Source: a virus. From it: a stretch of 64,000 nucleotides of DNA. Below, piece after piece: positions 1 to 64,000 of this stretch. The translations under genes and the position numbers were made by a program. The DNA lies in IMG/VR virus record IMGVR_UViG_3300006752_000025, positions 1 to 64,000 of that record. One strand, given 5' to 3'. Numbering within the stretch: the first letter of the stretch is position 1; every line of letters begins with the position of its first letter. Under the pieces are notes generated by a model that ran no database searches, was not told the origin of the DNA, and saw only the letters and a program-made list of their open reading frames with translations.

Positions 1-758
1 AAAATATCATCTCTGATTGTCTGGTTACGTTTTTCCAAGTTAAGTACTCTTGTGAAACTGTTGTTTACGGCGGCTGTATAATAAGCAAAAGGGTTATCTG
101 ATTTTGCTTCATTAAACTGTAGGCCTACTTGGCTTAGTTGGACCAATGCTTGTCCACGCATTTCGTCTACATAAGTATAACCACGCCAGTTTGCTCTGTG
201 CGAATATCTCTCAACTAGTTTGAGAAACATAGTTCCAAGTGTGTTTGTAATTTTACCATGTTTAGGATCAAACTCACCTGTAGTAATATCGCCCTTCCAG
301 TGGCTTCTTGCTACTTCTTTAAGTTGCTTACCTACATACGCATAATGCTTGAATGGTGGAAAGTTGACTTTTGCTTTTGTATCTGCTACGGTCTTAGGAT
401 TCTTTTTGCGTCCTTCTTCTAAAGGAATATGTTCATACGTCATAACACGGAATACCACTTCATCGTCACCAATGGTGTCAACATCGACTGCAAAATCTTT
501 TTGCTTTGGCTTGTTGCGATAATTCTTTTTGTCATGCGTACTCATTGCCACAGCATAGGCTTCAGACTGTAACCTAGATGATTGATTTTCTTTGGCGGCT
601 AACAATGTGTTATCGTCAATTTCGCTAACATCATCTAAAATGATATCATAGATGCTGTGTTGTTCGTCATGCAACCAACAAAAACTCATTTTGCTTTTGT
701 GTATTTCTTTGAGAATATCTTTATTGTTCAGGTAATTTGTTTTCTTTGCGACTGCCAT
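1..758 (-). CDS. gp55: Late-transcription sigma factor, gp55 family (3' end outside window)
   Basis: Translating the minus strand from an ATG at 758 gives about 252 residues with no stop before the window edge. The N-terminus reads TNYLNNKDILKEI, like the YNYVNNKELLQAI start of T4 gp55. The last part has LKLVERYSHRANWRGYTY and NPFAYYTAAVNNSFTRVL, matching the sigma-region-2-like core of gp55 (GYT..., NPHAYITQACFNAF in T4, from memory). T4 gp55 recruits host RNA polymerase to late promoters, here the GATAAATA boxes. About 100 more residues separate the two conserved blocks than in T4 (185 aa in all), so this protein carries a large central insertion. Start support: AGGAG (plus-strand CTCCT, 764-768) lies 5 nt upstream, behind a strong early-type promoter. 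Confidence 0.85.
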   Translation of the reverse strand, partial: MAVAKKTNYLNNKDILKEIHKSKMSFCWLHDEQHSIYDIILDDVSEIDDNTLLAAKENQSSRLQSEAYAVAMSTHDKKNYRNKPKQKDFAVDVDTIGDDEVVFRVMTYEHIPLEEGRKKNPKTVADTKAKVNFPPFKHYAYVGKQLKEVARSHWKGDITTGEFDPKHGKITNTLGTMFLKLVERYSHRANWRGYTYVDEMRGQALVQLSQVGLQFNEAKSDNPFAYYTAAVNNSFTRVLNLEKRNQTIRDDI

Positions 759-791
759 TGAGTCTCCTATAATAGATTAATTTAATACACA

Positions 792-820
792 AGTATATAA
801 TATATATACCAGTATGTCAA
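792..820 (-). promoter_or_regulatory. Sigma70-type early promoter of the gp55 gene
   Basis: On the minus strand a perfect TTGACA (plus-strand TGTCAA at 815-820) is followed after exactly 17 nt by TATACT (plus-strand AGTATA at 792-797). The predicted transcript starts about 25-30 nt before the gp55 ATG. The host polymerase could read this without phage factors, as needed for a late sigma factor gene. Confidence 0.8.
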
Positions 821-844
821 CCTATTTTACAAGGATTCTGGTTA

Positions 845-860
845 TTAAAACTAGTTTTAA
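845..860. repeat. 16-bp perfect palindrome, copy 1
   Basis: TTAAAACTAGTTTTAA is identical to its own reverse complement. It lies between the divergent early promoter of gp55 and the late promoter at 868, ending 7 nt before the GATAAATA box. An identical copy with the same spacing is at 7960-7975. Its form fits a dimeric regulator's operator; the binding protein is unknown. Confidence 0.7.
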
Positions 861-867
861 CTAATTC

Positions 868-875
868 GATAAATA
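868..875 (+). promoter_or_regulatory. T4-type late promoter (GATAAATA)
   Basis: GATAAATAC matches the T4 late -10 box TATAAATA except at the first base. Taking the T4 convention that the box ends at -6, transcription starts near 881, giving a 12-nt leader that contains the AGGAG of the 893 gene. It probably drives the gp48/54-gp53-hub block. Confidence 0.85.
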
Positions 876-892
876 CAACTATAGGAGAAACC

Positions 893-1816
893 ATGGACGA
901 TAACGATATACAAAATTTTCCAGCAACTACTAGTGCTATCGATAGTGTCTTAAATCAAGCCGCGTCTAAAGGCTTAGACAAATTAAAAGACAAAAATCCT
1001 ATCCTTGGTGATATTGCTGGTGGTCTTTTGGGTAAAGTTTTTCCTGGTTTTGGTGGTACACAAGGCAACTTTGGTAGCACAGTTTTTGACAACATGATCA
1101 AAAACAAGATTGCTCAGTCAGTAGCAGAAAAGAAAAGTCAAATAGATGTTGCAAGTTCAGATGCATTACCAAATGCTACTGGACAACCGCACATGGAAAA
1201 TTATGACTGGCGAGCAAGGTTACGTCCTAAAAAGGGAGGTATGGATCGATTCTATAATCAATTAGGTGCAGATCGATATTTAATGGAGCCTATAGAACAG
1301 TCAGGCGGTATGGTATGGCAAACAACTCCACAGATTTTCCTATCAGGTACTGCAGAATATGATAGTCATCAAGGACAAGGACAAAACTATCCAATACAGA
1401 CTTTTAGTAAAAGTATTCCGCCCGAATTACCAATTGCCGCTGATTTCTTTGCAACAGATAATTATGAAGCAAGATATCTATTAGCAGTTTTTACATTCAT
1501 CAAAATGGCAACAAAAGGATATTACGGCGATCAAGCAGTAATAGACAACGACTATGGAACACCACCGCCTGTAATGTTATTTGAATATTTAGGTGAATAC
1601 GGATTTAATAAAATACCAGTAGTTATTTCAAACTTTACAATTCAATATCCTGATGATGTTGACTATGTACCAGTAACATTTGGTGACAAGGTTACTTACG
1701 TACCAACTCGTTCAAACATCATGCTTAACTTAACTACTGCATACACACCACACAGAGTGAGAAGGAACTTCAGTATTAATAATGTAGCCAATGGCACACT
1801 ACCAGGATTTATTTAA
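893..1816 (+). CDS. Baseplate tail-tube cap/initiator protein (gp48/gp54 family)
   Basis: This 307-aa protein resembles the gp48/gp54-type proteins of T4-like marine phages, which cap the baseplate hub and nucleate tail-tube polymerisation. Visible signs: residues about 20-70 are Gly/Leu-rich and hydrophobic (LGDIAGGLLGKVFPGFGG). The central region has SGTAEYDSHQGQGQNYPIQT. The C-terminal half has GTPPPVMLFEYLGEYGFNKIPVVISNF followed by YPDDVDYV and a conserved-looking TPHRVRRNFSINNV tail, a layout I recall from cyanophage gp48. T4 gp54 (320 aa) and gp48 (364 aa) are similar in length. Start: ATG with AGGAG 6 nt upstream. The stop overlaps the next start (TAATG), so translation is probably coupled. 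I cannot decide between gp48 and gp54 by eye. Confidence 0.65.
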   Translation: MDDNDIQNFPATTSAIDSVLNQAASKGLDKLKDKNPILGDIAGGLLGKVFPGFGGTQGNFGSTVFDNMIKNKIAQSVAEKKSQIDVASSDALPNATGQPHMENYDWRARLRPKKGGMDRFYNQLGADRYLMEPIEQSGGMVWQTTPQIFLSGTAEYDSHQGQGQNYPIQTFSKSIPPELPIAADFFATDNYEARYLLAVFTFIKMATKGYYGDQAVIDNDYGTPPPVMLFEYLGEYGFNKIPVVISNFTIQYPDDVDYVPVTFGDKVTYVPTRSNIMLNLTTAYTPHRVRRNFSINNVANGTLPGFI

Positions 1817-2136
1817 TGGCTAAGACAGTAGACAACAAGCAAGTTTATAGGGGCGACAGTTTTATTCGCAACGACGATCTTATAGATAATAAATTCTTAG
1901 GATTAAATGACTTGCCTAAAATGAAAGCCACTCTTAAAGATGAGAGTTATGTGATTTCTCCGTTGTACGACGAACGCCCAGATCTATTGGCATACGCCAT
2001 ATATGATAACACACGATTATGGTGGGTGTTCTCACTGAGAAATCCTGACATACTGAAAGACCCAATCAGAGACTTCAAGGCTGGAACAAAAATAATTTTA
2101 CCCTCAAAAAGCTCTGTAAATGCACTGAGTAAATAA
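1816..2136 (+). CDS. gp53: Baseplate wedge subunit gp53
   Basis: This 106-aa protein matches the gp53 family, a wedge subunit that joins neighbouring wedges around the hub. The C-terminal half (YAIYDNTRLWWVFSLRNPD ... IRDFKAGTKIILPS) is the LysM-like segment typical of gp53-like proteins: a short domain in which the chain 'works' as a YxIYxNTxLWWVI fold followed by P-G-T-x-I-x-I-P. T4 gp53 is about 196 aa, so this is a short version as in many marine relatives. It starts inside the stop of the previous gene (TAATG) and is followed after 2 nt by the 2139 gene. Position next to the tail-tube cap and hub genes supports the call. Confidence 0.85.
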   Translation: MAKTVDNKQVYRGDSFIRNDDLIDNKFLGLNDLPKMKATLKDESYVISPLYDERPDLLAYAIYDNTRLWWVFSLRNPDILKDPIRDFKAGTKIILPSKSSVNALSK

Positions 2137-2138
2137 AC

Positions 2139-4610
2139 ATGTCTAGATTCCTCGGAGATAGAGCAGTTGTACCAAGAATCAATGATCCCTATGTAGGCGA
2201 AGTTTTTGGCAACGTGCTAGATACTTATTCGAGCCCAACATATAACATTCGTCTATACATGATGAATGATAACCTAACCAAAGGCGCAAAAGATGAGATG
2301 TCAAGTCCTGATCCTTCTTTGGCACCTGAAAATCCAGGAGACATGGTTATACTGGCCCAAACAGGTGTAACTGGTGGTAATCAAATAGACAACCTCCAAA
2401 TTGTTACTCTCAGTAATGCTAACGGACCCAATGCAACTAGGGTAAATTTCCAAATTAAACAACCTGGCTCTGCAACATTTATAGATGAAATGAAATTAGG
2501 TATGCATTACTTGGGATTGAAACCAAATGTAAATCCACCATTGTTTTTAGAAATCAGATTCCAAGGCTATACAGGTCCTGAATTATCTGCAGGAGGTCAA
2601 GTAGAAGATGAGGGAGGCGAAGCACTAGCGATTGCTGGTCCTTATAGATATAAACTAGCATTGAGAAACTTTGATGTTGCAATTGATGAAACTGGAAGTA
2701 CATACGAATTTGTATGTGCATCTCTACAAAGTTTTGCATTTAGACGCTCAGTCTATAAAATGCCAGTAGAAATATCCACTAGTGGTAAAACAATTTCAGA
2801 CCATGTAGATGTTTTACAAGAAGCTCTAAACGAGTATTATACAAATTTAGCAGACAGCGGAGTTCCAGATGTATATGATTTTGATACATCTAAATTAATT
2901 GCTGACCCTGAAGCACCAGATGACTTCATGACTATAAAAGATGAAAATCTTTTAACTGCTGACACACAAGATGCAGAACGAATGAATAGGCAAATGAACG
3001 AACTTGCTAGTACTGCAGATGCAATTGAACGTGACGCGGCAATTACTGCAAAAGGACAAATTGAAAACGACGGCTCACCTGAAAAAATAATAGAAGGTGA
3101 TAAAATTACTTTCCCTAAAGGCACAACATTCGATGCTTTTTTTGCAACAATCCTAAGCATGAATGATGAATTTTATACAAAGATTACCAGAAGAGATGAT
3201 ATAGAAGATGCCAGTTCTGAATCTAAACCAGAGCAAGGATATGTAAGTTGGTATAGACTTAATGCAAAAGTTGAAACAGTTGACTTTGACGCTAAAAGAA
3301 ATACCTATGCATACAAATATGTATACACGCCAGTATTATATAAATCATCTCGTACTGATATTGCTGTAAAAGAAGATGAGCAAGAGTTAGATGCAGATAC
3401 AGGACAATCTAGACTAGAACAAATTATTGCAAACGGTGGTGTAAAAAAATCATACAATTATATTTTTACAGGGTTGAATGACCAAATATTAAATTTAGAT
3501 ATTAAATATGATGCAGGTGTTGCACTGCTATTAGCACCGGGTGGTGGAGCAGTTGGAAGTTTTTCTGTTGCAGAATCAAATAAATTAAGCACAACCATTC
3601 CAAAAGAACAATCTACTGATGTAGAATCAGAAGTACAAAAAGAACAAGAAGTCAAAAAAGAAAATGATTTAGATTCGATCAAGTCTTTCTTTAATGATAT
3701 AAAGAGTAAAATATCAGAAGGTATTTCAGCAGTAGACACAGCAATTGGCCAGTTGTCAGCACTTACAGGAACAGACTTAGCAGAAGTTACTGCTATTCTA
3801 GAACAAGGTGACGACGATGCATTAGATGATTTACTTGGTGGCATAGACAGTAGCACAGTGTCTGACCTTGCAGGTTCTTTGGGCTATGACGAAGTTATTA
3901 ATGTCACACCAGTAACTCCATACGAACCAGGCGAATCACCATACATATATAGTACGGATTTAATATTGGCATCCGAAAGTACTTTAACAGGAGACCAATT
4001 ATCTGAGCTTGGGTACACCAAAGTTGAAGTATCTGATGCAATGAAAGATCCACAAACAAAGAGTACTAATGTATCTTCAAACCCTGTAAAAGAAAGTACA
4101 TATAAATCTAACAGTGTGAGAAATACGTTGTTTGGTAATCTTGTTGAACAACACATGCAGGATAGATCATTCTTGTTGAGAGTTGATTTAGAACTGCGTG
4201 GAGATCCTTGGTATTTAGGTGCCCCTGGATTAACAGTAAGTGATGAAGAAAGTGCAGACTGGTACCACAATGATAATCATTTCTTTTTGAGAATCAAGGC
4301 TCCAGAAAAATTTGATCCTGATTGGAGAGATGAAGACGCAAATTCAGGTTATTGGAAATACGACGGTGAATCTAGAACATTTAGTGGACTTTATAGATTT
4401 ATCTCATGTGTAAATAATTTTTCGGGCGGTGTGTTTACATCACAAGTTACAGCAAATAGAATAATAGGTTCAGCATTGTTAAAGAAAACTAAAACAGAAG
4501 TAGAAGAAGTTGAAGAATCTACAGATACAGAATCGGAAGGCATAAACAGCAGAGATCCAGCAGGATTTGTAGACGGTGTTAATCCAATAGGAGGTAATAC
4601 TGTTCCTTAG
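2139..4610 (+). CDS. Virion structural protein between gp53 and gp5 (baseplate hub region)
   Basis: An 823-aa protein of unknown precise function. The N-terminal 150 residues (TYNIRLYMM, VILAQTGVTGG, IDNLQIVTLS) resemble a protein I recall between gp53 and gp5 in cyanophages, where it is a virion protein. No catalytic motif or signal peptide is seen. Residues about 440-600 are acidic with predicted helical/coiled stretches (EQSTDVESEVQKEQEVKKEN, then an amphipathic stretch to LAEVTAILEQGDDDALDDLL). The C-terminal part (NLVEQHMQDRSFLLRVDLEL, RGDPWYLGAPGL, NHFFLRIKAPEKF) looks like a beta-rich domain ending in an acidic Glu-rich tail. Being beside the gp5-like hub, it might hold the place of the gp27 hub subunit, but I see no sequence evidence for that. 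Poor SD; start chosen for the 2-nt gap to gp53. Confidence 0.7.
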   Translation: MSRFLGDRAVVPRINDPYVGEVFGNVLDTYSSPTYNIRLYMMNDNLTKGAKDEMSSPDPSLAPENPGDMVILAQTGVTGGNQIDNLQIVTLSNANGPNATRVNFQIKQPGSATFIDEMKLGMHYLGLKPNVNPPLFLEIRFQGYTGPELSAGGQVEDEGGEALAIAGPYRYKLALRNFDVAIDETGSTYEFVCASLQSFAFRRSVYKMPVEISTSGKTISDHVDVLQEALNEYYTNLADSGVPDVYDFDTSKLIADPEAPDDFMTIKDENLLTADTQDAERMNRQMNELASTADAIERDAAITAKGQIENDGSPEKIIEGDKITFPKGTTFDAFFATILSMNDEFYTKITRRDDIEDASSESKPEQGYVSWYRLNAKVETVDFDAKRNTYAYKYVYTPVLYKSSRTDIAVKEDEQELDADTGQSRLEQIIANGGVKKSYNYIFTGLNDQILNLDIKYDAGVALLLAPGGGAVGSFSVAESNKLSTTIPKEQSTDVESEVQKEQEVKKENDLDSIKSFFNDIKSKISEGISAVDTAIGQLSALTGTDLAEVTAILEQGDDDALDDLLGGIDSSTVSDLAGSLGYDEVINVTPVTPYEPGESPYIYSTDLILASESTLTGDQLSELGYTKVEVSDAMKDPQTKSTNVSSNPVKESTYKSNSVRNTLFGNLVEQHMQDRSFLLRVDLELRGDPWYLGAPGLTVSDEESADWYHNDNHFFLRIKAPEKFDPDWRDEDANSGYWKYDGESRTFSGLYRFISCVNNFSGGVFTSQVTANRIIGSALLKKTKTEVEEVEESTDTESEGINSRDPAGFVDGVNPIGGNTVP

Positions 4611-4621
4611 TATTAAATGAT

Positions 4622-7414
4622 ATGGTAGATACAAGAACACAAAATAGAGACATTAATGAAATCGCTAACATTAAAGATTTCAGAGAGCGTCTTGGCGTAC
4701 CTAAAAATATTTCTTTGGGTGTGATAGAGGATAACCTAGACGAAGCATTTGAACATGCTATTGCTGTGAGAATTCCTGCTACACAAGGCAGAAGTTCTCA
4801 AATTGTACAATGCATGTGGTGCTCTCCGTTTGCAGGCACAACACCATATAAAAATTTAAGTGACGATATTGAAGATCCAGAAGGTGCTGTACAAGCATAC
4901 GGGTTATGGATGCAACCACCAGATATAGGCAATCATGTTGTTGTGGCTTTTGGTGACGGCGACTCTAAATTTGGATTAATATTGTCCTGTATCTTTCCTG
5001 GTAAATTTTCAAACAGCATTCCAGGGCAACCAAGTGTAACAACATACCAAGACAGTGCTGTTACTCTGCCTTCCACAGAGATAAGTCCAAAAGAAGGTAA
5101 GCCCACAACTAACGACAGACCACGCCCAATCGAATTTGATTTATCAGAAGCAGTAGTAAAACAAGGATTAGCATTAGACCCAATTAGAGGATTTGGTAGT
5201 TCAGGTTCTAGACGTGAGGCTCCAAGTGATGTTTATGGTATTTTAACACCAGGTGCATTAAACAAGGGTGGTAAGAAAGGAAATGTAAGAGGCAGTGGTC
5301 ACCAATTTATAATGGACGACCATCCAAAAAGTAAATTGATTAGGCTACGTACAGGTGGCGGTGCCCAAATTTTACTTGATGACACAACCGGTTCCATATT
5401 TTTAATTAACCAAAAAGGTTCTGCAAAAATGGAATTCAAAGCCAATGGTCAAATTGATATTTTTGGTGAGAACAGTATTAATATACGTTCCATGGGCGAT
5501 CTAAACTTACGTGCAGAATACAATCTTAATTTAGAAGCAGGTCAAAACGTACATGTAACAGCACTAGGCGATAACATTGGCGGGCAGAGAGCACCAGGTG
5601 GTGCTGTCATACAAGGCATAGCAGGTGATATCACAGGACCATTAGGCACAGGCGGCGAAATTAAACTAGATTCTGCTAGTGACATGCATTTTAATTCAAG
5701 CAGAAACTCATACCTAACAGCAAGTACCGGCGATGTCAATATCAACAGCGGTGGCTCTACATTGGTAACCACAGGTGCAAACTCCATGTCTACTGGAACA
5801 GGTAACTTTGAAGTAGTTTGTCCTGCAGGGCGAGTAACAATGCTAACAGGTATAGGATTTGATGTAATTACATCCGCTATTAATATGTTTGGTGGCTTGG
5901 CGTTTAATGCTGATGCACTGGTTATGAACTTGAATAGTTTTGCAAGTACACCTACACCACCAGTACCTCCATATGCAAGACCAGCCGCAGAAACAGCAAA
6001 AGGCAAAAAGAAATTAGCACCAGAAGATGCCGCAGAATTTGATAGAGATTCAGATGCACCTTTAACAACTGGTGGTAAACGCACAGGTATAGTGCATGAA
6101 ATAATGACCACACTAACAAGGCTACCTGGTCCTGAGCCAGACATGCATTATAATTACGACCCAGAAAAAAATCAATTGGTGCCTAGTGATATAGCAATAG
6201 ACACACAAAATGAAGCAGTAAAAGCCGCTTATGAAAAAGTGGAAAATGCCACACAAGGTGAGGGCACTGTTGATCCTGGCACAGGCAAAGGCAGTGATGT
6301 GCAAACACCAAGTGGCACACAGGTTGCAGTTGGTGCAGTAGATTCTGCAGGCAAAACTGTAACAGACTTACAGAACAGTATCACTGGAGCCGCTGATCAA
6401 GCAATGAGTGCGGCAAATCAAATAGCAGGAGCAGGTAATGCATTGTTAAACAGTATTCCTACCTTTGCAGGACTGGCCGCAGTATATAATGAATTCAAAG
6501 AAATGGCCAAAGACCAACTTCTACAAATCACAGGATTAAATGATATGACAGCGGCATTCAAAGCAATGTTGCCACCTGTGAGATTTGCAGTTAGTAATCC
6601 TGAATTAGAAAAAGTTATAGGCATGGCTAAAAATTTAACAGAGATAGAAGCAAGGTTGAGAGCATTTGCATTAGAAGCAGGTATACCAGTTGATCTGTTA
6701 GAAGGACAAGTACAAGAATTAATGGGAGATATAAACAGTATTAAATCTCAATTTGCAGATATAAACGGTATTATCTCTGATGTCCAAGGATTTACTGATG
6801 CATTACAGGCACAAGGTATCTCAGTAATACAAGATGCTGGAGGTTTTATATTTGAAGATGCTAACGGTTTTCAAATAGTTGATTTTTCAAATGGCTTAGG
6901 TCCTATAGGAGAAACTGTAGGTTTTATTGGAGACATGAACAAGTCCTATGAAAGTGTTAAGAGTGCAGTTAAGACACCGTTAAGCAATAACCAAAGATTA
7001 GCAGTTGCTAGTTTTGCACATCACATTGGACCTGAGAGATTCTTAAACAGTAATGTATTAAGAGCAATCAATGAAGAAAAATTTGAAGTAGTACCTTACT
7101 TAATGAAAGGTTGGACTATGGCACCAAGCGAGCCAGGCGGTGATATGGAAACGCAAGATACTTTGGTGCAAATGAGAGCATATGAAGCAGAAGTGTTTCA
7201 AACATCAGATGAACAAGGCATTGGTTTAAGTAGAGACTATCCACGTGGTGGTGCACCGTTAGGTGAACTTGCTGAAGATTTATATTACAAACGTCAGGAT
7301 TTTCACAAGATGAAGTTCCAAGGCGATCCAAATGCGGCATTTGGTGCCCCTCAAACAATAAACGAAATTAAAGCGGCCTTTAGGAACTTTAGTTTTGATT
7401 CGACAAAGATTTAG
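4622..7414 (+). CDS. gp5: Baseplate hub/central spike protein, gp5-like, with degenerate C-terminal lysozyme-like segment
   Basis: A 930-aa membrane-puncturing spike candidate. Residues about 35-125 form the gp5 OB-fold domain (IQCMWCSPFAG, WMQPPDIGNHVVVAFGDGD). Residues about 225-430 are a beta-helix with VgrG-like strand repeats (LLDDTTGSIFLINQKGS, INIRSMGDLNLRAEYNLNLE). Residues about 490-780 are a long helical insert. Residues about 787-830 (LSNNQRLAVASFAHHIGPER, then NSNVLRAIN) match the second half of GH24/T4-type lysozymes. The first half with the catalytic Glu/Asp/Thr is not seen. T4 gp5 is 575 aa with the lysozyme between OB fold and needle, so both order and completeness differ here. 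The strongest SD-like GGAGG (4590-4594) is 27 nt upstream, so initiation is probably coupled to the preceding gene. The 3' end overlaps the convergent 57-aa gene by 26 bp. Confidence 0.8.
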   Translation: MVDTRTQNRDINEIANIKDFRERLGVPKNISLGVIEDNLDEAFEHAIAVRIPATQGRSSQIVQCMWCSPFAGTTPYKNLSDDIEDPEGAVQAYGLWMQPPDIGNHVVVAFGDGDSKFGLILSCIFPGKFSNSIPGQPSVTTYQDSAVTLPSTEISPKEGKPTTNDRPRPIEFDLSEAVVKQGLALDPIRGFGSSGSRREAPSDVYGILTPGALNKGGKKGNVRGSGHQFIMDDHPKSKLIRLRTGGGAQILLDDTTGSIFLINQKGSAKMEFKANGQIDIFGENSINIRSMGDLNLRAEYNLNLEAGQNVHVTALGDNIGGQRAPGGAVIQGIAGDITGPLGTGGEIKLDSASDMHFNSSRNSYLTASTGDVNINSGGSTLVTTGANSMSTGTGNFEVVCPAGRVTMLTGIGFDVITSAINMFGGLAFNADALVMNLNSFASTPTPPVPPYARPAAETAKGKKKLAPEDAAEFDRDSDAPLTTGGKRTGIVHEIMTTLTRLPGPEPDMHYNYDPEKNQLVPSDIAIDTQNEAVKAAYEKVENATQGEGTVDPGTGKGSDVQTPSGTQVAVGAVDSAGKTVTDLQNSITGAADQAMSAANQIAGAGNALLNSIPTFAGLAAVYNEFKEMAKDQLLQITGLNDMTAAFKAMLPPVRFAVSNPELEKVIGMAKNLTEIEARLRAFALEAGIPVDLLEGQVQELMGDINSIKSQFADINGIISDVQGFTDALQAQGISVIQDAGGFIFEDANGFQIVDFSNGLGPIGETVGFIGDMNKSYESVKSAVKTPLSNNQRLAVASFAHHIGPERFLNSNVLRAINEEKFEVVPYLMKGWTMAPSEPGGDMETQDTLVQMRAYEAEVFQTSDEQGIGLSRDYPRGGAPLGELAEDLYYKRQDFHKMKFQGDPNAAFGAPQTINEIKAAFRNFSFDSTKI

Positions 7415-7562
7415 TAGAAGTTAATTCACCGATGCGTTTGTATGCATCGTATTTCAATTTACTTTCTTCTAAAAGGTTTCTCTTCAATAACTTTATAGTG
7501 TCCTCTAGGGCTAAAATTTGTCTACGATAGATTTCGGCGTTCGAGTCTTCGTGATTCAACAT
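7389..7562 (-). CDS. Small hypothetical helical protein (57 aa)
   Basis: A minus-strand frame from ATG (7560-7562) to TAA (7389-7391) encodes 57 residues starting MLNHEDSNAEIYRRQILALE. It is rich in Lys/Glu/Leu and reads as one amphipathic helix (QILALEDTIKLLKRNLLEES), so a coiled coil is likely. Function unknown. It overlaps the end of the gp5-like gene by 26 bp tail to tail. No Shine-Dalgarno sequence is present. TGTAAATA lies 6 nt before the ATG, possibly a degenerate late promoter giving a leaderless transcript. It is cut off from the 81-aa gene upstream by the terminator at 7584-7613. A short gene with sensible composition, but unproven. Confidence 0.5.
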   Translation of the reverse strand: MLNHEDSNAEIYRRQILALEDTIKLLKRNLLEESKLKYDAYKRIGELTSTKSLSNQN

Positions 7563-7583
7563 AGTAAATATTTACAATTAAAT

Positions 7584-7613
7584 AAAAAAAGAAGGGGATT
7601 ACCCCCTTCTTTT
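7584..7613 (-). terminator. Intrinsic terminator (possibly bidirectional)
   Basis: Read on the minus strand, AAAAGAAGGGG and CCCCTTCTTTT form an 11-bp stem around a 5-nt loop, followed by a T-rich run (TTTTTTTATTT). This ends the transcript of the 81-aa gene immediately after its stop. On the plus strand the stem ends CTTCTTTTAG, so it could also stop transcripts leaving the hub operon. Confidence 0.85.
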
Positions 7614-7616
7614 AGT

Positions 7617-7862
7617 TCATGACAACACTAGTGTTTCCATCTCTGAAAATTCAGTGGGAAACTCAACATTCTCATATCTGAAGTTTCCTACCAGATTGAT
7701 TGTGTTGAACGTAACATACTTTTTCGTTTTGTGGTCATAGATACCCATCTCAACAAAGCCTTTTTTGGTTTCATAGATTTGATGGAATCTGCTCGACTCT
7801 TGTTTGTTACGTTGTTCAGCCACAGCCCAGATATCTCTGAACTTTTTTGCTAACCGACGCAT
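7617..7862 (-). CDS. Hypothetical small early protein (81 aa)
   Basis: Encodes 81 residues starting MRRLAKKFRDIWAVAEQRNK. The N-terminal third is basic and helical, followed by a predicted beta-rich part (GFVEMGIYDHKTKKYVTFNT, FRYENVEFP). I do not recognise the family. It has its own TTGACA-type promoter (7918-7946), a GAGG 8-11 nt before the ATG, and a terminator right after the stop. It is therefore a complete single-gene early unit on the opposite strand to the late baseplate genes. That arrangement mirrors gp55 and suggests a host- or transcription-directed early function, but nothing in the sequence shows which. Confidence 0.7.
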   Translation of the reverse strand: MRRLAKKFRDIWAVAEQRNKQESSRFHQIYETKKGFVEMGIYDHKTKKYVTFNTINLVGNFRYENVEFPTEFSEMETLVLS

Positions 7863-7917
7863 TCAAGCATCCTCGTTCTGTGGGTTTAGGGTTTCACACT
7901 CTTTAGTGCTTGTATGT

Positions 7918-7946
7918 ATTTAAGCACATATAAAGGCGATTGTCAA
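7918..7946 (-). promoter_or_regulatory. Sigma70-type early promoter of the 81-aa gene
   Basis: Minus-strand TTGACA (plus-strand TGTCAA, 7941-7946), 17-nt spacer, then TTAAAT (plus-strand ATTTAA, 7918-7923). The -35 is perfect and the -10 is weak. It predicts a leader of about 50 nt before the ATG at 7862. Confidence 0.6.
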
Positions 7947-7959
7947 GAGTTTTTGGCAA

Positions 7960-7975
7960 TTAAAACTAGTTTTAA
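7960..7975. repeat. 16-bp perfect palindrome, copy 2
   Basis: TTAAAACTAGTTTTAA, identical to 845-860. As there, it lies between a minus-strand TTGACA promoter and a plus-strand GATAAATA box and ends exactly 7 nt before that box. Confidence 0.7.
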
Positions 7976-7982
7976 TAATTTA

Positions 7983-7990
7983 GATAAATA
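7983..7990 (+). promoter_or_regulatory. T4-type late promoter (GATAAATA), leaderless
   Basis: GATAAATAC is followed after only 5 nt by the ATG of gp25. With the T4 spacing the start point coincides with the A of that ATG, so the mRNA should have no 5' leader. It probably drives gp25, gp6 and the 5027-aa gene. Confidence 0.85.
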
Positions 7991-7995
7991 CTTGT

Positions 7996-8364
7996 ATGGT
8001 AAACTTTATTGGATTCAGCACTGTGGATAACTATGCACCTTATACACTAACAGGTAGCGAATTAGTTAAACGTGACTTGATGAACGAACTTTACACTCGC
8101 AGAGGCGAAAGAGTTATGAATCCAAAGTTTGGTTCTATTATATGGGATTTACTCATGGAACCTAGCACACCCAAATTACAAAAAGAGGTAGAAGAAGATA
8201 TAGAAAAAATCTTTAAGAGAGATCCTAGAGCAGAAATGAAATCTCTTAACGTGGTGGTACTCGATCATGTGATTCGTGCAGAAGTTGAATTTAAGTTTGT
8301 ACCTCTTAATACCACCGATACACTCTACGTTGAGTACATAAGAAATATTTCGGAAGGATTGTAA
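7996..8364 (+). CDS. gp25: Baseplate wedge subunit gp25
   Basis: A 122-aa member of the gp25-like family, which forms the inner wedge core with gp6 and gp53 and starts the sheath (the homologous protein in contractile injection systems is TssE). The signature is RRGERVMNPKFGSIIWDLL followed by MEPS, and later KRDPRAEM. The N-terminus MVNFIGFSTV matches the family start, so ATG 7996 is well supported even though no leader or ribosome binding site exists upstream. The length fits (T4 gp25 is 132 aa). The stop overlaps the gp6 start (TAATG). Confidence 0.92.
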   Translation: MVNFIGFSTVDNYAPYTLTGSELVKRDLMNELYTRRGERVMNPKFGSIIWDLLMEPSTPKLQKEVEEDIEKIFKRDPRAEMKSLNVVVLDHVIRAEVEFKFVPLNTTDTLYVEYIRNISEGL

Positions 8365-11300
8365 TGGCAATTAATAGACAAAATAATTTATTTGCGGCAG
8401 AAGATTGGAAAGTTGCATATAAAGCATATACTAAAATAAATTTTCAAGCATACGATTTTGATACAATCAGAACTTCTCTAGTAGATTACATCAGAAAAAA
8501 CTATCCTGAAAATTTTAATGATTATATTGATAGCTCAGAATTTATTGCTATCATTGACTTGTTAGCATACCTGTCACAATCACTTGCGTTTAGAATGGAT
8601 CTTAACAGCAGAGAGAACTTTTTAGAAACTGCTGAAAGTAGAGATAGTGTATTCAAACTAGCTCGTATGTTGGGTTACAATCCAAAAAGAAACATTCCTG
8701 CTAGTGGCTTAATGAAAGTCACCAGTATAAGAACCAATGAACCTATCTCAGATAGTTTAGGCACTAGTTTGTCTGGTAAGACAATTTATTGGGACGATTC
8801 CAATAACAGTCAAAGTTACGAGCAATTTATTACAATACTAAACAGTGCAATGAGCAAAACAAACAGATTCTCAGCACCTGTTAAAGAAGGTATCATTAAT
8901 GATATTCCTGCAGAGCTGTATCAATTGAATACGCCAATGAATGCACCTATTACATATAATGTTCCTATTTCTGTTAATGGTGTTAAAAGAAATTTCAACA
9001 TTGTGAATCCAGATTTGAAAGACAACGATTCATTTTTTGAGAGACATCCAGATCCTATTAATCCCTTCCATATGATTTATAGAAATGACAGCAAAGGATT
9101 AAGCAGTAAAGATACTGGTTTCTTTGTTATGCTTAAACAAGGCGAATTGCAATCACAGGATTTTAATTTCACAACGCCAGTAGAAAATAGACAAGAAACT
9201 ATTAGCAAAACTGACATCAACGAGGACGATGTTTACCTCCAAGAAATCAATGCTAACGGTACAGTTAAAAACAAGTGGACTAGCATTCCAAACACTATTG
9301 GACAAACATTAAACTACACTAGTTCATCTTTGGATACACGTAATTTGTATGCAATTGAAAACAAAGGTAATCAAGGAATCACTTTGAGATTCAGTGATGG
9401 AAACTTTGCAAACATACCAAACGGTATTTTTAGACTTTGGCACAGAGTTAGTTCTCCTACTAGATTTGTAATCAAGCCAAATGATGCAAAAAATAAATCA
9501 GTTACAGTACCTTACAAAAACGAAGATGGCAAAGATTTTGGATTAACAATAACATTCGATCTCATGGAGCCAATTAGAAATAGTTCTCCAAGTGAAAGTT
9601 TAAGTGCTATCAAAGAAAGAGCACCACAAGTATTCTATACACAAAATAGAATGGTAAGTGCTCAAGACTATAATGTTTTCCCACAGAGTCAAAGCACTAA
9701 CATCACTAAGATGAAAGCAATTAATAGAACTCACAGTGGACATAGCAGATATATAGACATCAACGATCCCACAGGAACATATAAGAGCGTTGAAACATTT
9801 GCCAACGATGCATTTTTGTACATAGATGATGCAAGTGAAAGTGAGCAGGTATTTGTAAATGATACTTCTACTCCTGTAGAAATAACTGCAAGTATCTTAA
9901 CTAACAAATTAAAAACTTTATCGTTGAACAACTTTGTGTACTATTCGATGAGAAATCTTTACACTGATCCTACAGCAAATGGTAGTGTAAACACATTTAA
10001 GTATACAGTTGCAGATAACGTGTTGTGGAATACACAACCATCTAAAACAAAAGGCACCTCAGGATATTTAACTGAGCAATTTACTACAGGTACAACAGGT
10101 GTGCTCATAAACAATCCTGCTATAGGTACAGATATCTATAATACATATGGTAATAAATTATTACCGCTAAAAGAAAATTGCTTTTTGAAATTTGTTAATC
10201 CTAGCAACACATCAGAATTTATTTGGGCAAGAGCAACCAAGATTAATAACAATGGCGCACTGTCAAGTGCATTGTCAACAGGAGTTGGTCCTTGGACATT
10301 AAGTGATGACGTACCGACAGGATATAGACTAGTTGAAGTTATACCATCGTTGAGAAAACAATTCTCAACCACTGAAGCATCTTTAATTGTAAGCAAAATT
10401 AAAGCAGAAGAAAGTTTTGCATTAGGATACGATTTATTAAAAGACAGTTGGTATCTTATTGATTCATCTAACATTACTTCAGCAACAAAAACAAATACGT
10501 TTTCTATAGATACAGACTATAGAGGAAATGACAGTTGGTTATTGTTTATGGAATATTCCGCAATGGACAACAAAAATTACAAGTATAACTTGATCACCAG
10601 AGGGTTTGATTACGTTATACAAAGCAAAGGCGATCTTAAATTCTACAATACTAAAAGTATTAAAGTGTTAGACTCTAATAATAGAAGTAAACGTGACAGT
10701 GTAATTTTCACTACAGTAAATACCAGACCAGGAGAAACAGAATCGTTTGCATGGACTGGGTCAGCATGGAACAATGAAACCATTGGTGTTTCTACTGTAC
10801 CACGTGGTAGAGTTGTTGACATACCGTTGAGAACCAGAGACACAACTTGGGAAGATGTAGAAGTGTCTTGGGTAAGTAACTTTGGTATACTTAGAACTGA
10901 CGTAGGTGCAACTGCACAAAGTTATAGAGACAGAAATCTATTTGTAAATGATGCAGTAGTAGCACTGAATACATATAGCAGTTCAGGTGGTGTTTCATCT
11001 GAAACAAATGTTGTTGTACAACCTAACACAGGCAAAATCAGTTCAATGCCTAGTTACATAGATATTAATTTTAATGCAACTACATTTGGTTCTGATATAG
11101 TTGACGACAGTGGTGCTGTAGCATTTGTTATGTACAAACAGTTACAAGTGAACGGGTCGCTGTCAACTGAACAATTTATACAAGCAAATTTAGGAGACAC
11201 ATCTCCACAGGCAACAGACAAAAATGGTATTGCTATACCAGACAATTTTGGTAGAATACTATTTACAAAATGGGACTCAGTTACCAGAACAGGAACACTA

Positions 11301-12845
11301 AGATATACTGATTTACAAAATTCAGACTATCTATATTTGTCAGACACTAGTGGCAATATTAGTACTGATAAATTAAATGTCTACTATGAAAATAACAGAG
11401 ATAAGTTAAGCAGACCAATTGTGTGGGACGTTGTAGACGTGTTCAAAGAAGCAGACGGTTATATAGATGCTCGTAAAATTAAAGTTGCACCAGTAGACAC
11501 TGACGGCGACTTAGTACCAGATTATCCATTGCAGTTTGCAGAATTTGCAGACAAAACAGATTTAGTTTTCTTTGAATACTACACTGACTTTGATGGCTAT
11601 AGATATAATAGACCATTCGAAGGAAAAATTGCTGATCTAAGAAATGAAACAGTGCTTGATATTTCAAACACAAGAAACATTTTATCGCCAGGTAGTTTCA
11701 ATAGACAATATATATTAAATGAATTAGATTGGATTGTTGTTAAAACAAAAGCATTAGCAGAGCAATTTGAAAACAAATCTAATGCATCTGGGTTAGTTAT
11801 ATATGTTACAGAAGAAGATAAAACATATCAACTTACACCAATTGGTACTTCTATTACAGAAACAAAATTAATAGAAGCCGCAGATTATTTTACTAGATTA
11901 GGCAGAGGACAAACTCAAAATACATTATCCAGCATAAAAGAAAATGCAATTATTAAATGGAATCATGTTGCACCAAACGATGTGAGAATTGATCCTAGCA
12001 TAAGCAATGTAATTGAAATGGTAATGTTGACCACAACTTATTACGAAGAAGTTCTCAAATGGCAAAACAGACAAGACTCTGAATTTCCATTAGAGCCTAC
12101 AAGCAATCAATTGAACATTGAGTTTGAAAAGTTAAATGATTATAAAAATGCTACAGACAGTCTTGTATTTAGAAGTGCTAAGTTTAAGTTGTTGTTTGGT
12201 AACAAAGCAAACAATAAACTGAAAGCAAAATTCAGAGTTATTAAATTGTCTGATCAATTTAGTGACAATGAATTAAAGACTAGAATTATTAGTGTTATAA
12301 ATCAATACTTCAATGTTAAAAATTGGGACTTCGGAGAAACATTTTACTTTACAGAACTAAGCACATATATTCACCAGCAGTTGGGAAGTGCAATTGGTAG
12401 TATTGTAATTTTGCCAAAGAACAGCACAGGTAAGTTTGGAGAAATGTTCCAAGTCAAGTCAGAGCCTAATGAATTATTCTTAAGTACTGCTACAGTAAAT
12501 GATATCGAAATCATCAGCAGATTAGACAGTAAAACGTTAAGTAATACGGACTTAGAAGAAGAGATTGCTATAGGCAGTAGGTATGCAAATGCAACCAAAG
12601 AAGCAGGCCCTTACGCCATTGAAGGATATTATCCATTGTACTCATCAAAAGAGATTGCAGAACTAGCAGGTAATGGTACAACGCATACCCACAATTTCTT
12701 TGGACAGACATTCTATATGCCTAACGGTGTAACATACTATCATGGAAATTACCAAATAACAGATTCTGCTACCACCACCACAGATACTTCTACTGGAACT
12801 GGGTCAAGTGGTTCAAGTAATTCAAGTGGAGGCAGTGGTTACTAA
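8364..12845 (+). CDS. gp6: Baseplate wedge subunit gp6 (extended)
   Basis: Residues about 30-115 carry the gp6 N-terminal signature: FDTIRTSLVDYIRKNYPENF, SSEFIAIIDLLAYLSQSLAF, RDSVFKLARMLGYNPKRN. Gp6 dimers form the wedge ring that holds the baseplate together (baseplate J-like family). At 1493 aa it is more than twice T4 gp6 (660 aa). The extra length is in the middle and C-terminus and has beta-rich segments with no recognised domain. Near residues 1270-1400 a gp6-like core returns (TSNQLNIEFEKLNDYKNATD, KAKFRVIKLSDQFSDNELKT). The C-terminus ends HTHNFFGQTFYMPNG, YYHGNYQI and a low-complexity Ser/Thr/Gly tail. TAATG overlaps on both sides couple it to gp25 and the 5027-aa gene. Confidence 0.88.
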   Translation: MAINRQNNLFAAEDWKVAYKAYTKINFQAYDFDTIRTSLVDYIRKNYPENFNDYIDSSEFIAIIDLLAYLSQSLAFRMDLNSRENFLETAESRDSVFKLARMLGYNPKRNIPASGLMKVTSIRTNEPISDSLGTSLSGKTIYWDDSNNSQSYEQFITILNSAMSKTNRFSAPVKEGIINDIPAELYQLNTPMNAPITYNVPISVNGVKRNFNIVNPDLKDNDSFFERHPDPINPFHMIYRNDSKGLSSKDTGFFVMLKQGELQSQDFNFTTPVENRQETISKTDINEDDVYLQEINANGTVKNKWTSIPNTIGQTLNYTSSSLDTRNLYAIENKGNQGITLRFSDGNFANIPNGIFRLWHRVSSPTRFVIKPNDAKNKSVTVPYKNEDGKDFGLTITFDLMEPIRNSSPSESLSAIKERAPQVFYTQNRMVSAQDYNVFPQSQSTNITKMKAINRTHSGHSRYIDINDPTGTYKSVETFANDAFLYIDDASESEQVFVNDTSTPVEITASILTNKLKTLSLNNFVYYSMRNLYTDPTANGSVNTFKYTVADNVLWNTQPSKTKGTSGYLTEQFTTGTTGVLINNPAIGTDIYNTYGNKLLPLKENCFLKFVNPSNTSEFIWARATKINNNGALSSALSTGVGPWTLSDDVPTGYRLVEVIPSLRKQFSTTEASLIVSKIKAEESFALGYDLLKDSWYLIDSSNITSATKTNTFSIDTDYRGNDSWLLFMEYSAMDNKNYKYNLITRGFDYVIQSKGDLKFYNTKSIKVLDSNNRSKRDSVIFTTVNTRPGETESFAWTGSAWNNETIGVSTVPRGRVVDIPLRTRDTTWEDVEVSWVSNFGILRTDVGATAQSYRDRNLFVNDAVVALNTYSSSGGVSSETNVVVQPNTGKISSMPSYIDINFNATTFGSDIVDDSGAVAFVMYKQLQVNGSLSTEQFIQANLGDTSPQATDKNGIAIPDNFGRILFTKWDSVTRTGTLRYTDLQNSDYLYLSDTSGNISTDKLNVYYENNRDKLSRPIVWDVVDVFKEADGYIDARKIKVAPVDTDGDLVPDYPLQFAEFADKTDLVFFEYYTDFDGYRYNRPFEGKIADLRNETVLDISNTRNILSPGSFNRQYILNELDWIVVKTKALAEQFENKSNASGLVIYVTEEDKTYQLTPIGTSITETKLIEAADYFTRLGRGQTQNTLSSIKENAIIKWNHVAPNDVRIDPSISNVIEMVMLTTTYYEEVLKWQNRQDSEFPLEPTSNQLNIEFEKLNDYKNATDSLVFRSAKFKLLFGNKANNKLKAKFRVIKLSDQFSDNELKTRIISVINQYFNVKNWDFGETFYFTELSTYIHQQLGSAIGSIVILPKNSTGKFGEMFQVKSEPNELFLSTATVNDIEIISRLDSKTLSNTDLEEEIAIGSRYANATKEAGPYAIEGYYPLYSSKEIAELAGNGTTHTHNFFGQTFYMPNGVTYYHGNYQITDSATTTTDTSTGTGSSGSSNSSGGSGY

Positions 12846-15800
12846 TGTCTGATAAGATTTATAAGAAGTTACCAGTAGTTCATCAAACTAATGCTATCAA
12901 AAATTTCTTTGATAACACAGTTGAGCAATTATTCAGTAAGGCTAACGTAGAATTAGTCAAAGGCTTTATAGGTAACCAACGTGGTGTTGACCACGATGTT
13001 GAAGGTGCATACATTGTACAACCTACAGCATCAAAACGTTTCTATAGTTTGTCTCCAACAATCAATACTAAAACTGTTGATACTAATAAACCTGAAAATT
13101 TAATTTTTTATGACGAGTTTATTGATCTACTTAAAAGTTATGGTGTACAAACTAAAAATCACAACAAGTTATTTTCTGATAGATATAGCACATATTTGCC
13201 ACCAATAAATGCTGACAAATTTATTAACTATCAAGAATACTATTGGGTACCAGAAGGACCTTCAGTTATTACAGTAAGTGGTACAGCATCTAATTACATT
13301 GACATTAATTTAGATATACTGGGCAAAAAATCATATGCATTGCCAGATGGTATGCCTATGAGAAACGGCATGATAGTAACATTTGCAGGAGACTATGTAA
13401 TTCCTGCAAGCCAAACATCTAAAAACTTTATTGTTTCTGGTGTAGGAGATTCAATTACACTAACTGAGTTCACTGCTAACAATCCAGTATCATACAGACT
13501 AGATACTTCAGTTGCATGGGAAAAAGATTATATCCTGCAAGAAAGAGGCGCAAAAAATAAAAATGCATGGAGCAGAGTAAATCACTGGTATCATATTGAA
13601 AACTTCAGAGACGCAGGTGATGTTATACCTGAAAAAACAAAACGTGCAAACAGACCTATAATAGAATTTGATAAAGAATTAGAATTATATGAACACGGTA
13701 ATTCTTTGCTATACAGTGTAGAGATATCAGCCGCTGATTTTTCATACAGTGATATAAATGGAATAGATGCAGGACAGTTTATAGATAATGTTGGCATAGA
13801 AGGCGCATATATTATCTTCCCTAATGAAAGTTTAGAAGTGTCTAAATACATTTATTATGCATCAGTTAACTCAGGTGCAATAAGATTATCACGTGTAGCA
13901 AGTCCTAATAGCCCAACAGGCGTACCAGATGGTAAAGATAATTTTATTCCACTAGAGCCAACTAACGGTGACGTGGTTTTAGTAAAGTCTGGTTCAAAAT
14001 ACCTAGGTTCTGAATATTACTGGACCGGAAGAGGATGGGAACAGACACAGCATAAATCAAGAGTCAATCAAGAACCACTGTTTAATTTATATGATAACAA
14101 AGGACAGTATATTGGCGACAACGATGTATACCCTCAAAACAGTTTTACTGGTAATAAGATTTTTGGGTATGCAGTTGATTTATCATCACAAGAATCAAAT
14201 CTTAGTGTAAGCACAGTCAATGACAAAGAACTAGGTTTCCCTCTTGTATACAAGCAGTTCAAATCAAGTTCAGAAATTTTATTTCAAAATTTTCAAAAAA
14301 CAAGTAATTACAATTACATTCCTTTTGGTGGAACATCAAGTAAATCTATAAACGGTTATAAATTTTATAAACTTGATAAGCAGGTAGTAGAGTATCATGC
14401 ATACTGGAAACATGTACAACAACCACATGTGCAAAAAATTATTGCAACATACAATTTAGCACAGCCTGTTGTTGATAGACAAATTAAAGATTTTTATATT
14501 GGAGCCGTACCTAAAACAAATCCTAAATTTAATAGTGGATACGAAATTGAAATCACGCTCAACGGCAATCCATTAACTGGGTTTCAATATTTTCCTAGTA
14601 ACAAAGGTTTCATAAGACTTGACAATGTAACATACAAAGCAAATGATATTTTAGAGATCAGTGTAAACAGCGATGAAGGATTAATAGACGACCAGAACAT
14701 ACCAAAATATGATTTACCATTGAGTTGGAAAAATAATGTTCTAAAACAAGATATTATCAGTATTAGTGAACCAGAGTACATGGAGCACTTTAGTGATTAC
14801 ATCAGTAATCAAAAAGAATTTGATGGATTAAAATTTGGCTCTAATAACTCGGACAGTATTGTTAAAGAAGATATGTTTGCAAATAGGATTACTAATGCAG
14901 ACCAAAATACTATTCTTGGTGCATTCCTACTAGATGATCAGCCACATAATCTTATTGATGCAATGAGATTTAATAGGTCCGAGTATACTAAATTTAAGAA
15001 CAGAATCAAGAATGAAATAAACAAGTATTATGATACCAAAGATACAGATGGTATTTCAACAGGCGATCTCTTAGAACAAATTATTAGAATTGCACAAACA
15101 TATAAAGTTGGTAGAGATGTTTTCAATAGAACATATATTTTACCATATGGTGATAATTACCGAGAAGAAGAATTCGTAGTAGGTATACCAACTTCAACAG
15201 CAGATAGAACATTTACAAGTTTATACGATGCTGATTTAGACAAACTTGAAAATAGTTTATTAGTGTACCACAATCAAAAATTACTAACAGTTGAACATGA
15301 TTATGTGATAAGTTCATTTAGTCCTATCACAATTACCATACTTGATAATGTACCTTTAAGTTCAGCAGACATCATTTTATTCAAGTTGTATGACGCAGAA
15401 AGAGACAGTGCCCAATGTCCTCCAACACCTAGCACAATGGGTTTATATCCATTGTTCCAGCCAGAGATAACAACAGACAATAGTTTCTCTACACCGCTTG
15501 ATATTATTATTGGACATGACGGAAGTAAAACTCCTACCAAGGGAGATCTGCGTGACGACTTATTATTAGAATTTGAAAAGAGGATTTATAACAGTGCAAA
15601 GGCAGAATTTAGAACAAATAACAGTATGCCAGAGCACAGTGTATTCAGTTCACAGAATGGTGCATTTAGAAAAGAAACTTTAGAATATAAAGAGTTTAAT
15701 GACCTAATGGTCAGTTCATATGCTACCTGGTTACTTAGAAATAATCTCAACGGCACAGCAAATGAATTTTATTCTGAGAATGATAAATTTACTTGGAACT

Positions 15801-18800
15801 ATGGAAATGGTTCTCAACTTCCTGGACACTGGAAAGGCTTTTACTTATATTATTACGACACCATAAAGCCTCATACACATCCATGGGAAATGCTAGGCTT
15901 TACAGAAAAGCCACTTTGGTGGGACACTGAGTATGCTTTATATGCACCCACTGATGTTAATAAAGTAAGTCCAATAATTGATTATACACCTACAAATACA
16001 AAACTGTGGGACGACTTAGAGAATGGTATAATTAGAAAAGGACCTAGAGCAAACCTTTACAACAACTTGTATAAAAATAATAATCCTTTTAGAAGAATAG
16101 GATTACATGAAGTACTACCAGTTAATTCTAGTGGAGAATTAATTGCACCAGCAGATATTGTATCTACTGAAACAACATCATTGGCCCAAACATGGAATAA
16201 TGAATTTGTTAATGTAATAACAGATATACAAGCAACATCATTTAATAGAATTGATGGACTGTCGGTGTCTGTAGATAATAGCAATTTGTATGTTAAAAGT
16301 AATACAATACCTAATCACAGTATTGATGGCTTACACTATGAGCATTCAGGACATGCTACACTTGACGGTGATACAGTAGAGTTCAACGAAGTAACATACA
16401 ATATTCCAAAACGAGATCTTCAACAGATTTCAGCAATAGGAAATACAGACAAGCAAGGCTCCGGACCTGTTGCTGTTGCTATTAACGGTATTCCTGTTTA
16501 CAATATACATTCTAAAGAATCTTGGAACAACGAAGATGAGTGGCACTACTCAACTGTTACAAAAGAACACAATGACGACGAAACAGAACATGCGAGTGCT
16601 GATGATGGTATATTACATTATCATGTGTTCAGTCCACGTGTAGTAGGATTAAGCGAGTGGAGTACCACAGAGCACTCACCAATAGTAGGTTGGGCACTCG
16701 ACGGCTTACCAATTTATGGACCATATGGATATGCAGATCCTGATGACTCCACAAGTGCTATAACAAGAATTCAATCACCATGGAATGTAAGATCTGGTTC
16801 AAGACTAACAGGACCAGGCGGAGCATACACTGGCCAATTTGTAGAGGATTGGGAACCAACTGGCAGTGGTGATACTTATACAAATAGTTACAATGTGAGA
16901 TATGCAAAAACACCAGATTCTCCAGATACTAAAATTAGATTTTATGTTGCCACAGTAGATGAAAACAACAAGCCTACTTTCCCATACCATGTTGGTGGCG
17001 GAAGTGGTGCAGGAACATCAGGTAACAATGTATACCAAAACAATTTTTATTCTAATGCACATGACACTGGATTAATAAAAGAAATCAACATTGTAAACAA
17101 AGGTGGACAATACACTAATGCTACAGTTGCTATAACAGGCGATGGTACTGGTGCAACTGCAACGGCAACTATTGTTGATGGTAGTATACAAGCAATTACT
17201 ATTACAAATCCAGGTTCTAATTATACAAAGGCACAGGCAACAATACAAGGTGACGGTTACAGAGCTATATTAACTGTTGTTCTCGACACTGCTGACAATA
17301 ATAGAAACAGCGGCTATTTTGATACTGATGCTCCAGAATATATTAGAAGCACAAAAGATATCAGTGTAACCACAAATGATGGTGTCGACAGCCGATGGGC
17401 ATTCGGTGATTGCAGTCCTACAGAATATGCATGGAGAAGTACTGAAGAATTTCCATTTGCAATGTCCGAAGCTCTATTGTTAGCAAGACCAGGTTTGTTT
17501 GCAACATTTTTTAGTAACCCTGTTGTACTACATAGACCTAGTTGTAATAATCAATATCTTCTAAATAAGGACACAGGAGAAACTTGGAAGTTTTATGATA
17601 CTGCAGAATTTTTAATACACGGCGAACTAGATCAAAATAAAAAATTCACCACAGCAATTGGTTATAGTCAGTTTATATACACTTGGTTACAATTCCAAAA
17701 CCTAAATATCAGTGATGACTTTGCAGTTAAGATGCGTACACTCAATACTAACTTAGCACAAAGAATGAGTGGCTTTGTTGACAAAGACACAATGGTTGCA
17801 AGAACAGACCAATATAGTAATGATGGAAATGCAACAAGTCTTATTATACCACAAGAAAACATAAATGTCAACCTGCATAGCAGTAACTATAAAACAAGAA
17901 GTTTCTACAGTGGTGTTGTAATTGAGAAAAGTGCAACCGGATACATAATTAGAGGCTTTGACAAGAACAGAGGTTACTTCAATGTTTTACCTATTGATCC
18001 AAAGAGTCCAAAATCTAGTATATCAGTAGGCGGAGAGCCAGCACCGCATGTACAGTGGGAACCTGGCAAAAGTTATGCCAAAGGAACTATTGTAGAAAAC
18101 AATAGAAATTATTATAGAGCAAAATTAAATGTAACATCAGGTTCTACATTTGAATTAAAGTATTGGAATAGTTTAAGTAAGTTACCACAACAAAACGGTG
18201 CAGAAGCGGCATTGTACAGTGTTCGTAAGACTATACCAACTAGAGTATATTATGATACAGAATATACTTTGGTACAAGAAGTATTTGATTTCCTAGTAGG
18301 ATTGGGTGCATACAATAATCAAGAAGGTTTTGACTTTGGCGAATTTGATGGTGCAATAAACGATGTTAACGATTGGATGTATGCAGGTAAGCAATTCTTA
18401 TTCTGGACTACAGGTAAATGGGAAATTGGTAACACTATTGAGTTATCACCACTAGCAAGACGTTTACGTTTTACTGCGCCACGTGGTTTTATTGCAAAGA
18501 TTAATAGAACAGACAGAGATCAGTTTGCACTAATGGATCAAGCAGGTGCTGTTATTGATCCTACAAAATGTCAAATCAACAGAGAAAATTCTGAGATAGA
18601 AATCATACCTCCTGTAGGACAACAAATTTATGGTTGCATGTTATTCACAAAAGAAATAGAACATGCTTTAGTATTTGATAATAACACAGTGTTTGCTGAT
18701 GTTATATTTGACGATGTACATGATCAAAGACACAAGAGGATAAAACTTAAAGCAAACAGAACAAGAAATTGGACTGGTAAATTCTTCTCAGAAGGATTTA

Positions 18801-21800
18801 TTATAGACGGTGACGAGTTGAGACCAAACTTAGATAATATGGCAGAAAGTTTAGGACGTTACCATGAACTAGGTTTTGTGCCTGTTGAAAAACAATTATA
18901 CGAACAAAGTAGAGCATTATTTGGGTACCAAGAAAAAAGTTATCTAACAGAATTAGATGTGCTTGACGAACAACAATTTGAATTCTATCAAGGTATGATT
19001 CAAAATAAAGGTACCAAAGAAAGTTTAACACGTTTAGCAAATAGTAACAGCATTGTTCAAGGCAACATTACTGTATTCGACGAATGGGCGTTACGTGTTG
19101 GCGATTTTGGTAATACCAAAAACAAACAAAATATTGAACTAAAACTTTACAAATCAGATTTCAAACAGAGTAGTCAATTAATAAAATTAGACTATCCACA
19201 AAGTACAACTAATTGTATCGAGCGTATTGATGTATTTGAAGCAAGATATCAATACGAAAAACTTCCTGTAATTGAAATATCAATGCCTAGTGATCCAAAA
19301 GGAAAACAAGCGACAGCCGTTGTTAGATTAGATAACAATAATAAACTGGAAAGAATTGTTGTAACAGACGGAGGCTCTGGTTATAATAATCCTGAGTCAT
19401 TAGCGGCTCGTGTGGTAGCATCAAATGTTTTAATTAACGAAGTTGAAACAGTTTTAGACAAAGCATTAGTAATTGGTAATACTTATATTACTGATACTAC
19501 ATCAATGAGACTTGAATTAACAGATCATGTTACTGACACTACAGTAGCACTAAATGTTACAAATTCAAATGGCAGTGCAAATGTAACAGGTGCAAACATT
19601 GCTACAGCAATTAATAGCAATGCTTTACTAAACGTTAATATTACAGCATCAAGTATTTCAAATTACACTGATACTGATGACGATGCAAATATTACTACAT
19701 TGATTGCTAAAGATTTAATAACATTATCTGGAAGTGATTTTACTGTAGTAGACGGTGCAAACATTGGAATCACAAATGCTAGATACCAACCACAACAAAA
19801 ATTCAGTCTAGTAGGCGCATTAGCAAATACTGATTCTAATTATGAGACTAATGCAAATGACATTGTTGTTGAGGTAGACGATGTAAATGTACCACGTGTA
19901 GACGAATTTAATGCATTAGATGTATATTGGACTTTTGATAAAGGTTCTAATTTTCAAATTACAACATCTGCTGATTACCCAAGTTTGGATATAAACACTA
20001 TTGCTGATGCAAATAACAATGCGTTTGCTTTGTTGAATAACAGTGTTACACTTGCCTTCCCAGGTAGTAATAATATAGCATCAAGTAATTTAATCAAAGG
20101 CAGTAATAGCCAATACAAATACGTTGAAGTATACATTAACAATGTACAAATTTTTAACTCGCCAAGTACATATACATCAGACGGCGAAGTTGTTTCTGAC
20201 GGTAATGTATTTACATTGACGACTAGCGGAATTACATTTAATGACATTTCGTTGTTACCAAACACTGTGTTAACACCAGACATAAATCCACCGATAGACA
20301 CTGATGCTAATGGTCAACAAAGAGATACATACTATACCTTAAAAGAAGGTAGCACTATTCAAATTACAGAAAGACCAACATTGCAATTTACTGATAAGTT
20401 TGTTGGCGACTTACCAGAATCTACTGTAAGAATAAAAGTCACTGCTAAAGAAGGTATTGCACCACGTGTTGGTATTAAACGAACATATGATGTTGTGCCA
20501 TCAACGTCAAAAGATATAGTAGTATTTGACATTGATGATTCAACAAGATTCTTGAAAAAACCTGAAGGTACTAAAATTAGTAAACTTTGGCCAACAACTG
20601 CAAATGTTGATCTGTTAGGCATGACTGACAGTAACTATCCTAAGATTAGTAATGCAGGTTATGTAAACTCTGCAAATGTTAATTTCTTAGCATTTGATGT
20701 ACAAAGTTTAAGTGATTTATACAGAGATGATTTTATTTTCAAACCCAAGCAAAATGATTACATTCATGTTGCAAAGTCTGAGAACGAAGATTGGAATGTA
20801 TATGAATTAATGCCTGCAGGTGATGATGTATTAAGTGAATCAGCAAGTACAAAAGTAAACTATTTAGAAAGATCAACATCTGGTAATGTAAGTCTGTTTA
20901 CAAACTACAGTTTGTTATCATACATAGACAGCAACCAAATTGGTGAGAATAATACAGGAAAGTATTTAGACTTTGTGTTATCTCTACAAAATGCAAATGT
21001 AAATGACAATATTGTACTATGGAATAACGAAAAAATAATCAGAGAAGCAACCAGCAAAGTAAAAGGTTTTGAAGCACCAAGGCAGATTGAAGCAAGGATA
21101 CAATCCATTGGACCATTGAATGCATTTAACATTGCATCCACTGAGCCGGCTATTAGCCAAGTTTATTCTGGTTTACGTGCTAGAGTTTTACCTACCAGTG
21201 ACGGTAACACATTGCAATTAACTGGCTCTGTTGGCACCATAGGAAATGGTGACGCTGTTCAGATTATAGATAATGTAGGAACAACTGTTCAAAGAGATAC
21301 AGTGGTTGCAACAGTTTCATCAGGTAACGTATCACTTAACCCAACAAGCATTGCTAATTTAACAATAACAAGTGCAGGTTCTGGATATAATGAACCTCCT
21401 ACAGTTACAGTATCACCTGACTTGGGTGCAAATATCACAGCAGGTATAGAAGGTAATGTTAGCACTGTAAACATTGTAACCGACAACAACTTCCAAACTG
21501 CAAACGTCACACTAGGTGGCGGTGGCGGTACTGGTGCAACTGTTAGAACTGAAATTTTTGATGCAGAACTTGTGGGCTTTACAGTCACAGACGGTGGTTC
21601 AGGTTATTTGTATGATTCCAGTGGTAATCCAACTCAGGCTGTTACTGTTACAGTAAGTGGAAGTGGCACAGCAGAAGTAAGAGATTTTGATGTTGATCCA
21701 TCCACAGGAGAGATACTTAATATCAACGTGACCAATGGTGGTAGCGGGTATGATAGTGGTAGCCTTCCTAGTGTAACAATTAGTGGTAGTGGTGGCTCAG

Positions 21801-24800
21801 GTGCAACCGCAGTGCCAATCATACAAGGTAACGTAAGAGCAATAGTTACCAATATTGGTTCAGGATACACACAACCACCAGCAGTTATAATACATGGTGA
21901 CGGTACAGGCTTCAGTGGTGAAGCAGTACTAAATGCAAAAGTAACAAGCCTAACAGTTAACAATGGCGGCGTAGGTTACACCAGTACACCTACAATAAGT
22001 ATTTCAGGTTCAGCAACTGCAACACCAAACATGGACTTTGGTAATGCAGAAATTGATCAAAATATTATAGATGATGGTACTTTCCTAAAAACCAAAGTTG
22101 TTATCACAGGTAGCATAAATGTTGACACAATATTTGGTTTGCCTAGTGAAGCAAACACATCAACTATAAACAAGATTAATTCATTGTTCCAAAACGATCA
22201 CACTGTAATTGGATACTCACAGAACTCTACAAGTGCATTGTTACATATCAATGAGCCGTTATTAGAAGATGCCGATGTTGTTAGCAACATTAATAATTTA
22301 GCATTCCAAATTAAGTCATACAAAGATTACTCACCTAGCACTGGTAGATATTTTGTTGTTAGTAATGTTACTCAGAGAAGTTTTACTATTACTAGACCTA
22401 ACAGTGTTGATGGTAACGGAGTATCTGTTAGACACTTGAACGATACAAAACTTGTTACTGGTGATAGTTTAATACCAATTAACGGTGGAGATATAGTTAG
22501 AGTCAATGCAAATAACTTCGAAGGTATGTTTAGAGTTAAGTCATCTGAAAATGGCAATATCACAATACCATCACCATTTACATTTGATTTCCAATCAGGA
22601 ACTGTAAGCACAGAAGGTATTAAAATTAAAACTGTTAGTGATCATGGCATATCACCATTATATGCTGAGTATGGTAAAAGAATTGCTGTGCATTTTGCTA
22701 ATCCAAAAACATACAACCAAATTTATAAAATAGACAAGGTAACACCAACAGAATTATACATAAACAATCGTTGGGCAAAAACCAGTAAAACTCAAGTTTA
22801 TTATGATCACAAAATTGGCACAATAAACGGTAGTGTTCCTTATGAAGCAGGTAACATAAATGCTGATTATGCAAACTCAACAAACACTGTTGGTCTTACT
22901 AGAAGTACAGACTTAACAGAAACGTTAGTTAAGTATACTAGCAATAGCCAAATTGTAAATCCAAGATTTGTAAGTGTCGTTGAAGACGGTACAGTGTGTG
23001 CAATTCATCCTGATGCCTTACCAGCGGACACAACTATCAGTGTCGACGTTGATATACAACGTGATATTGGTAGAGATATTTTATATCCACAGTTAAGCAC
23101 AATTGACCAAGGAGTTGTAACTCTCAAAGGTTCACAGCAACACTTAACAAGTTACAATAACCCACAGGCATTAGAAAATGATCTTAACAGGACTATTAAA
23201 CTAAAACAAAGTTTTACCGATCCATCAAGTATGACCACAGTGAATCCAAAAACAGGATTACCTGCAATGCAATTGAAAATACCAATGCTGAGAAGTCCGT
23301 GGTTACCTGTTGTTGGTGATACGCCAGCACCATTAATACATGATTATGGTCCTTATGTGTTAAGCACTGAGGCACTAAACAACATTGAACAGAATTATGT
23401 AACTGGTTCAATGGTGCTTGGTTCAGACGATGAATCCAGAATTGATCCTGCATTCTACAAAGGAGCAAAACAATCAGGTCCTATTTACGGTCTTAGATAT
23501 ACCAAAGAAGATATTAATTATGTTTGGGATAACGAAATTCAGCAATACGTACCAGAATTTACTATTATTAAAAATGGTGAAATTGTAAACTCATTAGGTG
23601 ATCAATCTGTGCCACCAATGCCAGAGTTTCATGTTCCTCAAAGTGTGTTAAACAATTCTCCAGTGACGGTCAGAGAAGATTTTGTGTTAAAACAAATTCC
23701 TGGTAGTGCAAATAGTAACAGACCATGGAGACCTGTCAGAAAACAACAAACATATAATATGCTTGACAATAAAACTTTTACTGCAGGCTCAGATGAAATT
23801 ACAATACCTGCATATAGATTACGTGCAATCAAAAACGAAAATGTATTTTTAATTTATCAAGCAGTACAAAATACAGACAATCACGTATACTATGCTAAAG
23901 TTGATGAAAGCAATCCGCCTAATTTAGATCATGACTTTAATGCAACAATCAATAGATATGCTGATTTTGGCCAGTATGATACAACAGATTACTATTGGAG
24001 AAATGAAATATTGCCTTCAATAGATTCAGATAATAAAATCAGTGATCCAAAAGATCCTATTAGATTGAGAAAAACAAAAAACATTATAAATCTAAGTGCA
24101 GTTGAACCTGCGGCGTATGTTGGTCCACAATTGATCCCAGAACCTTTTGCATTAGCAGGCGGAAATAATTCAGATAGAGTAGCAAACTTTACAGCATTGC
24201 CAATTGGTACACAGGCCAAACCATCAACGTTTTTAGATTATGCTCCAGGCGAACCAGGTGGCGTCCTACCAGGTGGAGCCGAGGGTGAAGAATTATATGT
24301 GCCGCAAACAGGATTTGGTAGATTCCTTTTATGGACCCCAGGATTAGCACCAGGGCAATGGGCACCAACTTCAGGCGGTCCTGGAGCAATAGATACCGAA
24401 TCATTAGGATATGGTAGTGGGTATTATCAAGTAGACGATGATCACGATGTGTTAGATTATCCTGATGTTTCAGGTCTTACATACGATAAACCTATTGCTA
24501 GATTCAAATACAGCAGAAGGTTTAATATTTTACCTACAGTATATAATAGTAATAGACGTATTTACGAAATCAATGGAACTAGGTATACTGAAGATGAGCT
24601 AGTAGCACTAACACCTGATACTAGATCCAGAGACGGTGATTCTAATCAAGCATTTTGGGATGGTATATTCGAAGACATAAACGGTATAGACAAAGAGATA
24701 GACTACAATTTCTTCTTTGATGAAGAGTGGTGGGACTACTTAGAAATAGAAGAACTTGTATTAGATAACATTGCCACCGAAGGCAACAATGATGTTGATA

Positions 24801-27800
24801 ATACTAAATTGAGACCTGAACATATTTTTGTTGCATGTTTTTGGACAGAATCATTTACATACGTGCAACAGATAACAGGTTATAATTATGATCAACTTGA
24901 TGCCGATGGCGCACCAGCACCAATATACAGTGACTACGATGGAACAGTTGTACGTGTTAAGTATATTAGACTTACAGAATTACCGCCAAATGCAATTACA
25001 AGAAGATTAATACCAGATACTGGTTGGGCAGGCAAAGGCTGGAACAATGTTACAGTTGATTATGCTATCCAACAAAACAATGGTGATCAAACAGATATTG
25101 ATTCTTACATAGATCAATTTGACCCTGTAGAAACTGGCAGTGGTAGCACAGGCGGTGATGATACATTAGTTGTAGATTTGCCAGCATTAACTAGAAGTGC
25201 AACACCTATACCAGTTGAGGGAAGTTCACAAAATTACAGTTTAAGTAATACTAGATTATTGAGCAGTGGTGAACTAGAACAACAACTTGGATTCCAAAGT
25301 GTGCCTACTGGAGAAGGTGGTGCTCCTGTGAATACTTTAGCAAAACTTACACAAGCACCTGGACCATGTTTGTCTATTACAACACCTGACGATCCTACTC
25401 CTCCTGGAACAACTGCACCTGGAAGTTGTACTGATAAAGAAACAATGATGTTGTACGAATCTATAAGTGATAATATTGAATCAGGATGTAATCCTGGTAG
25501 TGTACCAAGTAGCGATAAGACTCAGAGCGAAAAGAGCAGTATTACTGATTTGTTAATACAAGATGCTTCAAGTTGCGTATTCTTCGACGGGGCTCGTTAT
25601 CAAAATGGTGATGGAAAACTCAACATGTTCTTTGGTAAATCAGTTAAAATTGCCACATCAGGAACAGTAGATCTATTTATAAATTCTCATATTGAGAATA
25701 ATGCTAACAAAGACAAACCATTTGGTAATGCTACTGGATATGTTGTTTGGCAAAGTGATCAACCATTGTGGGACGGCAATGCCAACAAAGCATTTAGTTC
25801 AAGAACGTTTTTAATTGACTGGTTAAATAGACCCGAAACTAGATTACTCAAGAGCACAATGAACAACTCAAATGATATTCCGACAAGAAGCGGAGATCAG
25901 ATATCTAGATACGGAGTTGACTCTAATTTATCAGAAGGTAATACAAGATATACACAAGTTGATGGAGTATTTGATACTGACGATCGCGGACTTGCAATTT
26001 ATCCTGGTGGTAATAAAGAAACTAAACTATATAATGATTTAACATTTACAAGATTAATTGAAGACTTAGATAATAATAATATCTCAGTTAAATGGGCCGA
26101 TTGGCACAGCGACATAGGTACAGCAATGCTGGGCAAAGGCTTTAATCCAAACAATCAATTTGGCATGCAAGGTATTGGTTATATTAGAGCATCAAACGTT
26201 GATTGTAATAAAGGATTATACATAACTGTTATGATGGTTCCTTCATTTACGTCAACAAATGGTAACTCATTAACCGATATAAATCATCCATCAAATTATG
26301 ATAGACTCAGTGATGCGTATAATTATTTTGAAGAAGTTGATGATACTGGTAACGGTCCGTCTACAGTTAGAAACCAAGCAGTTATAAGATTTTTAGGTGA
26401 GAAACCTGATGATTATGTACCGCCTGGCCCAACATGTGATGATACAAATAGACCTAGTAGAGCATATAGAAATGGTGCTGTATTAAAAGGATGGCGAGCA
26501 ACTAGAAGTAACAATAACTCTGCACAAGATGGCAGATCCGGTGAAGATTGGCGGGGCAATAAACGTGAAGTTGATAATGTATATTGGCCGTACCATTCTC
26601 TAGGCAGTATTACTCCTAATTACTTCAAAGGTTTTAATAATAATAACATTTGGGGACCATGGCGTTCACGTACAGCAGGTTCAACTCCAATACTTACTAC
26701 CAATATTAGAAGTTTCCACAAATATAATTCAGGTAGAGGTGAGCATTCATACGAGGCTAAAGGTTATATGTTTGCACCATACACTGGTGTTTACTACTTT
26801 AGTGGTTGGGGAGATGACCAATTAATTGTTTGGTTATCAAGTGGTCCTGCAGAATCAGACTTAGATATATGGAATGCATATCCTACATCATATTACGGAG
26901 CCGGTGCTTATAAAAGTCATGCACGTATAGGTGTTCCTGATGATGGTAGTGGTCCTTCTGGTGAGGCGGCAGGTACGTACGAAGAATGGTTCACAGATGA
27001 TGGATTTGATGCTGATAATCCTAGAAACTATATTAGTACACCAAATGTAGAACATAATGGAACATGGTCTGACAGAGATGGTAGTAGTACGGTTAATAAT
27101 AGTACTTCAGGTCCGCCACCTAATTGGTTAATGAAAACAGGTTGGACTACCTCAAACGAAAAGAAAGCATCATGGTGGAACCAGTGGCAAAAACATAAAA
27201 AAGCAGTTTACCTAGAAGCAAATAAATTCTACTTTACTAGATTAATGTTTAGTAACAGGGGCGGTCCTGGACACTATGGACTTATGTGGACATGTGATAG
27301 AGCCAACGGGGGCATCATAACAGGAATACCAACATTTGGAGGCTTTAGTTGTGAAGATGATGGACCACCAACAGATGGTGGCGGCGGTGGCACACCTGGA
27401 GGCGGTGGCGGTGGCGGCTGTTTCACAGGTAATATGAAGATTTGTATGGCTGATGGCACACAAAAAGAAATCAAAGATGTTGCAGTAGGTGAAAAAGTCA
27501 AATCACTAGATACCGATACAAATGAAATTGTAGAAGTAGCAGTTAGTGGATTAATGACACCAAGAACATGTAACATATACGAATTAACATTAGACAACGG
27601 AACTGTTATAGAAACAACAGCAGACCATCCATTTAGAACTGTTGATGGTAATTGGGCTAACATAGATCCAAACTTTGTACAACCAGGTGCAGGATATATT
27701 ACTCAATCAGGCGATGCTGTACAAGCAGAAAAATTAGAAGTTGATACAATATTACACGGTATAGAAGTTAATGCTACAGTGACAAATATTGTAGACACTG

Positions 27801-27928
27801 GAAGAACAGAAACTGTTTATCACTTGTATGATGTAGGTGAACATCATAACTATTTTGTTGAAAATATATGTGTACACAATATGAGTTCACAAGATGGTAC
27901 ATCACAAGAAGCGGTAGTGAAGAAATAA
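12845..27928 (+). CDS. Giant baseplate-associated structural protein (5027 aa) with YHYH, GSGY-repeat, PA14-like and Hint domains
   Basis: It occupies the place of T4 gp7 and shares motifs I recall from giant virion proteins of cyanophages and pelagiphages (SDRYSTYLPPINADKFINYQ, about 108-127; HPWEMLGFTEKPLWWDTEY, about 1012). Domains: YHYH domain at about 1250-1390 (LHYHVFSPRVVG, PIVGWALDGLPIYGPYGY); GSGY-type beta repeats at about 1415-1480, 2175 and 2840-3060; a PA14/GLEYA-like beta-sandwich at about 4540-4820 (YTGVYYFSGWGDDQLIVWL, LEANKFYFTRLMFSNRGGPG), a fold often binding carbohydrate; a Gly-rich linker; Hint domain C4859-N5012; then a 15-residue tail beginning at M5013. T4 gp7 is about 1032 aa, so this is roughly five times longer. 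No signal peptide. The role as wedge periphery or host-contacting arm is inferred from position and the PA14-like domain. Confidence 0.75.
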   Translation: MSDKIYKKLPVVHQTNAIKNFFDNTVEQLFSKANVELVKGFIGNQRGVDHDVEGAYIVQPTASKRFYSLSPTINTKTVDTNKPENLIFYDEFIDLLKSYGVQTKNHNKLFSDRYSTYLPPINADKFINYQEYYWVPEGPSVITVSGTASNYIDINLDILGKKSYALPDGMPMRNGMIVTFAGDYVIPASQTSKNFIVSGVGDSITLTEFTANNPVSYRLDTSVAWEKDYILQERGAKNKNAWSRVNHWYHIENFRDAGDVIPEKTKRANRPIIEFDKELELYEHGNSLLYSVEISAADFSYSDINGIDAGQFIDNVGIEGAYIIFPNESLEVSKYIYYASVNSGAIRLSRVASPNSPTGVPDGKDNFIPLEPTNGDVVLVKSGSKYLGSEYYWTGRGWEQTQHKSRVNQEPLFNLYDNKGQYIGDNDVYPQNSFTGNKIFGYAVDLSSQESNLSVSTVNDKELGFPLVYKQFKSSSEILFQNFQKTSNYNYIPFGGTSSKSINGYKFYKLDKQVVEYHAYWKHVQQPHVQKIIATYNLAQPVVDRQIKDFYIGAVPKTNPKFNSGYEIEITLNGNPLTGFQYFPSNKGFIRLDNVTYKANDILEISVNSDEGLIDDQNIPKYDLPLSWKNNVLKQDIISISEPEYMEHFSDYISNQKEFDGLKFGSNNSDSIVKEDMFANRITNADQNTILGAFLLDDQPHNLIDAMRFNRSEYTKFKNRIKNEINKYYDTKDTDGISTGDLLEQIIRIAQTYKVGRDVFNRTYILPYGDNYREEEFVVGIPTSTADRTFTSLYDADLDKLENSLLVYHNQKLLTVEHDYVISSFSPITITILDNVPLSSADIILFKLYDAERDSAQCPPTPSTMGLYPLFQPEITTDNSFSTPLDIIIGHDGSKTPTKGDLRDDLLLEFEKRIYNSAKAEFRTNNSMPEHSVFSSQNGAFRKETLEYKEFNDLMVSSYATWLLRNNLNGTANEFYSENDKFTWNYGNGSQLPGHWKGFYLYYYDTIKPHTHPWEMLGFTEKPLWWDTEYALYAPTDVNKVSPIIDYTPTNTKLWDDLENGIIRKGPRANLYNNLYKNNNPFRRIGLHEVLPVNSSGELIAPADIVSTETTSLAQTWNNEFVNVITDIQATSFNRIDGLSVSVDNSNLYVKSNTIPNHSIDGLHYEHSGHATLDGDTVEFNEVTYNIPKRDLQQISAIGNTDKQGSGPVAVAINGIPVYNIHSKESWNNEDEWHYSTVTKEHNDDETEHASADDGILHYHVFSPRVVGLSEWSTTEHSPIVGWALDGLPIYGPYGYADPDDSTSAITRIQSPWNVRSGSRLTGPGGAYTGQFVEDWEPTGSGDTYTNSYNVRYAKTPDSPDTKIRFYVATVDENNKPTFPYHVGGGSGAGTSGNNVYQNNFYSNAHDTGLIKEINIVNKGGQYTNATVAITGDGTGATATATIVDGSIQAITITNPGSNYTKAQATIQGDGYRAILTVVLDTADNNRNSGYFDTDAPEYIRSTKDISVTTNDGVDSRWAFGDCSPTEYAWRSTEEFPFAMSEALLLARPGLFATFFSNPVVLHRPSCNNQYLLNKDTGETWKFYDTAEFLIHGELDQNKKFTTAIGYSQFIYTWLQFQNLNISDDFAVKMRTLNTNLAQRMSGFVDKDTMVARTDQYSNDGNATSLIIPQENINVNLHSSNYKTRSFYSGVVIEKSATGYIIRGFDKNRGYFNVLPIDPKSPKSSISVGGEPAPHVQWEPGKSYAKGTIVENNRNYYRAKLNVTSGSTFELKYWNSLSKLPQQNGAEAALYSVRKTIPTRVYYDTEYTLVQEVFDFLVGLGAYNNQEGFDFGEFDGAINDVNDWMYAGKQFLFWTTGKWEIGNTIELSPLARRLRFTAPRGFIAKINRTDRDQFALMDQAGAVIDPTKCQINRENSEIEIIPPVGQQIYGCMLFTKEIEHALVFDNNTVFADVIFDDVHDQRHKRIKLKANRTRNWTGKFFSEGFIIDGDELRPNLDNMAESLGRYHELGFVPVEKQLYEQSRALFGYQEKSYLTELDVLDEQQFEFYQGMIQNKGTKESLTRLANSNSIVQGNITVFDEWALRVGDFGNTKNKQNIELKLYKSDFKQSSQLIKLDYPQSTTNCIERIDVFEARYQYEKLPVIEISMPSDPKGKQATAVVRLDNNNKLERIVVTDGGSGYNNPESLAARVVASNVLINEVETVLDKALVIGNTYITDTTSMRLELTDHVTDTTVALNVTNSNGSANVTGANIATAINSNALLNVNITASSISNYTDTDDDANITTLIAKDLITLSGSDFTVVDGANIGITNARYQPQQKFSLVGALANTDSNYETNANDIVVEVDDVNVPRVDEFNALDVYWTFDKGSNFQITTSADYPSLDINTIADANNNAFALLNNSVTLAFPGSNNIASSNLIKGSNSQYKYVEVYINNVQIFNSPSTYTSDGEVVSDGNVFTLTTSGITFNDISLLPNTVLTPDINPPIDTDANGQQRDTYYTLKEGSTIQITERPTLQFTDKFVGDLPESTVRIKVTAKEGIAPRVGIKRTYDVVPSTSKDIVVFDIDDSTRFLKKPEGTKISKLWPTTANVDLLGMTDSNYPKISNAGYVNSANVNFLAFDVQSLSDLYRDDFIFKPKQNDYIHVAKSENEDWNVYELMPAGDDVLSESASTKVNYLERSTSGNVSLFTNYSLLSYIDSNQIGENNTGKYLDFVLSLQNANVNDNIVLWNNEKIIREATSKVKGFEAPRQIEARIQSIGPLNAFNIASTEPAISQVYSGLRARVLPTSDGNTLQLTGSVGTIGNGDAVQIIDNVGTTVQRDTVVATVSSGNVSLNPTSIANLTITSAGSGYNEPPTVTVSPDLGANITAGIEGNVSTVNIVTDNNFQTANVTLGGGGGTGATVRTEIFDAELVGFTVTDGGSGYLYDSSGNPTQAVTVTVSGSGTAEVRDFDVDPSTGEILNINVTNGGSGYDSGSLPSVTISGSGGSGATAVPIIQGNVRAIVTNIGSGYTQPPAVIIHGDGTGFSGEAVLNAKVTSLTVNNGGVGYTSTPTISISGSATATPNMDFGNAEIDQNIIDDGTFLKTKVVITGSINVDTIFGLPSEANTSTINKINSLFQNDHTVIGYSQNSTSALLHINEPLLEDADVVSNINNLAFQIKSYKDYSPSTGRYFVVSNVTQRSFTITRPNSVDGNGVSVRHLNDTKLVTGDSLIPINGGDIVRVNANNFEGMFRVKSSENGNITIPSPFTFDFQSGTVSTEGIKIKTVSDHGISPLYAEYGKRIAVHFANPKTYNQIYKIDKVTPTELYINNRWAKTSKTQVYYDHKIGTINGSVPYEAGNINADYANSTNTVGLTRSTDLTETLVKYTSNSQIVNPRFVSVVEDGTVCAIHPDALPADTTISVDVDIQRDIGRDILYPQLSTIDQGVVTLKGSQQHLTSYNNPQALENDLNRTIKLKQSFTDPSSMTTVNPKTGLPAMQLKIPMLRSPWLPVVGDTPAPLIHDYGPYVLSTEALNNIEQNYVTGSMVLGSDDESRIDPAFYKGAKQSGPIYGLRYTKEDINYVWDNEIQQYVPEFTIIKNGEIVNSLGDQSVPPMPEFHVPQSVLNNSPVTVREDFVLKQIPGSANSNRPWRPVRKQQTYNMLDNKTFTAGSDEITIPAYRLRAIKNENVFLIYQAVQNTDNHVYYAKVDESNPPNLDHDFNATINRYADFGQYDTTDYYWRNEILPSIDSDNKISDPKDPIRLRKTKNIINLSAVEPAAYVGPQLIPEPFALAGGNNSDRVANFTALPIGTQAKPSTFLDYAPGEPGGVLPGGAEGEELYVPQTGFGRFLLWTPGLAPGQWAPTSGGPGAIDTESLGYGSGYYQVDDDHDVLDYPDVSGLTYDKPIARFKYSRRFNILPTVYNSNRRIYEINGTRYTEDELVALTPDTRSRDGDSNQAFWDGIFEDINGIDKEIDYNFFFDEEWWDYLEIEELVLDNIATEGNNDVDNTKLRPEHIFVACFWTESFTYVQQITGYNYDQLDADGAPAPIYSDYDGTVVRVKYIRLTELPPNAITRRLIPDTGWAGKGWNNVTVDYAIQQNNGDQTDIDSYIDQFDPVETGSGSTGGDDTLVVDLPALTRSATPIPVEGSSQNYSLSNTRLLSSGELEQQLGFQSVPTGEGGAPVNTLAKLTQAPGPCLSITTPDDPTPPGTTAPGSCTDKETMMLYESISDNIESGCNPGSVPSSDKTQSEKSSITDLLIQDASSCVFFDGARYQNGDGKLNMFFGKSVKIATSGTVDLFINSHIENNANKDKPFGNATGYVVWQSDQPLWDGNANKAFSSRTFLIDWLNRPETRLLKSTMNNSNDIPTRSGDQISRYGVDSNLSEGNTRYTQVDGVFDTDDRGLAIYPGGNKETKLYNDLTFTRLIEDLDNNNISVKWADWHSDIGTAMLGKGFNPNNQFGMQGIGYIRASNVDCNKGLYITVMMVPSFTSTNGNSLTDINHPSNYDRLSDAYNYFEEVDDTGNGPSTVRNQAVIRFLGEKPDDYVPPGPTCDDTNRPSRAYRNGAVLKGWRATRSNNNSAQDGRSGEDWRGNKREVDNVYWPYHSLGSITPNYFKGFNNNNIWGPWRSRTAGSTPILTTNIRSFHKYNSGRGEHSYEAKGYMFAPYTGVYYFSGWGDDQLIVWLSSGPAESDLDIWNAYPTSYYGAGAYKSHARIGVPDDGSGPSGEAAGTYEEWFTDDGFDADNPRNYISTPNVEHNGTWSDRDGSSTVNNSTSGPPPNWLMKTGWTTSNEKKASWWNQWQKHKKAVYLEANKFYFTRLMFSNRGGPGHYGLMWTCDRANGGIITGIPTFGGFSCEDDGPPTDGGGGGTPGGGGGGGCFTGNMKICMADGTQKEIKDVAVGEKVKSLDTDTNEIVEVAVSGLMTPRTCNIYELTLDNGTVIETTADHPFRTVDGNWANIDPNFVQPGAGYITQSGDAVQAEKLEVDTILHGIEVNATVTNIVDTGRTETVYHLYDVGEHHNYFVENICVHNMSSQDGTSQEAVVKK
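21366..22020 (+). repeat. GSGY beta-repeat region inside the 5027-aa protein
   Basis: At protein level, about five imperfect units of 35-50 residues each end near a G-S-G-Y motif: SAGSGYNEPPTVTV, DGGSGYLYDSSG, NGGSGYDSGSLPSVTI, NIGSGYTQPPAVII, NGGVGYTSTPTISI. Intervening segments are Gly/Ala/Val/Thr-rich. Single units recur near 17100, 17215 and 19370, and in the 3385-aa protein near 31065-31340. The pattern fits an elongated beta-solenoid. Confidence 0.7.
27419..27880 (+). other. Hint (intein-like) domain coding segment
   Basis: The encoded segment starts with Cys4859 right after a poly-Gly linker (CFTGNMKICMADGTQKEIKD, intein block A). The block B histidine is in ETTADHPF (His4928). It ends with the F/G blocks (VYHLYDVGEHHNYFVENICV, then His5011-Asn5012). 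All residues for N-S acyl shift and Asn cyclisation are present. The next residue is Met5013, not Cys/Ser/Thr, so ordinary splicing by transesterification is unlikely. Cleavage as in bacterial-intein-like domains is the more likely activity. Confidence 0.85.
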
Positions 27929-27948
27929 TAACCCATGTTTTGTAGTCT

Positions 27949-27956
27949 GATAAATA
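27949..27956 (+). promoter_or_regulatory. T4-type late promoter (GATAAATA)
   Basis: GATAAATA 19 nt upstream of the TTG start of the 3385-aa gene. Predicted start point near 27962, giving a short leader that holds GAGGAAA. Confidence 0.85.
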
Positions 27957-27974
27957 TAGGAAAGAGGAAATAAA

Positions 27975-30900
27975 TTGGCTGTTGAAAATTATACCACAAC
28001 TGATTCTATAGAGATAGATTCGCAAGTTGGAAATCTCAATCCGTACTCATGGCCAGGCTTTGAGTTGCTGTTTCATGACTGGCAAAAATTAAATGGTTCA
28101 GATCTTAACACTGGAAGATCATTAACTAATTTTACTAGTGACCTCAGAGAATTAGAAGAATTATGGGGTGTATGGAATTCAGGTAATTTTGCCACAGCAC
28201 AAGAATTAGCAGACCCAACAGGTTATCGAAAAAGTTTATTTGAATGGACATTAACATATACAAATCCTTCTCAAAATCCGTGGACTGAAATACCAGCACA
28301 AAACTTTTTTAATAATTTCAGAAGTGTAGGTTTCGATTTTCCTACAACTAGAACAATCAACCCAATTCCTATTTTCAACGAAGATAGAACTTATGTAAGT
28401 CAAAGCAATAGCAGAGAAGCATGGTATAAAAACTTTATTAAGTATTCTCGTCTTAAAGATATGGGTTCACTTAATTTTAGACAAGCAGTATTTAGAGGCT
28501 ATCATAATAATAACAACACTGATTATTTGCAGTCAACATTCAAGCCTGCAAATTTCTTTGAAACAATATTTAATCGTGATGTTAAAGTACAATTACTTGA
28601 TCGTTGGGCTGACACCATACTAAATGCTGATCCATATACTCAGATGCCTGGTATGCCAGCAGGTATATCACAAAGAGATTATGCATTTTATGAATTACAG
28701 TTAGCAAGAATTCTCACAGGTTCGTTTTTTAATACTAGTGTGTTTAATGATATGTCTTTAGCAAGAGCTGAATACATTAGCCCAGCATGGATTTATGAAA
28801 ATGTAGAAGTAGGAAATCCTGCATACATTCCAGGTGCTCAAAATGCATTTGGTTCTATAGGCGGCAAAATTCAGGCAGGAGTTGGACTGTCACCTATTAT
28901 ACCATGGACTAGCGAGTACTGGAAACAAAATGGTGACTTATGGCGTTACATGAGAGCCGAATACATTAAAATTTGGCATGAGTCCGCTCAACACAAAGCA
29001 TTTGCATATTGGCACTATAAATTAAATGGCAAGGATTGGAATAAAGCAATTTCTAAAACACCAATGCTTAAGAATTCTGGGCAACCTGGTGTTGGACATT
29101 ATGGCTTAATTTATAATGCTAAAGGTATTGAGTACAATTTTGTTAATAGATTTACAAATTGGAAAACATACAGAGGTGTAAGTGAAAGTGATTTTGAAAC
29201 ATTAGAAGGACCACCTACTGACTACGAAAGAATATATGCTGACTTTACAGATAGTGAGAACTTTGACGGGTCTTGGACAACTGTTGGAAGTAACTATATT
29301 AATACAGGAAGTTCTTCTGCAGAGTCCGCACCGGCCACAAGAATATATACAAAGTTAACTACTGAGATACCAGATACAACTGTGTTGCCATACGAACCAG
29401 AAGTATCCATTACTGGCAGTAAATTAGGACTGTCATGTCTTGGTACACCACTTGGTTCAATGTATGTTGGAGCAAGTGATGCCGAAGGTAGAAAGCCAGT
29501 AACATGCTCTGAGGCATTAGCACATTGTCTAACACTAAATGCATATTGGGGAGGTGAGTCTCAACAAGATGCTATTAATAGATGTGTAGAATTACAAAAA
29601 GGTAACGACACTCCTTTAACAAATTACAATTACAAGAAAGGTGTTGTAGACGACAACGCAAGTATAAAAGAAAAATATTTTGCGGCATTCAACCCAGAAC
29701 AGTTAGGAAGTGTAAAAGCAGGAAACAATAGTCCTTTCTATGCTAAACCTTACAGCGGTAACAAATTTATACCGTCAACTGCTAAGGCACCAAAAAGAAT
29801 CAAGTTATCAGAATTACAAGAGGTTGGATTTAGTCAAGAGTTATCAACTGATCGATATGTTAATCAAACCACGCAAAGAGTAAGTGGTGGTTTTGTAATA
29901 CCACTTGCTAAAAAATTAACAACGATTGCTAGAGAATCTACTCCTCTACAATCATATGATGCAAATGAAGAACCGTGGGCAAAAAATTTACAGAATTTAT
30001 TGAACCTCAATAAAACAAGTAGAACTATAAGTTATCAGCCAGTTAAAGTAGGTTCACAATACTATGTAAACGGACAACCGGTTAGTAATATAACGTCAGG
30101 TACTCCTAAAACAGAAGATAGTATCACAGTACCATTTGATGATACACCTACAATACCAACTACATCACAACCAGCATCACCATCACCAGGCTTCAGTGCT
30201 ACACAAGAAGAAGATGTTTTTATTCCAGAACCACTGGAATATGCTGAGCCGTTTGATGATATAAAATACAACAATGTTCAGATGTTAGACATAACTCCGT
30301 TGGAGTTTGGCCCAGGTGGATTTTTAGAGCCGGCAGGCCCTCCAGCAAGAGTTGAGTTTAGAGCACCAGTACCTAGTGTAACTATACCCCAAGGAGACTT
30401 AACAGGTTTAAGCAGAGGTTCTGAGTTATTACTAAACGGACGTAAAGTTATTTTTAGAGGCAATGGTGTAATAGATATTGCAACACAGGTTAATTGTTTA
30501 CGATCAGGTATAAGAGCTGAAGTATCAGTAGGCTCAGATGGCGGCGAAGAAATAGTGCTATCAAGTTGTGACGGAATGCCATTTAATATTGCAAACGGTT
30601 GTGGATCCGGCAAATACAAACAGGTTGGTGACTTCCATATTAACAGAGGTTTTGAACAAAGAGCAGATAATCATAAAACTATTGCTAAAACTGCAAATGC
30701 TACAATTTTTAGTGCTAACGATGTTATTGGTGGAACATATCCTGTAACAAAAGGAACACAATCAAGTACAAAACCATATCCGCAATCATATCTCAAAACA
30801 GAGTTAATTGATCAAGGTAGAAGTCCATTTTTATCATTGAGACACACACCTGATGAATTAGACGACCCGGAAAATGCAACAATTGATGAACTTCTAAAAG

Positions 30901-33900
30901 CAAAGTATTATGACTTTGACCCAGATCCAAATTTAGAAAGATTTGTTGAATACGTACCTAAAGAAGAAGAACTACGTGCAATGGGATTCAAGAAAGGTGA
31001 AGCACCTAATGTTTGGTTACCACAAGTTACAGAAACAGAATCTAATGTATCAGTTTACAGCACAGGTGGTAGTGGTTATGCAATTGGAGATCGTTTAAGA
31101 CTAGTAGGTGGCACACCAGTTCAAGATCCTCGTGGTCCATTAACAATGATTTGTATAGATAGTGCAGGTGCAGGTTATACAGATCCTAACTATATACAAA
31201 TTGTTATTGATTCTAGTGGAAACAATGGTGAAGGCTCAGGCATAGGCGCCGCGGCAGTTGTGAGAACATTGGATGAAAATGGCGGCATAGCATCAATTGA
31301 ATTATTAAACGGTGGCTTTGGATATGATTATAATAGTCCACCAGAAGTTACAGTAATTGACTATTCACCAAAAGTTGCAGTTAGCGAAACAATCAATGAT
31401 GCATGGACACCTCAATTGACAGTGGTTCCTAATACACTTTACAAGGTTACTAGAGAAGTTCAGGAATTTGATGTAAATGGTAACGCAACAGGAACAACAG
31501 AAATTTTTGATAAGTTTGTTCGCTCCGTCCGCCCTGCCACTATTGGTGAATCGCATACAATCCCAATCGTATCGCTGAATAGAAATCCTGATGGTTCTTT
31601 AACAGATAATCGTGAAGACCGAGGCTACGGCAATGCTGATGTAGGCTTAGGAGGCATGACTTCCTTACAAGGAGTTTATTGGGTAGATCCAGACGTTGAG
31701 CCACATGTAAGACAAGCAGAAAGAGCCAGAATTGTACTCAATAATAATGGTTTAATGAATGGCCTTGATATAGGCGAAGCACTAAGAACACAATCATATG
31801 TTGAAATAGGCCACTATCCGATCAGCGACGACGTTACAAAAATATTAGATGCAAACGTAACATACGCAAATGTATTTGGTAACTCAGGAAATGCAAATGA
31901 CACGCATCATTCGTTGGTACTTAATAATGTAGATGGTATTGAAGTTGGTGATCTAGTTGTTAACACCACATACGATGCTGACGAAGATCGTGGAGATATT
32001 GATCTTGCTAACACAACTAGATGGCATGGATATGTAACCAGTGTAGATGAAAACACCGATACAGTTGTGATAGAATTAGAATCTAATCATTGGCGTAAAC
32101 AAGCATACGACTCTACATTTACTTACAGTGATCCAGGCGATAACTCTCTTGATTATAAAGCAGGTGATACCATTACGTTTGGCCACAAAAGATATACATT
32201 ATTTTGGGTTCCAAAGTCACTGCAAATAGAATCTTTGGAAACACCACCAACTATTGGCGCCTCAGAAATGATTCCAGGTAACACATACACTATTAAAAAT
32301 AGAGGTTTTGTGGATTGGCGCGATTATGGGTGCAACGAAGAAAAGCCACCTGTAGGAACTACGTTTGTAATGACAGGTGACGCCAGTGCTGAAACATCTG
32401 GTGCTGTTTATGACGACAATTACATGGTTGATAGTGTAATCAGAAAAGAGAACGATCAATATGGCGCATTTAATTTCTCACCGTATTTCTTTGAAATACA
32501 ACATCAAACTTTTGTAAGTGGTGAGGCTGTTAATGCTGTATTTCCAAGGCATACAAGAATTAGTATAGAAGCCAGAAGCACATGGATAACTGACTACAAC
32601 ACACCTCCTGAATATGAACAGGGTGTTGATTGGTGGACAGAGACAGTAAACCCAAACATGCAAAAAGTTCCAGCAAAATTGTCTGCTCTTATCGGAATTG
32701 ACCCTGCCAGTTTAGGTGTAGACAGAACAGGACTTGCAGATTTACTATCTCCTAATGCAGAGATGTCAGCAGATTCAAAAGGCATGGAAGGCCCATTACG
32801 TGTAGCAAAATTTATTGTTAACGGAATAGATGACAGTGGTGGAATTACATCTCTAAAATGTATAGACCGCGGCTTATATGAAATTTTCCCAAGTGATTTA
32901 ACATATGGTATTCCGTTAGAATACGATTATGAACCAATTGGCTTCAGTGGACAAATAACAAAAACAGAGCCTTTCTTAGAAAACTTTTTTAGTTCTAAAG
33001 CCAAGGTATTAGGTATAGGCGACCCTAGTAGAAACAATATTTTTTATAGTGACATTGAAGATTCCTATAATATTATTCAAGGTTTTAGTGCCACAATAGA
33101 TAACGAAATTGTAGAAGCAGGTGGTAAAACTGGTGTTGACGTACACCCTGAATATGCTGAAGGAACAGTGTTTAATGAAACTGGAACCTTGCCAGAATAC
33201 GGCACTAATTTCAAACACCCAGATTGGATAAAATATCCTGAATTCATATACACAGGCTTTCCTCGAGATCCAAATGGTACTACAGAAGACAAATTAAAAT
33301 GGGTAAAGTATAATGGTAGTCCAGGTGCATATGATCCAAGTGTGTTTGTATTAGTTGATTACGAACCTCTATTGACATCATGGCCAACGCCTCCCACAGA
33401 TGCTAAACAATGGGAAACCTTTGCTGAACAAGCATACAATTTAGGTTTACTATTGCGAAAAGAATATGCAATTGAATTTGATCCTAATGCTACCATAATA
33501 GATGAAGATGGCAATGAAGTAAACAATTACGGAAAATACATGAAACCTAAAGTGGTACCTGGTGGTACTGGTGCAAGGGTATTCTTAACAAGTCAAAATG
33601 TACCAAACTGTAATGAAAAAGGCACTATCAAAGAACAATTGAATTTACCAGATGTAGTACAAGAAATAAATGCTCCTGCTGACATAGCACGTAGAATGAG
33701 AGATGCATTCAGCGGCGTAGGATATGACCCAGACGATCTCAATGCAACTATTGATGATGGAAGAGATATTGTACCATTAACAATTAAAACATCGTATCCA
33801 GGAATAAGAGTGCAATCCCCAACCGGTGATCCACAGGGTCCGGTAGAGATACCATTGGGCGACTATAATGTAGCATCTTACTGTATAGAAGGAACAATTG

Positions 33901-36900
33901 ATGTAGGTGGCTTATCACAAAATGCCGCTACTGATTTATACAAAAGAAAAGTACAAGAATTAATTGATTCTGGCCAACTAGGAGTACTAGAAGCAGATCA
34001 AATACGTGCATTAGTAGGTCCGGATCGAAATGTATCAGATGATGCTGTAGTGATGACTATGCTTTGTGTCGATACTGTGGGTAGGCCACCACAACCAACA
34101 ACAAATGGAAATGATCAAGCAGGTAATCCAATTAACTTTGAACGTTTTCCTTTGAATGATAACAACAGTCTATTCGGTGATGGTGATGCTGAAAGTTGGA
34201 TGGAAGTTTATGAATACGATTTACAAACTCTGCAAGGAGGCAATGTATTCTTGACAGGTTCATCAAACCAAGTTACGCCAGTGATGGTATTTGAAAGCAA
34301 AAGATTTAACGACAATAATATACTTGCTATCGGGGAAGAAGTAGATAGTCAAAACATTTATGTGCAAGAACCTAAGGCATGGGTTGACAATTTTGTTTCA
34401 ACAGAAGCAAATATTTCATTAGATGCTATGCCAGGATTCATACAAGGTGGTTGGGCATATTTAGAATATGGTGTTCCTATTAGATGGCAAACTGAATTAG
34501 TAGATGTAGACTATATTCAAAATTCTATTATATATGATCCTGAAACTGGTAACAAAGAATTTGATCTTAATTTGTGGGATCCATTCAAAGGTGTATTACC
34601 AGGATTTATGGACAATGAGATACATTATATCACTGACATTGATCCAGTTAATTATAATTCTGCAAGAACATTATTTGGCAAGGATCAAGTAGGAAAAGTT
34701 TGGTGGGATACCAGCACAGTAAAATATACATGGTATGAGCAAGGCCCATTAGAAGAAAGAGCAAAAAATTGGGGTAGAGCATTTCCTGGTAGTTCCATAA
34801 CTGTTTGTGAATGGGTAGAAAGTAAATCACTTCCACAGAATTGGACAGGTGATGGAACTCCTAGATGGACAAATCAATATGTAACAGAACGTAGATTAGA
34901 TACAAACGGCGAATACAAGCAGATGTATTACTACTGGGTAATGAATAGAACTAAAGTAGATAATCGTTCAAAACGTGATCTAGGAAGAAAAGTAGACACA
35001 AGAACGTTGGCTAGATATATTGCTAATCCAATCGGCTACGGTATTAAATTACTTACAGCAATATCCAATGACACATTAGTTTTATCTAACGTTGATAAAG
35101 ACATAGACCAAGAAGTAAATCTACAAGTTAATATTAACAACTCTAAAAATAATGAAGGCATAAATCATACTGCTTGGAAACTACTTAGAGAAAATGACGA
35201 CAGTAACAAAATACCTGATTTCCTAATTGAAAAATTAATAGACAGTATTTGTGGACAAGATATTTTGGGTAACATGGTACCTGCGAACAACCTCAGTGAA
35301 ATTGAAAAGTACGGTATTGCTGTAAGACCTAGACAAACAATGTTTTGTGATATCAAAGAAGCAAGAAGATTATTGGTATCTAAACTAAATGAAATATTAG
35401 CAGATACAAAACTTAATACAGAATATAAAAACTGGAACATTGGACTAAGTACAAATCTTAATTATGTTAACACTGTAAACTATTACGAAACTATTCGTGT
35501 AGATGAACAAACTAATCAAAAAATTCGTTATAACGATTCATACAAGCCAACTTACAAAGTTGCTAGTATCGAAGAAATGGATAGATTAACAGATTTGCCT
35601 GATGCAACTGTAGTTCAAGTACAATACAAAAACAGCAGAGAATCTAAACTATTTTTATATAACGCACCATTAACACAATTTGATTTAGTGTCTATAAAAG
35701 ATGAAACTATTGAGTTTAGTGATAGAGTTTATATCGATGAACCTAATACAGGACTTGCATTAGAACTAAGAGAAGTCTTAACTGCGTTAATTAATAATGT
35801 GTTTGCAACAAACGGAAGAATAAATGAAATCTTCTTTGAACTAATGAAGTTTGCGTATTTAGAGCAAGGCGAATTAAGTTGGGCGTTCAAGACAAGTTAT
35901 GTATATATCGAAAAAGAAGAATCAGATCTAATTAAGTTCAATGGATTCAAACCTGATAACTTTGAAAAAGTTCTTAGTTATATGGAAGAAGTCAAACCAT
36001 TTAGTTCTAAGATAAGAGAATACAAAGACGGTAAGAAAACACCTATAGATATTATAGGACAAAATGCATTAACTGATTTTGACAAGCCGCCTTATGTAGA
36101 TCCAATAACAAATTCAATCAGAATACTAGATGACTTTGACAGAGAAGACTCTGAAATAATGAGACAACATAAACGATATGTTGACTATTATAAACAAAGA
36201 CTAGAGGATATGTCAACCAATCCGTTGAGAAAAGTTAAATCTACATTGGTGTTTGATAGAACAAACTGGAGGTTAACAACATCAGAATGGGACAAATCAA
36301 ATGTAACATTGTCTGACAGCATAGGTCAAAATATTGCAAACTTGAATTTGTTAAGCAACGCAAACATAACTGCTAGAACAAGTACATTGGTTCCTGCTAA
36401 TGCAACAATACGTGCAACAGATAGAATATTCAAGTACGATCAAGAAGTTCAGAATATGTTTGCATCAGAAGTAAATGCTTACTTCAATACTGCAAATGCC
36501 TCAGCAAATCTTAACATTATAGGCAATGCAGAATTAATGTCTAATATGGTTGAAGCAAATAGACTTAATGGAACATTTGCATTAATCAAAGACAAAGTAG
36601 GTGGTAACTTCAGAGGTGAGGAATTAGACGGCTATAACTTTACAACTATACCTGATGACATTTATTATACAACTGAAAAAATTACTGAGTTTGGTTATTC
36701 ATCATTACCTTATGATGACAACACCGATAAAGATACCAGTATTATAATTGATAATGAATACGGAACAACCACAGTAGGTACAGGTGATTTGACCTGGGAT
36801 AGGATTGTAGAATTACAAGAATACGAGGGTGTGTTCAAGGGTAATGCAACAATTAGACGTGATGGAAATATTAAAGAAGGCTTTGATGGCATTACATTCC

Positions 36901-38132
36901 AACGTGTAGGGTACGGTGAAGAAAGACCAGAGGAATTGGCATTGCTCGATCCTTTAGAAAGTTTAATCATGACAGTTACAACATCTGCACATGCAAATGG
37001 TAGTATACAAAGTTCTAATGTAACAGTGAACTCATTCTCAGCAACAGAAAGTAGCATGACACTTGATTCAGATATATTAGTACAAAAAGGTTCAAAAGTC
37101 ACAGTGACAAATGTTGACAATGGTAACAGCAATATAAAATACACATTAAATGCAGTAGTGTCGCAAGTAGCAGATGCAAGTATTCAATTAGAAGGCGCAT
37201 TCAATGATGTAAACTTTGCAAACTCGATATCAAATGTAAAAATAGTAACAGTACCTGTTAGTCCAAGTGCAAAAGAGGTAGTTTACAGAGTACACAATAA
37301 TTTACTTGGCGGAACTGATTATGTTCGTATTAGAGATAAGACCAGTACTTATCTTACATCAAATATTGAAATTAATAGTAGACAAATTAAACTTAACGAT
37401 GGTTCGTTCTTGCCTCAACCTACTTCCACAACACCAGGTATGGTTTGGGTAGGCTCCGAAAGAATACATTATGGAAGAAAAGTTGGCAATACACTAAGCA
37501 TGTTAACCAGAGGCGTATTTGGAACAAGTATAGAAACGCACACAGTTAACACACCAGTGTACAGTTCTCAGACATTAGATCACTTTAATGATCTCAATCC
37601 TGAATCAAATATTTGGCTTGACTTAGGCATAATTTATGATGAAATACGTGCTAAGTATGATGAAATACAAGCAGGATTAGATGGAGTGTTAGGCACAGGT
37701 GATGATATCTATGATGCTTGGGACGCAATTGAAGCAGGAAATATTACAACAACAGTTGTAGATGCAGTAGTTAATAGTGCAAACAGTACAGTTGCAAATG
37801 TTACACTACAATCTAGCATGACATTATCAGTTGGTGAAGCAGTAAGATTAACAAATCAAAGCAATGCAAATGTATACGAAGTTGTAAGCATTACAGCAAT
37901 TAATGGTAATGATATTGAAATAGAAGCAAGTTATACTGATACATTAGATACAAACTTGTTTGTAGTAAACGCAACAATAGACTTCAAATCATTTGACTAC
38001 GGCGACCAAGCAGTAGATCAATTATGGGATGCCGCAGAAGTTATTAGTAATGTGTCATTAAGTTTAGCAGACAGAGCAAATGTAGACTTTAATAATCAAT
38101 ACAGTATTATGAAGTTCTTACATAACTTATAA
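27975..38132 (+). CDS. Giant baseplate-associated structural protein (3385 aa)
   Basis: It begins at TTG 27975, supported by GAGG 7 nt upstream and a late promoter just before; no ATG fits. No enzyme motif is seen. The N-terminal 400 residues are Trp/Tyr-rich (SWPGFELLFHDWQKL, KTYRGVSESDFETLEGPPTD). Residues about 485-540 hold a cysteine cluster (CLGTPLGSMYVG, TCSEALAHCLTLNAYWGGES, RCVELQ). GSGY units lie at about 1030-1120. Residues about 2238-2460 (VGKVWWDTSTVKYTWYEQGP, RAFPGSSITVCEWVES, KYGIAVRPRQTMF) strongly resemble a segment I recall from cyanophage giant structural proteins. The C-terminal quarter is beta-rich with repeated short N-A-T/S-N-x-T strands. It may stand in for part of gp7/gp8 by position; that is inference. 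Confidence 0.72.
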   Translation: MAVENYTTTDSIEIDSQVGNLNPYSWPGFELLFHDWQKLNGSDLNTGRSLTNFTSDLRELEELWGVWNSGNFATAQELADPTGYRKSLFEWTLTYTNPSQNPWTEIPAQNFFNNFRSVGFDFPTTRTINPIPIFNEDRTYVSQSNSREAWYKNFIKYSRLKDMGSLNFRQAVFRGYHNNNNTDYLQSTFKPANFFETIFNRDVKVQLLDRWADTILNADPYTQMPGMPAGISQRDYAFYELQLARILTGSFFNTSVFNDMSLARAEYISPAWIYENVEVGNPAYIPGAQNAFGSIGGKIQAGVGLSPIIPWTSEYWKQNGDLWRYMRAEYIKIWHESAQHKAFAYWHYKLNGKDWNKAISKTPMLKNSGQPGVGHYGLIYNAKGIEYNFVNRFTNWKTYRGVSESDFETLEGPPTDYERIYADFTDSENFDGSWTTVGSNYINTGSSSAESAPATRIYTKLTTEIPDTTVLPYEPEVSITGSKLGLSCLGTPLGSMYVGASDAEGRKPVTCSEALAHCLTLNAYWGGESQQDAINRCVELQKGNDTPLTNYNYKKGVVDDNASIKEKYFAAFNPEQLGSVKAGNNSPFYAKPYSGNKFIPSTAKAPKRIKLSELQEVGFSQELSTDRYVNQTTQRVSGGFVIPLAKKLTTIARESTPLQSYDANEEPWAKNLQNLLNLNKTSRTISYQPVKVGSQYYVNGQPVSNITSGTPKTEDSITVPFDDTPTIPTTSQPASPSPGFSATQEEDVFIPEPLEYAEPFDDIKYNNVQMLDITPLEFGPGGFLEPAGPPARVEFRAPVPSVTIPQGDLTGLSRGSELLLNGRKVIFRGNGVIDIATQVNCLRSGIRAEVSVGSDGGEEIVLSSCDGMPFNIANGCGSGKYKQVGDFHINRGFEQRADNHKTIAKTANATIFSANDVIGGTYPVTKGTQSSTKPYPQSYLKTELIDQGRSPFLSLRHTPDELDDPENATIDELLKAKYYDFDPDPNLERFVEYVPKEEELRAMGFKKGEAPNVWLPQVTETESNVSVYSTGGSGYAIGDRLRLVGGTPVQDPRGPLTMICIDSAGAGYTDPNYIQIVIDSSGNNGEGSGIGAAAVVRTLDENGGIASIELLNGGFGYDYNSPPEVTVIDYSPKVAVSETINDAWTPQLTVVPNTLYKVTREVQEFDVNGNATGTTEIFDKFVRSVRPATIGESHTIPIVSLNRNPDGSLTDNREDRGYGNADVGLGGMTSLQGVYWVDPDVEPHVRQAERARIVLNNNGLMNGLDIGEALRTQSYVEIGHYPISDDVTKILDANVTYANVFGNSGNANDTHHSLVLNNVDGIEVGDLVVNTTYDADEDRGDIDLANTTRWHGYVTSVDENTDTVVIELESNHWRKQAYDSTFTYSDPGDNSLDYKAGDTITFGHKRYTLFWVPKSLQIESLETPPTIGASEMIPGNTYTIKNRGFVDWRDYGCNEEKPPVGTTFVMTGDASAETSGAVYDDNYMVDSVIRKENDQYGAFNFSPYFFEIQHQTFVSGEAVNAVFPRHTRISIEARSTWITDYNTPPEYEQGVDWWTETVNPNMQKVPAKLSALIGIDPASLGVDRTGLADLLSPNAEMSADSKGMEGPLRVAKFIVNGIDDSGGITSLKCIDRGLYEIFPSDLTYGIPLEYDYEPIGFSGQITKTEPFLENFFSSKAKVLGIGDPSRNNIFYSDIEDSYNIIQGFSATIDNEIVEAGGKTGVDVHPEYAEGTVFNETGTLPEYGTNFKHPDWIKYPEFIYTGFPRDPNGTTEDKLKWVKYNGSPGAYDPSVFVLVDYEPLLTSWPTPPTDAKQWETFAEQAYNLGLLLRKEYAIEFDPNATIIDEDGNEVNNYGKYMKPKVVPGGTGARVFLTSQNVPNCNEKGTIKEQLNLPDVVQEINAPADIARRMRDAFSGVGYDPDDLNATIDDGRDIVPLTIKTSYPGIRVQSPTGDPQGPVEIPLGDYNVASYCIEGTIDVGGLSQNAATDLYKRKVQELIDSGQLGVLEADQIRALVGPDRNVSDDAVVMTMLCVDTVGRPPQPTTNGNDQAGNPINFERFPLNDNNSLFGDGDAESWMEVYEYDLQTLQGGNVFLTGSSNQVTPVMVFESKRFNDNNILAIGEEVDSQNIYVQEPKAWVDNFVSTEANISLDAMPGFIQGGWAYLEYGVPIRWQTELVDVDYIQNSIIYDPETGNKEFDLNLWDPFKGVLPGFMDNEIHYITDIDPVNYNSARTLFGKDQVGKVWWDTSTVKYTWYEQGPLEERAKNWGRAFPGSSITVCEWVESKSLPQNWTGDGTPRWTNQYVTERRLDTNGEYKQMYYYWVMNRTKVDNRSKRDLGRKVDTRTLARYIANPIGYGIKLLTAISNDTLVLSNVDKDIDQEVNLQVNINNSKNNEGINHTAWKLLRENDDSNKIPDFLIEKLIDSICGQDILGNMVPANNLSEIEKYGIAVRPRQTMFCDIKEARRLLVSKLNEILADTKLNTEYKNWNIGLSTNLNYVNTVNYYETIRVDEQTNQKIRYNDSYKPTYKVASIEEMDRLTDLPDATVVQVQYKNSRESKLFLYNAPLTQFDLVSIKDETIEFSDRVYIDEPNTGLALELREVLTALINNVFATNGRINEIFFELMKFAYLEQGELSWAFKTSYVYIEKEESDLIKFNGFKPDNFEKVLSYMEEVKPFSSKIREYKDGKKTPIDIIGQNALTDFDKPPYVDPITNSIRILDDFDREDSEIMRQHKRYVDYYKQRLEDMSTNPLRKVKSTLVFDRTNWRLTTSEWDKSNVTLSDSIGQNIANLNLLSNANITARTSTLVPANATIRATDRIFKYDQEVQNMFASEVNAYFNTANASANLNIIGNAELMSNMVEANRLNGTFALIKDKVGGNFRGEELDGYNFTTIPDDIYYTTEKITEFGYSSLPYDDNTDKDTSIIIDNEYGTTTVGTGDLTWDRIVELQEYEGVFKGNATIRRDGNIKEGFDGITFQRVGYGEERPEELALLDPLESLIMTVTTSAHANGSIQSSNVTVNSFSATESSMTLDSDILVQKGSKVTVTNVDNGNSNIKYTLNAVVSQVADASIQLEGAFNDVNFANSISNVKIVTVPVSPSAKEVVYRVHNNLLGGTDYVRIRDKTSTYLTSNIEINSRQIKLNDGSFLPQPTSTTPGMVWVGSERIHYGRKVGNTLSMLTRGVFGTSIETHTVNTPVYSSQTLDHFNDLNPESNIWLDLGIIYDEIRAKYDEIQAGLDGVLGTGDDIYDAWDAIEAGNITTTVVDAVVNSANSTVANVTLQSSMTLSVGEAVRLTNQSNANVYEVVSITAINGNDIEIEASYTDTLDTNLFVVNATIDFKSFDYGDQAVDQLWDAAEVISNVSLSLADRANVDFNNQYSIMKFLHNL

Positions 38133-38156
38133 TTTATAACAGTAGTTAATAAAAGT

Positions 38157-38164
38157 GATAAATA
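38157..38164 (+). promoter_or_regulatory. T4-type late promoter (GATAAATA)
   Basis: GATAAATAA with the ATG at 38170 exactly 5 nt after the box, the same arrangement as gp25. An in-frame ATG at 38206 with GAGGA 11 nt upstream offers a non-leaderless alternative. Confidence 0.8.
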
Positions 38165-38169
38165 ACAGC

Positions 38170-38859
38170 ATGAGCGAAGAAAAAACAACAGAGGATCAAA
38201 AAGAAATGAGCAGTGCAGAGCAACCTAACGAAAATATGGGACTTAATGTTAGTGGTCATATTTTGATCCGCGACAAAGATACTGGTGAAGAAATAGTTAA
38301 TAAAAGAAATGCTATTCACTATGGAAACATGGCATATATTGTTGCTCAAGCATTAAAAGGCTATGAAGATTCTTCAAATGCTCGAAATAATTCTTTTATT
38401 CATTATATGGCATTTGGTAATGGTGCAACCAGCATTGATACTTCAGGTAAAGTACAATACAAAACACCTAGAGTAAATGATTCATATGAAACTGGTGCTA
38501 ACCTATACAGTAGAACATACAAAAAAGAAATTAGTAAGCATGATTCAAATACTGATGCAGACGATAACAGAATTGAAATTATTAACGGAGCAAGTTACAC
38601 TGATCTAAAAATAATTTGTACATTAGGTTATAACGAGCCTGCAGACCAAGATATATTTGATAGCAGTACAACAAACGAAGGCGATTATATTTTTGACGAA
38701 TTAGCATTATTTACATTTCCTACAAATCCTACACCTTCAGATGGCAGTGATCCTATAGATACTAGTACTATGCTTACACATGTTATTTTTCACCCAGTGC
38801 AAAAAAGCTCGAATAGAATTATAGAAATCATATACACAGTAAGAGTACAACTAAGTTAA
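38170..38859 (+). CDS. Virion structural protein upstream of tail fibres (229 aa)
   Basis: Starts MSEEKTTEDQKEMSSAEQPN, a charged, probably disordered N-terminus. A beta-rich body follows: SGHILIRDKDTGEEIVNKRN, YMAFGNGATSID, then DELALFTF, and finally TMLTHVIFHPVQKSSNRIIE. The pattern 'HIL-IRDKDTGE-VNKRNAIHY ... FGNG ... ELALF ... LTHVIFHP' is one I recall from myophage proteins next to fibre genes; precise function unknown. A GTG at 38155 would extend it by five codons but lies inside the late promoter, so it is rejected. ATG 38206 is possible instead of 38170, with a better ribosome binding site. RBS GAGGAAAG couples the next fibre gene 11 nt later. A baseplate-to-fibre connector is a reasonable guess. 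Confidence 0.6.
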   Translation: MSEEKTTEDQKEMSSAEQPNENMGLNVSGHILIRDKDTGEEIVNKRNAIHYGNMAYIVAQALKGYEDSSNARNNSFIHYMAFGNGATSIDTSGKVQYKTPRVNDSYETGANLYSRTYKKEISKHDSNTDADDNRIEIINGASYTDLKIICTLGYNEPADQDIFDSSTTNEGDYIFDELALFTFPTNPTPSDGSDPIDTSTMLTHVIFHPVQKSSNRIIEIIYTVRVQLS

Positions 38860-38870
38860 GAGGAAAGTGA

Positions 38871-41249
38871 ATGCCATACGTATTTGATAACAGAAACGGC
38901 GACTCGATTACAATCGCAGACGGAAGTCTGAACCAAGACTTTTCTATTGATTTAGTCGGACGTAATTATGAAAACTACGGTGAAGTTTTTGCAAGATCTT
39001 TTGTAGATTTGCTTGATAACTTTGCAACGGATACAACACCACCGGTAAACTCAATTGATGGTCAATTATGGTATGATAAAACATACAAAACTTTGAGAGT
39101 GTTTGATGGCGTTAACAGTGTATGGTTACCTACAAGACCTATAATCAGTGCAACTAATCCTACTAATTTTCAAGGGCAAAATGCTGACGGTACATTCTTT
39201 TATGATACCACAACACAGCAATTAAATATTTCTCATAACGGTATATACAAATTAGCAGTTGTACCTGGAGAAGTAAATTCAGGATATAACGGTATTGCCG
39301 CATTAGGTAGTCCTCTACAATATGGTACAAAATTAAGAACAATATTTTTAACTGATGATGCAGGTGTACAACGTGCAGTCATGGCAGTTATATACGAAAA
39401 TTCCAGCACACTATCTGCAACTAAGCCAGGTGGTGAAACAATCATAGCATTGTTTAATGACCATGCAGAATTTACAGCCGATGATGTAAACAGTTTTTCA
39501 AATGATGAAACTATTAATTGGTATGATCAATTAAACGAATCTGGTGGTATTGGATTAACTATTCGAAAAGGGTTAAATTTAAGAGCAGATAATAAGACTA
39601 GGGTAGAAGTAGCAAATGTAGCAGATAGGGCAAATACTTCTTATGCACTTAACGTAGGAAGTTATGGTAACGATGCTGGTAATATATCAGCAGGACAAGT
39701 ATTTTATAATGCACAACACAATTTACCATTAGCAAATGCAACTTACGATTTAGGTGACACTTCATTACAATTTGCTGAAGTATTTTCACAAGACTTTATA
39801 GTTGGTAATTCTATAACAACTGGTGGCGCAGACAATGTTACTATTGGTGAAGATGCTAATGTAATAGATCATATCTATGTGAATGATATCACTATCAAAG
39901 GTGATATAAGCACTGACGGTGGTGATTTTGGTAGTGAAGCAGAGCCAATTGGTAACGCATACTTTGGAAATGTTAATGTAGCAAATGTAATAACCACTGG
40001 TACACACGGTGGCGATGGCTATGCTTTCCCAACATCAGATGGTGCCAGAGGACAGCAACTATTCACAAACGGTTCCGGGCAACTGTTTTTCCGCAGACCA
40101 GCAAGTAGTCTAACAAATTTTGTTGCTAGTGGTGGTACTGTATCAACAGAAACAACAACTACTGTAGACGGTATAGACGAGATCACAGTAACACTTGATA
40201 TTGGTGCAGGACAAGGTATAACTGTCGCACCGGATGAAATCATTGTAGACATAGATGAGTTTAATACAGACGACTTAGCAGAAGGCTCAACAAACTTATA
40301 CCATACTACATCAAGAGTAAGATCTGCAATTAGTGCCGATGATACTGGCGGAGACGGAAGTTTCTCATATAATCAAGCATCAGGTGTATTCACATATACA
40401 GGTCCAAGTGCTTCAGAAGTAAGAGCACATTTAAGCGATGGTGCTGGAATCACATATGATAATACCACTGGTGTAATTAGTTTTTCTAAAACTGTATGGC
40501 TAGACTCAGTTAATCCAGGAAAAGGTTTGAAATATTCTGATACGGCAACCAGTCCTGTAACGGATGACGGATTATCATTAACAACAACCATAATTGATGT
40601 TGGTGGTGGCTATGGTATAACTGTAAATGCAGATAACATAGAAGTAAGTAATGCAGATATTAGAGGATTGTTTAGCGGTGGTAGTGATATCAGTGTTAGT
40701 AGCGAAGGTGTAATAACTAACGATGCGCCTGATCAAACTGTAGTATTAACAGGTTCCGGTAAAGTGTCAGTAACAGGTACTTATCCATCCTTTGCTATAG
40801 CCGGTGCGGCTACAACACCAAATGAAATATTTGGCGGTATAACATACAGCACAGGTCTTTCATATAACAGTTCAGCACAACAATTGAATTTTACTGGTGA
40901 AGTATTAGGTGACTTAAATGTATCTGGTGATATATGTGCATTTGATACATCAGTTACCAGTGATAGGCAGTTCAAAGACAACATAGAATTAATTGTAAAT
41001 CCAGTAGATACAGTAAAATCATTAAGGGGAGTCACCTTTGATTGGAACGAACAATCTGGCAAAAGTGGACACGATGTAGGAGTAATTGCACAAGAAGTTG
41101 AAGAGATTTTACCTGAAGTAGTTAAAACAGACGAAGATACTGGTGTTAAATCTGTAGCATATCACAAACTTGTTCCCGTACTCATAGAAGCCGTTAAATC
41201 ACTTAGCAATGAGATTGAAGTTCTTAAGAAGGAACTAGGGAAAGAATGA
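38871..41249 (+). CDS. Tail fibre protein with C-terminal S74 auto-processing chaperone
   Basis: The N-terminal 100 residues (SIDLVGRNYENYGEVFARSF, DGQLWYDKTYKTLRVFDG) match those of the 45999 gene and form the presumed virion-attachment module. The central region is a repetitive beta fibre shaft (ISADDTGGDGSFSYNQASGV, GAGITYDNTTGVISF). The C-terminus is a peptidase S74 intramolecular chaperone: TSDRQFKDNIELIVNP, then HDVGVIAQEVEEILPEVV, and YHKLVPVLIEAVKSL. Ser697 and Lys702 have the Ser+5=Lys spacing of the endosialidase catalytic dyad (from memory). The family trimerises the fibre and then cuts itself off before the Ser, which here would release residues 697-792. A helical LSNEIEVLKKELGKE end fits a trimeric coiled coil. 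GAGG lies 6-9 nt before the start. It overlaps the next gene (ATGA). Confidence 0.87.
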   Translation: MPYVFDNRNGDSITIADGSLNQDFSIDLVGRNYENYGEVFARSFVDLLDNFATDTTPPVNSIDGQLWYDKTYKTLRVFDGVNSVWLPTRPIISATNPTNFQGQNADGTFFYDTTTQQLNISHNGIYKLAVVPGEVNSGYNGIAALGSPLQYGTKLRTIFLTDDAGVQRAVMAVIYENSSTLSATKPGGETIIALFNDHAEFTADDVNSFSNDETINWYDQLNESGGIGLTIRKGLNLRADNKTRVEVANVADRANTSYALNVGSYGNDAGNISAGQVFYNAQHNLPLANATYDLGDTSLQFAEVFSQDFIVGNSITTGGADNVTIGEDANVIDHIYVNDITIKGDISTDGGDFGSEAEPIGNAYFGNVNVANVITTGTHGGDGYAFPTSDGARGQQLFTNGSGQLFFRRPASSLTNFVASGGTVSTETTTTVDGIDEITVTLDIGAGQGITVAPDEIIVDIDEFNTDDLAEGSTNLYHTTSRVRSAISADDTGGDGSFSYNQASGVFTYTGPSASEVRAHLSDGAGITYDNTTGVISFSKTVWLDSVNPGKGLKYSDTATSPVTDDGLSLTTTIIDVGGGYGITVNADNIEVSNADIRGLFSGGSDISVSSEGVITNDAPDQTVVLTGSGKVSVTGTYPSFAIAGAATTPNEIFGGITYSTGLSYNSSAQQLNFTGEVLGDLNVSGDICAFDTSVTSDRQFKDNIELIVNPVDTVKSLRGVTFDWNEQSGKSGHDVGVIAQEVEEILPEVVKTDEDTGVKSVAYHKLVPVLIEAVKSLSNEIEVLKKELGKE

Positions 41250-44200
41250 GTGGTGGAGCAATTGATCGAATAAATGGCATTTGTAGTTCAGAGATAAAAA
41301 CAAAATTATCTGACTGCTTTCCTGCTTCGAACAACCCAAACTGTATAGGCCAGTACAGAGGCCTAAGATATTATGATTCTAGTATTGGCGATGATGTAGT
41401 CTTACCAACTGGAAAAATCTGTTTCAGTGATTTTGAAAGCAATTCTTGTTTACCCACATGTGTATTTAATAGTCCCCTTATCGAATATTTGCAACATCCA
41501 GTTAGCGAATTTGATGGAATAGTAGGCGCAACACAAAAACTCACTGCTCAAGCAAGAGTAACATTTAGATCTCAGTCTGGTTCATGTCCACAGCATGTAA
41601 ATGAAGACCCTGGATATATTTGGCAAATGAAAGCACCAGGAGGTGCATTTCAAAATATAAACCTAGGTAGCGATTCACGATTTAGTGCTGATTATTCCAA
41701 TGCCGCTCAAGGTCTAGTGACTTTAAGCATTCTTAATTCTCAAAATACACTGCATAACCATGAATTTAGAATGCTCACTATTGCACAAGTACTGGGAACA
41801 CAGAATTTTGATCTCGAAGGCGAGTATGATAGATATACAGTTGTTGCACAGTCGTCGGTGTACTCCAATGCAAGTACATTAAAGTATAAAGTAATAGAAG
41901 ATCCTCTTGATCCAATAATCACAGGTAATGTTTTAAGCACTGGAGCATTGAGTATAAACTATTGTGTACGCGAAGACGAATATCGTGGCGGTGGAACATA
42001 TCAGTTTGAAGTTAGAAATTTATTTATAGGTGTTCCCCCTGATGCTAAATGGAGTGGCGTACTCAGCAGTGTAAATGTTGAATTACAATATTACGATACA
42101 GGTGCTGTTTGGACAAGATTTAGGGGTGACCCTAATGGCATGGATTATCCAGTAGATGCAAAAATATCAGTAGATCTTCCAAGTTTCGGACAAGCAAATG
42201 GCCTTATTGCACTAGAGTCAAGAACTGGCGTACACGAAGCATGGCAAGGTGCCGGCATTTATTTTCAACAATTAGAAGACTGGTTCAACTGGGCACAACA
42301 ACAACCAGATCAAACAGGTTATGTGAGAGCAAAAGTAAGTGCCACTATAACATGGACTCATAATATTACTGGAGAAACAACTACCACAGATAGAATAAAA
42401 TATTTTGGCGGAAATGTTGGTTTAACAATTAATACACAAAATGTTCCAGAATGTGAGTTGTCAGGACCGTTCATCAGTGAAATCAGAGTGTTAGATATGC
42501 AAGGTAACCCAATCATGTCTCACACCGAAGGCGATACTGTCATTCTTGAAGCCAAGGTTGAAAACTACATGAGAGATGGACAGTTCACTGCTAAAGAATT
42601 ATATGACGATCCCAACGACAGTTTCGATTTTGGTAATGTATATTATGTAGTGTTTTCCACTCGGAACAACAATCGATCTGGCTTCGATGGACTTTTTGGT
42701 CTCTCTAATAATGAAGGTTCGGAAGTTGATGCAAACGGTATTGCCAGATTAACATATACCACAGAAAAAGATAATAGATTCAATGGTGAATACGGTATAT
42801 GGGGAGATTTTAATGGTACAATTCATGAAAAGGTCAGAAACTTAATTCCAATATGTGGTACAATTTATGCTGGACCTAAAGTAGGTGCAGGGCCTTACCC
42901 ACCAGTTGCATTTCCTTTTTCTGAATGTCATGACTTTTTTGCAAGAGAATTAAATCGTCCGGAACAACTTTATTTAGATTCTGATAAACAAAAAACTGGA
43001 AATCCTATGCCGCCATCAGGACATTCCGTTGTTGACGAAGGCGGCGAAGTAAATTATTATGTTTGGGGTAGAAATGTACAAAGTTGGGATAACAGTTTTG
43101 AAAATTATGAAGGATACAATGTATTGCCCAATCCGTTTGGTTCCTTTTCTATATCGGGCCTCAATGACACAGATGATTTAGCAACTGGTAACAGAACAGG
43201 TTCGTATAATTTAGTTTACAATAATAACTACCCCAGAAACGGAAAAGATGGTAGATACGAAGCAAGATTTACTGTGATAACCAGAGAAGACCCAGATCAC
43301 TACGAAACTAAAATAGGAAGACTAGCATTATTTAATGCTAGAGGACTTGGAAAAACTCTTGCTCCAGGCGATGGCACTGTGCGTTTAGAAATACTTAACA
43401 CAGACAGTCAGTATACTGCTCCAACCTATGGAGATATAATTGGTGGACAAACATATTGTATTCCTGATGGTGTACCAATAGAAGAAATATTTTATACAAT
43501 GCAGATGTTAGGAACCGGCACATATATTAATAGAAGTGGTCCTTTCAATGATGGAATAAACACTGAGCGTTCCTGGCACAGTGGCGTACCTGATGAATAC
43601 GCAGATAGATTAGAATTCTTCATGACTCCACAAGAAATCATGACCATGAACAGGCAATTAGTTACCCACACTTATGTAAATGATGAAGCCCAACTGAACC
43701 ATGTAGAAGATCGATTCTTTACTGTGATTGGTAGAATCACTGTTAATTCTGGAATTATATCTTTCCAGGCTATTCCAGATGATGGAATCCGATTAGGACC
43801 TGAAATGGGTTTCTTTATGTCTGGTACATCTACTTATTCAGTTAAAGATAACTTTACTGGAGAGCAATTTAATGGTGTAGGTAGTATTCGACTCGCGATG
43901 GGAGCAGATCATTTCAGAGATAGACCTTGTCCAAGTAATCCAGGTAACCCTGATGCAGGCACATTCCTAAGATGGGAATGTAGAGATACATCAGGTAACG
44001 CAGGAACATTTGGATTTGAATTATATAAAATTACAGCAGACGGCAGTGGCGGCGAGATTTCTACATTTGAAAGATCAAATGACACTCAGGTATGTGGTTA
44101 TAACGATGATCCAGGTGGCGACCCAGAATCAAATTACCCAGAATGTCAAAGATACTGGAATGCATTAATTGATTGGTGGGAGTCTAATGGCGGAGTATTT

Positions 44201-45961
44201 AATGCAGGAACACCACCATTTACTAATGACGATTATGGTTGTTCTACAGAAGATCTAAATTTATTTCTACAGGAAGAGTTTGGTCCTACAACTCCGGAAC
44301 CGTACGGAACTTTTCATTCAGCAACTTGCGGTACAGGTGTAGAAGAATTTACTAGATATACAACATATCATGATGGTGTAGGTGGTTTTTACACAATTAC
44401 TACACCTAATAGTCCGCTGTGTGGATACACACAATATCCACCTTATGGTACATTAATAAGATACGAATGCGGTACAGGTATGACAGCATTCAATAGATAT
44501 AAAGTAACTGCTAACGGCATGGGTGGTGAGATAAGAGTATTGCATGAAACTAATTCAGCAGAATGTAATTATGTACCACCAGATATTCCTGATGCAGGCA
44601 CAGTGATTTATTCTTATTGTGGTGGAGAAACAATCGATAGTGGAGTTTTTAGTGTCACACTGCCAGGTACTCCGTTCACTTTCTATGAAGTAATTGCAGA
44701 TGGACAAGGCGGCGTATCAGAAACAAGAGAAACACCAAATTCAGCACAGTGTGGTTATGTAGCACCACCAGACGATCCAGGGCATCCAGCCGATGGTACA
44801 CCATCAGGAAATCCATATTGCGGTACAGGTAGACTTAGATTTAACAGGTATCAAGATGTGCATGATGGCAATGGTGGTACAAGAAAAACATTACTCGAAA
44901 CAAATTCAGTAGAATGTGGTTACGAAGAGCCAATTGATGATACGCCTAATCCAGGCGATGCGGCAGGTGAACCGTTCTGTGCAAGTGTATTAGGTGCATA
45001 TAATACCTATGGCGAGTATGATCTATTACAAGCATTCTACACTGCCAGTGGCATCATAGACATTCGTGTAATAGAAGAAAATTCCGCAACATGTGGATTT
45101 ACAGACACTACTCCACCACCGGTACCGGATCACCCAGAAGCAGGTACACCAGCAGGCGATCCATACTGTGGAGAAAGAAGAGCACGATTTAATTTATATC
45201 AAAGACAACACGATGGTAATGGCGGATTTGTAATAGCATTAATCGAAGAGAATTCATCACAATGTGGTTATACACCACCACCAGATAATCCAGATGCAGG
45301 AACTGCTTCAGGAGGACCTTACTGTGGAACCGGCGCAGATAAATTTAACAAATATCAAAACTATCATGATGGCAGTGGCGGCACATACACATCATTGATT
45401 GAAGAGAATTCAACAGATTGTGGTTATGAAGCACCTCCTCCTCCACCGGAGCATCCAGATAGCGATGAACCGTATGGTAATGCTTTCTGTGCAAATATAT
45501 TAGGTACATTTAATACCTATGGCGAGTTTGCTCTAGTACAATTATACACCGATGGTCAAGGCGGTTACTATACAAAAGTGCTAGAAGAAAACTCCACTGA
45601 ATGTGGTTACACTGATACGCCAACATACCCAGCAAATGGTACAGCATCAGGACAAGCATATTGTGGTACAGGTTCAGAGCGATTTAATAGATATCAAGAT
45701 GTACACGATGGCAGTGGTGGCACAAGACGAACATTAGTTGAAGAAAATTCAACATTGTGTGGTTATACAGCACCTGTTGATCATCCAGATGCAGGAACTG
45801 CTTCAGGCGAAGCATATTGCGGAATAGGACGTAATCAATATACATTATATCAAAACTATCATGATGGCAGTGGCGGGACCTATACCAGAATTGTACAAAC
45901 AAATTCAAGACGATGTGGATATATAGACGACACTAGACCTGGGTTTGGTCCTAATAGGTAA
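41246..45961 (+). CDS. Large cysteine-repeat adhesin/fibre-like protein (1571 aa)
   Basis: Sits between two paralogous fibre genes, overlapping the first by ATGA, so it is probably part of the fibre or adhesin apparatus. Residues 1-80 are Cys-rich (CSSEIKTKLSDCFPASNNPNC). Residues 80-900 are beta-rich, with possible Ig-like units (SEIRVLDMQGNPIMSHTEGD, then VILEAKVENYM) and no enzyme motif. From about 900 to the end, 11 tandem units of roughly 45-65 residues follow the plan P-x-A-G-T ... YCG-G ... F-x-Y-Q ... HDG-x-GG-T ... E-x-NS-x-x-CGY, each with two conserved cysteines. Similar 'DGNGG...ENS..CGY' repeats occur, as I recall, in marine phage fibre proteins. Receptor binding or shaft extension is inferred. 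No signal peptide; disulfides would form only after lysis. Confidence 0.75.
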   Translation: MSGGAIDRINGICSSEIKTKLSDCFPASNNPNCIGQYRGLRYYDSSIGDDVVLPTGKICFSDFESNSCLPTCVFNSPLIEYLQHPVSEFDGIVGATQKLTAQARVTFRSQSGSCPQHVNEDPGYIWQMKAPGGAFQNINLGSDSRFSADYSNAAQGLVTLSILNSQNTLHNHEFRMLTIAQVLGTQNFDLEGEYDRYTVVAQSSVYSNASTLKYKVIEDPLDPIITGNVLSTGALSINYCVREDEYRGGGTYQFEVRNLFIGVPPDAKWSGVLSSVNVELQYYDTGAVWTRFRGDPNGMDYPVDAKISVDLPSFGQANGLIALESRTGVHEAWQGAGIYFQQLEDWFNWAQQQPDQTGYVRAKVSATITWTHNITGETTTTDRIKYFGGNVGLTINTQNVPECELSGPFISEIRVLDMQGNPIMSHTEGDTVILEAKVENYMRDGQFTAKELYDDPNDSFDFGNVYYVVFSTRNNNRSGFDGLFGLSNNEGSEVDANGIARLTYTTEKDNRFNGEYGIWGDFNGTIHEKVRNLIPICGTIYAGPKVGAGPYPPVAFPFSECHDFFARELNRPEQLYLDSDKQKTGNPMPPSGHSVVDEGGEVNYYVWGRNVQSWDNSFENYEGYNVLPNPFGSFSISGLNDTDDLATGNRTGSYNLVYNNNYPRNGKDGRYEARFTVITREDPDHYETKIGRLALFNARGLGKTLAPGDGTVRLEILNTDSQYTAPTYGDIIGGQTYCIPDGVPIEEIFYTMQMLGTGTYINRSGPFNDGINTERSWHSGVPDEYADRLEFFMTPQEIMTMNRQLVTHTYVNDEAQLNHVEDRFFTVIGRITVNSGIISFQAIPDDGIRLGPEMGFFMSGTSTYSVKDNFTGEQFNGVGSIRLAMGADHFRDRPCPSNPGNPDAGTFLRWECRDTSGNAGTFGFELYKITADGSGGEISTFERSNDTQVCGYNDDPGGDPESNYPECQRYWNALIDWWESNGGVFNAGTPPFTNDDYGCSTEDLNLFLQEEFGPTTPEPYGTFHSATCGTGVEEFTRYTTYHDGVGGFYTITTPNSPLCGYTQYPPYGTLIRYECGTGMTAFNRYKVTANGMGGEIRVLHETNSAECNYVPPDIPDAGTVIYSYCGGETIDSGVFSVTLPGTPFTFYEVIADGQGGVSETRETPNSAQCGYVAPPDDPGHPADGTPSGNPYCGTGRLRFNRYQDVHDGNGGTRKTLLETNSVECGYEEPIDDTPNPGDAAGEPFCASVLGAYNTYGEYDLLQAFYTASGIIDIRVIEENSATCGFTDTTPPPVPDHPEAGTPAGDPYCGERRARFNLYQRQHDGNGGFVIALIEENSSQCGYTPPPDNPDAGTASGGPYCGTGADKFNKYQNYHDGSGGTYTSLIEENSTDCGYEAPPPPPEHPDSDEPYGNAFCANILGTFNTYGEFALVQLYTDGQGGYYTKVLEENSTECGYTDTPTYPANGTASGQAYCGTGSERFNRYQDVHDGSGGTRRTLVEENSTLCGYTAPVDHPDAGTASGEAYCGIGRNQYTLYQNYHDGSGGTYTRIVQTNSRRCGYIDDTRPGFGPNR
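43945..45930 (+). repeat. 11 tandem cysteine-paired repeats
   Basis: Counting units by their closing CGY (or CNY/CGF) gives 11. By subtype the last seven read A-B-C-D-B-A-D: A has FNRYQDVHDG, B has LGxxNTYGE, C has FNLYQRQHDG, and D has YQNYHDGSGGTYT. Some units are nearly identical in DNA: CCAGATGCAGGAACTGCTTC occurs near 45290 and again near 45785, which points to recent duplication or shuffling. Confidence 0.8.
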
Positions 45962-45971
45962 TAACAGAAAT

Positions 45972-45979
45972 GATAAATA
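45972..45979 (+). promoter_or_regulatory. T4-type late promoter (GATAAATA)
   Basis: GATAAATAG 19 nt before the ATG of the second fibre gene; the predicted leader of about 14 nt contains a weak CAGG ribosome binding site. Confidence 0.85.
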
Positions 45980-45998
45980 GTGTAAACAGGTAAAAAGT

Positions 45999-48900
45999 AT
46001 GCCATATATTATAAAAAACAGCGATCAGACTATTACAGTTACAGTAGAAGACAACAAAGTCGATTCTACAAATTATTCGCTGGCCCTAGTAGGACGCCAG
46101 GTATCTAACTACGGGCAATATTTTGCACAAAATACATTAAGACATTTAGAAAATTTTGCTAGTTCTACACCTCCCACACCTGCTGTAAAACTAACAGGCC
46201 AATTATGGTATGATAAAACAGAAGGTTTATTCAAAGTATATGATGGCAGTGTTTGGAAACGATCAACTGGAATTTTAGTAAACAGTGAACCCAATAGACC
46301 TACAACAGATTTAAGAGCTGGCACAGCATTTTTTAATACAAGCAAAAACATATTAGAAATTTATAATGGTAATCAATTCTTGCCAGCATCATATGGCGGC
46401 GAAATTACAAATACATTTAGTAATGATATTGCTAATAGTAATGCTACTTTCTTTGGTACAAGACTACGTACATTGTTCTTAAAGGAAGATGGTTTAGATA
46501 CTGTACACCCTGTATTAGCATTAGTGTATGTTAAAAGTACTATCGACACTGATACTGGTGCAAACAGAGGTACAACGCAAATAGGCGAACAGTACGAAAC
46601 TATCATGGCATTGATTTCCGATAGCCAATTCCAGATAGCGGCAGATACTCAAACACCTGTAGACGGTTTAACAATTAACTATAATCCAGAACTAACCCAA
46701 GTTGGCGTTGGTATTGCTTCGGCACGTACAGGTAGAGCTCAAGGTTTAATCAAGAAAGGTATTAACCTCAGACAAGAGTATGAAATAGATGCAGTAACAT
46801 CATTTGATACATTATATGCTAACCAAATCGGTGATGCTTCAAATGAAGTAACAACAATTTATGCTAACAGCATTATTGGATTGAGCAGTCTAACTATTGA
46901 AGACATCACAGTAAACGATGATTTAGTTATTGGCGGAGACTTGGACTTAACAGGTGACTTGACCAGTAGTAGTGGTTCACTAAGTATTACTTCAGCAGAA
47001 TTAACAACAGATGTACTAACAGTAAACAATACATCTACACTTAATGGTGATACAACCATTAACGGTAACTTGGTTGTAAATGGTTTAGGTGCAGAAGACC
47101 TAGGTGATTTAACCAACAAAATAGACAACATTTATGTAAACAATATTTTTGCAGACAACGGCAACATTGCAACTGCAAACATTACATCATCGTTGAGATC
47201 TTTAGGTGACGTAACATTTGATCAAGATTTAAGTGTAGCAGGAACATCTAATTTAGGTATTACCAATGTTGATGGAGCATTAGGTGTAACAGGTGTTTCA
47301 ACGTTTGATAGCTCTTTGATCATGTCTGCATCAGGCGCACCTTCTGCAACGTTCAATGAAATAAATGTCAGAGCAAACCAAGACATAAATTTAAGTGGTA
47401 CTGGTAGACTAGTAGGACCGGCAACGCAGGTTAGTATTACGTCAGATACCACATCAAGTAATGCACAGTATGTGTTATTCTCAGGTGCAACTGGTAGTGC
47501 CAGTGACTTGAAGGGTGGTGGTACAAACAACTTTAACCTTAAGTATATTCCAAGCGAAGATAGATTATACGTAAATAAATTAAGGGTAGGTGGTACATCA
47601 CCAGAAATGGAATTTATTTCTGCATCAGGTTCATTGACATTTGGACCTGGTACTATTGTAGGTACTGGTGTATTTACTTCAGCAGGTTTTTCAACAGCAT
47701 CCGGCGATGCTACAATAGGTGGTACAGTATCGTTTGGTTCTTTAAGAGACACAGGCGAAGGTATTACTATAACAAAATTTGTAGACGAAGCAGACGGTAT
47801 TCCTTCTAATAATACTGACACTACAATCCCAACATCAGCCGCTATAAAAGATTATGTTGACACAGCAAATACAAATTTGAAAGCATACGTTGACGGCTTA
47901 GACAGAGATGACGATTTAAGTATTGCTGGTAATTCAGGTACTGGACTAGTAGATTTAGATTCACAAAGTTTAACAGTAAACGGCGGAACTAACTTAACAA
48001 GTTCTGCAAGTGGACAAACTATTACTGTTAATTTAGATTCAACTATAACAGGATTAACACAAGTTACTGCAACTAATATCAGTGCAACAAATGCATTTAC
48101 AGGTGATTTAATTGGTACTGCTGATAACTCAGACAATGCGGCCGCTGTAACATTAACAAATACTAGTGCTACAACAAACTATATTGTTATGTCACAATCA
48201 GCAACAGGAACTGATAGAGCATTATATACAGATGCAACTGAAATTGGCTACAATGCTGTAACTCATACGTTAACCACAACTAATTATATAGGTGATACGT
48301 TTACTGCAAATAATTACTTTGACGGTGACATCAGAGGTGATGTTCTCAAAGATGACGGAACAAAAATATTAGAAAATTCAACAGGTGCATTAACAGGTAC
48401 TGTTAGCAGTATTACTAACCATCAGAGTTATATCAGAGGCAGAGTATCAGGTGGCACTGGCATAACATATGATAACTCAACAGGTGTTATTAGTTTATCA
48501 GACACTGGATTGATTTCCGGCGTATCCGCTGGTACTGGATTGACAGGTGGCGGTAATTCAGGTAATGTTACATTAGCATTAGCAACTGCTGGAGCCGGTG
48601 CTGGTACATATGGCTCTACAGCAGATAGCACAAAGATTGATCAAATTACACTAGATGCATATGGTAGAGTAACAGCAGTCTCAACAGGACCAAGCGGAGA
48701 CATCAAGGGTGTTACGGCAGGCGATTATTTAACAGGTGGTGGTACATCAGGTACTGTCACATTAAATGTAGATGCCACAAGTGCAAACACAGCAAGTAAA
48801 GTTGTAGCCAGAGATGGCTCAGGTAACTTTAGTGCTGGAGTTATTACAGCAACAGCAACATCAGCTCGATATGCTGACTTGGCTGAGATATACAAAGCCG

Positions 48901-49247
48901 ACGCAGACTATGAGCCAGGCACAGTTGTGAAACTGGGCGGCAGTGAAGAAATAACAATGACAGTTGAACATGCAGACACAGAAGTGTTTGGCGTTATCAG
49001 TACTGACCCAGCATACTTAATGAACAAAGATGCAGAGGGATTACCAGTTGCACTCACAGGAAGAGTTCCTGTAAAAGTTATAGGTAAAGTCCGTAAAGGC
49101 GAAAGATTGGTCAGCAGTGACGTACCAGGACTAGCATGGGCATTAGGCGACGAAGAATATGACGCAAGAGCAGTTATTGGTAGAAGTTTAGAAGACAAAG
49201 ACAACGGCAACGAAGGCGTAATTGAAGCAGTAATTGGCGTTAAATAG
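45999..49247 (+). CDS. Tail fibre protein, paralogue of 38871 gene, with distinct C-terminal domain
   Basis: The N-terminal 100 residues (YSLALVGRQVSNYGQYFAQN, TGQLWYDKTEGLFKVYDG) are paralogous to the 38871 fibre. The middle (about 290-960) is a repetitive beta shaft (DLDLTGDLTSSSGSLSIT, NTSTLNGDTTINGNLVVNG). It shares GGTGITYDNSTGVISL with the other fibre and then has two AGTGLTGGG / AGDYLTGGG units. The last 130 residues are not S74. YADLAEIYKADADYEPGTVV, FGVISTDPAYLMN, ALTGRVPVKVIGKVRKGERL resemble the peptidase-G2-like C-terminal chaperone family of phage appendages, which I name only tentatively. The two fibres thus share an attachment end but differ at the tip. The gene's stop codon overlaps the next late promoter. 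Confidence 0.82.
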   Translation: MPYIIKNSDQTITVTVEDNKVDSTNYSLALVGRQVSNYGQYFAQNTLRHLENFASSTPPTPAVKLTGQLWYDKTEGLFKVYDGSVWKRSTGILVNSEPNRPTTDLRAGTAFFNTSKNILEIYNGNQFLPASYGGEITNTFSNDIANSNATFFGTRLRTLFLKEDGLDTVHPVLALVYVKSTIDTDTGANRGTTQIGEQYETIMALISDSQFQIAADTQTPVDGLTINYNPELTQVGVGIASARTGRAQGLIKKGINLRQEYEIDAVTSFDTLYANQIGDASNEVTTIYANSIIGLSSLTIEDITVNDDLVIGGDLDLTGDLTSSSGSLSITSAELTTDVLTVNNTSTLNGDTTINGNLVVNGLGAEDLGDLTNKIDNIYVNNIFADNGNIATANITSSLRSLGDVTFDQDLSVAGTSNLGITNVDGALGVTGVSTFDSSLIMSASGAPSATFNEINVRANQDINLSGTGRLVGPATQVSITSDTTSSNAQYVLFSGATGSASDLKGGGTNNFNLKYIPSEDRLYVNKLRVGGTSPEMEFISASGSLTFGPGTIVGTGVFTSAGFSTASGDATIGGTVSFGSLRDTGEGITITKFVDEADGIPSNNTDTTIPTSAAIKDYVDTANTNLKAYVDGLDRDDDLSIAGNSGTGLVDLDSQSLTVNGGTNLTSSASGQTITVNLDSTITGLTQVTATNISATNAFTGDLIGTADNSDNAAAVTLTNTSATTNYIVMSQSATGTDRALYTDATEIGYNAVTHTLTTTNYIGDTFTANNYFDGDIRGDVLKDDGTKILENSTGALTGTVSSITNHQSYIRGRVSGGTGITYDNSTGVISLSDTGLISGVSAGTGLTGGGNSGNVTLALATAGAGAGTYGSTADSTKIDQITLDAYGRVTAVSTGPSGDIKGVTAGDYLTGGGTSGTVTLNVDATSANTASKVVARDGSGNFSAGVITATATSARYADLAEIYKADADYEPGTVVKLGGSEEITMTVEHADTEVFGVISTDPAYLMNKDAEGLPVALTGRVPVKVIGKVRKGERLVSSDVPGLAWALGDEEYDARAVIGRSLEDKDNGNEGVIEAVIGVK

Positions 49248-49254
49248 ATAAATA
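49247..49254 (+). promoter_or_regulatory. T4-type late promoter (GATAAATA) overlapping a stop codon
   Basis: GATAAATAC begins at the last base of the upstream fibre gene's TAG. The ATG of the 49280 gene lies 25 nt downstream with AGGAG in the leader. Confidence 0.85.
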
Positions 49255-49279
49255 CTAAGTATATTAATAGGAGATACAA

Positions 49280-50257
49280 ATGGCATCAGGAAGTTCAGTA
49301 ACTTCATCAGGTATGACCACAATGACACAAGTTGTTGCAGGTGATGTAATTGATGACGCAGATTTCAATAATGCTAGAAACAATGTACAAGCATTAATGG
49401 GCGGTGCAAGTGACCAAACACTTTCTGCTGGTAGTTCTTTTACATATTCAAATGCTAAAGGTTGGGGTCAAGGTGGCGCAGGTGTTAACACTAACAGTGC
49501 AGGAAGCACAGTTTTAGCAACAGGTAGTTCTAGAGGATTCAAAGACTTACAGGATGATGTACAGGCAATGTGCTTATTCTTAGGTGTATCTCAAAGAGCT
49601 GGCGTAGGCAGTGACGTAACAACATCAACAACTATTACGGCAAGCACATGGTCAAACTTAATGCTGAACGTTAAAGATTGCTGGGATAACAGATTTGAAC
49701 CTTCCAGTAGAACTGTTTCTACAGATGCCAGTAAAACATTTACAAGTTCATGGACAAATACGTTAACGCAAGAAACTACATGGACGTTTGCTAATGAAGG
49801 CGATTGTAGAGCATTTTTTAATGGTGGTGGCCGTTTAGGATTCAGTGCTAGTTATACAGGTTCAAGTGGTGATCAGTTTGATGCACATGCCGCAAGATTA
49901 AGTGGTATGGGTGATTTTTACATGGACTATCAAGGTTCTAACGCAGGCGCAGGTAGTGTAAGTGGTATTGGTTTTTACGAACTAGCAACATCATATCAGA
50001 CAGTATGGACTTACTATGGTGCAAGTGCTCCATATTCAAATGACTATGTTCAAACATCAGCAAAGGTCAATAGCACAACTAATCCTACAGTGGTAACAAT
50101 GAGAATTCAATTAATTGACGCAACGGATAACGTGATTGACGCAAGTGCAACAGGTACATTAACTCTTAACTGTAGAAGACATCAACCAGATGCTAACAGT
50201 TCAGGATTTAGTTTCCCTGTACCAACAGACAGCATGGGCAACATCACAGGCTCATAA
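49280..50257 (+). CDS. Putative small fibre/tip structural protein (325 aa)
   Basis: The final structural gene of the fibre cluster, with its own late promoter, AGGAG ribosome binding site and a strong terminator after it. The N-terminus (VVAGDVIDDADFNNARNNVQ) looks like an attachment domain seen in marine T4-like tail proteins. The body is Gly/Ser/Thr-rich beta structure (FTYSNAKGWGQGGAGVNTNS, FFNGGGRLGFSASYTGSSGD). Only two adjacent motifs carry Cys. No enzymatic motif. A monocistronic late gene next to the fibres fits a receptor-binding or tip protein made in a high copy number; this is inferred from context. Confidence 0.65.
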   Translation: MASGSSVTSSGMTTMTQVVAGDVIDDADFNNARNNVQALMGGASDQTLSAGSSFTYSNAKGWGQGGAGVNTNSAGSTVLATGSSRGFKDLQDDVQAMCLFLGVSQRAGVGSDVTTSTTITASTWSNLMLNVKDCWDNRFEPSSRTVSTDASKTFTSSWTNTLTQETTWTFANEGDCRAFFNGGGRLGFSASYTGSSGDQFDAHAARLSGMGDFYMDYQGSNAGAGSVSGIGFYELATSYQTVWTYYGASAPYSNDYVQTSAKVNSTTNPTVVTMRIQLIDATDNVIDASATGTLTLNCRRHQPDANSSGFSFPVPTDSMGNITGS

Positions 50258-50274
50258 TAGTAAAATAGTTATGT

Positions 50275-50308
50275 AAAAGCCAGTAATTACACTTACTGGC
50301 TTTTTTTT
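50275..50308 (+). terminator. Strong intrinsic terminator after the fibre cluster
   Basis: AAAAGCCAGTAA (50275-50286) and TTACTGGCTTTT (50293-50304) pair perfectly over 12 bp with a 6-nt loop, and the run of T continues to 50308. It separates virion genes from the following accessory operon. Confidence 0.92.
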
Positions 50309-50322
50309 GGCTTAAATATCAC

Positions 50323-50330
50323 TATAAATA
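50323..50330 (+). promoter_or_regulatory. T4-type late promoter (TATAAATA)
   Basis: The only late box here with the canonical T4 first base: TATAAATATGG. The ATG at 50343 leaves about a 7-nt leader with no clear ribosome binding site. It is the only visible promoter for the 50343-57105 operon. Confidence 0.8.
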
Positions 50331-50342
50331 TGGGAACACACA

Positions 50343-50702
50343 ATGAGTGCAAAATTAACTAAAGCATTAGAATTTTCAAACTATCGCATAACATTAAACA
50401 ATCAACAAGATGCTTTGAGATCAAAAACTCAAAGTTTATTGAGCTATAGTATTAATGGTGGTACGTTTTCAATTGACAGAAATCTAATTACGTTTTGTAA
50501 TATGTTACAAGAACAAAAACATAAAACAGCAGTGCTATTAGATATATACGAAAACCCAATTGAAGTAAATCTAGATGAATTTGCAGAAGAGATTACTAGT
50601 AGATATTTTGAAGTAACAAACGAGTATCTTATTGAGTTTGAAAAATTAAAACAGGCAAGAAAAACACACAGGGTATTAGACTTAAATGAAGACGGAGACT
50701 AA
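50343..50702 (+). CDS. Conserved hypothetical protein (119 aa), T4-like marine phage family
   Basis: A 119-aa protein starting MSAKLTKALEFSNYRITLNN. I recall a cyanophage family with the same plan: SNYxITLNNQ near the start, then a YF-x-NGG-F motif (here SYSINGGTFSIDR), an I/V-L-L-D-x-x-x-x-PI-E-V element (AVLLDIYENPIEVN) and a C-terminal helix (YFEVTNEYLIEFEKLKQARK). Its function is unknown. First gene of the glycosyltransferase operon; it overlaps the next gene by 17 bp. Confidence 0.65.
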   Translation: MSAKLTKALEFSNYRITLNNQQDALRSKTQSLLSYSINGGTFSIDRNLITFCNMLQEQKHKTAVLLDIYENPIEVNLDEFAEEITSRYFEVTNEYLIEFEKLKQARKTHRVLDLNEDGD

Positions 50703-51663
50703 CCGAGGCATATTAATATTTGCTCATAACAATACCGAAATTGATTATTTAGGTTTGGCTCTAACAAATGCTCTGCTTATACAAAAAAATTTAGGATTGA
50801 CAAAACATCAAATAACTATTGTAACTGATCCTCACAGCCTGAAATACAAAATTAAAGATGTTGGTAAAAGATTTATTAACAAGTGTACTAGTAATATAAT
50901 TGAAGTTGAGAAAGATCGAGACTTCAAACTAAAAAATAATAGAATATACAAAGACACTAGCCATACATCTAAATCATTGTCCTTTTATAATATAAATCGT
51001 TGTGATGCTTACGAGTTATCACCGTATGATGAAACTATAATGATTGATGCAGACTACTTGATACTGAGTAATGCATTGAATCATTGCTGGGGACATAAAA
51101 ACAATTTAATGATGAATTGGGAATATGTTGACATCATGCGTGGCAGAAGATATCAAGAATTAGATAGATTAAGTCCGCTAGGTGTATCAATGTATTGGGC
51201 AACTGTGGTATATTTCAGAAAAGATACTACCTGTGAAACGTTTTTTAATTTTGTAAAACATGTTAAAAACAACAGAGAGTATTACAGCGATCTATATAAA
51301 TTTAATAACAGTGTGTATAGAAATGATTACAGTTTTAGTATTGCCGCTCATATGTTATCAGGATACAAAGATAAAGGTGTAGCACAGTTGCCAATGAAAC
51401 TGTATAAAACATGGGACTTAGATGACGTACACAAAGTCACAGGATTAAATACACTTGCTTTATTGTTAGAAAAGCCACGTAGCCCAGGAGACTTTATAGT
51501 TACCCACTGGCGAGATGTTGACATACACATAATGAACAAGTGGGCACTTAATAGAGTAAGCAAAGATATGTTACAATATTTAGGAGTTAACAATGGTACA
51601 AAAACAACAACAACAAAGACCACAAGAAAACGAAAAACTAAAAAAGCAACAAGCACAGGATAG
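50686..51663 (+). CDS. Putative GT-A fold glycosyltransferase 1
   Basis: A 325-aa protein with the layout of GT8/GT-A-type transferases: an N-terminal Rossmann-like start (GILIFAHNNTEIDYLGLALT), then SPYDETIMIDADYLIL with a DxD motif at Asp121-Ala-Asp123, which binds the metal and nucleotide sugar. A C-terminal VTHWRDVDIH offers His residues for the metal site. The C-terminus is a basic Thr/Lys/Arg tail (TTTTKTTRKRKTKKATST). The donor and acceptor cannot be read. The homologue at 52099 has the same YDET...D-x-D block, so the two are probably paralogues acting in one pathway. The start overlaps the preceding gene by 17 bp and has no good ribosome binding site, suggesting coupling. Confidence 0.75.
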   Translation: MKTETNRGILIFAHNNTEIDYLGLALTNALLIQKNLGLTKHQITIVTDPHSLKYKIKDVGKRFINKCTSNIIEVEKDRDFKLKNNRIYKDTSHTSKSLSFYNINRCDAYELSPYDETIMIDADYLILSNALNHCWGHKNNLMMNWEYVDIMRGRRYQELDRLSPLGVSMYWATVVYFRKDTTCETFFNFVKHVKNNREYYSDLYKFNNSVYRNDYSFSIAAHMLSGYKDKGVAQLPMKLYKTWDLDDVHKVTGLNTLALLLEKPRSPGDFIVTHWRDVDIHIMNKWALNRVSKDMLQYLGVNNGTKTTTTKTTRKRKTKKATSTG

Positions 51664-51668
51664 AAGGA

Positions 51669-51842
51669 ATGGCTAAAAATAGTAAACCAGACTTAGGCGA
51701 TCGTATTATACATAAAGAGCCAGCATTCAACAGAGAAAATGAAGGCGAAGTAATACAGTTGTTAGCCATGCAGTTTGTTTACAGAACAGACAACGGTAGT
51801 GATCGTTTTTGTTTGTTCAAGGAAGATTGGAAAAAAGTATGA
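51669..51842 (+). CDS. Small hypothetical protein (57 aa)
   Basis: MAKNSKPDLGDRIIHKEPAF..., 57 residues. AAGGA precedes the ATG by 3-7 nt, and the stop overlaps the next start (ATGA). The middle (GEVIQLLAMQFVYRTDNGSD) is beta-like, followed by RFCLFKEDWKKV. The overall shape suggests a small SH3-like barrel, but the family is not recognised. Position between two glycosyltransferase genes. Confidence 0.6.
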   Translation: MAKNSKPDLGDRIIHKEPAFNRENEGEVIQLLAMQFVYRTDNGSDRFCLFKEDWKKV

Positions 51843-52009
51843 GCGAAAAAAAAGAAAAAGAAGAATATGTAAGCATACGTGAAAATTGGAAAGATGTTAA
51901 TTGGGACTTAGTACAACGTATGCGATTTATGAATGCTGATGCCGAAATAGATCCTGAAGATAGTTATTCAAAAGGCAAAAGAAAGTTGAGGGACAATGGG
52001 AAAGATTAG
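51839..52009 (+). CDS. Small hypothetical protein (56 aa)
   Basis: Starts MSEKKEKEEYVSIRENWKDV. Very charged (Lys/Glu/Arg/Asp), with an NWDLVQRMRFMNADAEIDPE core; no known family. The ATG at 51839 overlaps the preceding stop (ATGA), which favours it over a GTG 30 nt upstream. It overlaps the next 36-aa frame by 14 bp. Confidence 0.6.
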   Translation: MSEKKEKEEYVSIRENWKDVNWDLVQRMRFMNADAEIDPEDSYSKGKRKLRDNGKD

Positions 52010-52106
52010 ACAATGGTTTAGGAATTGGTTTGATAAAGCAATAGAAAGAAGTATGCAACGTCAAGCAAACAAACTCTTTGCTAAAGGGCAAAACAAAGAT
52101 GAGTAA
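51996..52106 (+). CDS. Very small basic hypothetical protein (36 aa)
   Basis: MGKIRQWFRNWFDKAIERSM, then QRQANKLFAKGQNKDE. Basic, amphipathic helix with Trp/Phe on one face, so membrane-surface or protein binding is possible. GAGGG lies 3-8 nt before the ATG. It overlaps the previous frame by 14 bp and the next glycosyltransferase by 8 bp. Real coding is likely from the tight packing, but 36 codons prove little. Confidence 0.45.
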   Translation: MGKIRQWFRNWFDKAIERSMQRQANKLFAKGQNKDE

Positions 52107-52965
52107 AGGTTACATAGTAATAGCACAAAACACCAAGGAAACTAATTACTTGGAGCAGGCCTATGCACTTGCCTTAAACTTAAAGTTAACACAGAGCACT
52201 GTAAGCAATCTGTGCGTGTGCGTAGACGCACCAACACGTAAGTTACTAAGACAACGTCATGAGAACGTGTTTGATAAAATTGTAGACATACCTTGGAATG
52301 ACGATGCAGAAAAAGAAATAGATTGGAAAATTAATAACAAGTGGAAATACTTTCACATGACACCATATGATGAAACTGTAATACTTGATACTGATATGAT
52401 ATTTCCAACCGACGTTAGTCATTGGTGGAATATACTTAATCAAAAAGATGTTTGGGCAACAACCAATGTTAGAACATTTAGAGGTGATATAGCAAAAGGC
52501 AGTTACTATCGAAAAACATTTGAATTAAATAATTTGCCTAACATATATACTGCATTTTTTTATTTTAAGAAAAGTGAACTAGCGGCAGAGTTATTCACAA
52601 TGACAGAAATAATTTTTCAGCATTGGCAACGAATGTTTTACAAATACTTGCCCAAAGGCAAACCAGATTGGTTAAGTGCCGATGTTGCTTTTGCTTTAGC
52701 AATTAAGTTACTAGGAATAGAAAGCGAATGTACTAGAGAGAACATAGATGCTGTGCCTACATTTGTACACATGAAAAGTCATGTACAAAATATCAAAGGC
52801 GCAACCATAGCGGCAAATTGGGAAGACAGTATACCTACATACTACAAAACATATAATGATTTTAAGATAGGAAACTTCCAACAACTTTTACCATTTCATT
52901 ATGTACAAAAAGACTGGATGACAGAAAAACGAATTCAACAAATGGAGATAGATTATGGCAGATAA
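52099..52965 (+). CDS. Putative GT-A fold glycosyltransferase 2
   Basis: A 288-aa protein starting MSKGYIVIAQNTKETNYLEQ, related to the 50686 protein (same start of a Rossmann fold, same TPYDETVILDTDMIF with DxD at Asp97-Thr-Asp99). A C-terminal TFVHMKSHVQNIKGA has the His-x-K motif typical of the GT8 metal/substrate site. An upstream in-frame start would add seven residues but overlaps the 36-aa gene. ATG 52099 fits the 8-bp coupling better (ATGAGTAA). Substrate unknown. Confidence 0.75.
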   Translation: MSKGYIVIAQNTKETNYLEQAYALALNLKLTQSTVSNLCVCVDAPTRKLLRQRHENVFDKIVDIPWNDDAEKEIDWKINNKWKYFHMTPYDETVILDTDMIFPTDVSHWWNILNQKDVWATTNVRTFRGDIAKGSYYRKTFELNNLPNIYTAFFYFKKSELAAELFTMTEIIFQHWQRMFYKYLPKGKPDWLSADVAFALAIKLLGIESECTRENIDAVPTFVHMKSHVQNIKGATIAANWEDSIPTYYKTYNDFKIGNFQQLLPFHYVQKDWMTEKRIQQMEIDYGR

Positions 52966-53626
52966 TCAAATATCAGATGCGGCCCTTGCTAGAAAAAAAG
53001 CATTCTTACAAGCAAAAGAAGAAGCAGGTGGTGCTGAAAAATTAGCAAGCCAAGCAAAACAATATAAATTGTATTTTGACAAAGACGGTAATATTACTTG
53101 CTTCACAGCATCTGAGGTTGTTGTAAATCCAGATTGGGAAACATATGATTTCTCACAGGATCAATTAAAAATACTTATTGGCAAGGAAAAGACTATTAAT
53201 AAGTATCGTGTAAAGAAAGACCCTAACGTTGATAATTTATACAGTATTGAATTACGCCCTATAGAAAATCATGTTATAGATGCTAATGCAGATTTCTTAT
53301 TCAATGTAGAGCCTAGTGATTCTAAAATTTGGGATATCAAAGTTAAACTCACAGAAAAACATATTAGAGTATTTTTAAGTGACAGTGTTAAAGAAGAGTA
53401 TGCTGATGTTTATCCTATAAGTGCTACACGTAACGGTGTAAGACTATGTAAGTTTTATATCACTGCAAAAGATGATCCGCATGTACTTTTCTATTACACA
53501 ACAATAAGTCTTGCAGAACTTCTCACCGACGAGTATGCACAAAGGCAATTACCAAGCGATCTAAGATCGTGTAGTGTGTTCACAGTAAAATTATTTGATA
53601 CCTATGTAAGAAATGATAAAGATTAA
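52955..53626 (+). CDS. Hypothetical protein (223 aa)
   Basis: Not recognised. Residues 1-40 are an Ala/Lys-rich helix (DAALARKKAFLQAKEEAGGA). The rest is predicted beta-rich (YKLYFDKDGNITCFTASEVV, then WDIKVKLTEKHIRVFLSDSV, and CKFYITAKDDPHVLFYYTTI). A strand-rich protein of this kind could be structural; it has no catalytic motif. GGAG lies 7-10 nt before the ATG, overlap of 11 bp with the glycosyltransferase and 14 bp with the next gene. Marine T4-like phages often carry a similarly patterned protein beside glycosyltransferases, but I cannot name it. Confidence 0.65.
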   Translation: MADNQISDAALARKKAFLQAKEEAGGAEKLASQAKQYKLYFDKDGNITCFTASEVVVNPDWETYDFSQDQLKILIGKEKTINKYRVKKDPNVDNLYSIELRPIENHVIDANADFLFNVEPSDSKIWDIKVKLTEKHIRVFLSDSVKEEYADVYPISATRNGVRLCKFYITAKDDPHVLFYYTTISLAELLTDEYAQRQLPSDLRSCSVFTVKLFDTYVRNDKD

Positions 53627-54992
53627 CTCTGTTCAAACTCACTATAAAGTCAAAACTAATTCTAAACACAGGCTGAGATGGACATTAACAGATATAATGT
53701 TAGCAGATCCGGCAGAGCCTTATCACGATTCACGTGATCCTTTAGAGCGTGGTGTGACGCAGTACCCAAATCATTTGGTTCCCATAAACTTGCAGACCCA
53801 TGCTCTAAGGAACACATTTTTAGAAATGTGTAAAGGAAAAATTGAATTCAAACGACATGCTGACGTACATGACATCAATGATCCGGACGCCTACTATGAG
53901 TTTGATTTAACAACATTCTTTCATTACAACCCAATTGAACTAAAACGTATTTTAAGAGATCACAAAGTAATAATTTGTGACTTTGAAGATGGCTTAGGTG
54001 GCAGAGACATATCTGGAACCGGAACGTGGCTACAACATATTATATCGTTGAGAGTTGTACCCAGAGAAGTTATATGCCTTACAAGTAATATAACTAAATT
54101 TGAACACAAACAATTGAATGTAAAGTCTGTGCCTCTACCAATTTGGATGATCATAACAATTGGTTGTACAGGATTTTTGACTCATGCATATTCTAACAAC
54201 AATGCAAAACAAAAATATTTAGAGATGCTTGATCGAGATAAAAAGTTTGCGTTATGTCCTAATTTCAAACCACGAGCACCACGTTTAGCATTTATTGCTG
54301 AGTTGCATAAAAGAAATTTATTAGACACAATGGACTGGAGTTTAATAGGGTACAACCAAGCATTAATGAATCCGTTTACAGATGACAATGCAGACTACTG
54401 GAAGTTTTATGAAAAGAGGACATCAGTAGAGCAGTGGAAACATGATATGCAGATAAATCGAATGCCTGGTAATAACAATGACAGTTTTAATCAAGTAGCA
54501 GATGAATACACTGATTACTACTACGAAACAGTAAATAAATTTTTGAGCAGTGTAGATCTGCCAAAGTTATTGCCAGACAATGATAAACACCCTTCCAACA
54601 TTATAAGTATTTCTGAACATCTTGTAGGTAAATATTACTGGCATATAATTAATGAAACAATGCTAGATCATAAAGTTGCACTTATAAGATACGGTATAGT
54701 AACAGAAAAAACTTTTAAGGCAATGATTGCCGGGGCCATGCCATTAATATGCGGACCTAACGGCACAGATGATTACTTAGAAGGATTAGGATTTAAGATA
54801 CACAGAACTGATATAGACGAATACAAAAACATAGGAAAGTCTTTGAGATTGGCAGATTATTATCAAGACATCCAAGAACGTCAACAGTTACCTGATAAGA
54901 ACGATGTTATGCATAATGCAGAATTACTACTTGACAAAAAATTTGTTTGTAGTACAATAATAGAACCGTTAATGGAAAATTGTAATGGCTAA
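53613..54992 (+). CDS. Putative glycosyltransferase, fucosyltransferase/GT10-like C-terminal motif
   Basis: A 459-aa protein. Its clearest feature is near residues 363-400: VTEKTFKAMIAGAMPLICGP, then a GTDDYLEGLGFKI element. This is the donor-binding 'TEK-x-F-K-x-x-x-x-x-x-P ... LGF' block of GT10-like fucosyltransferases and related phage transferases of GT-B type. The N-terminal half (KVIICDFEDGLGGRDISGTG, KNNAKQKYLEML further on) is divergent. The sugar cannot be read from sequence. The gene overlaps both neighbours (14 and 8 bp). Confidence 0.65.
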   Translation: MIKINSVQTHYKVKTNSKHRLRWTLTDIMLADPAEPYHDSRDPLERGVTQYPNHLVPINLQTHALRNTFLEMCKGKIEFKRHADVHDINDPDAYYEFDLTTFFHYNPIELKRILRDHKVIICDFEDGLGGRDISGTGTWLQHIISLRVVPREVICLTSNITKFEHKQLNVKSVPLPIWMIITIGCTGFLTHAYSNNNAKQKYLEMLDRDKKFALCPNFKPRAPRLAFIAELHKRNLLDTMDWSLIGYNQALMNPFTDDNADYWKFYEKRTSVEQWKHDMQINRMPGNNNDSFNQVADEYTDYYYETVNKFLSSVDLPKLLPDNDKHPSNIISISEHLVGKYYWHIINETMLDHKVALIRYGIVTEKTFKAMIAGAMPLICGPNGTDDYLEGLGFKIHRTDIDEYKNIGKSLRLADYYQDIQERQQLPDKNDVMHNAELLLDKKFVCSTIIEPLMENCNG

Positions 54993-55989
54993 GACAGACG
55001 TAACTGAACTAGATATATTTTATATAAGTTATGATGAACCCAACTGTGAAGAACATTGGGCAGACTTATTAAACAAAGTACCGTGGGCAAAACGTGTACA
55101 TGGAGTTAAAGGTTTTGATGCGGCACACAAAGCATGTGCAGAGCAATCAGAAACTGAACGTTTTATCACTGTAGATGGAGATAACATAGTCATGGACGAC
55201 TTCTTCGAACAGGAGTTGGACTTCCCAGAAACAGATCATGACGGCAATGATATATCAGAAAGTATATTCAGTTGGAACGGCAAAAACTTACTTAATGGAT
55301 TAGTGTATGGTAATGGTGGACTAAAGTGTTGGCCTACCGAGTACACTAAAACAATTAATACACATGAGTCTTCAGACGATGAGGAAGGCATGGAGTTTTG
55401 TTGGAAGTTAAACTACATTCAACTTAACGATACATTCTCAGAGGTACACCAAACAGCATCACCATTCCAAGCATTTAGAGCAGGCTTCCGTGAAGGTGTT
55501 AAAATGAGTTTGGATCAAGGCACAAAGGTACCACGTGATCGTTTTATAGATCGTATTTGGTATGGTAATTATAATAGATTACAGACATGGTGTAACATTG
55601 GCAGTGATGTAGAGAATGGCTTGTGGGCTATCTACGGAGCAAGACTTGGCTGTGAGATGACAGTGCTAGACGATTTTGATTGTAATAGTATTTCAGATTA
55701 CGATTGGTTTAAGGCTTTCTTTTATCAAGACGTTGCACCACAGTTTGAAGGTTTATCTGATCAAACATGCAGATACACAAAAATTGAATGGGATAGCAAT
55801 ATGCTACACAAAGAGATATGCAGTATAGGCCGTACATTGAATGACGAAATAAATGAGATGATGTTGTTTGATCCGGACCCAAAAATGTGTAAATTCTTTA
55901 AGAAAACTTATGTCAATCCAAAACGTTGGGGTGTAATGATTAGAGAAAAACAAATACAAGACTTGTTAGAAAAAGGACTGATTCAATGA
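54985..55989 (+). CDS. Putative glycosyltransferase-like protein (334 aa)
   Basis: Starts MAKTDVTELDIFYISYDEPN. The N-terminal part resembles GT2-type transferases: YISYDEPNCEEHWADLLNKV, then a helical AHKACAEQSETERFITVDGD with DxD at Asp64-Gly-Asp66. The middle has NGLVYGNGGLKCWPTEY, which fits the acceptor loop with a GNGG motif. The C-terminal half is helical and lacks a second recognisable domain. Similar proteins in marine phages are often annotated glycosyltransferase; I infer the function from the DxD and context. GGAAAA precedes the start. It overlaps a small membrane protein gene (ATGA). Confidence 0.65.
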   Translation: MAKTDVTELDIFYISYDEPNCEEHWADLLNKVPWAKRVHGVKGFDAAHKACAEQSETERFITVDGDNIVMDDFFEQELDFPETDHDGNDISESIFSWNGKNLLNGLVYGNGGLKCWPTEYTKTINTHESSDDEEGMEFCWKLNYIQLNDTFSEVHQTASPFQAFRAGFREGVKMSLDQGTKVPRDRFIDRIWYGNYNRLQTWCNIGSDVENGLWAIYGARLGCEMTVLDDFDCNSISDYDWFKAFFYQDVAPQFEGLSDQTCRYTKIEWDSNMLHKEICSIGRTLNDEINEMMLFDPDPKMCKFFKKTYVNPKRWGVMIREKQIQDLLEKGLIQ

Positions 55990-56126
55990 AAAAACTAATT
56001 GCATGGCACAGAAATTTTTTATATGATGCAATGGTAAGATTTAATCTAGATGAATATCATGTTGCATGGGCAGGATTTATTGAAGGTTTAGTAATAGGTT
56101 TTATACTAGGTGTTTGGTTGTTTTAA
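55986..56126 (+). CDS. Small single-pass membrane protein (46 aa)
   Basis: MKKLIAWHRNFLYDAMVRFN, then LDEYH, then one hydrophobic helix VAWAGFIEGLVIGFILGVWL. Predicted inner-membrane protein with its basic N-terminus inside. Overlaps the preceding gene by ATGA and the next by TAATG, which supports real translation. Function unknown; it might anchor a transferase at the membrane. Confidence 0.65.
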   Translation: MKKLIAWHRNFLYDAMVRFNLDEYHVAWAGFIEGLVIGFILGVWLF

Positions 56127-56368
56127 TGGATAAGTTGGTTGCATCGCTAAAGAAGGGTGTAGTCACTGTGGTGTTTGAAAAAATAGACACAGGAGAAATC
56201 CGAACTATGCCTTGTACATTAAACAGTGAACTAATGGATAAACCGTTTGCTGTTAATAATTATGATGGCAAGAGTGATACAATTATCATGTGGGCTCTCG
56301 ATAAAAAAGCATGGCGAGATGTCAGAGTCAACACAATTAAGGAATGGTACGAAGGCTATCCTAAATGA
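56126..56368 (+). CDS. SH3-like small protein of the WYL_2/Sm-like family (80 aa)
   Basis: MDKLVASLKKGVVTVVFEKI..., 80 residues. The order 'L-K-x-G-V-V-x-V-x-F-x-K ... R-T-M-x-C-T-L-N-x-E-L ... W-D-L-x-x-x-A-W-R-x-x-R-V-x-x-I-K' matches a phage family (PF10902, WYL_2/Sm-like, as I recall) found in many T4-like phages with unknown function. It has the small beta-barrel fold often used for nucleic-acid binding. ATG 56126 is chosen because it overlaps the preceding TAA (TAATG); a GTG at 56114 is less likely. Overlaps the next gene by ATGA. Confidence 0.75.
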   Translation: MDKLVASLKKGVVTVVFEKIDTGEIRTMPCTLNSELMDKPFAVNNYDGKSDTIIMWALDKKAWRDVRVNTIKEWYEGYPK

Positions 56369-57105
56369 AACTGTTTGCTAATATCAGTGTAGGACATGAG
56401 AACAGCAAGTCAGTATTAGATGCTAGGATTGTGGCCGCGGCTCAGTGCAATGCTGATGCAGTAGTTCTCACAAAGACAACACCACGTTTATTAATACCAG
56501 ATGAAAAAAAGTATGTAGCAATACAAAGCAAATGGGGTACAAAACCTTATATAGAAGTTGCTAAACTAAGTGAACTTAGCCAAGAAACAACTGAACATGT
56601 AACTAATCTTTGCGAATCTATAGGCATACAATTAATTTGGAGTGTAACTGATCAAGAAGCATTACAATTTGTAAAAGATCACAGCAAACTAACAGACCTT
56701 AAAATACACAATGATGCTATAGACATAGAAGAATTATTACCTGTGTGTTACAGCACAATCAACTACACATATTTTCCACACAAACATGTGGAATTAGTAA
56801 ATCATTACTATCAACGCAAACGTAAAAAATTTGCACTTTATCACACCACTGAAGGCTTTGCACCTGAAATAGAAGAATTAAAATTATCTGTGTTGGATAA
56901 AATTAAACATCTAAACTACGATACAGGATATGAAAGCAAAGAAGCAGGTATCTTTCCTGCAATGGCAACTATGTATAAAGGCATAGATTATTTAGAAGCA
57001 TACCTTGGAGAAGGCAGTGATAACATGCCTGGTGTGCTAACACCTCACCAATTGTTTGATTTGTGGAACAGTTGTAATATATTACTTACTGCGAATACGG
57101 AATAG
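56365..57105 (+). CDS. NeuB/sialic-acid-synthase-like TIM-barrel protein, short
   Basis: A 246-aa protein whose order of elements follows the NeuB/PseI N-terminal TIM barrel. LFANISVGHENSKSVLDARI corresponds to 'AEIGxNHNGS...A', AAAQCNADAVVLTKT to 'AGADAVKFQT', KLSELSQETTEHVTNLCESI to the 'ELS.E....L...C' helix, and LTDLKIHNDAID to 'KIaS.di'. Family members condense PEP with an N-acetyl-hexosamine to make a nonulosonic acid. Here the barrel is about 90 residues short of the usual 340. The catalytic-region Glu and the Lys of KFQT do not align clearly. No SAF domain follows. Activity is therefore doubtful, and a partner or regulatory role is possible. Ends with a 20-bp convergent overlap with the minus-strand gene. 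Confidence 0.55.
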   Translation: MKLFANISVGHENSKSVLDARIVAAAQCNADAVVLTKTTPRLLIPDEKKYVAIQSKWGTKPYIEVAKLSELSQETTEHVTNLCESIGIQLIWSVTDQEALQFVKDHSKLTDLKIHNDAIDIEELLPVCYSTINYTYFPHKHVELVNHYYQRKRKKFALYHTTEGFAPEIEELKLSVLDKIKHLNYDTGYESKEAGIFPAMATMYKGIDYLEAYLGEGSDNMPGVLTPHQLFDLWNSCNILLTANTE

Positions 57106-57580
57106 CAGTACTGGTAAAACTTTTACCTAAGTAATAACTACCTTGTATTGTGAATTCTTTGGACCCAACAATAGCATTAGCAGGCACACTGCCAGCATAC
57201 ATGTATGTAAACTTTGGATTAAGCCATTGAGGAGGCAGTGCAGGATCTTGTCTTAACTGTCTAGGATCAATTGCACGTGGATTGATCTCGTATAACACAC
57301 CTCTACCTTCAGACTTATCCAGCATGTCATGATCAATACCAGGATTATCATCGCCTACCATCTCTACTGCTGTTCTTGGATTGTCTGCTAAAAATACTAC
57401 ACCTTCTGTGCAACCTTTGTATAATTTACACACACCGTTGTTTAATATGCCTTGTTGCATGATAGATTCATGATTCATAGCAGGACTTGCATGATATAAC
57501 ATGCTTCTTGGAGGAATAGGTAACTCAGTACGTTTGCTTTTCCAGTTCTGAAATTTTCCAACTATATCTTCTATGAGCAT
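57086..57580 (-). CDS. ADP-ribosyltransferase-like protein (KptA/ART fold)
   Basis: A 164-aa minus-strand protein. Residues 28-65 (LYHASPAMNHESIMQQGILN ... GVVFLADNPRTAV) follow the ART-fold order seen in Tpt1/KptA-like and DarT-like proteins. There, the His of 'YH-x-S/T' (His30) sits at the NAD site and 'SIxxxGL' is the next helix. LYEINPRAIDPRQLR and YAGSVPANAIVG resemble the later strands ('V..IPP..I'). Similar small ART-like proteins occur in phages with unknown targets. It is the only gene on this strand in the right half. Its ATG begins 5 nt after a GATAAATA box, so its mRNA should be leaderless and late. The 3' end overlaps the NeuB-like gene by 20 bp. Activity, NAD use and target are not shown. 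Confidence 0.55.
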   Translation of the reverse strand: MLIEDIVGKFQNWKSKRTELPIPPRSMLYHASPAMNHESIMQQGILNNGVCKLYKGCTEGVVFLADNPRTAVEMVGDDNPGIDHDMLDKSEGRGVLYEINPRAIDPRQLRQDPALPPQWLNPKFTYMYAGSVPANAIVGSKEFTIQGSYYLGKSFTSTAIPYSQ

Positions 57581-57585
57581 ATAGA

Positions 57586-57593
57586 TATTTATC
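57586..57593 (-). promoter_or_regulatory. T4-type late promoter (GATAAATA), leaderless
   Basis: Minus-strand GATAAATA (plus-strand TATTTATC) with TCTAT and then ATG: 5 nt to the start codon, as at gp25. It faces away from the plus-strand late box at 57623. Confidence 0.8.
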
Positions 57594-57622
57594 GTAAAAT
57601 AGATTTAATGCCAAAATGTTAC

Positions 57623-57630
57623 GATAAATA
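57623..57630 (+). promoter_or_regulatory. T4-type late promoter (GATAAATA)
   Basis: GATAAATATATG 38 nt before the ATG of the UDP-sugar dehydrogenase gene. The leader of about 33 nt contains AAGGAGAAAG. With the minus-strand box at 57586 it forms a back-to-back pair separated by 29 nt. Confidence 0.85.
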
Positions 57631-57668
57631 TATGCGTACTTAAAAGTACATACAACAAGGAGAAAGAA

Positions 57669-58991
57669 ATGGCCTCAATCGGATTCATCGGAGTTGGCAA
57701 GTTAGGGCAAGCCTGCGCCGAGATGGTAGCCGAGGTCCATGATGTTGTAGGTTATGATGTAGAGCCAAGAGAACCAGAAAATTTTACAATGGTTCCCAAT
57801 TTGGTTGATGCAGTAAAAGGACAAGATATTGTTTTTGTTGCTGTACAGACACCTCATGATCCACAATATGATGGCAAAGCACCTACCAGCCATTTGCCTA
57901 ACAAAGACTTTGATTACACACTAGTAAAAAAAGTTCTGTCAGAGGTAAATGAAGTTGCAACCAAAGAGCAACTGGTGGTGCTAATATCTACGGTATTGCC
58001 CGGAACAGTAAGAAGAGAATTAGTGCCCCTTATTCCAAATGCACGTTTTGTGTACAACCCATACTTAATTGCTATGGGCACTGTAAAGTGGGATATGGTA
58101 AATCCAGAAATGGTAATGATTGGTACTGATGATGGAAGTGAAACAGGTGACGCAAAAGAACTTGTGGACTTCTATAAAACAATAATGCAAAATGATCCAC
58201 GTTACGTTATAGGCACGTGGGACGAATGTGAATGTATCAAAGTTTTCTACAATACATTTATATCAGCAAAAGTAAGTCTAGTAAACATGATTCAAGACGT
58301 TGCAGAAAAGCAAGGTAACATCAACGCAGAAGTTGTATGTGATGCACTTGCTACCAGTGACAGACGTATTATGGGACCAGGTTATATGAAACCAGGTATG
58401 GGAGACGGAGGTGCTTGTCACCCACGTGATAACATTGCCCTGCGTTGGATGGCAGATAACTTAGGACTAGGTTACGACTTGTTTGATGCTGTAATGCTAT
58501 CAAGAGAAGTACAAGCAAAGAACATGGCTGATAGCATGATAGAAATAGCCACAGCAGGTGCAACTATTACACCACCAATGCCTGTGGTAATTGTAGGTAA
58601 AGCATACAAACCTCTTGTACCATATGAAGCAGGTTCTAGCAGTATGTTGGTTGGACACTATGTAGAAGAAGCAGGTGTACAATTATATTACTATGACGAA
58701 GTTTGTGGCGAAGTACCACCACAGTCAGTGTTAGAAAAGCCAGCAGTATATCTACTTGCACATAATCCTGGAGTCACTTATGGTGACCAATTAGATTTTG
58801 TAAAAGGTTGGTATAATGGAAAGCATCGTGTAACAGAAGCAGACGAAGCTCTAACAGTTGCTACAGCAAATGGCACTGAGCTACAGTTTGCACCTGGAAG
58901 TACAGTTATCGACCCATGGAGGAAGATTCCTGCAATAGAAGGTGTACAAGTTGTTCATTATGGAAACACAAGAGCAGGCGCACTAAGATAA
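57669..58991 (+). CDS. ugd: UDP-glucose/GDP-mannose-type 6-dehydrogenase
   Basis: A 440-aa UDP-glucose/GDP-mannose dehydrogenase family protein, which oxidises a nucleotide sugar to the uronic acid with two NAD+. The Rossmann start is IGFIGVGKLGQACAEM, VAVQTPHDP follows, and STVLPGTVRRELVP is the STVxPGT element. YNPYLIAMGTVKWDMVNPEM replaces the usual 'PEFLxEG'. The substrate-binding region ends GDGGACHPRDN, with the catalytic Cys at residue 250 (family: GGSCFPKD). The C-terminal NAD-like domain has VVIVGKAYKP and ends normally. All catalytic landmarks appear present, but the PYLIAMG variant suggests a substrate other than UDP-glucose. Preceded by its own late promoter and AAGGAG 9 nt before the ATG. 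Confidence 0.85.
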   Translation: MASIGFIGVGKLGQACAEMVAEVHDVVGYDVEPREPENFTMVPNLVDAVKGQDIVFVAVQTPHDPQYDGKAPTSHLPNKDFDYTLVKKVLSEVNEVATKEQLVVLISTVLPGTVRRELVPLIPNARFVYNPYLIAMGTVKWDMVNPEMVMIGTDDGSETGDAKELVDFYKTIMQNDPRYVIGTWDECECIKVFYNTFISAKVSLVNMIQDVAEKQGNINAEVVCDALATSDRRIMGPGYMKPGMGDGGACHPRDNIALRWMADNLGLGYDLFDAVMLSREVQAKNMADSMIEIATAGATITPPMPVVIVGKAYKPLVPYEAGSSSMLVGHYVEEAGVQLYYYDEVCGEVPPQSVLEKPAVYLLAHNPGVTYGDQLDFVKGWYNGKHRVTEADEALTVATANGTELQFAPGSTVIDPWRKIPAIEGVQVVHYGNTRAGALR

Positions 58992-58995
58992 ACAC

Positions 58996-59017
58996 ATGGG
59001 AGGGGCAACTCTCCCAT
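58996..59017 (+). other. Hairpin between ugd-like and first radical SAM gene
   Basis: ATGGGAG (58996-59002) and CTCCCAT (59011-59017) form a 7-bp GC-containing stem with an 8-nt loop and no T-run after it. It is more likely an mRNA-stability or processing hairpin than a terminator. No promoter is visible between it and the radical SAM gene at 59034. Confidence 0.5.
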
Positions 59018-59033
59018 AACAGGACATATACAT

Positions 59034-60458
59034 ATGAGTGATCGAGTAGATCGAATACGTGAAACAAATGAGATGATGACCCAAGAGGTCAGTGAAACAT
59101 TTTGTTTAGCAAAATGGCATCACACAACAATATACATGCACAGAGGACAAACACACAGTTGTTATCATCCTAAGCCGCATGATATTCCTCTTAGTGAATT
59201 AAAATACGATCCTAGTGTATTACACAATACACCACAAAAGATTGAGGAACGTATACAGATGTTTAACGGCGAAAAGCCAAGTGGATGTCAGTATTGTTGG
59301 AACGTTGAAGAAATGGGCGGCGATCACGTTAGTGATAGGCACCAACGTAATAACAGTATTTACACTGAAGAGAGACTGAACGAAATATTATATAATCCAC
59401 CTGATTATAAAATTAATCCTGAGTACATTGAGATTGCATTCAGTTCAGAATGTAACTTCAAATGTGGTTACTGTCACCCAATGCACAGTAGCAGTTACTA
59501 TCAAGAAATTAAAAAGCATGGTCCTTACGACATGGTTAAGAACCATCGTAATGACATTGATTGGTTTGAAATTTATGACGAGGATTCACCTTATGTAGAA
59601 GCATGGTGGAAGTGGTGGCCTGAAGTAAGTAAGACATTAAACATCTTGCGTATTACAGGAGGCGAACCACTGCTACACAAAACTACATGGAGACTGTTTG
59701 AGGAACTACAACAAAATCCTAAGCCACAATTAGAAATCAATATCAATACAAACTTAGGATATACAAGTAGACATGTTGAAAGACTTGTTGAAGTTATGAA
59801 TGATTTACTAGGTAATGGCAAAATCAAACAATTCAAGATGTTTACCAGTATGGACACATGGGGAGATCGTGCAGAGTATTTACGTACAGGACTAAACATA
59901 AACTTGTGGGAAAAGAATCAAGATATATATGTTCGCGGTGTTAAAAGCCATATCACACACATGGTTACATTTAATATTCTCAGTGTTACCAGTTTTGTTG
60001 ACTACTTGAAAAAAGTATTAGAATGGAGAGAGCGTTACGAATATGTAATACCTAACAACTTAGGTTCGGATGAGATGGTTCGTAAGATACGTTTTGATAC
60101 ACCTTACTTGAAAGAACCATTACAATATGATATGCACATATTACCCAAAGAACAGTTTACTCCATACTTTGATAAGATACTTGATTTTATCAGAGACAAC
60201 GTAGACGAAGAAGATAGAACAAAGTTCTCAGAAATTGAATACGAAAGATTCCGAAGAGTACGTGATTACTTTGTTAACGAACAATATGATGAAGATAAAG
60301 TTATGCGTGGCAGAATTGATTTTTACAATTGGTTCAACGAATACGACAAACGTAGAGGCACAAACTTTTTAGAAACATTCCCAGAAATGGCAGACTTTTA
60401 TCATATGTGTGGAGAGTTAGCAAGTGACGACGACTTAATAATGACTCGAAACATATGA
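59034..60458 (+). CDS. Radical SAM protein 1 with N-terminal twitch/SPASM-like motif
   Basis: A 474-aa radical SAM enzyme. The iron-sulfur motif CNFKCGYC (CX3CX2C) is at Cys140-144-147 and ITGGEPLL is the SAM-binding 'GGE' motif. In such enzymes the cluster reduces S-adenosylmethionine to a 5'-deoxyadenosyl radical. Residues 1-115 precede the core and hold FCLAKWHHTTIYMHRGQTHSC (CX13GX4C) and GCQYCW (CX2C), the cysteine pattern of twitch/SPASM auxiliary-cluster domains, usually found after the core. It is the most divergent of the four tandem copies and the longest at its C-terminus. Starts with ATG behind AGGA (9 nt). Substrate unknown: sugar or peptide. Overlaps the next gene by ATGA. Confidence 0.85.
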   Translation: MSDRVDRIRETNEMMTQEVSETFCLAKWHHTTIYMHRGQTHSCYHPKPHDIPLSELKYDPSVLHNTPQKIEERIQMFNGEKPSGCQYCWNVEEMGGDHVSDRHQRNNSIYTEERLNEILYNPPDYKINPEYIEIAFSSECNFKCGYCHPMHSSSYYQEIKKHGPYDMVKNHRNDIDWFEIYDEDSPYVEAWWKWWPEVSKTLNILRITGGEPLLHKTTWRLFEELQQNPKPQLEININTNLGYTSRHVERLVEVMNDLLGNGKIKQFKMFTSMDTWGDRAEYLRTGLNINLWEKNQDIYVRGVKSHITHMVTFNILSVTSFVDYLKKVLEWRERYEYVIPNNLGSDEMVRKIRFDTPYLKEPLQYDMHILPKEQFTPYFDKILDFIRDNVDEEDRTKFSEIEYERFRRVRDYFVNEQYDEDKVMRGRIDFYNWFNEYDKRRGTNFLETFPEMADFYHMCGELASDDDLIMTRNI

Positions 60459-61648
60459 TCGAAAACAATAACACATTCTGCATATTACCATGGATACATA
60501 TTCATCACAGCCCTGAGGGCCATGTGTTACCATGTTGTATATCTGATATGTCCTACAAACACAAGATAGAAAACGTAGGCACAATAGATGAGCAAATGAA
60601 TTCAGAGTTTATGAAAGAGCTCCGACTCAATATGGTTGCTGGTATTAAAACAGATGTGTGTAAGAATTGTTATAAAAGTGAAGAGTCAGGCTTCAAAAGT
60701 TTTAGACTAGAAGCAAACGATATGTACAAGAAGCATATGAAGTTAATAGAGGACACAGACATAGATGGCACTATCAAGCATTTCAAATTGAGATATTTTG
60801 ATATACGTTTCAGTAATGTGTGTAACTTTAAGTGCAGAAGTTGCAATGCAGGCTATTCTAGCCAGTGGGCATTAGAGGATAAACAGCAAGGTATACTTGG
60901 AGTCGAGGACAAAGAAAACAACGCACACAACGCATTACACAGCGTCTTAGAGCATATTCCGCACATGGAAAAGGCCTATTTTGCTGGTGGTGAACCTCTG
61001 GTTACTAACGAGCATTATGAGATTATTAAGGCCATGATAGACAATGGTCGCACAGATATAGAATTAATATACAACACCAATATCAGCAAACTGAAATTCA
61101 AAAACAATGACATTGCAGAGCTATGGAGTAACTTTGAAAAGCCAATTGGTGTGTATGCAAGTTTAGATCATTATGGTATGCGTGGAGAGTATATTAGAAC
61201 TGGTACCATATGGAATCAAATTGAAACTAACTATAGAACATTATTAAACATGAGCAATGTACAATTAAATATCACAACCACTGTGAGTGCATTGAACTAT
61301 GTTAGTTTACCTAATTTTATCATGCACATGTATAACAACGATATGTGGCCGCAAGGACATTGGCAACTTAATCCTGTGTTCCAGCCAACTTATCTCAGCA
61401 TACACAGCATACCAGAATCATTAAAAGAACAAGGCAGAAGGAATTGGGAGAGCATGTGTGAAATTCTTAAAGACGACATAGAGCCAGAAGTGTATACTGC
61501 TTTTAGAAACTTCCCAGACGTAGTTGAAAGTGAGCACACTTGGGAGTTGAATAAATCAGCATTTATAGAAAATACAAATCGTTTAGATCAAATCAGAGGT
61601 GAAGACTTTGGTATGGTGTTCCCAGAACTAAAGGAGATGGTTGCATGA
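60455..61648 (+). CDS. Radical SAM protein 2 with N-terminal twitch/SPASM-like motif
   Basis: A 397-aa radical SAM enzyme. Cys123-X3-Cys127-X2-Cys130 (CNFKCRSC) is the SAM cluster and FAGGEPLV the GGE motif. The N-terminal 110 residues fit a twitch-type auxiliary domain: Cys9-X12-Gly22-X4-Cys27 (CILPWIHIHHSPEGHVLPCC), then Cys69-X2-Cys72 (CKNC), and in between MKELRLNMVAG. Closely related to the third and fourth copies (same FxxLRYFDIRFSN before the cluster, same SLDHYGMRGEYIRTGT near the middle). ATGA overlaps on both sides. I recall 'twitch domain-containing radical SAM' proteins in marine phages; no substrate is known to me. Confidence 0.87.
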   Translation: MIENNNTFCILPWIHIHHSPEGHVLPCCISDMSYKHKIENVGTIDEQMNSEFMKELRLNMVAGIKTDVCKNCYKSEESGFKSFRLEANDMYKKHMKLIEDTDIDGTIKHFKLRYFDIRFSNVCNFKCRSCNAGYSSQWALEDKQQGILGVEDKENNAHNALHSVLEHIPHMEKAYFAGGEPLVTNEHYEIIKAMIDNGRTDIELIYNTNISKLKFKNNDIAELWSNFEKPIGVYASLDHYGMRGEYIRTGTIWNQIETNYRTLLNMSNVQLNITTTVSALNYVSLPNFIMHMYNNDMWPQGHWQLNPVFQPTYLSIHSIPESLKEQGRRNWESMCEILKDDIEPEVYTAFRNFPDVVESEHTWELNKSAFIENTNRLDQIRGEDFGMVFPELKEMVA

Positions 61649-62937
61649 AGTGCCCAACATCAGGCAGTGAAGGCTTTTGCGTATACCCTTTTATAAGTGT
61701 GTACAGACAGCCTAACGGTAAAGTAGCACCTTGTTGTGTAGCACAGTTCAGCGAAGAAAAAATTGACAGTCCGCATCTCAACGACTACATCAACTCAGAT
61801 TACTTGAAGCAGTACCGCAACGAAATGTTACAAGACAAATTGCCAGAAGGTTGCCGTGTGTGCAAAGGACAAGAAGAAAGCACACAAAACAGTCCACGCA
61901 TAAACATGAACCGCGAGTATGCTGAATACATAGATGAGATGCGTGATATGACTGATGCCAGTGATGGCACAATAGATGCAGAACGTTTCCGCATGAGATA
62001 CTTTGATATGCGTACTTCAAATATATGTAACTTCAAATGCAGAAGTTGTAACCAAGAGTACAGTTCACAGTGGCAAGCAGAGAATGATCGCACTGGATAC
62101 GATAGCAGTAAAGGATTACGTATTGTTGACTTGACACCAAACATGCCTACCACAGTCATAGACGAAGTAGCAGAAAAGTGTGAGGACATACAAACTGCAT
62201 ATTTTGCAGGTGGCGAACCTCTGATAATGGACGATCATTACAAACTGTTATACGCATTAGCAGAACGTAATCCTGATGTGAGACTGAGATACAATACCAA
62301 TTTAAGTAATTTGAATTACAAGAATCATGATTTGCTAGACTTATGGAGTAAGTTTAACAACAAAGTAGAAGTGGTAGCAAGTATAGATCATTATGGACCA
62401 CGTGCAGAATATATACGTGCAGGTACGAAATGGGATAAGCAATTAGAGAACTTGCACACAGTAGCAAAGTTTGACAATGTAGACTTAACGTTAAGTGCAG
62501 TGGTCACAGTGTTTAACTTTTTAACATTAGATCAATTGATACGTTATCTCTATCAAGAAGAATTAATAGTGCCGGGAGGCATAGTAGATGAGGGCTTAGG
62601 AGAAGCAGGTATTAAGATAGACAGCATACTGGGCGTGTACCCTGCACAAGATCCAGCATGGCTTAGTGCTAAAGCATTACCACCTGACCTCAAGGCAGAA
62701 GGCATACAACGTGTGGAGTATGTGATCAAGCAATTAGAAGAATGGGGTTTCAATGGGGACCACGACACTGGATCACAAGGCACACAACTACAACACATAC
62801 TGAACTTTGTGAAAAGCGAAGACACATGGGAGCAACAGAAGTTAAACTTCTGGGAAGACAACCATAGACTAGACGAAGTACGTGGTGAAAACTTTGTACA
62901 AACGTTTCCGGAATTGGAAAGGATGATGAGAGGCTAA
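61645..62937 (+). CDS. Radical SAM protein 3 with N-terminal twitch/SPASM-like motif
   Basis: A 430-aa paralogue of the 60455 protein. Cluster motif CNFKCRSC begins at Cys128; FAGGEPLI follows. The N-terminus has CVYPFISVYRQPNGKVAPCC (CX12GX4C) and CRVC (CX2C), preceded by only ten residues. Differs from copy 2 by an insert near residues 310-345 (VPGGIVDEGLGEAGIKIDSI, then LGVYPAQDPAW), so the substrate pocket may differ. It ends with the shared RLDEVRGENFVQTFPELERM motif (copy 2: RLDQIRGEDFGMVFPELKEM). Coupled to its neighbours by ATGA (5') and TAATG (3'). Confidence 0.87.
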   Translation: MKCPTSGSEGFCVYPFISVYRQPNGKVAPCCVAQFSEEKIDSPHLNDYINSDYLKQYRNEMLQDKLPEGCRVCKGQEESTQNSPRINMNREYAEYIDEMRDMTDASDGTIDAERFRMRYFDMRTSNICNFKCRSCNQEYSSQWQAENDRTGYDSSKGLRIVDLTPNMPTTVIDEVAEKCEDIQTAYFAGGEPLIMDDHYKLLYALAERNPDVRLRYNTNLSNLNYKNHDLLDLWSKFNNKVEVVASIDHYGPRAEYIRAGTKWDKQLENLHTVAKFDNVDLTLSAVVTVFNFLTLDQLIRYLYQEELIVPGGIVDEGLGEAGIKIDSILGVYPAQDPAWLSAKALPPDLKAEGIQRVEYVIKQLEEWGFNGDHDTGSQGTQLQHILNFVKSEDTWEQQKLNFWEDNHRLDEVRGENFVQTFPELERMMRG

Positions 62938-64000
62938 TGAGCGAATACATACACATTAAAGACCTAGACAAAGATCATTTGCTTACAGAAAGCAAAGTGT
63001 TCTGTATGTTTCCGTGGGTACACTTGAATGCAACACCCAAAGGCGATATATACCCATGCTGTAGCAATGACTACAGTAACCCTATAGGAAATACAGCGGA
63101 TATGACGCTCACAGAAGCGTTTAACAGCGACTTTATGAAGGAGTTGAGGTTGAACATGCTGGATGGTGAACCCAGCAAAATATGCGACTTCTGTTACAAT
63201 CATGAGAAAGCATCGCCTCACAGTTTTAGAACATACAGCATAGACAACTTTCAGCAACACTTTGATGACGTTATCAGTACTACACAAACAGATGGTACTG
63301 TGGATGAATTCAAAATGCGTTACTTTGATATACGTTTTAGTAATATATGTAACTTCAAATGCAGAAGTTGTGGCACAGAATTCAGTAGTCAATGGGCATT
63401 AGAGGACAAGAAAACATTTAATCCAGATGGTCCTGTGATAATACACGTGGATCAAGACAGAGGAGATGTGCTGAAAGAGATCATTGATCAGGTAGATCAC
63501 ATTGAATTAGCATACTTTGCAGGTGGAGAACCGTTGATTACTCCGGAACATTATGTTATACTAGAGGAACTAATACGCCGAGGTAAAACAGACACAGTGT
63601 TACGTTACAACACAAACGCCAGCACAGTGAATTACAAGCAGTATGACATATTCGAACTGTGGAGCCACTTCGACAAGATAGAGCTCAGTTGCAGTATAGA
63701 TCATTACGGTGAACGTGCAGAAGTCATGAGACACGGTACTGATTGGGGTAGAGTAGAGAATAACCTTAAAACATTTAGGAGTAAACCTAATTTAGATTTT
63801 CAATTAAACACAGTTTTCTCAATATATAATTACATGACATTAACTGAATTTTATGAATATATGATTAATGCAGGATTAATAGACAAAAAGAATGACTGGT
63901 ATCACAGTTTGTATTTGTTGGTTAATCCAGGATATTTGAGTGCTAGAGCATTACCAAAAAGCATGAAAGCCATAGCAAAGAATCGTGTTAAGTCACTATA
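62937..64000 (+). CDS. Radical SAM protein 4 with N-terminal twitch/SPASM-like motif (3' end outside window)
   Basis: Begins at ATG 62937 (TAATG overlap with copy 3) and is still open at the window edge after about 354 codons. Sequence: MSEYIHIKDLDKDHLLTESK, then CMFPWVHLNATPKGDIYPCC (CX12GX4C), CDFC (CX2C) near residue 80, the FDIRFSNICNFKCRSC cluster starting at Cys138, and FAGGEPLITPEHYVI. The SIDHYGERAEVMRHGTDW segment matches copies 2 and 3. It is the third close paralogue in the row. The true length and any further genes of the operon lie downstream. Confidence 0.85.
   Translation, partial: MSEYIHIKDLDKDHLLTESKVFCMFPWVHLNATPKGDIYPCCSNDYSNPIGNTADMTLTEAFNSDFMKELRLNMLDGEPSKICDFCYNHEKASPHSFRTYSIDNFQQHFDDVISTTQTDGTVDEFKMRYFDIRFSNICNFKCRSCGTEFSSQWALEDKKTFNPDGPVIIHVDQDRGDVLKEIIDQVDHIELAYFAGGEPLITPEHYVILEELIRRGKTDTVLRYNTNASTVNYKQYDIFELWSHFDKIELSCSIDHYGERAEVMRHGTDWGRVENNLKTFRSKPNLDFQLNTVFSIYNYMTLTEFYEYMINAGLIDKKNDWYHSLYLLVNPGYLSARALPKSMKAIAKNRVKSL

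Follow-up and report, generated by a model that had tools for sequence, protein, structure and literature searches.

A candidate self-detaching intein-like Hint domain at the C-terminus of a predicted giant phage baseplate protein, and lysine-bearing tails of C-terminal phage Hint domains

Bacterial intein-like (BIL) domains, for which Dassa and co-workers reportedly proposed aminolysis in 2004, usually have C-flanks longer than the short tail described here. A-type BIL domains are described, in excerpts of two publications, as having kept the C-terminal His-Asn (HN) without a +1 nucleophile and as being mainly cleaving (PMC7765530, PMC7664689), and BIL domains occur in hypervariable bacterial proteins according to the same kind of excerpt (PMC7765530). 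The Tetrahymena domain BIL2 (BUBL1) is reported to join an upstream ubiquitin-like domain to a lysine by an isopeptide bond in an ATP-free reaction (PMC8616854, excerpt), Hedgehog proteins use an N-terminal thioester step (PMC7664689, excerpt), and HINT is treated as a toxin-releasing peptidase in an excerpt on polymorphic toxins (PMC3482391). For phages, partial texts place a Hint in the large terminase of the Rak2-like phages Rak2 and K64-1, with CBB lacking one (PMC5259590), assign the inteins of phiCbK to TerL and the ribonucleotide reductase (PMC3556154), and mention inteins in the terminases of the PaBG group including Alexandra, Y3 and AD1 (PMC7412058). The available part of a jumbo-phage review mentions inteins a single time (PMC13282480), and the main text of the D. 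solani AD1 paper, in the portion available, contains nothing on inteins or mass spectrometry (PMC6143709). Neither Hint self-removal from phage fibres nor lysine tails are described in the titles and abstract beginnings of the open-licence PMC papers listed in our searches, and a published function of the fibre Hint of the Alexandra/Y3/AD1 type was not found in the literature searched.

The window analysed here covers bases 1-64000 of a virus record with 68,954 bases and encodes a giant protein ending in a Hint domain (Table 1). The neighbours of the giant gene and the N-terminus of the giant itself have PHROG matches, the gp25 and gp6-like neighbours being recognised by Pfam as well. Residues ~4-510 are homologous to PA5oct gp355, and the PA5oct annotation shows the same gene order gp5, gp25, gp6, giant. 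Gene order and gp355 homology identify the giant as a predicted baseplate-wedge type protein of a Rak2/PA5oct-like phage, and as the gp355 record bears the note 'ESI-MS/MS' we infer that it is a virion protein. Matches to the first ~510 residues were obtained in 57 phage records, PA5oct gp355 included, and the 15 of these records that were listed have genomes of 284-490 kb. PA5oct gp355 is without a Hint (profile E = 0.84). Residues 3720-4851 gave zero matches among 50,697 phage records, a Hint-less homologue of the C-terminal part of the giant not being found in this search; its close relatives comprise a near-identical contig and a second contig at ~70% (L003; L-numbers denote comparison loci or contigs). 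Upstream of the Hint, the last 776 residues of the giant have Pfam matches to GLEYA (35.7 bits, cut-off 26.2) and PA14 (16.6 bits, under the cut-off of 24) and to nothing ubiquitin-like. An AlphaFold2 model of the PA14-like region from two sequences reached a pLDDT of 25.7, the domain being known from Pfam only.

Table 1. Features of the giant open reading frame and its C-terminal Hint domain, in window coordinates
Feature	Position	Strand	Evidence or context
Giant ORF, 5027 aa	12845..27928	+	baseplate wedge region, after gp53-, gp5-, gp25- and gp6-like genes
YHYH domain within the giant (PF14240, E 1.1e-26)	16442-16963
GLEYA/PA14-like region, residues 4519-4844	26399..27376	+	Pfam; 76% identity to L003
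Gly-rich linker G5-T-P-G7, residues 4845-4858	27377..27418	+	Gly run before Cys1 also in L003
Hint domain, 154 aa, Cys4859 to Asn5012	27419..27880	+	profiles, model, fold matches, dN/dS
Cys4859, block A nucleophile	27419..27421	+	codon TGT
Block B T4925-A-D-H4928	27617..27628	+	alignment of 42 Hints
Block F His5001	27845..27847	+	His in 33/42 aligned Hints
Block G His5011-Asn5012	27875..27880	+	HN in 42/42 aligned Hints, but HN required for inclusion
15-residue tail MSSQDGTSQEAVVKK, with Lys5026 and Lys5027	27881..27925	+	3' of the Hint; stop 27926-27928

The Hint matches the Pfam profile Intein_splicing (PF14890; E = 1.3e-10; 41.7 bits, cut-off 35.8) over the whole 155 profile positions and the NCBIfam profile intein_Nterm (TIGR01445; 32.2 bits, cut-off 24.5). 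It is the sole Hint match in the 68,954-base record and, with a wider profile too, the sole one in the window. Its AlphaFold2 model, computed with an alignment of 42 Hints, has a pLDDT of 87.5 and a pTM of 0.84, with model residues 168-176 at the end of the tail being disordered (pLDDT <50). The 154 residues are fully accounted for by the Hint model, a homing endonuclease being absent. The alignment contains diverse Hints for which only Cys1 and HN were demanded; Cys1 is present in 42/42, but was required for inclusion, and the block B His, likewise in 42/42, and the block B Thr (39/42, with Ser in 3/42) were not. The codons of His5011-Asn5012-Met5013 read CAC AAT ATG (27875-27883), and 15 residues follow Asn5012, Met5013 being the +1 residue. 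The original prediction, made from the sequence alone, of an intein-like Hint at this C-terminus thereby stands above chance by profiles, model and fold matches, all of the residues it named being present (Cys4859, the block B His4928, His5011-Asn5012, Met5013 and the 15-residue tail); its likeness to BIL domains is borne out by profiles and fold matches, and its label 'PA14-like' is fair for an upstream domain with GLEYA over and PA14 below the cut-off.

The best solved fold match is BIL2 (Foldseek E = 4.5e-12; VIA-align Z 22.9 over 146 residues, 1.5 A), other matches being the Ssp DnaB mini-intein (Z 21.4), a Clostridium BIL (Z 20.3) and Hedgehog (Z 18.2). The 1.5 Z units by which the modelled domain scores higher with BIL2 than with the DnaB intein would indicate a preference without demonstrating a closer relationship. 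The window Hint reads as an A-type BIL domain. As in this class, the Hint fold comprises blocks A, B, F and G, including Cys1 and TxxH, ends in HN, is endonuclease-free and has a variable +1 residue without a conserved nucleophile, though L003 has a nucleophilic Ser; it also belongs to a variable region of a protein without a housekeeping role, being absent from the homologue PA5oct gp355. It differs from A-type BIL domains in its place at the very end of a predicted phage baseplate protein, with poly-Gly before it and a short Lys-bearing tail behind. B-type BIL domains have a C-terminal motif other than HN, whereas HN is present here. Canonical inteins of phage terminases and helicases share fold and motifs, but interrupt conserved enzymes, and their +1 Cys/Ser/Thr is replaced by Met5013 in the window (Ser in L003). 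Hedgehog Hog domains are alike in fold and C-terminal position, but the window Hint ends in HN and 15 residues leave no room for the sterol-recognition region that follows the Hint in Hog. BIL2 is the best match in sequence as well as fold, and its crystallised construct (6Y75, 6TMM) has H-A(N143A)-M at the position of HN-Met in the window, i.e. a Met after the terminal Asn position; in contrast to BIL2, the window lacks the flanking ubiquitin-like domains of the BUBL type, the identity is 22-23%, and the window domain is known here from sequence and model. Collagen-like fibres of the Alexandra/Y3/AD1 type resemble the window in having a C-terminal Hint followed by a 10-12 residue tail with Lys, but their upstream protein is unrelated; their Hints were not retrieved with the window Hint by tblastn at E = 1e-3.

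Comparison of the window with L003 shows 109/154 identical Hint residues and a dN/dS of 0.28, exceeding the values of the PA14-like region (0.135) and of the following gene (0.09; first 500 codons), so that the constraint on the Hint is moderate. The tail has 3/12 aligned residues identical and a dN/dS of 0.70 (12 codons only). Given this low identity, we rejected the idea that the tail is a functional peptide conserved in the window lineage. An internal start at Met5013 was rejected as well, since L003 does not share the codon. HN is kept in L003, in L006 and in L147, a prophage endopeptidase-tail protein bearing a Hint; the +1 residue is Met in the window, Ser in L003, Ile in L006 and Glu in L147. 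The L006 Hint, 54% identical to that of the window, is preceded by poly-Gly in an unrelated protein of 319 aa and has a 6-residue tail, its gene lying near RIIB-, cytidyltransferase- and NAMPT-like genes. Its presence on an unrelated protein suggests the Hint being a mobile C-terminal module.

Three layouts of Hints with poly-Gly before Cys1 were found in IMG/VR loci. Layout A has an N-terminal Hint between two Gly-rich tracts of gpJ-like tail-tip proteins (L050, L034, L080 and similar loci); L050, the single protein of this layout tested, matched PF24801 and PF13550, and none of 30 phage records matched by the gpJ-type Hint in tblastn carries a gpJ annotation. HN is present in 54/54 non-identical layout A loci, the +1 residue being Ala in 52 loci and Ser in another, with one locus cut by the contig end, this set being seeded by a DNA pattern for Gly-Gly-Gly-Cys-Phe-Thr-Gly with families not collapsed. 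Layout B, comprising the window, consists of C-terminal Hints with short tails, and layout C of HN-less Hints on proteins that appear baseplate-like by eye (L056, L094, L109, L118, L204, L216). HN is lost in a Hint following a Gly-rich stretch in L056, L094, L118 and L216. At L183 (5022-6287) three tandem Hints end one protein, with a Lys after each of them.

A second family is provided by cultured Erwinia/Dickeya jumbo phages, in which the collagen-like fibre protein, i.e. Erwinia phage Alexandra gp112 and relatives, has a C-terminal Hint. The fibre part matched 60 records and its Hint 55, one of the latter being a different protein of an uncultured phage. The presence of the fibre Hint is known at the annotation level, as some records, e.g. 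Y3 gp110, read 'contains intein domain'. All 11 aligned fibres of this type share Cys1, the block B His, HN and one tail Lys, the +1 residue being Thr in 9, Val in 1 and Met in 1. Dickeya JA29 gp099 ends in ...ARNPK just before the Hint position and the fibres of contigs L405-L407 in ...RIKV where homologues enter the Hint, the tail being absent from all of these; neighbouring fibre genes have the same order. Judging from these alignments, Hint and tail are present or absent as a unit, and because the Hint-less homologues stop exactly before the Hint, the two together look like a removable appendage. Phage NCTB has two Hint-ended proteins, BN7874_132 (1305 aa, with poly-Gly, Hint and the tail APVDQKH) and one with the tail AVMVAKK. 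A stand-alone Hint-like protein of this phage (L409 3934-4395) adjoins a full-Hint fibre, lacks Cys1 and ends in HN-KVD; it could act in trans. The fibre proteins of a 'Salmonella' phage (L265, 108 kb) and an 'Alcaligenes' phage (L410, 78 kb) are alike by eye, and one of these records may be mislabelled.

The tails of C-terminal Hints have 1-19 residues and are mostly unconserved, six families having a single Lys before the stop. To count independent tails, 72 C-terminal Hints were reduced to 27 at 70% identity and then to 21 by removing L218 (block G unclear) and L345 (terminase-type), both with Lys, and merging five Alexandra-type rows into one, the window representing L003; families under the 70% cut may still share descent. 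Lys is present in 21/21 of these tails, a post hoc observation that includes an earlier count of 10/10, the expectation being 6.4 with 1173 length-matched C-termini as controls and 7.1 with 95 from the same loci. Such a count was reached in 0 of 20,000 random draws. The nine tails without Lys at +1 all have one elsewhere (product of chances 3.7e-4; 1.5e-3 with same-locus controls), and Arg is found in 2/21 tails compared with 6.1 and 4.3 expected from the two control sets, respectively. The prediction of Lys was fixed before the analysis of a new scan, which yielded eight C-terminal Hints, two of them, both with Lys, being left out at an identity of at least 70% to earlier ones. Five of the six new families carry Lys (2.3 expected, P = 0.019), the exception being L501 with a doubtful block G, and Arg occurs in 3/6 (2.3 expected), so that its depletion was not repeated. 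Lys is the +1 residue in 29/55 and 43/62 Hints with block G obtained with two other seeds, families not being collapsed; 51/106 and 40/102 seed matches were without a recognisable block G. At the level of sequence, Lys-bearing Hint tails in phages are new and unexplained, and the tail may take part in the reaction.

With moderate confidence we propose a model according to which the Hint is catalytically competent and A-type BIL-like and serves a baseplate adhesin as a C-terminal appendage that detaches itself, as suggested by the full catalytic residue set and the predicted fold, which are kept while +1 residue and tail vary. Cys4859 would attack the carbonyl of Gly4858, the final linker Gly and predicted thioester carbonyl, assisted by Thr4925/His4928, resulting in a thioester. 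Cyclisation of Asn5012, assisted by His5011, would release the tail, and as a constant +1 nucleophile is absent, the thioester would be resolved by water or an amine, whereupon the Hint would leave and the mature adhesin would terminate with the poly-Gly linker or immediately behind it. We infer Hint activity in the infected cell, this order of steps and Hint-free mature virions, the Hint-less comparison being drawn from another fibre family and not from the giant itself. Self-removal alone has no obvious use, and the model is therefore missing a purpose. In L003, the Ser at +1 could allow ordinary splicing. The original prediction took the Met at +1 as an argument against splicing, which the Ser of L003 and the Met of the BIL2 construct leave unsettled; for the same reasons, BIL2 being reported to ligate to Lys, we rejected the +1 Met as proof against ligation. 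Its view that the tail from Met5013 can be cut off holds in that this is a plausible cleavable end. Loss of the tail is unlikely as the main point, given the short, mostly unconserved tails reduced to one Lys in six families, and detachment of the Hint at Gly4858/Cys4859 is likelier. The prediction also suggested that cleavage may mature the tip of a host-contacting arm or attach it to another molecule through the thioester. Removal would agree with the Hint-less homologues of the other fibre family, which stop right where the Hint would begin, and attachment to another molecule is taken up below with the lysines.

A cut of the C-terminal bond only, shedding the 15 residues and leaving the Hint on the virion, was the main reading of the earlier prediction and appears improbable to us. 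The kept HN and the non-conserved tail agree with it, as does the ability of A-type BIL domains to cut at Asn (PMC7765530, excerpt), but the N-terminal step depends on Cys1 and the block B His, which are just as invariant, and one-residue tails make tail release an unlikely purpose. More room has to be given to a role of the lysines, which we put forward tentatively and with considerable doubt. Phage 'lysine-tail' Hint cassettes would pass the Gly of a fibre or adhesin from Cys1 to a Lys without ATP, the acceptor belonging to the Hint's own tail, a neighbouring subunit or a receptor. For the giant, attack of an amine on the Cys4859 thioester would link the tail or its Lys to the adhesin's final Gly by a peptide or isopeptide bond and thereby cap it, an outcome we regard as rather unlikely. 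A lysine-linked product is nevertheless a live option because BIL2, the best fold match, is reported to make a Lys isopeptide (PMC8616854, excerpt), and the Lys in all 21 collapsed tails, the six single-Lys tails, the five of six new families behaving as predicted and the frequent +1 Lys with both other seeds argue in its favour. Against this, the pattern was seen after the fact, L501 lacks Lys, and the lysines of the window are at +14/+15, far in sequence from the active site; a plain charge effect may account for it as well, since the low Arg of the first set did not recur in the prospective one.

That the domain is a selfish mini-intein, living as a parasite of poly-Gly coding tracts and tolerated close to the ends of genes, we consider very improbable: the absence of an endonuclease in the 154-aa domain and of a +1 nucleophile in the window speak against it, and in the collagen-like fibre family the tail is not an ancestral C-extein, since the Hint-less homologues lack the tail too. 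It would account for related Hints after poly-Gly in unrelated proteins and for gpJ-type proteins with an N-terminal Hint between two Gly-rich tracts. It is hardly credible that a folded, inactive domain has been kept as a structural cap, as the whole set of catalytic residues is intact and conserved across 54-70% identity, even if HN has been lost in some other virion Hints (L056, L094, L118, L216).

BIL domains are without a clear role in the literature searched, and phage virions offer a testable one, with the cultured phages Alexandra, Y3 and AD1 showing the same layout beside natural Hint-less relatives (JA29). If the lysine-tail reading were true, phage virions would use a conjugation chemistry like that of ubiquitin, and splicing in the absence of a +1 Cys/Ser/Thr would have a second solution. 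With Lys as the acceptor, these domains would be new and compact tools for protein ligation, and phages would have a new means of building or attaching their fibres.

Several observations concern the surroundings of the giant gene. The next ORF (27975-38132; 3385 aa, TTG start) has zero Pfam matches, its first 500 residues having relatives only in two contigs that also bear the Hint giant. The motif GATAAATA is perhaps a late promoter of this phage: it occurs on the plus strand at 868, 7983, 27949, 45972, 49247, 57623 and 38157 and on the minus strand at 57593-57586, one copy lying between the Hint-ended giant and the next gene. Seven of the eight copies lie a few to ~40 bases 5' of an ORF start, the eighth overlapping a listed start, and the total of 8 compared with 5.2 expected in the window is not above chance; TATAAATA is not enriched, with 3 found compared with 9.2 expected. 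A fibre-like protein (38871-41249) has a C-terminal Peptidase_S74 chaperone domain, so that, together with the Hint, two kinds of probably self-cleaving C-termini would be present in one tail module. Downstream of the tail-fibre region, three consecutive genes (59034-62937) all match phrog_14086 (radical SAM), forming a tandem enzyme set.

What the first reader, a model, noticed from the sequence alone, without database searches (positions are those of the whole stretch)
59034..64000. Four tandem radical SAM genes with permuted (N-terminal) auxiliary-cluster motif
Seen: four overlapping genes each have CX12-13GX4C plus CX2C before the CX3CX2C radical SAM motif, at nearly the same distance. In known twitch/SPASM enzymes (for example sactisynthases or BtrN) the auxiliary cluster follows the core. 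Copies 2-4 are close paralogues and copy 1 is divergent. Inference: either a substrate chain with several modification steps or a hetero-oligomer. Being behind a late promoter with a nucleotide-sugar dehydrogenase, they may modify a glycan or a virion peptide. This is the best candidate here for an undescribed phage system.
Basis: partly seen in the sequence, partly recalled or inferred. Interest (0 to 1): 0.78.

Follow-up and report, generated by a model that had tools for sequence, protein, structure and literature searches.

The report
Phage radical-enzyme cassette for glycan tailoring
A giant-type phage carries five back-to-back genes for iron-sulfur "radical" enzymes of an already named family, set in a conserved late operon with sugar-building genes next to its tail-fibre genes; most likely they make an unusual sugar coat, but what they actually modify has never been tested.

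Summary
Four overlapping genes (59034-64000, the fourth running to record base 64184) each carry CX12-13GX4C + CX2C ahead of CX3CX2C. A fifth copy (64181-65470) and a sixth, conventionally ordered radical SAM gene (65449-66453) follow. The "permuted" layout is not undescribed: all five are full-length members of NCBIfam NF033640 (N_Twi_rSAM, N-terminal twitch; 307-372 bits, cut-off 170). All seven cysteines are invariant in 296 viral relatives.

New here is the system. In dozens of uncultivated phage contigs the order R1-(R2/Rx)-R4-R5-R6 recurs, under purifying selection, downstream of tail-fibre genes and glycosyltransferases. It is followed by further glycosyltransferase-like, SGNH-like and nucleotide-sugar genes. 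The unit starts at a conserved late-promoter-like GATAAATA before the UDP-glucose-dehydrogenase gene. An unrelated array in cultured Vibrio phage K566 interleaves four such enzymes with GT8 glycosyltransferases.

Best explanation (about 0.6): sequential radical tailoring of a phage-made glycan. A RiPP system is disfavoured: no leader-binding domain, no room for a precursor gene, one auxiliary cluster. Substrate, reaction and target (virion or host surface) are inferred. Novelty: new variant of a known kind.

The parts
57623..57630 (+). GATAAATA, late-promoter-like motif heading the UGD-rSAM unit
   Evidence: 8 of 8 copies in the window lie just upstream of gene starts; same motif upstream of UGD or R1 in L007, L088, L089, L091; none in 58000-68954
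57669..58991 (+). nucleotide-sugar (UDP-glucose type) 6-dehydrogenase
   Evidence: phrog_9148 E 1.5e-96, PF00984/PF03721
59034..60458 (+). R1: N-twitch radical SAM protein, separate deep clade
   Evidence: NF033640 307 bits; AlphaFold2 pLDDT 92.6; orthologues at up to 79%
59103..59297 (+). R1 N-terminal twitch cysteines C24, C43, C85, C88
   Evidence: invariant in 143 of 143 R1-type sequences
59451..59474 (+). R1 core CX3CX2C (C140/144/147)
60455..61648 (+). R2: N-twitch radical SAM protein (overlaps R1 by 4 bases)
   Evidence: NF033640 353 bits; PF13186 SPASM on residues 9-73; AlphaFold2 pLDDT 92.3
60479..60670 (+). R2 N-terminal twitch cysteines C9, C27/28, C69, C72
60821..60844 (+). R2 core CX3CX2C (C123/127/130)
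61645..62937 (+). R3: N-twitch radical SAM protein
   Evidence: NF033640 344 bits; PF04055 and PF13186
61678..61863 (+). R3 N-terminal twitch cysteines C12, C30/31, C70, C73
62026..62049 (+). R3 core CX3CX2C (C128/132/135)
62937..64000 (+). R4: N-twitch radical SAM protein, continues to record base 64184
   Evidence: full protein NF033640 372 bits; PF13186 36 bits and PF04055 41 bits
63003..63194 (+). R4 N-terminal twitch cysteines C23, C41/42, C83, C86
63348..63371 (+). R4 core CX3CX2C (C138/142/145)
50275..50304 (+). intrinsic-terminator-like hairpin closing the tail-fibre unit; followed at 50323 by TATAAATA
52078..52965 (+). GT8-like (glycogenin-like) glycosyltransferase, family GT3 in this report
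   Evidence: profile of 17 homologues hits glycogenin, E 9e-6
53613..54992 (+). GT10-like glycosyltransferase by eye (VTEKTF...GLGFK motif); no profile hit
   Evidence: sequence; inference only
54985..55989 (+). g2: conserved partner with VDGD (DxD-like); a g2-family gene directly precedes R1 in 58 of 77 non-redundant loci
   Evidence: no fold assignment
56365..57105 (+). NeuB-family (sialic/pseudaminic acid synthase-like) protein
   Evidence: PF03102 48 bits, cut-off 22

Best explanation
R1-R5 are N-terminal-twitch radical SAM enzymes (NF033640) that, with R6, act one after another or as neighbouring partners to tailor a carbohydrate made by the surrounding glycan genes of a T4-like jumbo phage. 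SHOWN: family membership, invariant cluster motifs, conserved gene order, tight gene overlap, purifying selection, conserved late-promoter-like motif, neighbouring GT8-like and nucleotide-sugar genes downstream of tail-fibre genes. INFERRED FROM FAMILY KNOWLEDGE: the core cluster reductively cleaves SAM to a 5'-deoxyadenosyl radical that takes H from a substrate carbon; the four-cysteine auxiliary cluster is fully ligated as in BtrN and so carries away or returns an electron (dehydrogenation or epimerisation) rather than binding substrate. INFERRED FROM CONTEXT: the substrate is a sugar (nucleotide-sugar, glycolipid or growing glycan), R1 does a common step, and R2-R5/R6 are a later-added extension that diversifies the product. 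LEAST CERTAIN: the glycan decorates tail/virion proteins or the host surface and bears on host recognition.
For: NF033640 matches over full length for all five; 7 of 7 cysteines and GGE invariant in 296 sequences. Gene order R1-(R2/Rx)-R4-R5-R6 in dozens of contigs; dS saturated or above 2 against the window's closest relatives with pN 0.14-0.39, and dN/dS 0.03-0.13 between the close pair L009/L091. Of 52 non-redundant R1 loci with long flanks, 51 have a GT1- or GT3-cluster gene, 39 a UGD or epimerase-family gene and 36 an SGNH-like gene within eight genes. Late-promoter-like motif conserved upstream of UGD or R1. Independent array in cultured Vibrio phage K566: rSAM-GT8-rSAM-rSAM-GT4-like, then rSAM-GT8 on the other strand, branching apart from the window array. 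Bacterial homologues lie near GDSL hydrolases (7 of 115 neighbours scanned), SDR, DegT aminotransferase and carbamoyltransferase genes. Top fold match of both models is BlsE, an enzyme of a glucuronate-derived nucleoside pathway, but the match is to the radical core only.
Against: No neighbour is a characterised enzyme; GT1 and g2 have no profile match to a solved glycosyltransferase and SGNH is read by motif in the phages. Twitch/SPASM enzymes also act on peptides (SkfB), and PMC6231123 warns that function cannot be read from sequence similarity in this subfamily. The cobalamin radical SAM protein sometimes downstream scores best, below cut-off, against a RiPP C-methyltransferase family. Fold similarity to any solved structure is modest (TMq 0.38 or less).
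Confidence: 0.6

Rival explanations
1. The enzymes modify a peptide or virion protein (RiPP-like maturation or tail-fibre residue modification such as epimerisation, cross-link or formylglycine); the glycan genes are merely neighbours or glycosylate the same protein.
For: Twitch/SPASM domains occur in peptide maturases (PMC6231123); very large tail proteins (5027 and 3385 aa ORFs) lie upstream in the same late region; a B12 radical SAM protein related to RiPP C-methyltransferases is in some loci.
Against: No RRE: only 8-23 residues precede the first twitch cysteine and no winged helix appears in the models. Median gaps of -16 to +1 bases between R genes leave no precursor gene. The two short conserved ORFs of about 56 aa (51669-52009) look like ordinary small phage proteins, not leader-core peptides. 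One auxiliary cluster motif, not two.
Confidence: 0.2
2. The copies form one hetero-oligomeric enzyme in which some subunits are catalytic and others carry electrons or bind substrate.
For: Fixed gene order and overlaps; R5 and R6 fused into a 749-aa ORF in L122.
Against: Every copy keeps all seven cysteines and GGE, so none looks like a non-catalytic subunit; R1 stands alone in most loci and R1-R5, R1-R4-R5 or R1-R5-R5 subsets occur; the fusion is a single contig and could be an assembly indel.
Confidence: 0.12
3. The set takes part in DNA or nucleotide hypermodification (glycosylated or radical-modified bases) rather than a surface glycan.
For: Phage glycosyltransferases can glycosylate DNA (cited in PMC12619734); the radical core resembles viperin and QueE families weakly; one bacterial array has a QueC-like gene nearby.
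Against: Late, tail-fibre-linked position and a GATAAATA promoter-like motif shared with structural genes; no base-hydroxymethylase, kinase or base-transferase gene seen among the neighbours scanned.
Confidence: 0.06

Closest known systems
NCBIfam NF033640 N_Twi_rSAM (twitch domain-containing radical SAM protein)
   Same: N-terminal twitch cysteines followed by the radical core; full-length matches 307-372 bits over a 170-bit cut-off for all five copies
   Different: a family name without a tested function or pathway; the conserved viral multi-enzyme cassette is not part of its definition
BtrN / MoaA / SkfB twitch enzymes
   Same: twitch motif CX9-15GX4C-gap-CX2C with four cysteines; hairpin-then-helix order in the models
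   Different: their twitch domain is C-terminal to the core (PMC6231123); here it is N-terminal; substrate unknown
Host recognition cluster of pelagimyophages (PMC7029224)
   Different: there only mentioned; no N-twitch layout, ordered multi-enzyme set or late operon described. The window's phage is nearest to jumbo phages (PA5oct, SCTP-2, Atu_ph07, 121Q) by its baseplate protein
Vibrio phage K566/K567 radical SAM-GT8 cluster (OZ196521, OZ196593)
   Same: several NF033640-type proteins, two over the cut-off and two just under, alternating with GT8 glycosyltransferases
   Different: about 23% identical to the window's copies, own branch of the tree; different neighbours

Membership tests
NF033640 N_Twi_rSAM | full-length profile match over the curated cut-off | tested here: met
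   307, 353, 344, 372 and 338 bits, cut-off 170
Radical SAM superfamily | CX3CX2C core motif plus GGE in a partial TIM barrel | tested here: met
   motifs invariant; R3, R4 and R1 (30.8 bits over neighbouring pieces) pass PF04055, R2 and R5 do not reach it alone; models match radical SAM cores
Twitch domain | CX9-15GX4C-gap-CX2C, four cysteines | tested here: met
   CX12-13GX4C, then CX2C about 40 residues on; PF13186 over cut-off on the N-termini of R2-R5
Twitch domain | beta-hairpin then helix holding the cysteines | tested here: inconclusive
Twitch domain | binds one auxiliary Fe-S cluster | not testable with these tools
   needs EPR or a structure
SPASM domain (two auxiliary clusters) | seven-cysteine motif | tested here: not met
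   only four conserved N-terminal cysteines (plus the doubled CC in R2-R5)
RiPP radical SAM maturase | RRE (PqqD-like) domain and adjacent precursor peptide | tested here: not met
   8-23 residues before the twitch; no intergenic space in the cassette; no precursor-like small ORF
Carbohydrate-acting radical SAM enzymes (BtrN, AprD4, BlsE type) | activity on a sugar | not testable with these tools
   context only

The most novel reading that the evidence does not exclude
A phage-encoded, late-expressed radical assembly line of five or six serial N-twitch/radical SAM enzymes builds a chemically unusual (deoxy, keto or epimerised) glycan that is not the host's own. The cassette spreads and diversifies by in-phage duplication next to tail fibres, and the same kind of array has arisen separately in Vibrio phages and in Bdellovibrionota.
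Probability: 0.35. Interest if true: 0.75.

Novelty: new variant of a known kind. Interest (0 to 1): 0.52.

Why it matters
N_Twi_rSAM has a name but no known reaction. A conserved, ordered viral set, with a cultured phage carrying a parallel array beside GT8 enzymes, gives a concrete way to find that reaction. If the product is a radical-tailored glycan on the virion or cell surface, it would link oxygen-sensitive radical chemistry to phage host recognition in abundant uncultivated aquatic phages, and would correct metabolic-gene annotations such as ahbD that rest on the same Pfam domains (PMC9301287).

Tried and rejected
Undescribed permuted domain: rejected, NF033640 already covers it. RiPP with nearby precursor: no room, no RRE. 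Viperin-like antiviral: only weak core similarity, far below cut-off. Fused R4-R5 suggested by long open frames: in-frame adjacency with a stop between, not a fusion. Solved-structure profile searches for GT1 and g2 gave nothing. Bacterial neighbourhoods gave no single theme beyond GDSL hydrolases and other radical SAM genes. Named phages hold no R1 orthologue in 50,697 records. Direct cysteine-distance measurement was not possible because model coordinates are not exposed. Tool errors: wrong coordinates; too long; wrong frame; handle needed.
Full report
WHAT IS THERE. The window is bases 1-64000 of a 68,954-base virus record. Four + strand ORFs at 59034-60458, 60455-61648, 61645-62937 and 62937 onward overlap by one to four bases. 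Fetching the rest of the record shows the fourth ends at 64184, a fifth copy of the same layout at 64181-65470 (R5), a sixth radical SAM gene at 65449-66453 with its extra cysteines C-terminal (R6), then a GT10-like ORF (66434-67699, by eye) and an SGNH-like ORF (67636-68565, by eye).

NOT UNDESCRIBED AS A DOMAIN LAYOUT. All five copies match NCBIfam NF033640, N_Twi_rSAM, over its full length (307-372 bits, curated cut-off 170). PF13186 (SPASM) matches the N-termini of R2-R5 over its cut-off and PF04055 the cores of several. The published twitch definition (PMC6231123) places the domain after the core and describes BtrN as fully ligated by four cysteines; here the four-cysteine motif is complete but in front.

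CONSERVATION. In 296 full-length viral relatives all four N-terminal and all three core cysteines and GGE are invariant. Against the window's closest relatives synonymous sites are saturated or nearly so while pN is 0.14-0.39; between the close pair L009/L091 dN/dS is about 0.03-0.13 for R1, R2, R4 and R5. AlphaFold2 models of R1 and R2, built from alignments of window and viral-contig sequences, reach mean pLDDT 92.6 and 92.3, pTM 0.89, with helix, hairpin and helix in the order expected for a twitch domain.

NEIGHBOURHOOD. Gene order across the viral loci is [tail genes] GT3 GT3 x g2 R1 (R2 or Rx) R4 R5 R6 GT1 SGNH/UGD/epimerase. Of 77 non-redundant R1 loci 58 have g2 directly upstream; of 52 with long flanks 51 have a GT1- or GT3-cluster gene, 39 a UGD or epimerase-family gene and 36 an SGNH-like gene within eight genes. 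GT3 is GT8/glycogenin-like by profile (E 9e-6); the epimerase cluster matches NDP-sugar 4,6-dehydratases/epimerases below cut-offs; UGD and NeuB come; GT1 and g2 have no profile match and are called glycosyltransferase-like from motifs only. These loci are related by descent, so the counts show conservation, not independent events.

REGULATION. GATAAATA occurs eight times in the window, always just upstream of a gene start although only 2% of the window is intergenic. One copy heads the UGD-R1-R5 unit, it recurs upstream of UGD or R1 in four close relatives (L007, L088, L089, L091), and none follows within 58000-68954. A terminator-like hairpin at 50275-50304 followed by TATAAATA separates the tail-fibre unit from the glycan genes.

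ORIGIN. In a tree with bacterial copies R2, R3, R4 and Rx form a viral clade (support 0.995), so they look like in-phage duplicates; R5 lies among bacterial sequences with weak support and R1 is a separate deep clade. Vibrio phage K566 carries four relatives in a branch of their own, interleaved with GT8 enzymes. Two Bdellovibrionota genomes carry 19-20 NF033640 matches and two others 8-9, while five other bacterial genomes carry one each. By its baseplate protein the window's phage is nearest to jumbo phages such as PA5oct, SCTP-2, Atu_ph07 and 121Q at 33-41% identity, so the record is probably a fragment of a much larger genome.

MECHANISM. Shown: family, intact motifs, ordered late operon, glycan-type neighbours, tail linkage. 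Inferred: radical H-abstraction from a sugar carbon, with the fully ligated auxiliary cluster as electron conduit; serial steps by R1-R6. The peptide alternative is disfavoured by the absent RRE, the absent precursor space and the single auxiliary motif, but is not excluded. In the papers that could be searched, PMC7029224 is the only report found of radical SAM cassettes in a phage host-recognition cluster; subscription literature was not searchable.

Noticed in passing
L206, L210, L151, L207 (bacterial loci): Bdellovibrionota genomes hold 8-20 NF033640 genes each, many in dense arrays with other radical SAM genes, one cobalamin-dependent; function unknown.
   Followed up: partly
window 868, 7983, 27949, 38157, 45972, 49247, 57623 (+) and 57586 (-): GATAAATA just upstream of gene starts in 8 of 8 cases: probable late-promoter motif of this phage, a variant of T4's TATAAATA.
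   Followed up: yes
L122:6879-9128: R5 and R6 fused into one 749-aa ORF; natural fusion or an assembly indel.
   Followed up: partly
L026:7069-9285 and 34 other genes in cluster g13: B12-binding radical SAM protein (about 740 aa) near the cassette, adding a further radical enzyme to the region.
   Followed up: partly
window 57086-57580 (-): Lone minus-strand gene with its own GATAAATA; by eye resembles an ADP-ribosyltransferase/2'-phosphotransferase-type fold (YHASP...); no profile hit.
   Followed up: no
window 12845-27928 and 27975-38132: Giant ORFs of 5027 and 3385 aa between baseplate and tail-fibre genes; not analysed.
   Followed up: no
phages collection: R1 orthologues are abundant in IMG/VR but absent from 50,697 cultured or deposited phage records, so this phage group is essentially uncultured.
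   Followed up: partly
L032:13864-14772 and cluster 33: Looks by eye like an amidinotransferase in the same loci; Pfam and NCBIfam gave no hit.
   Followed up: partly
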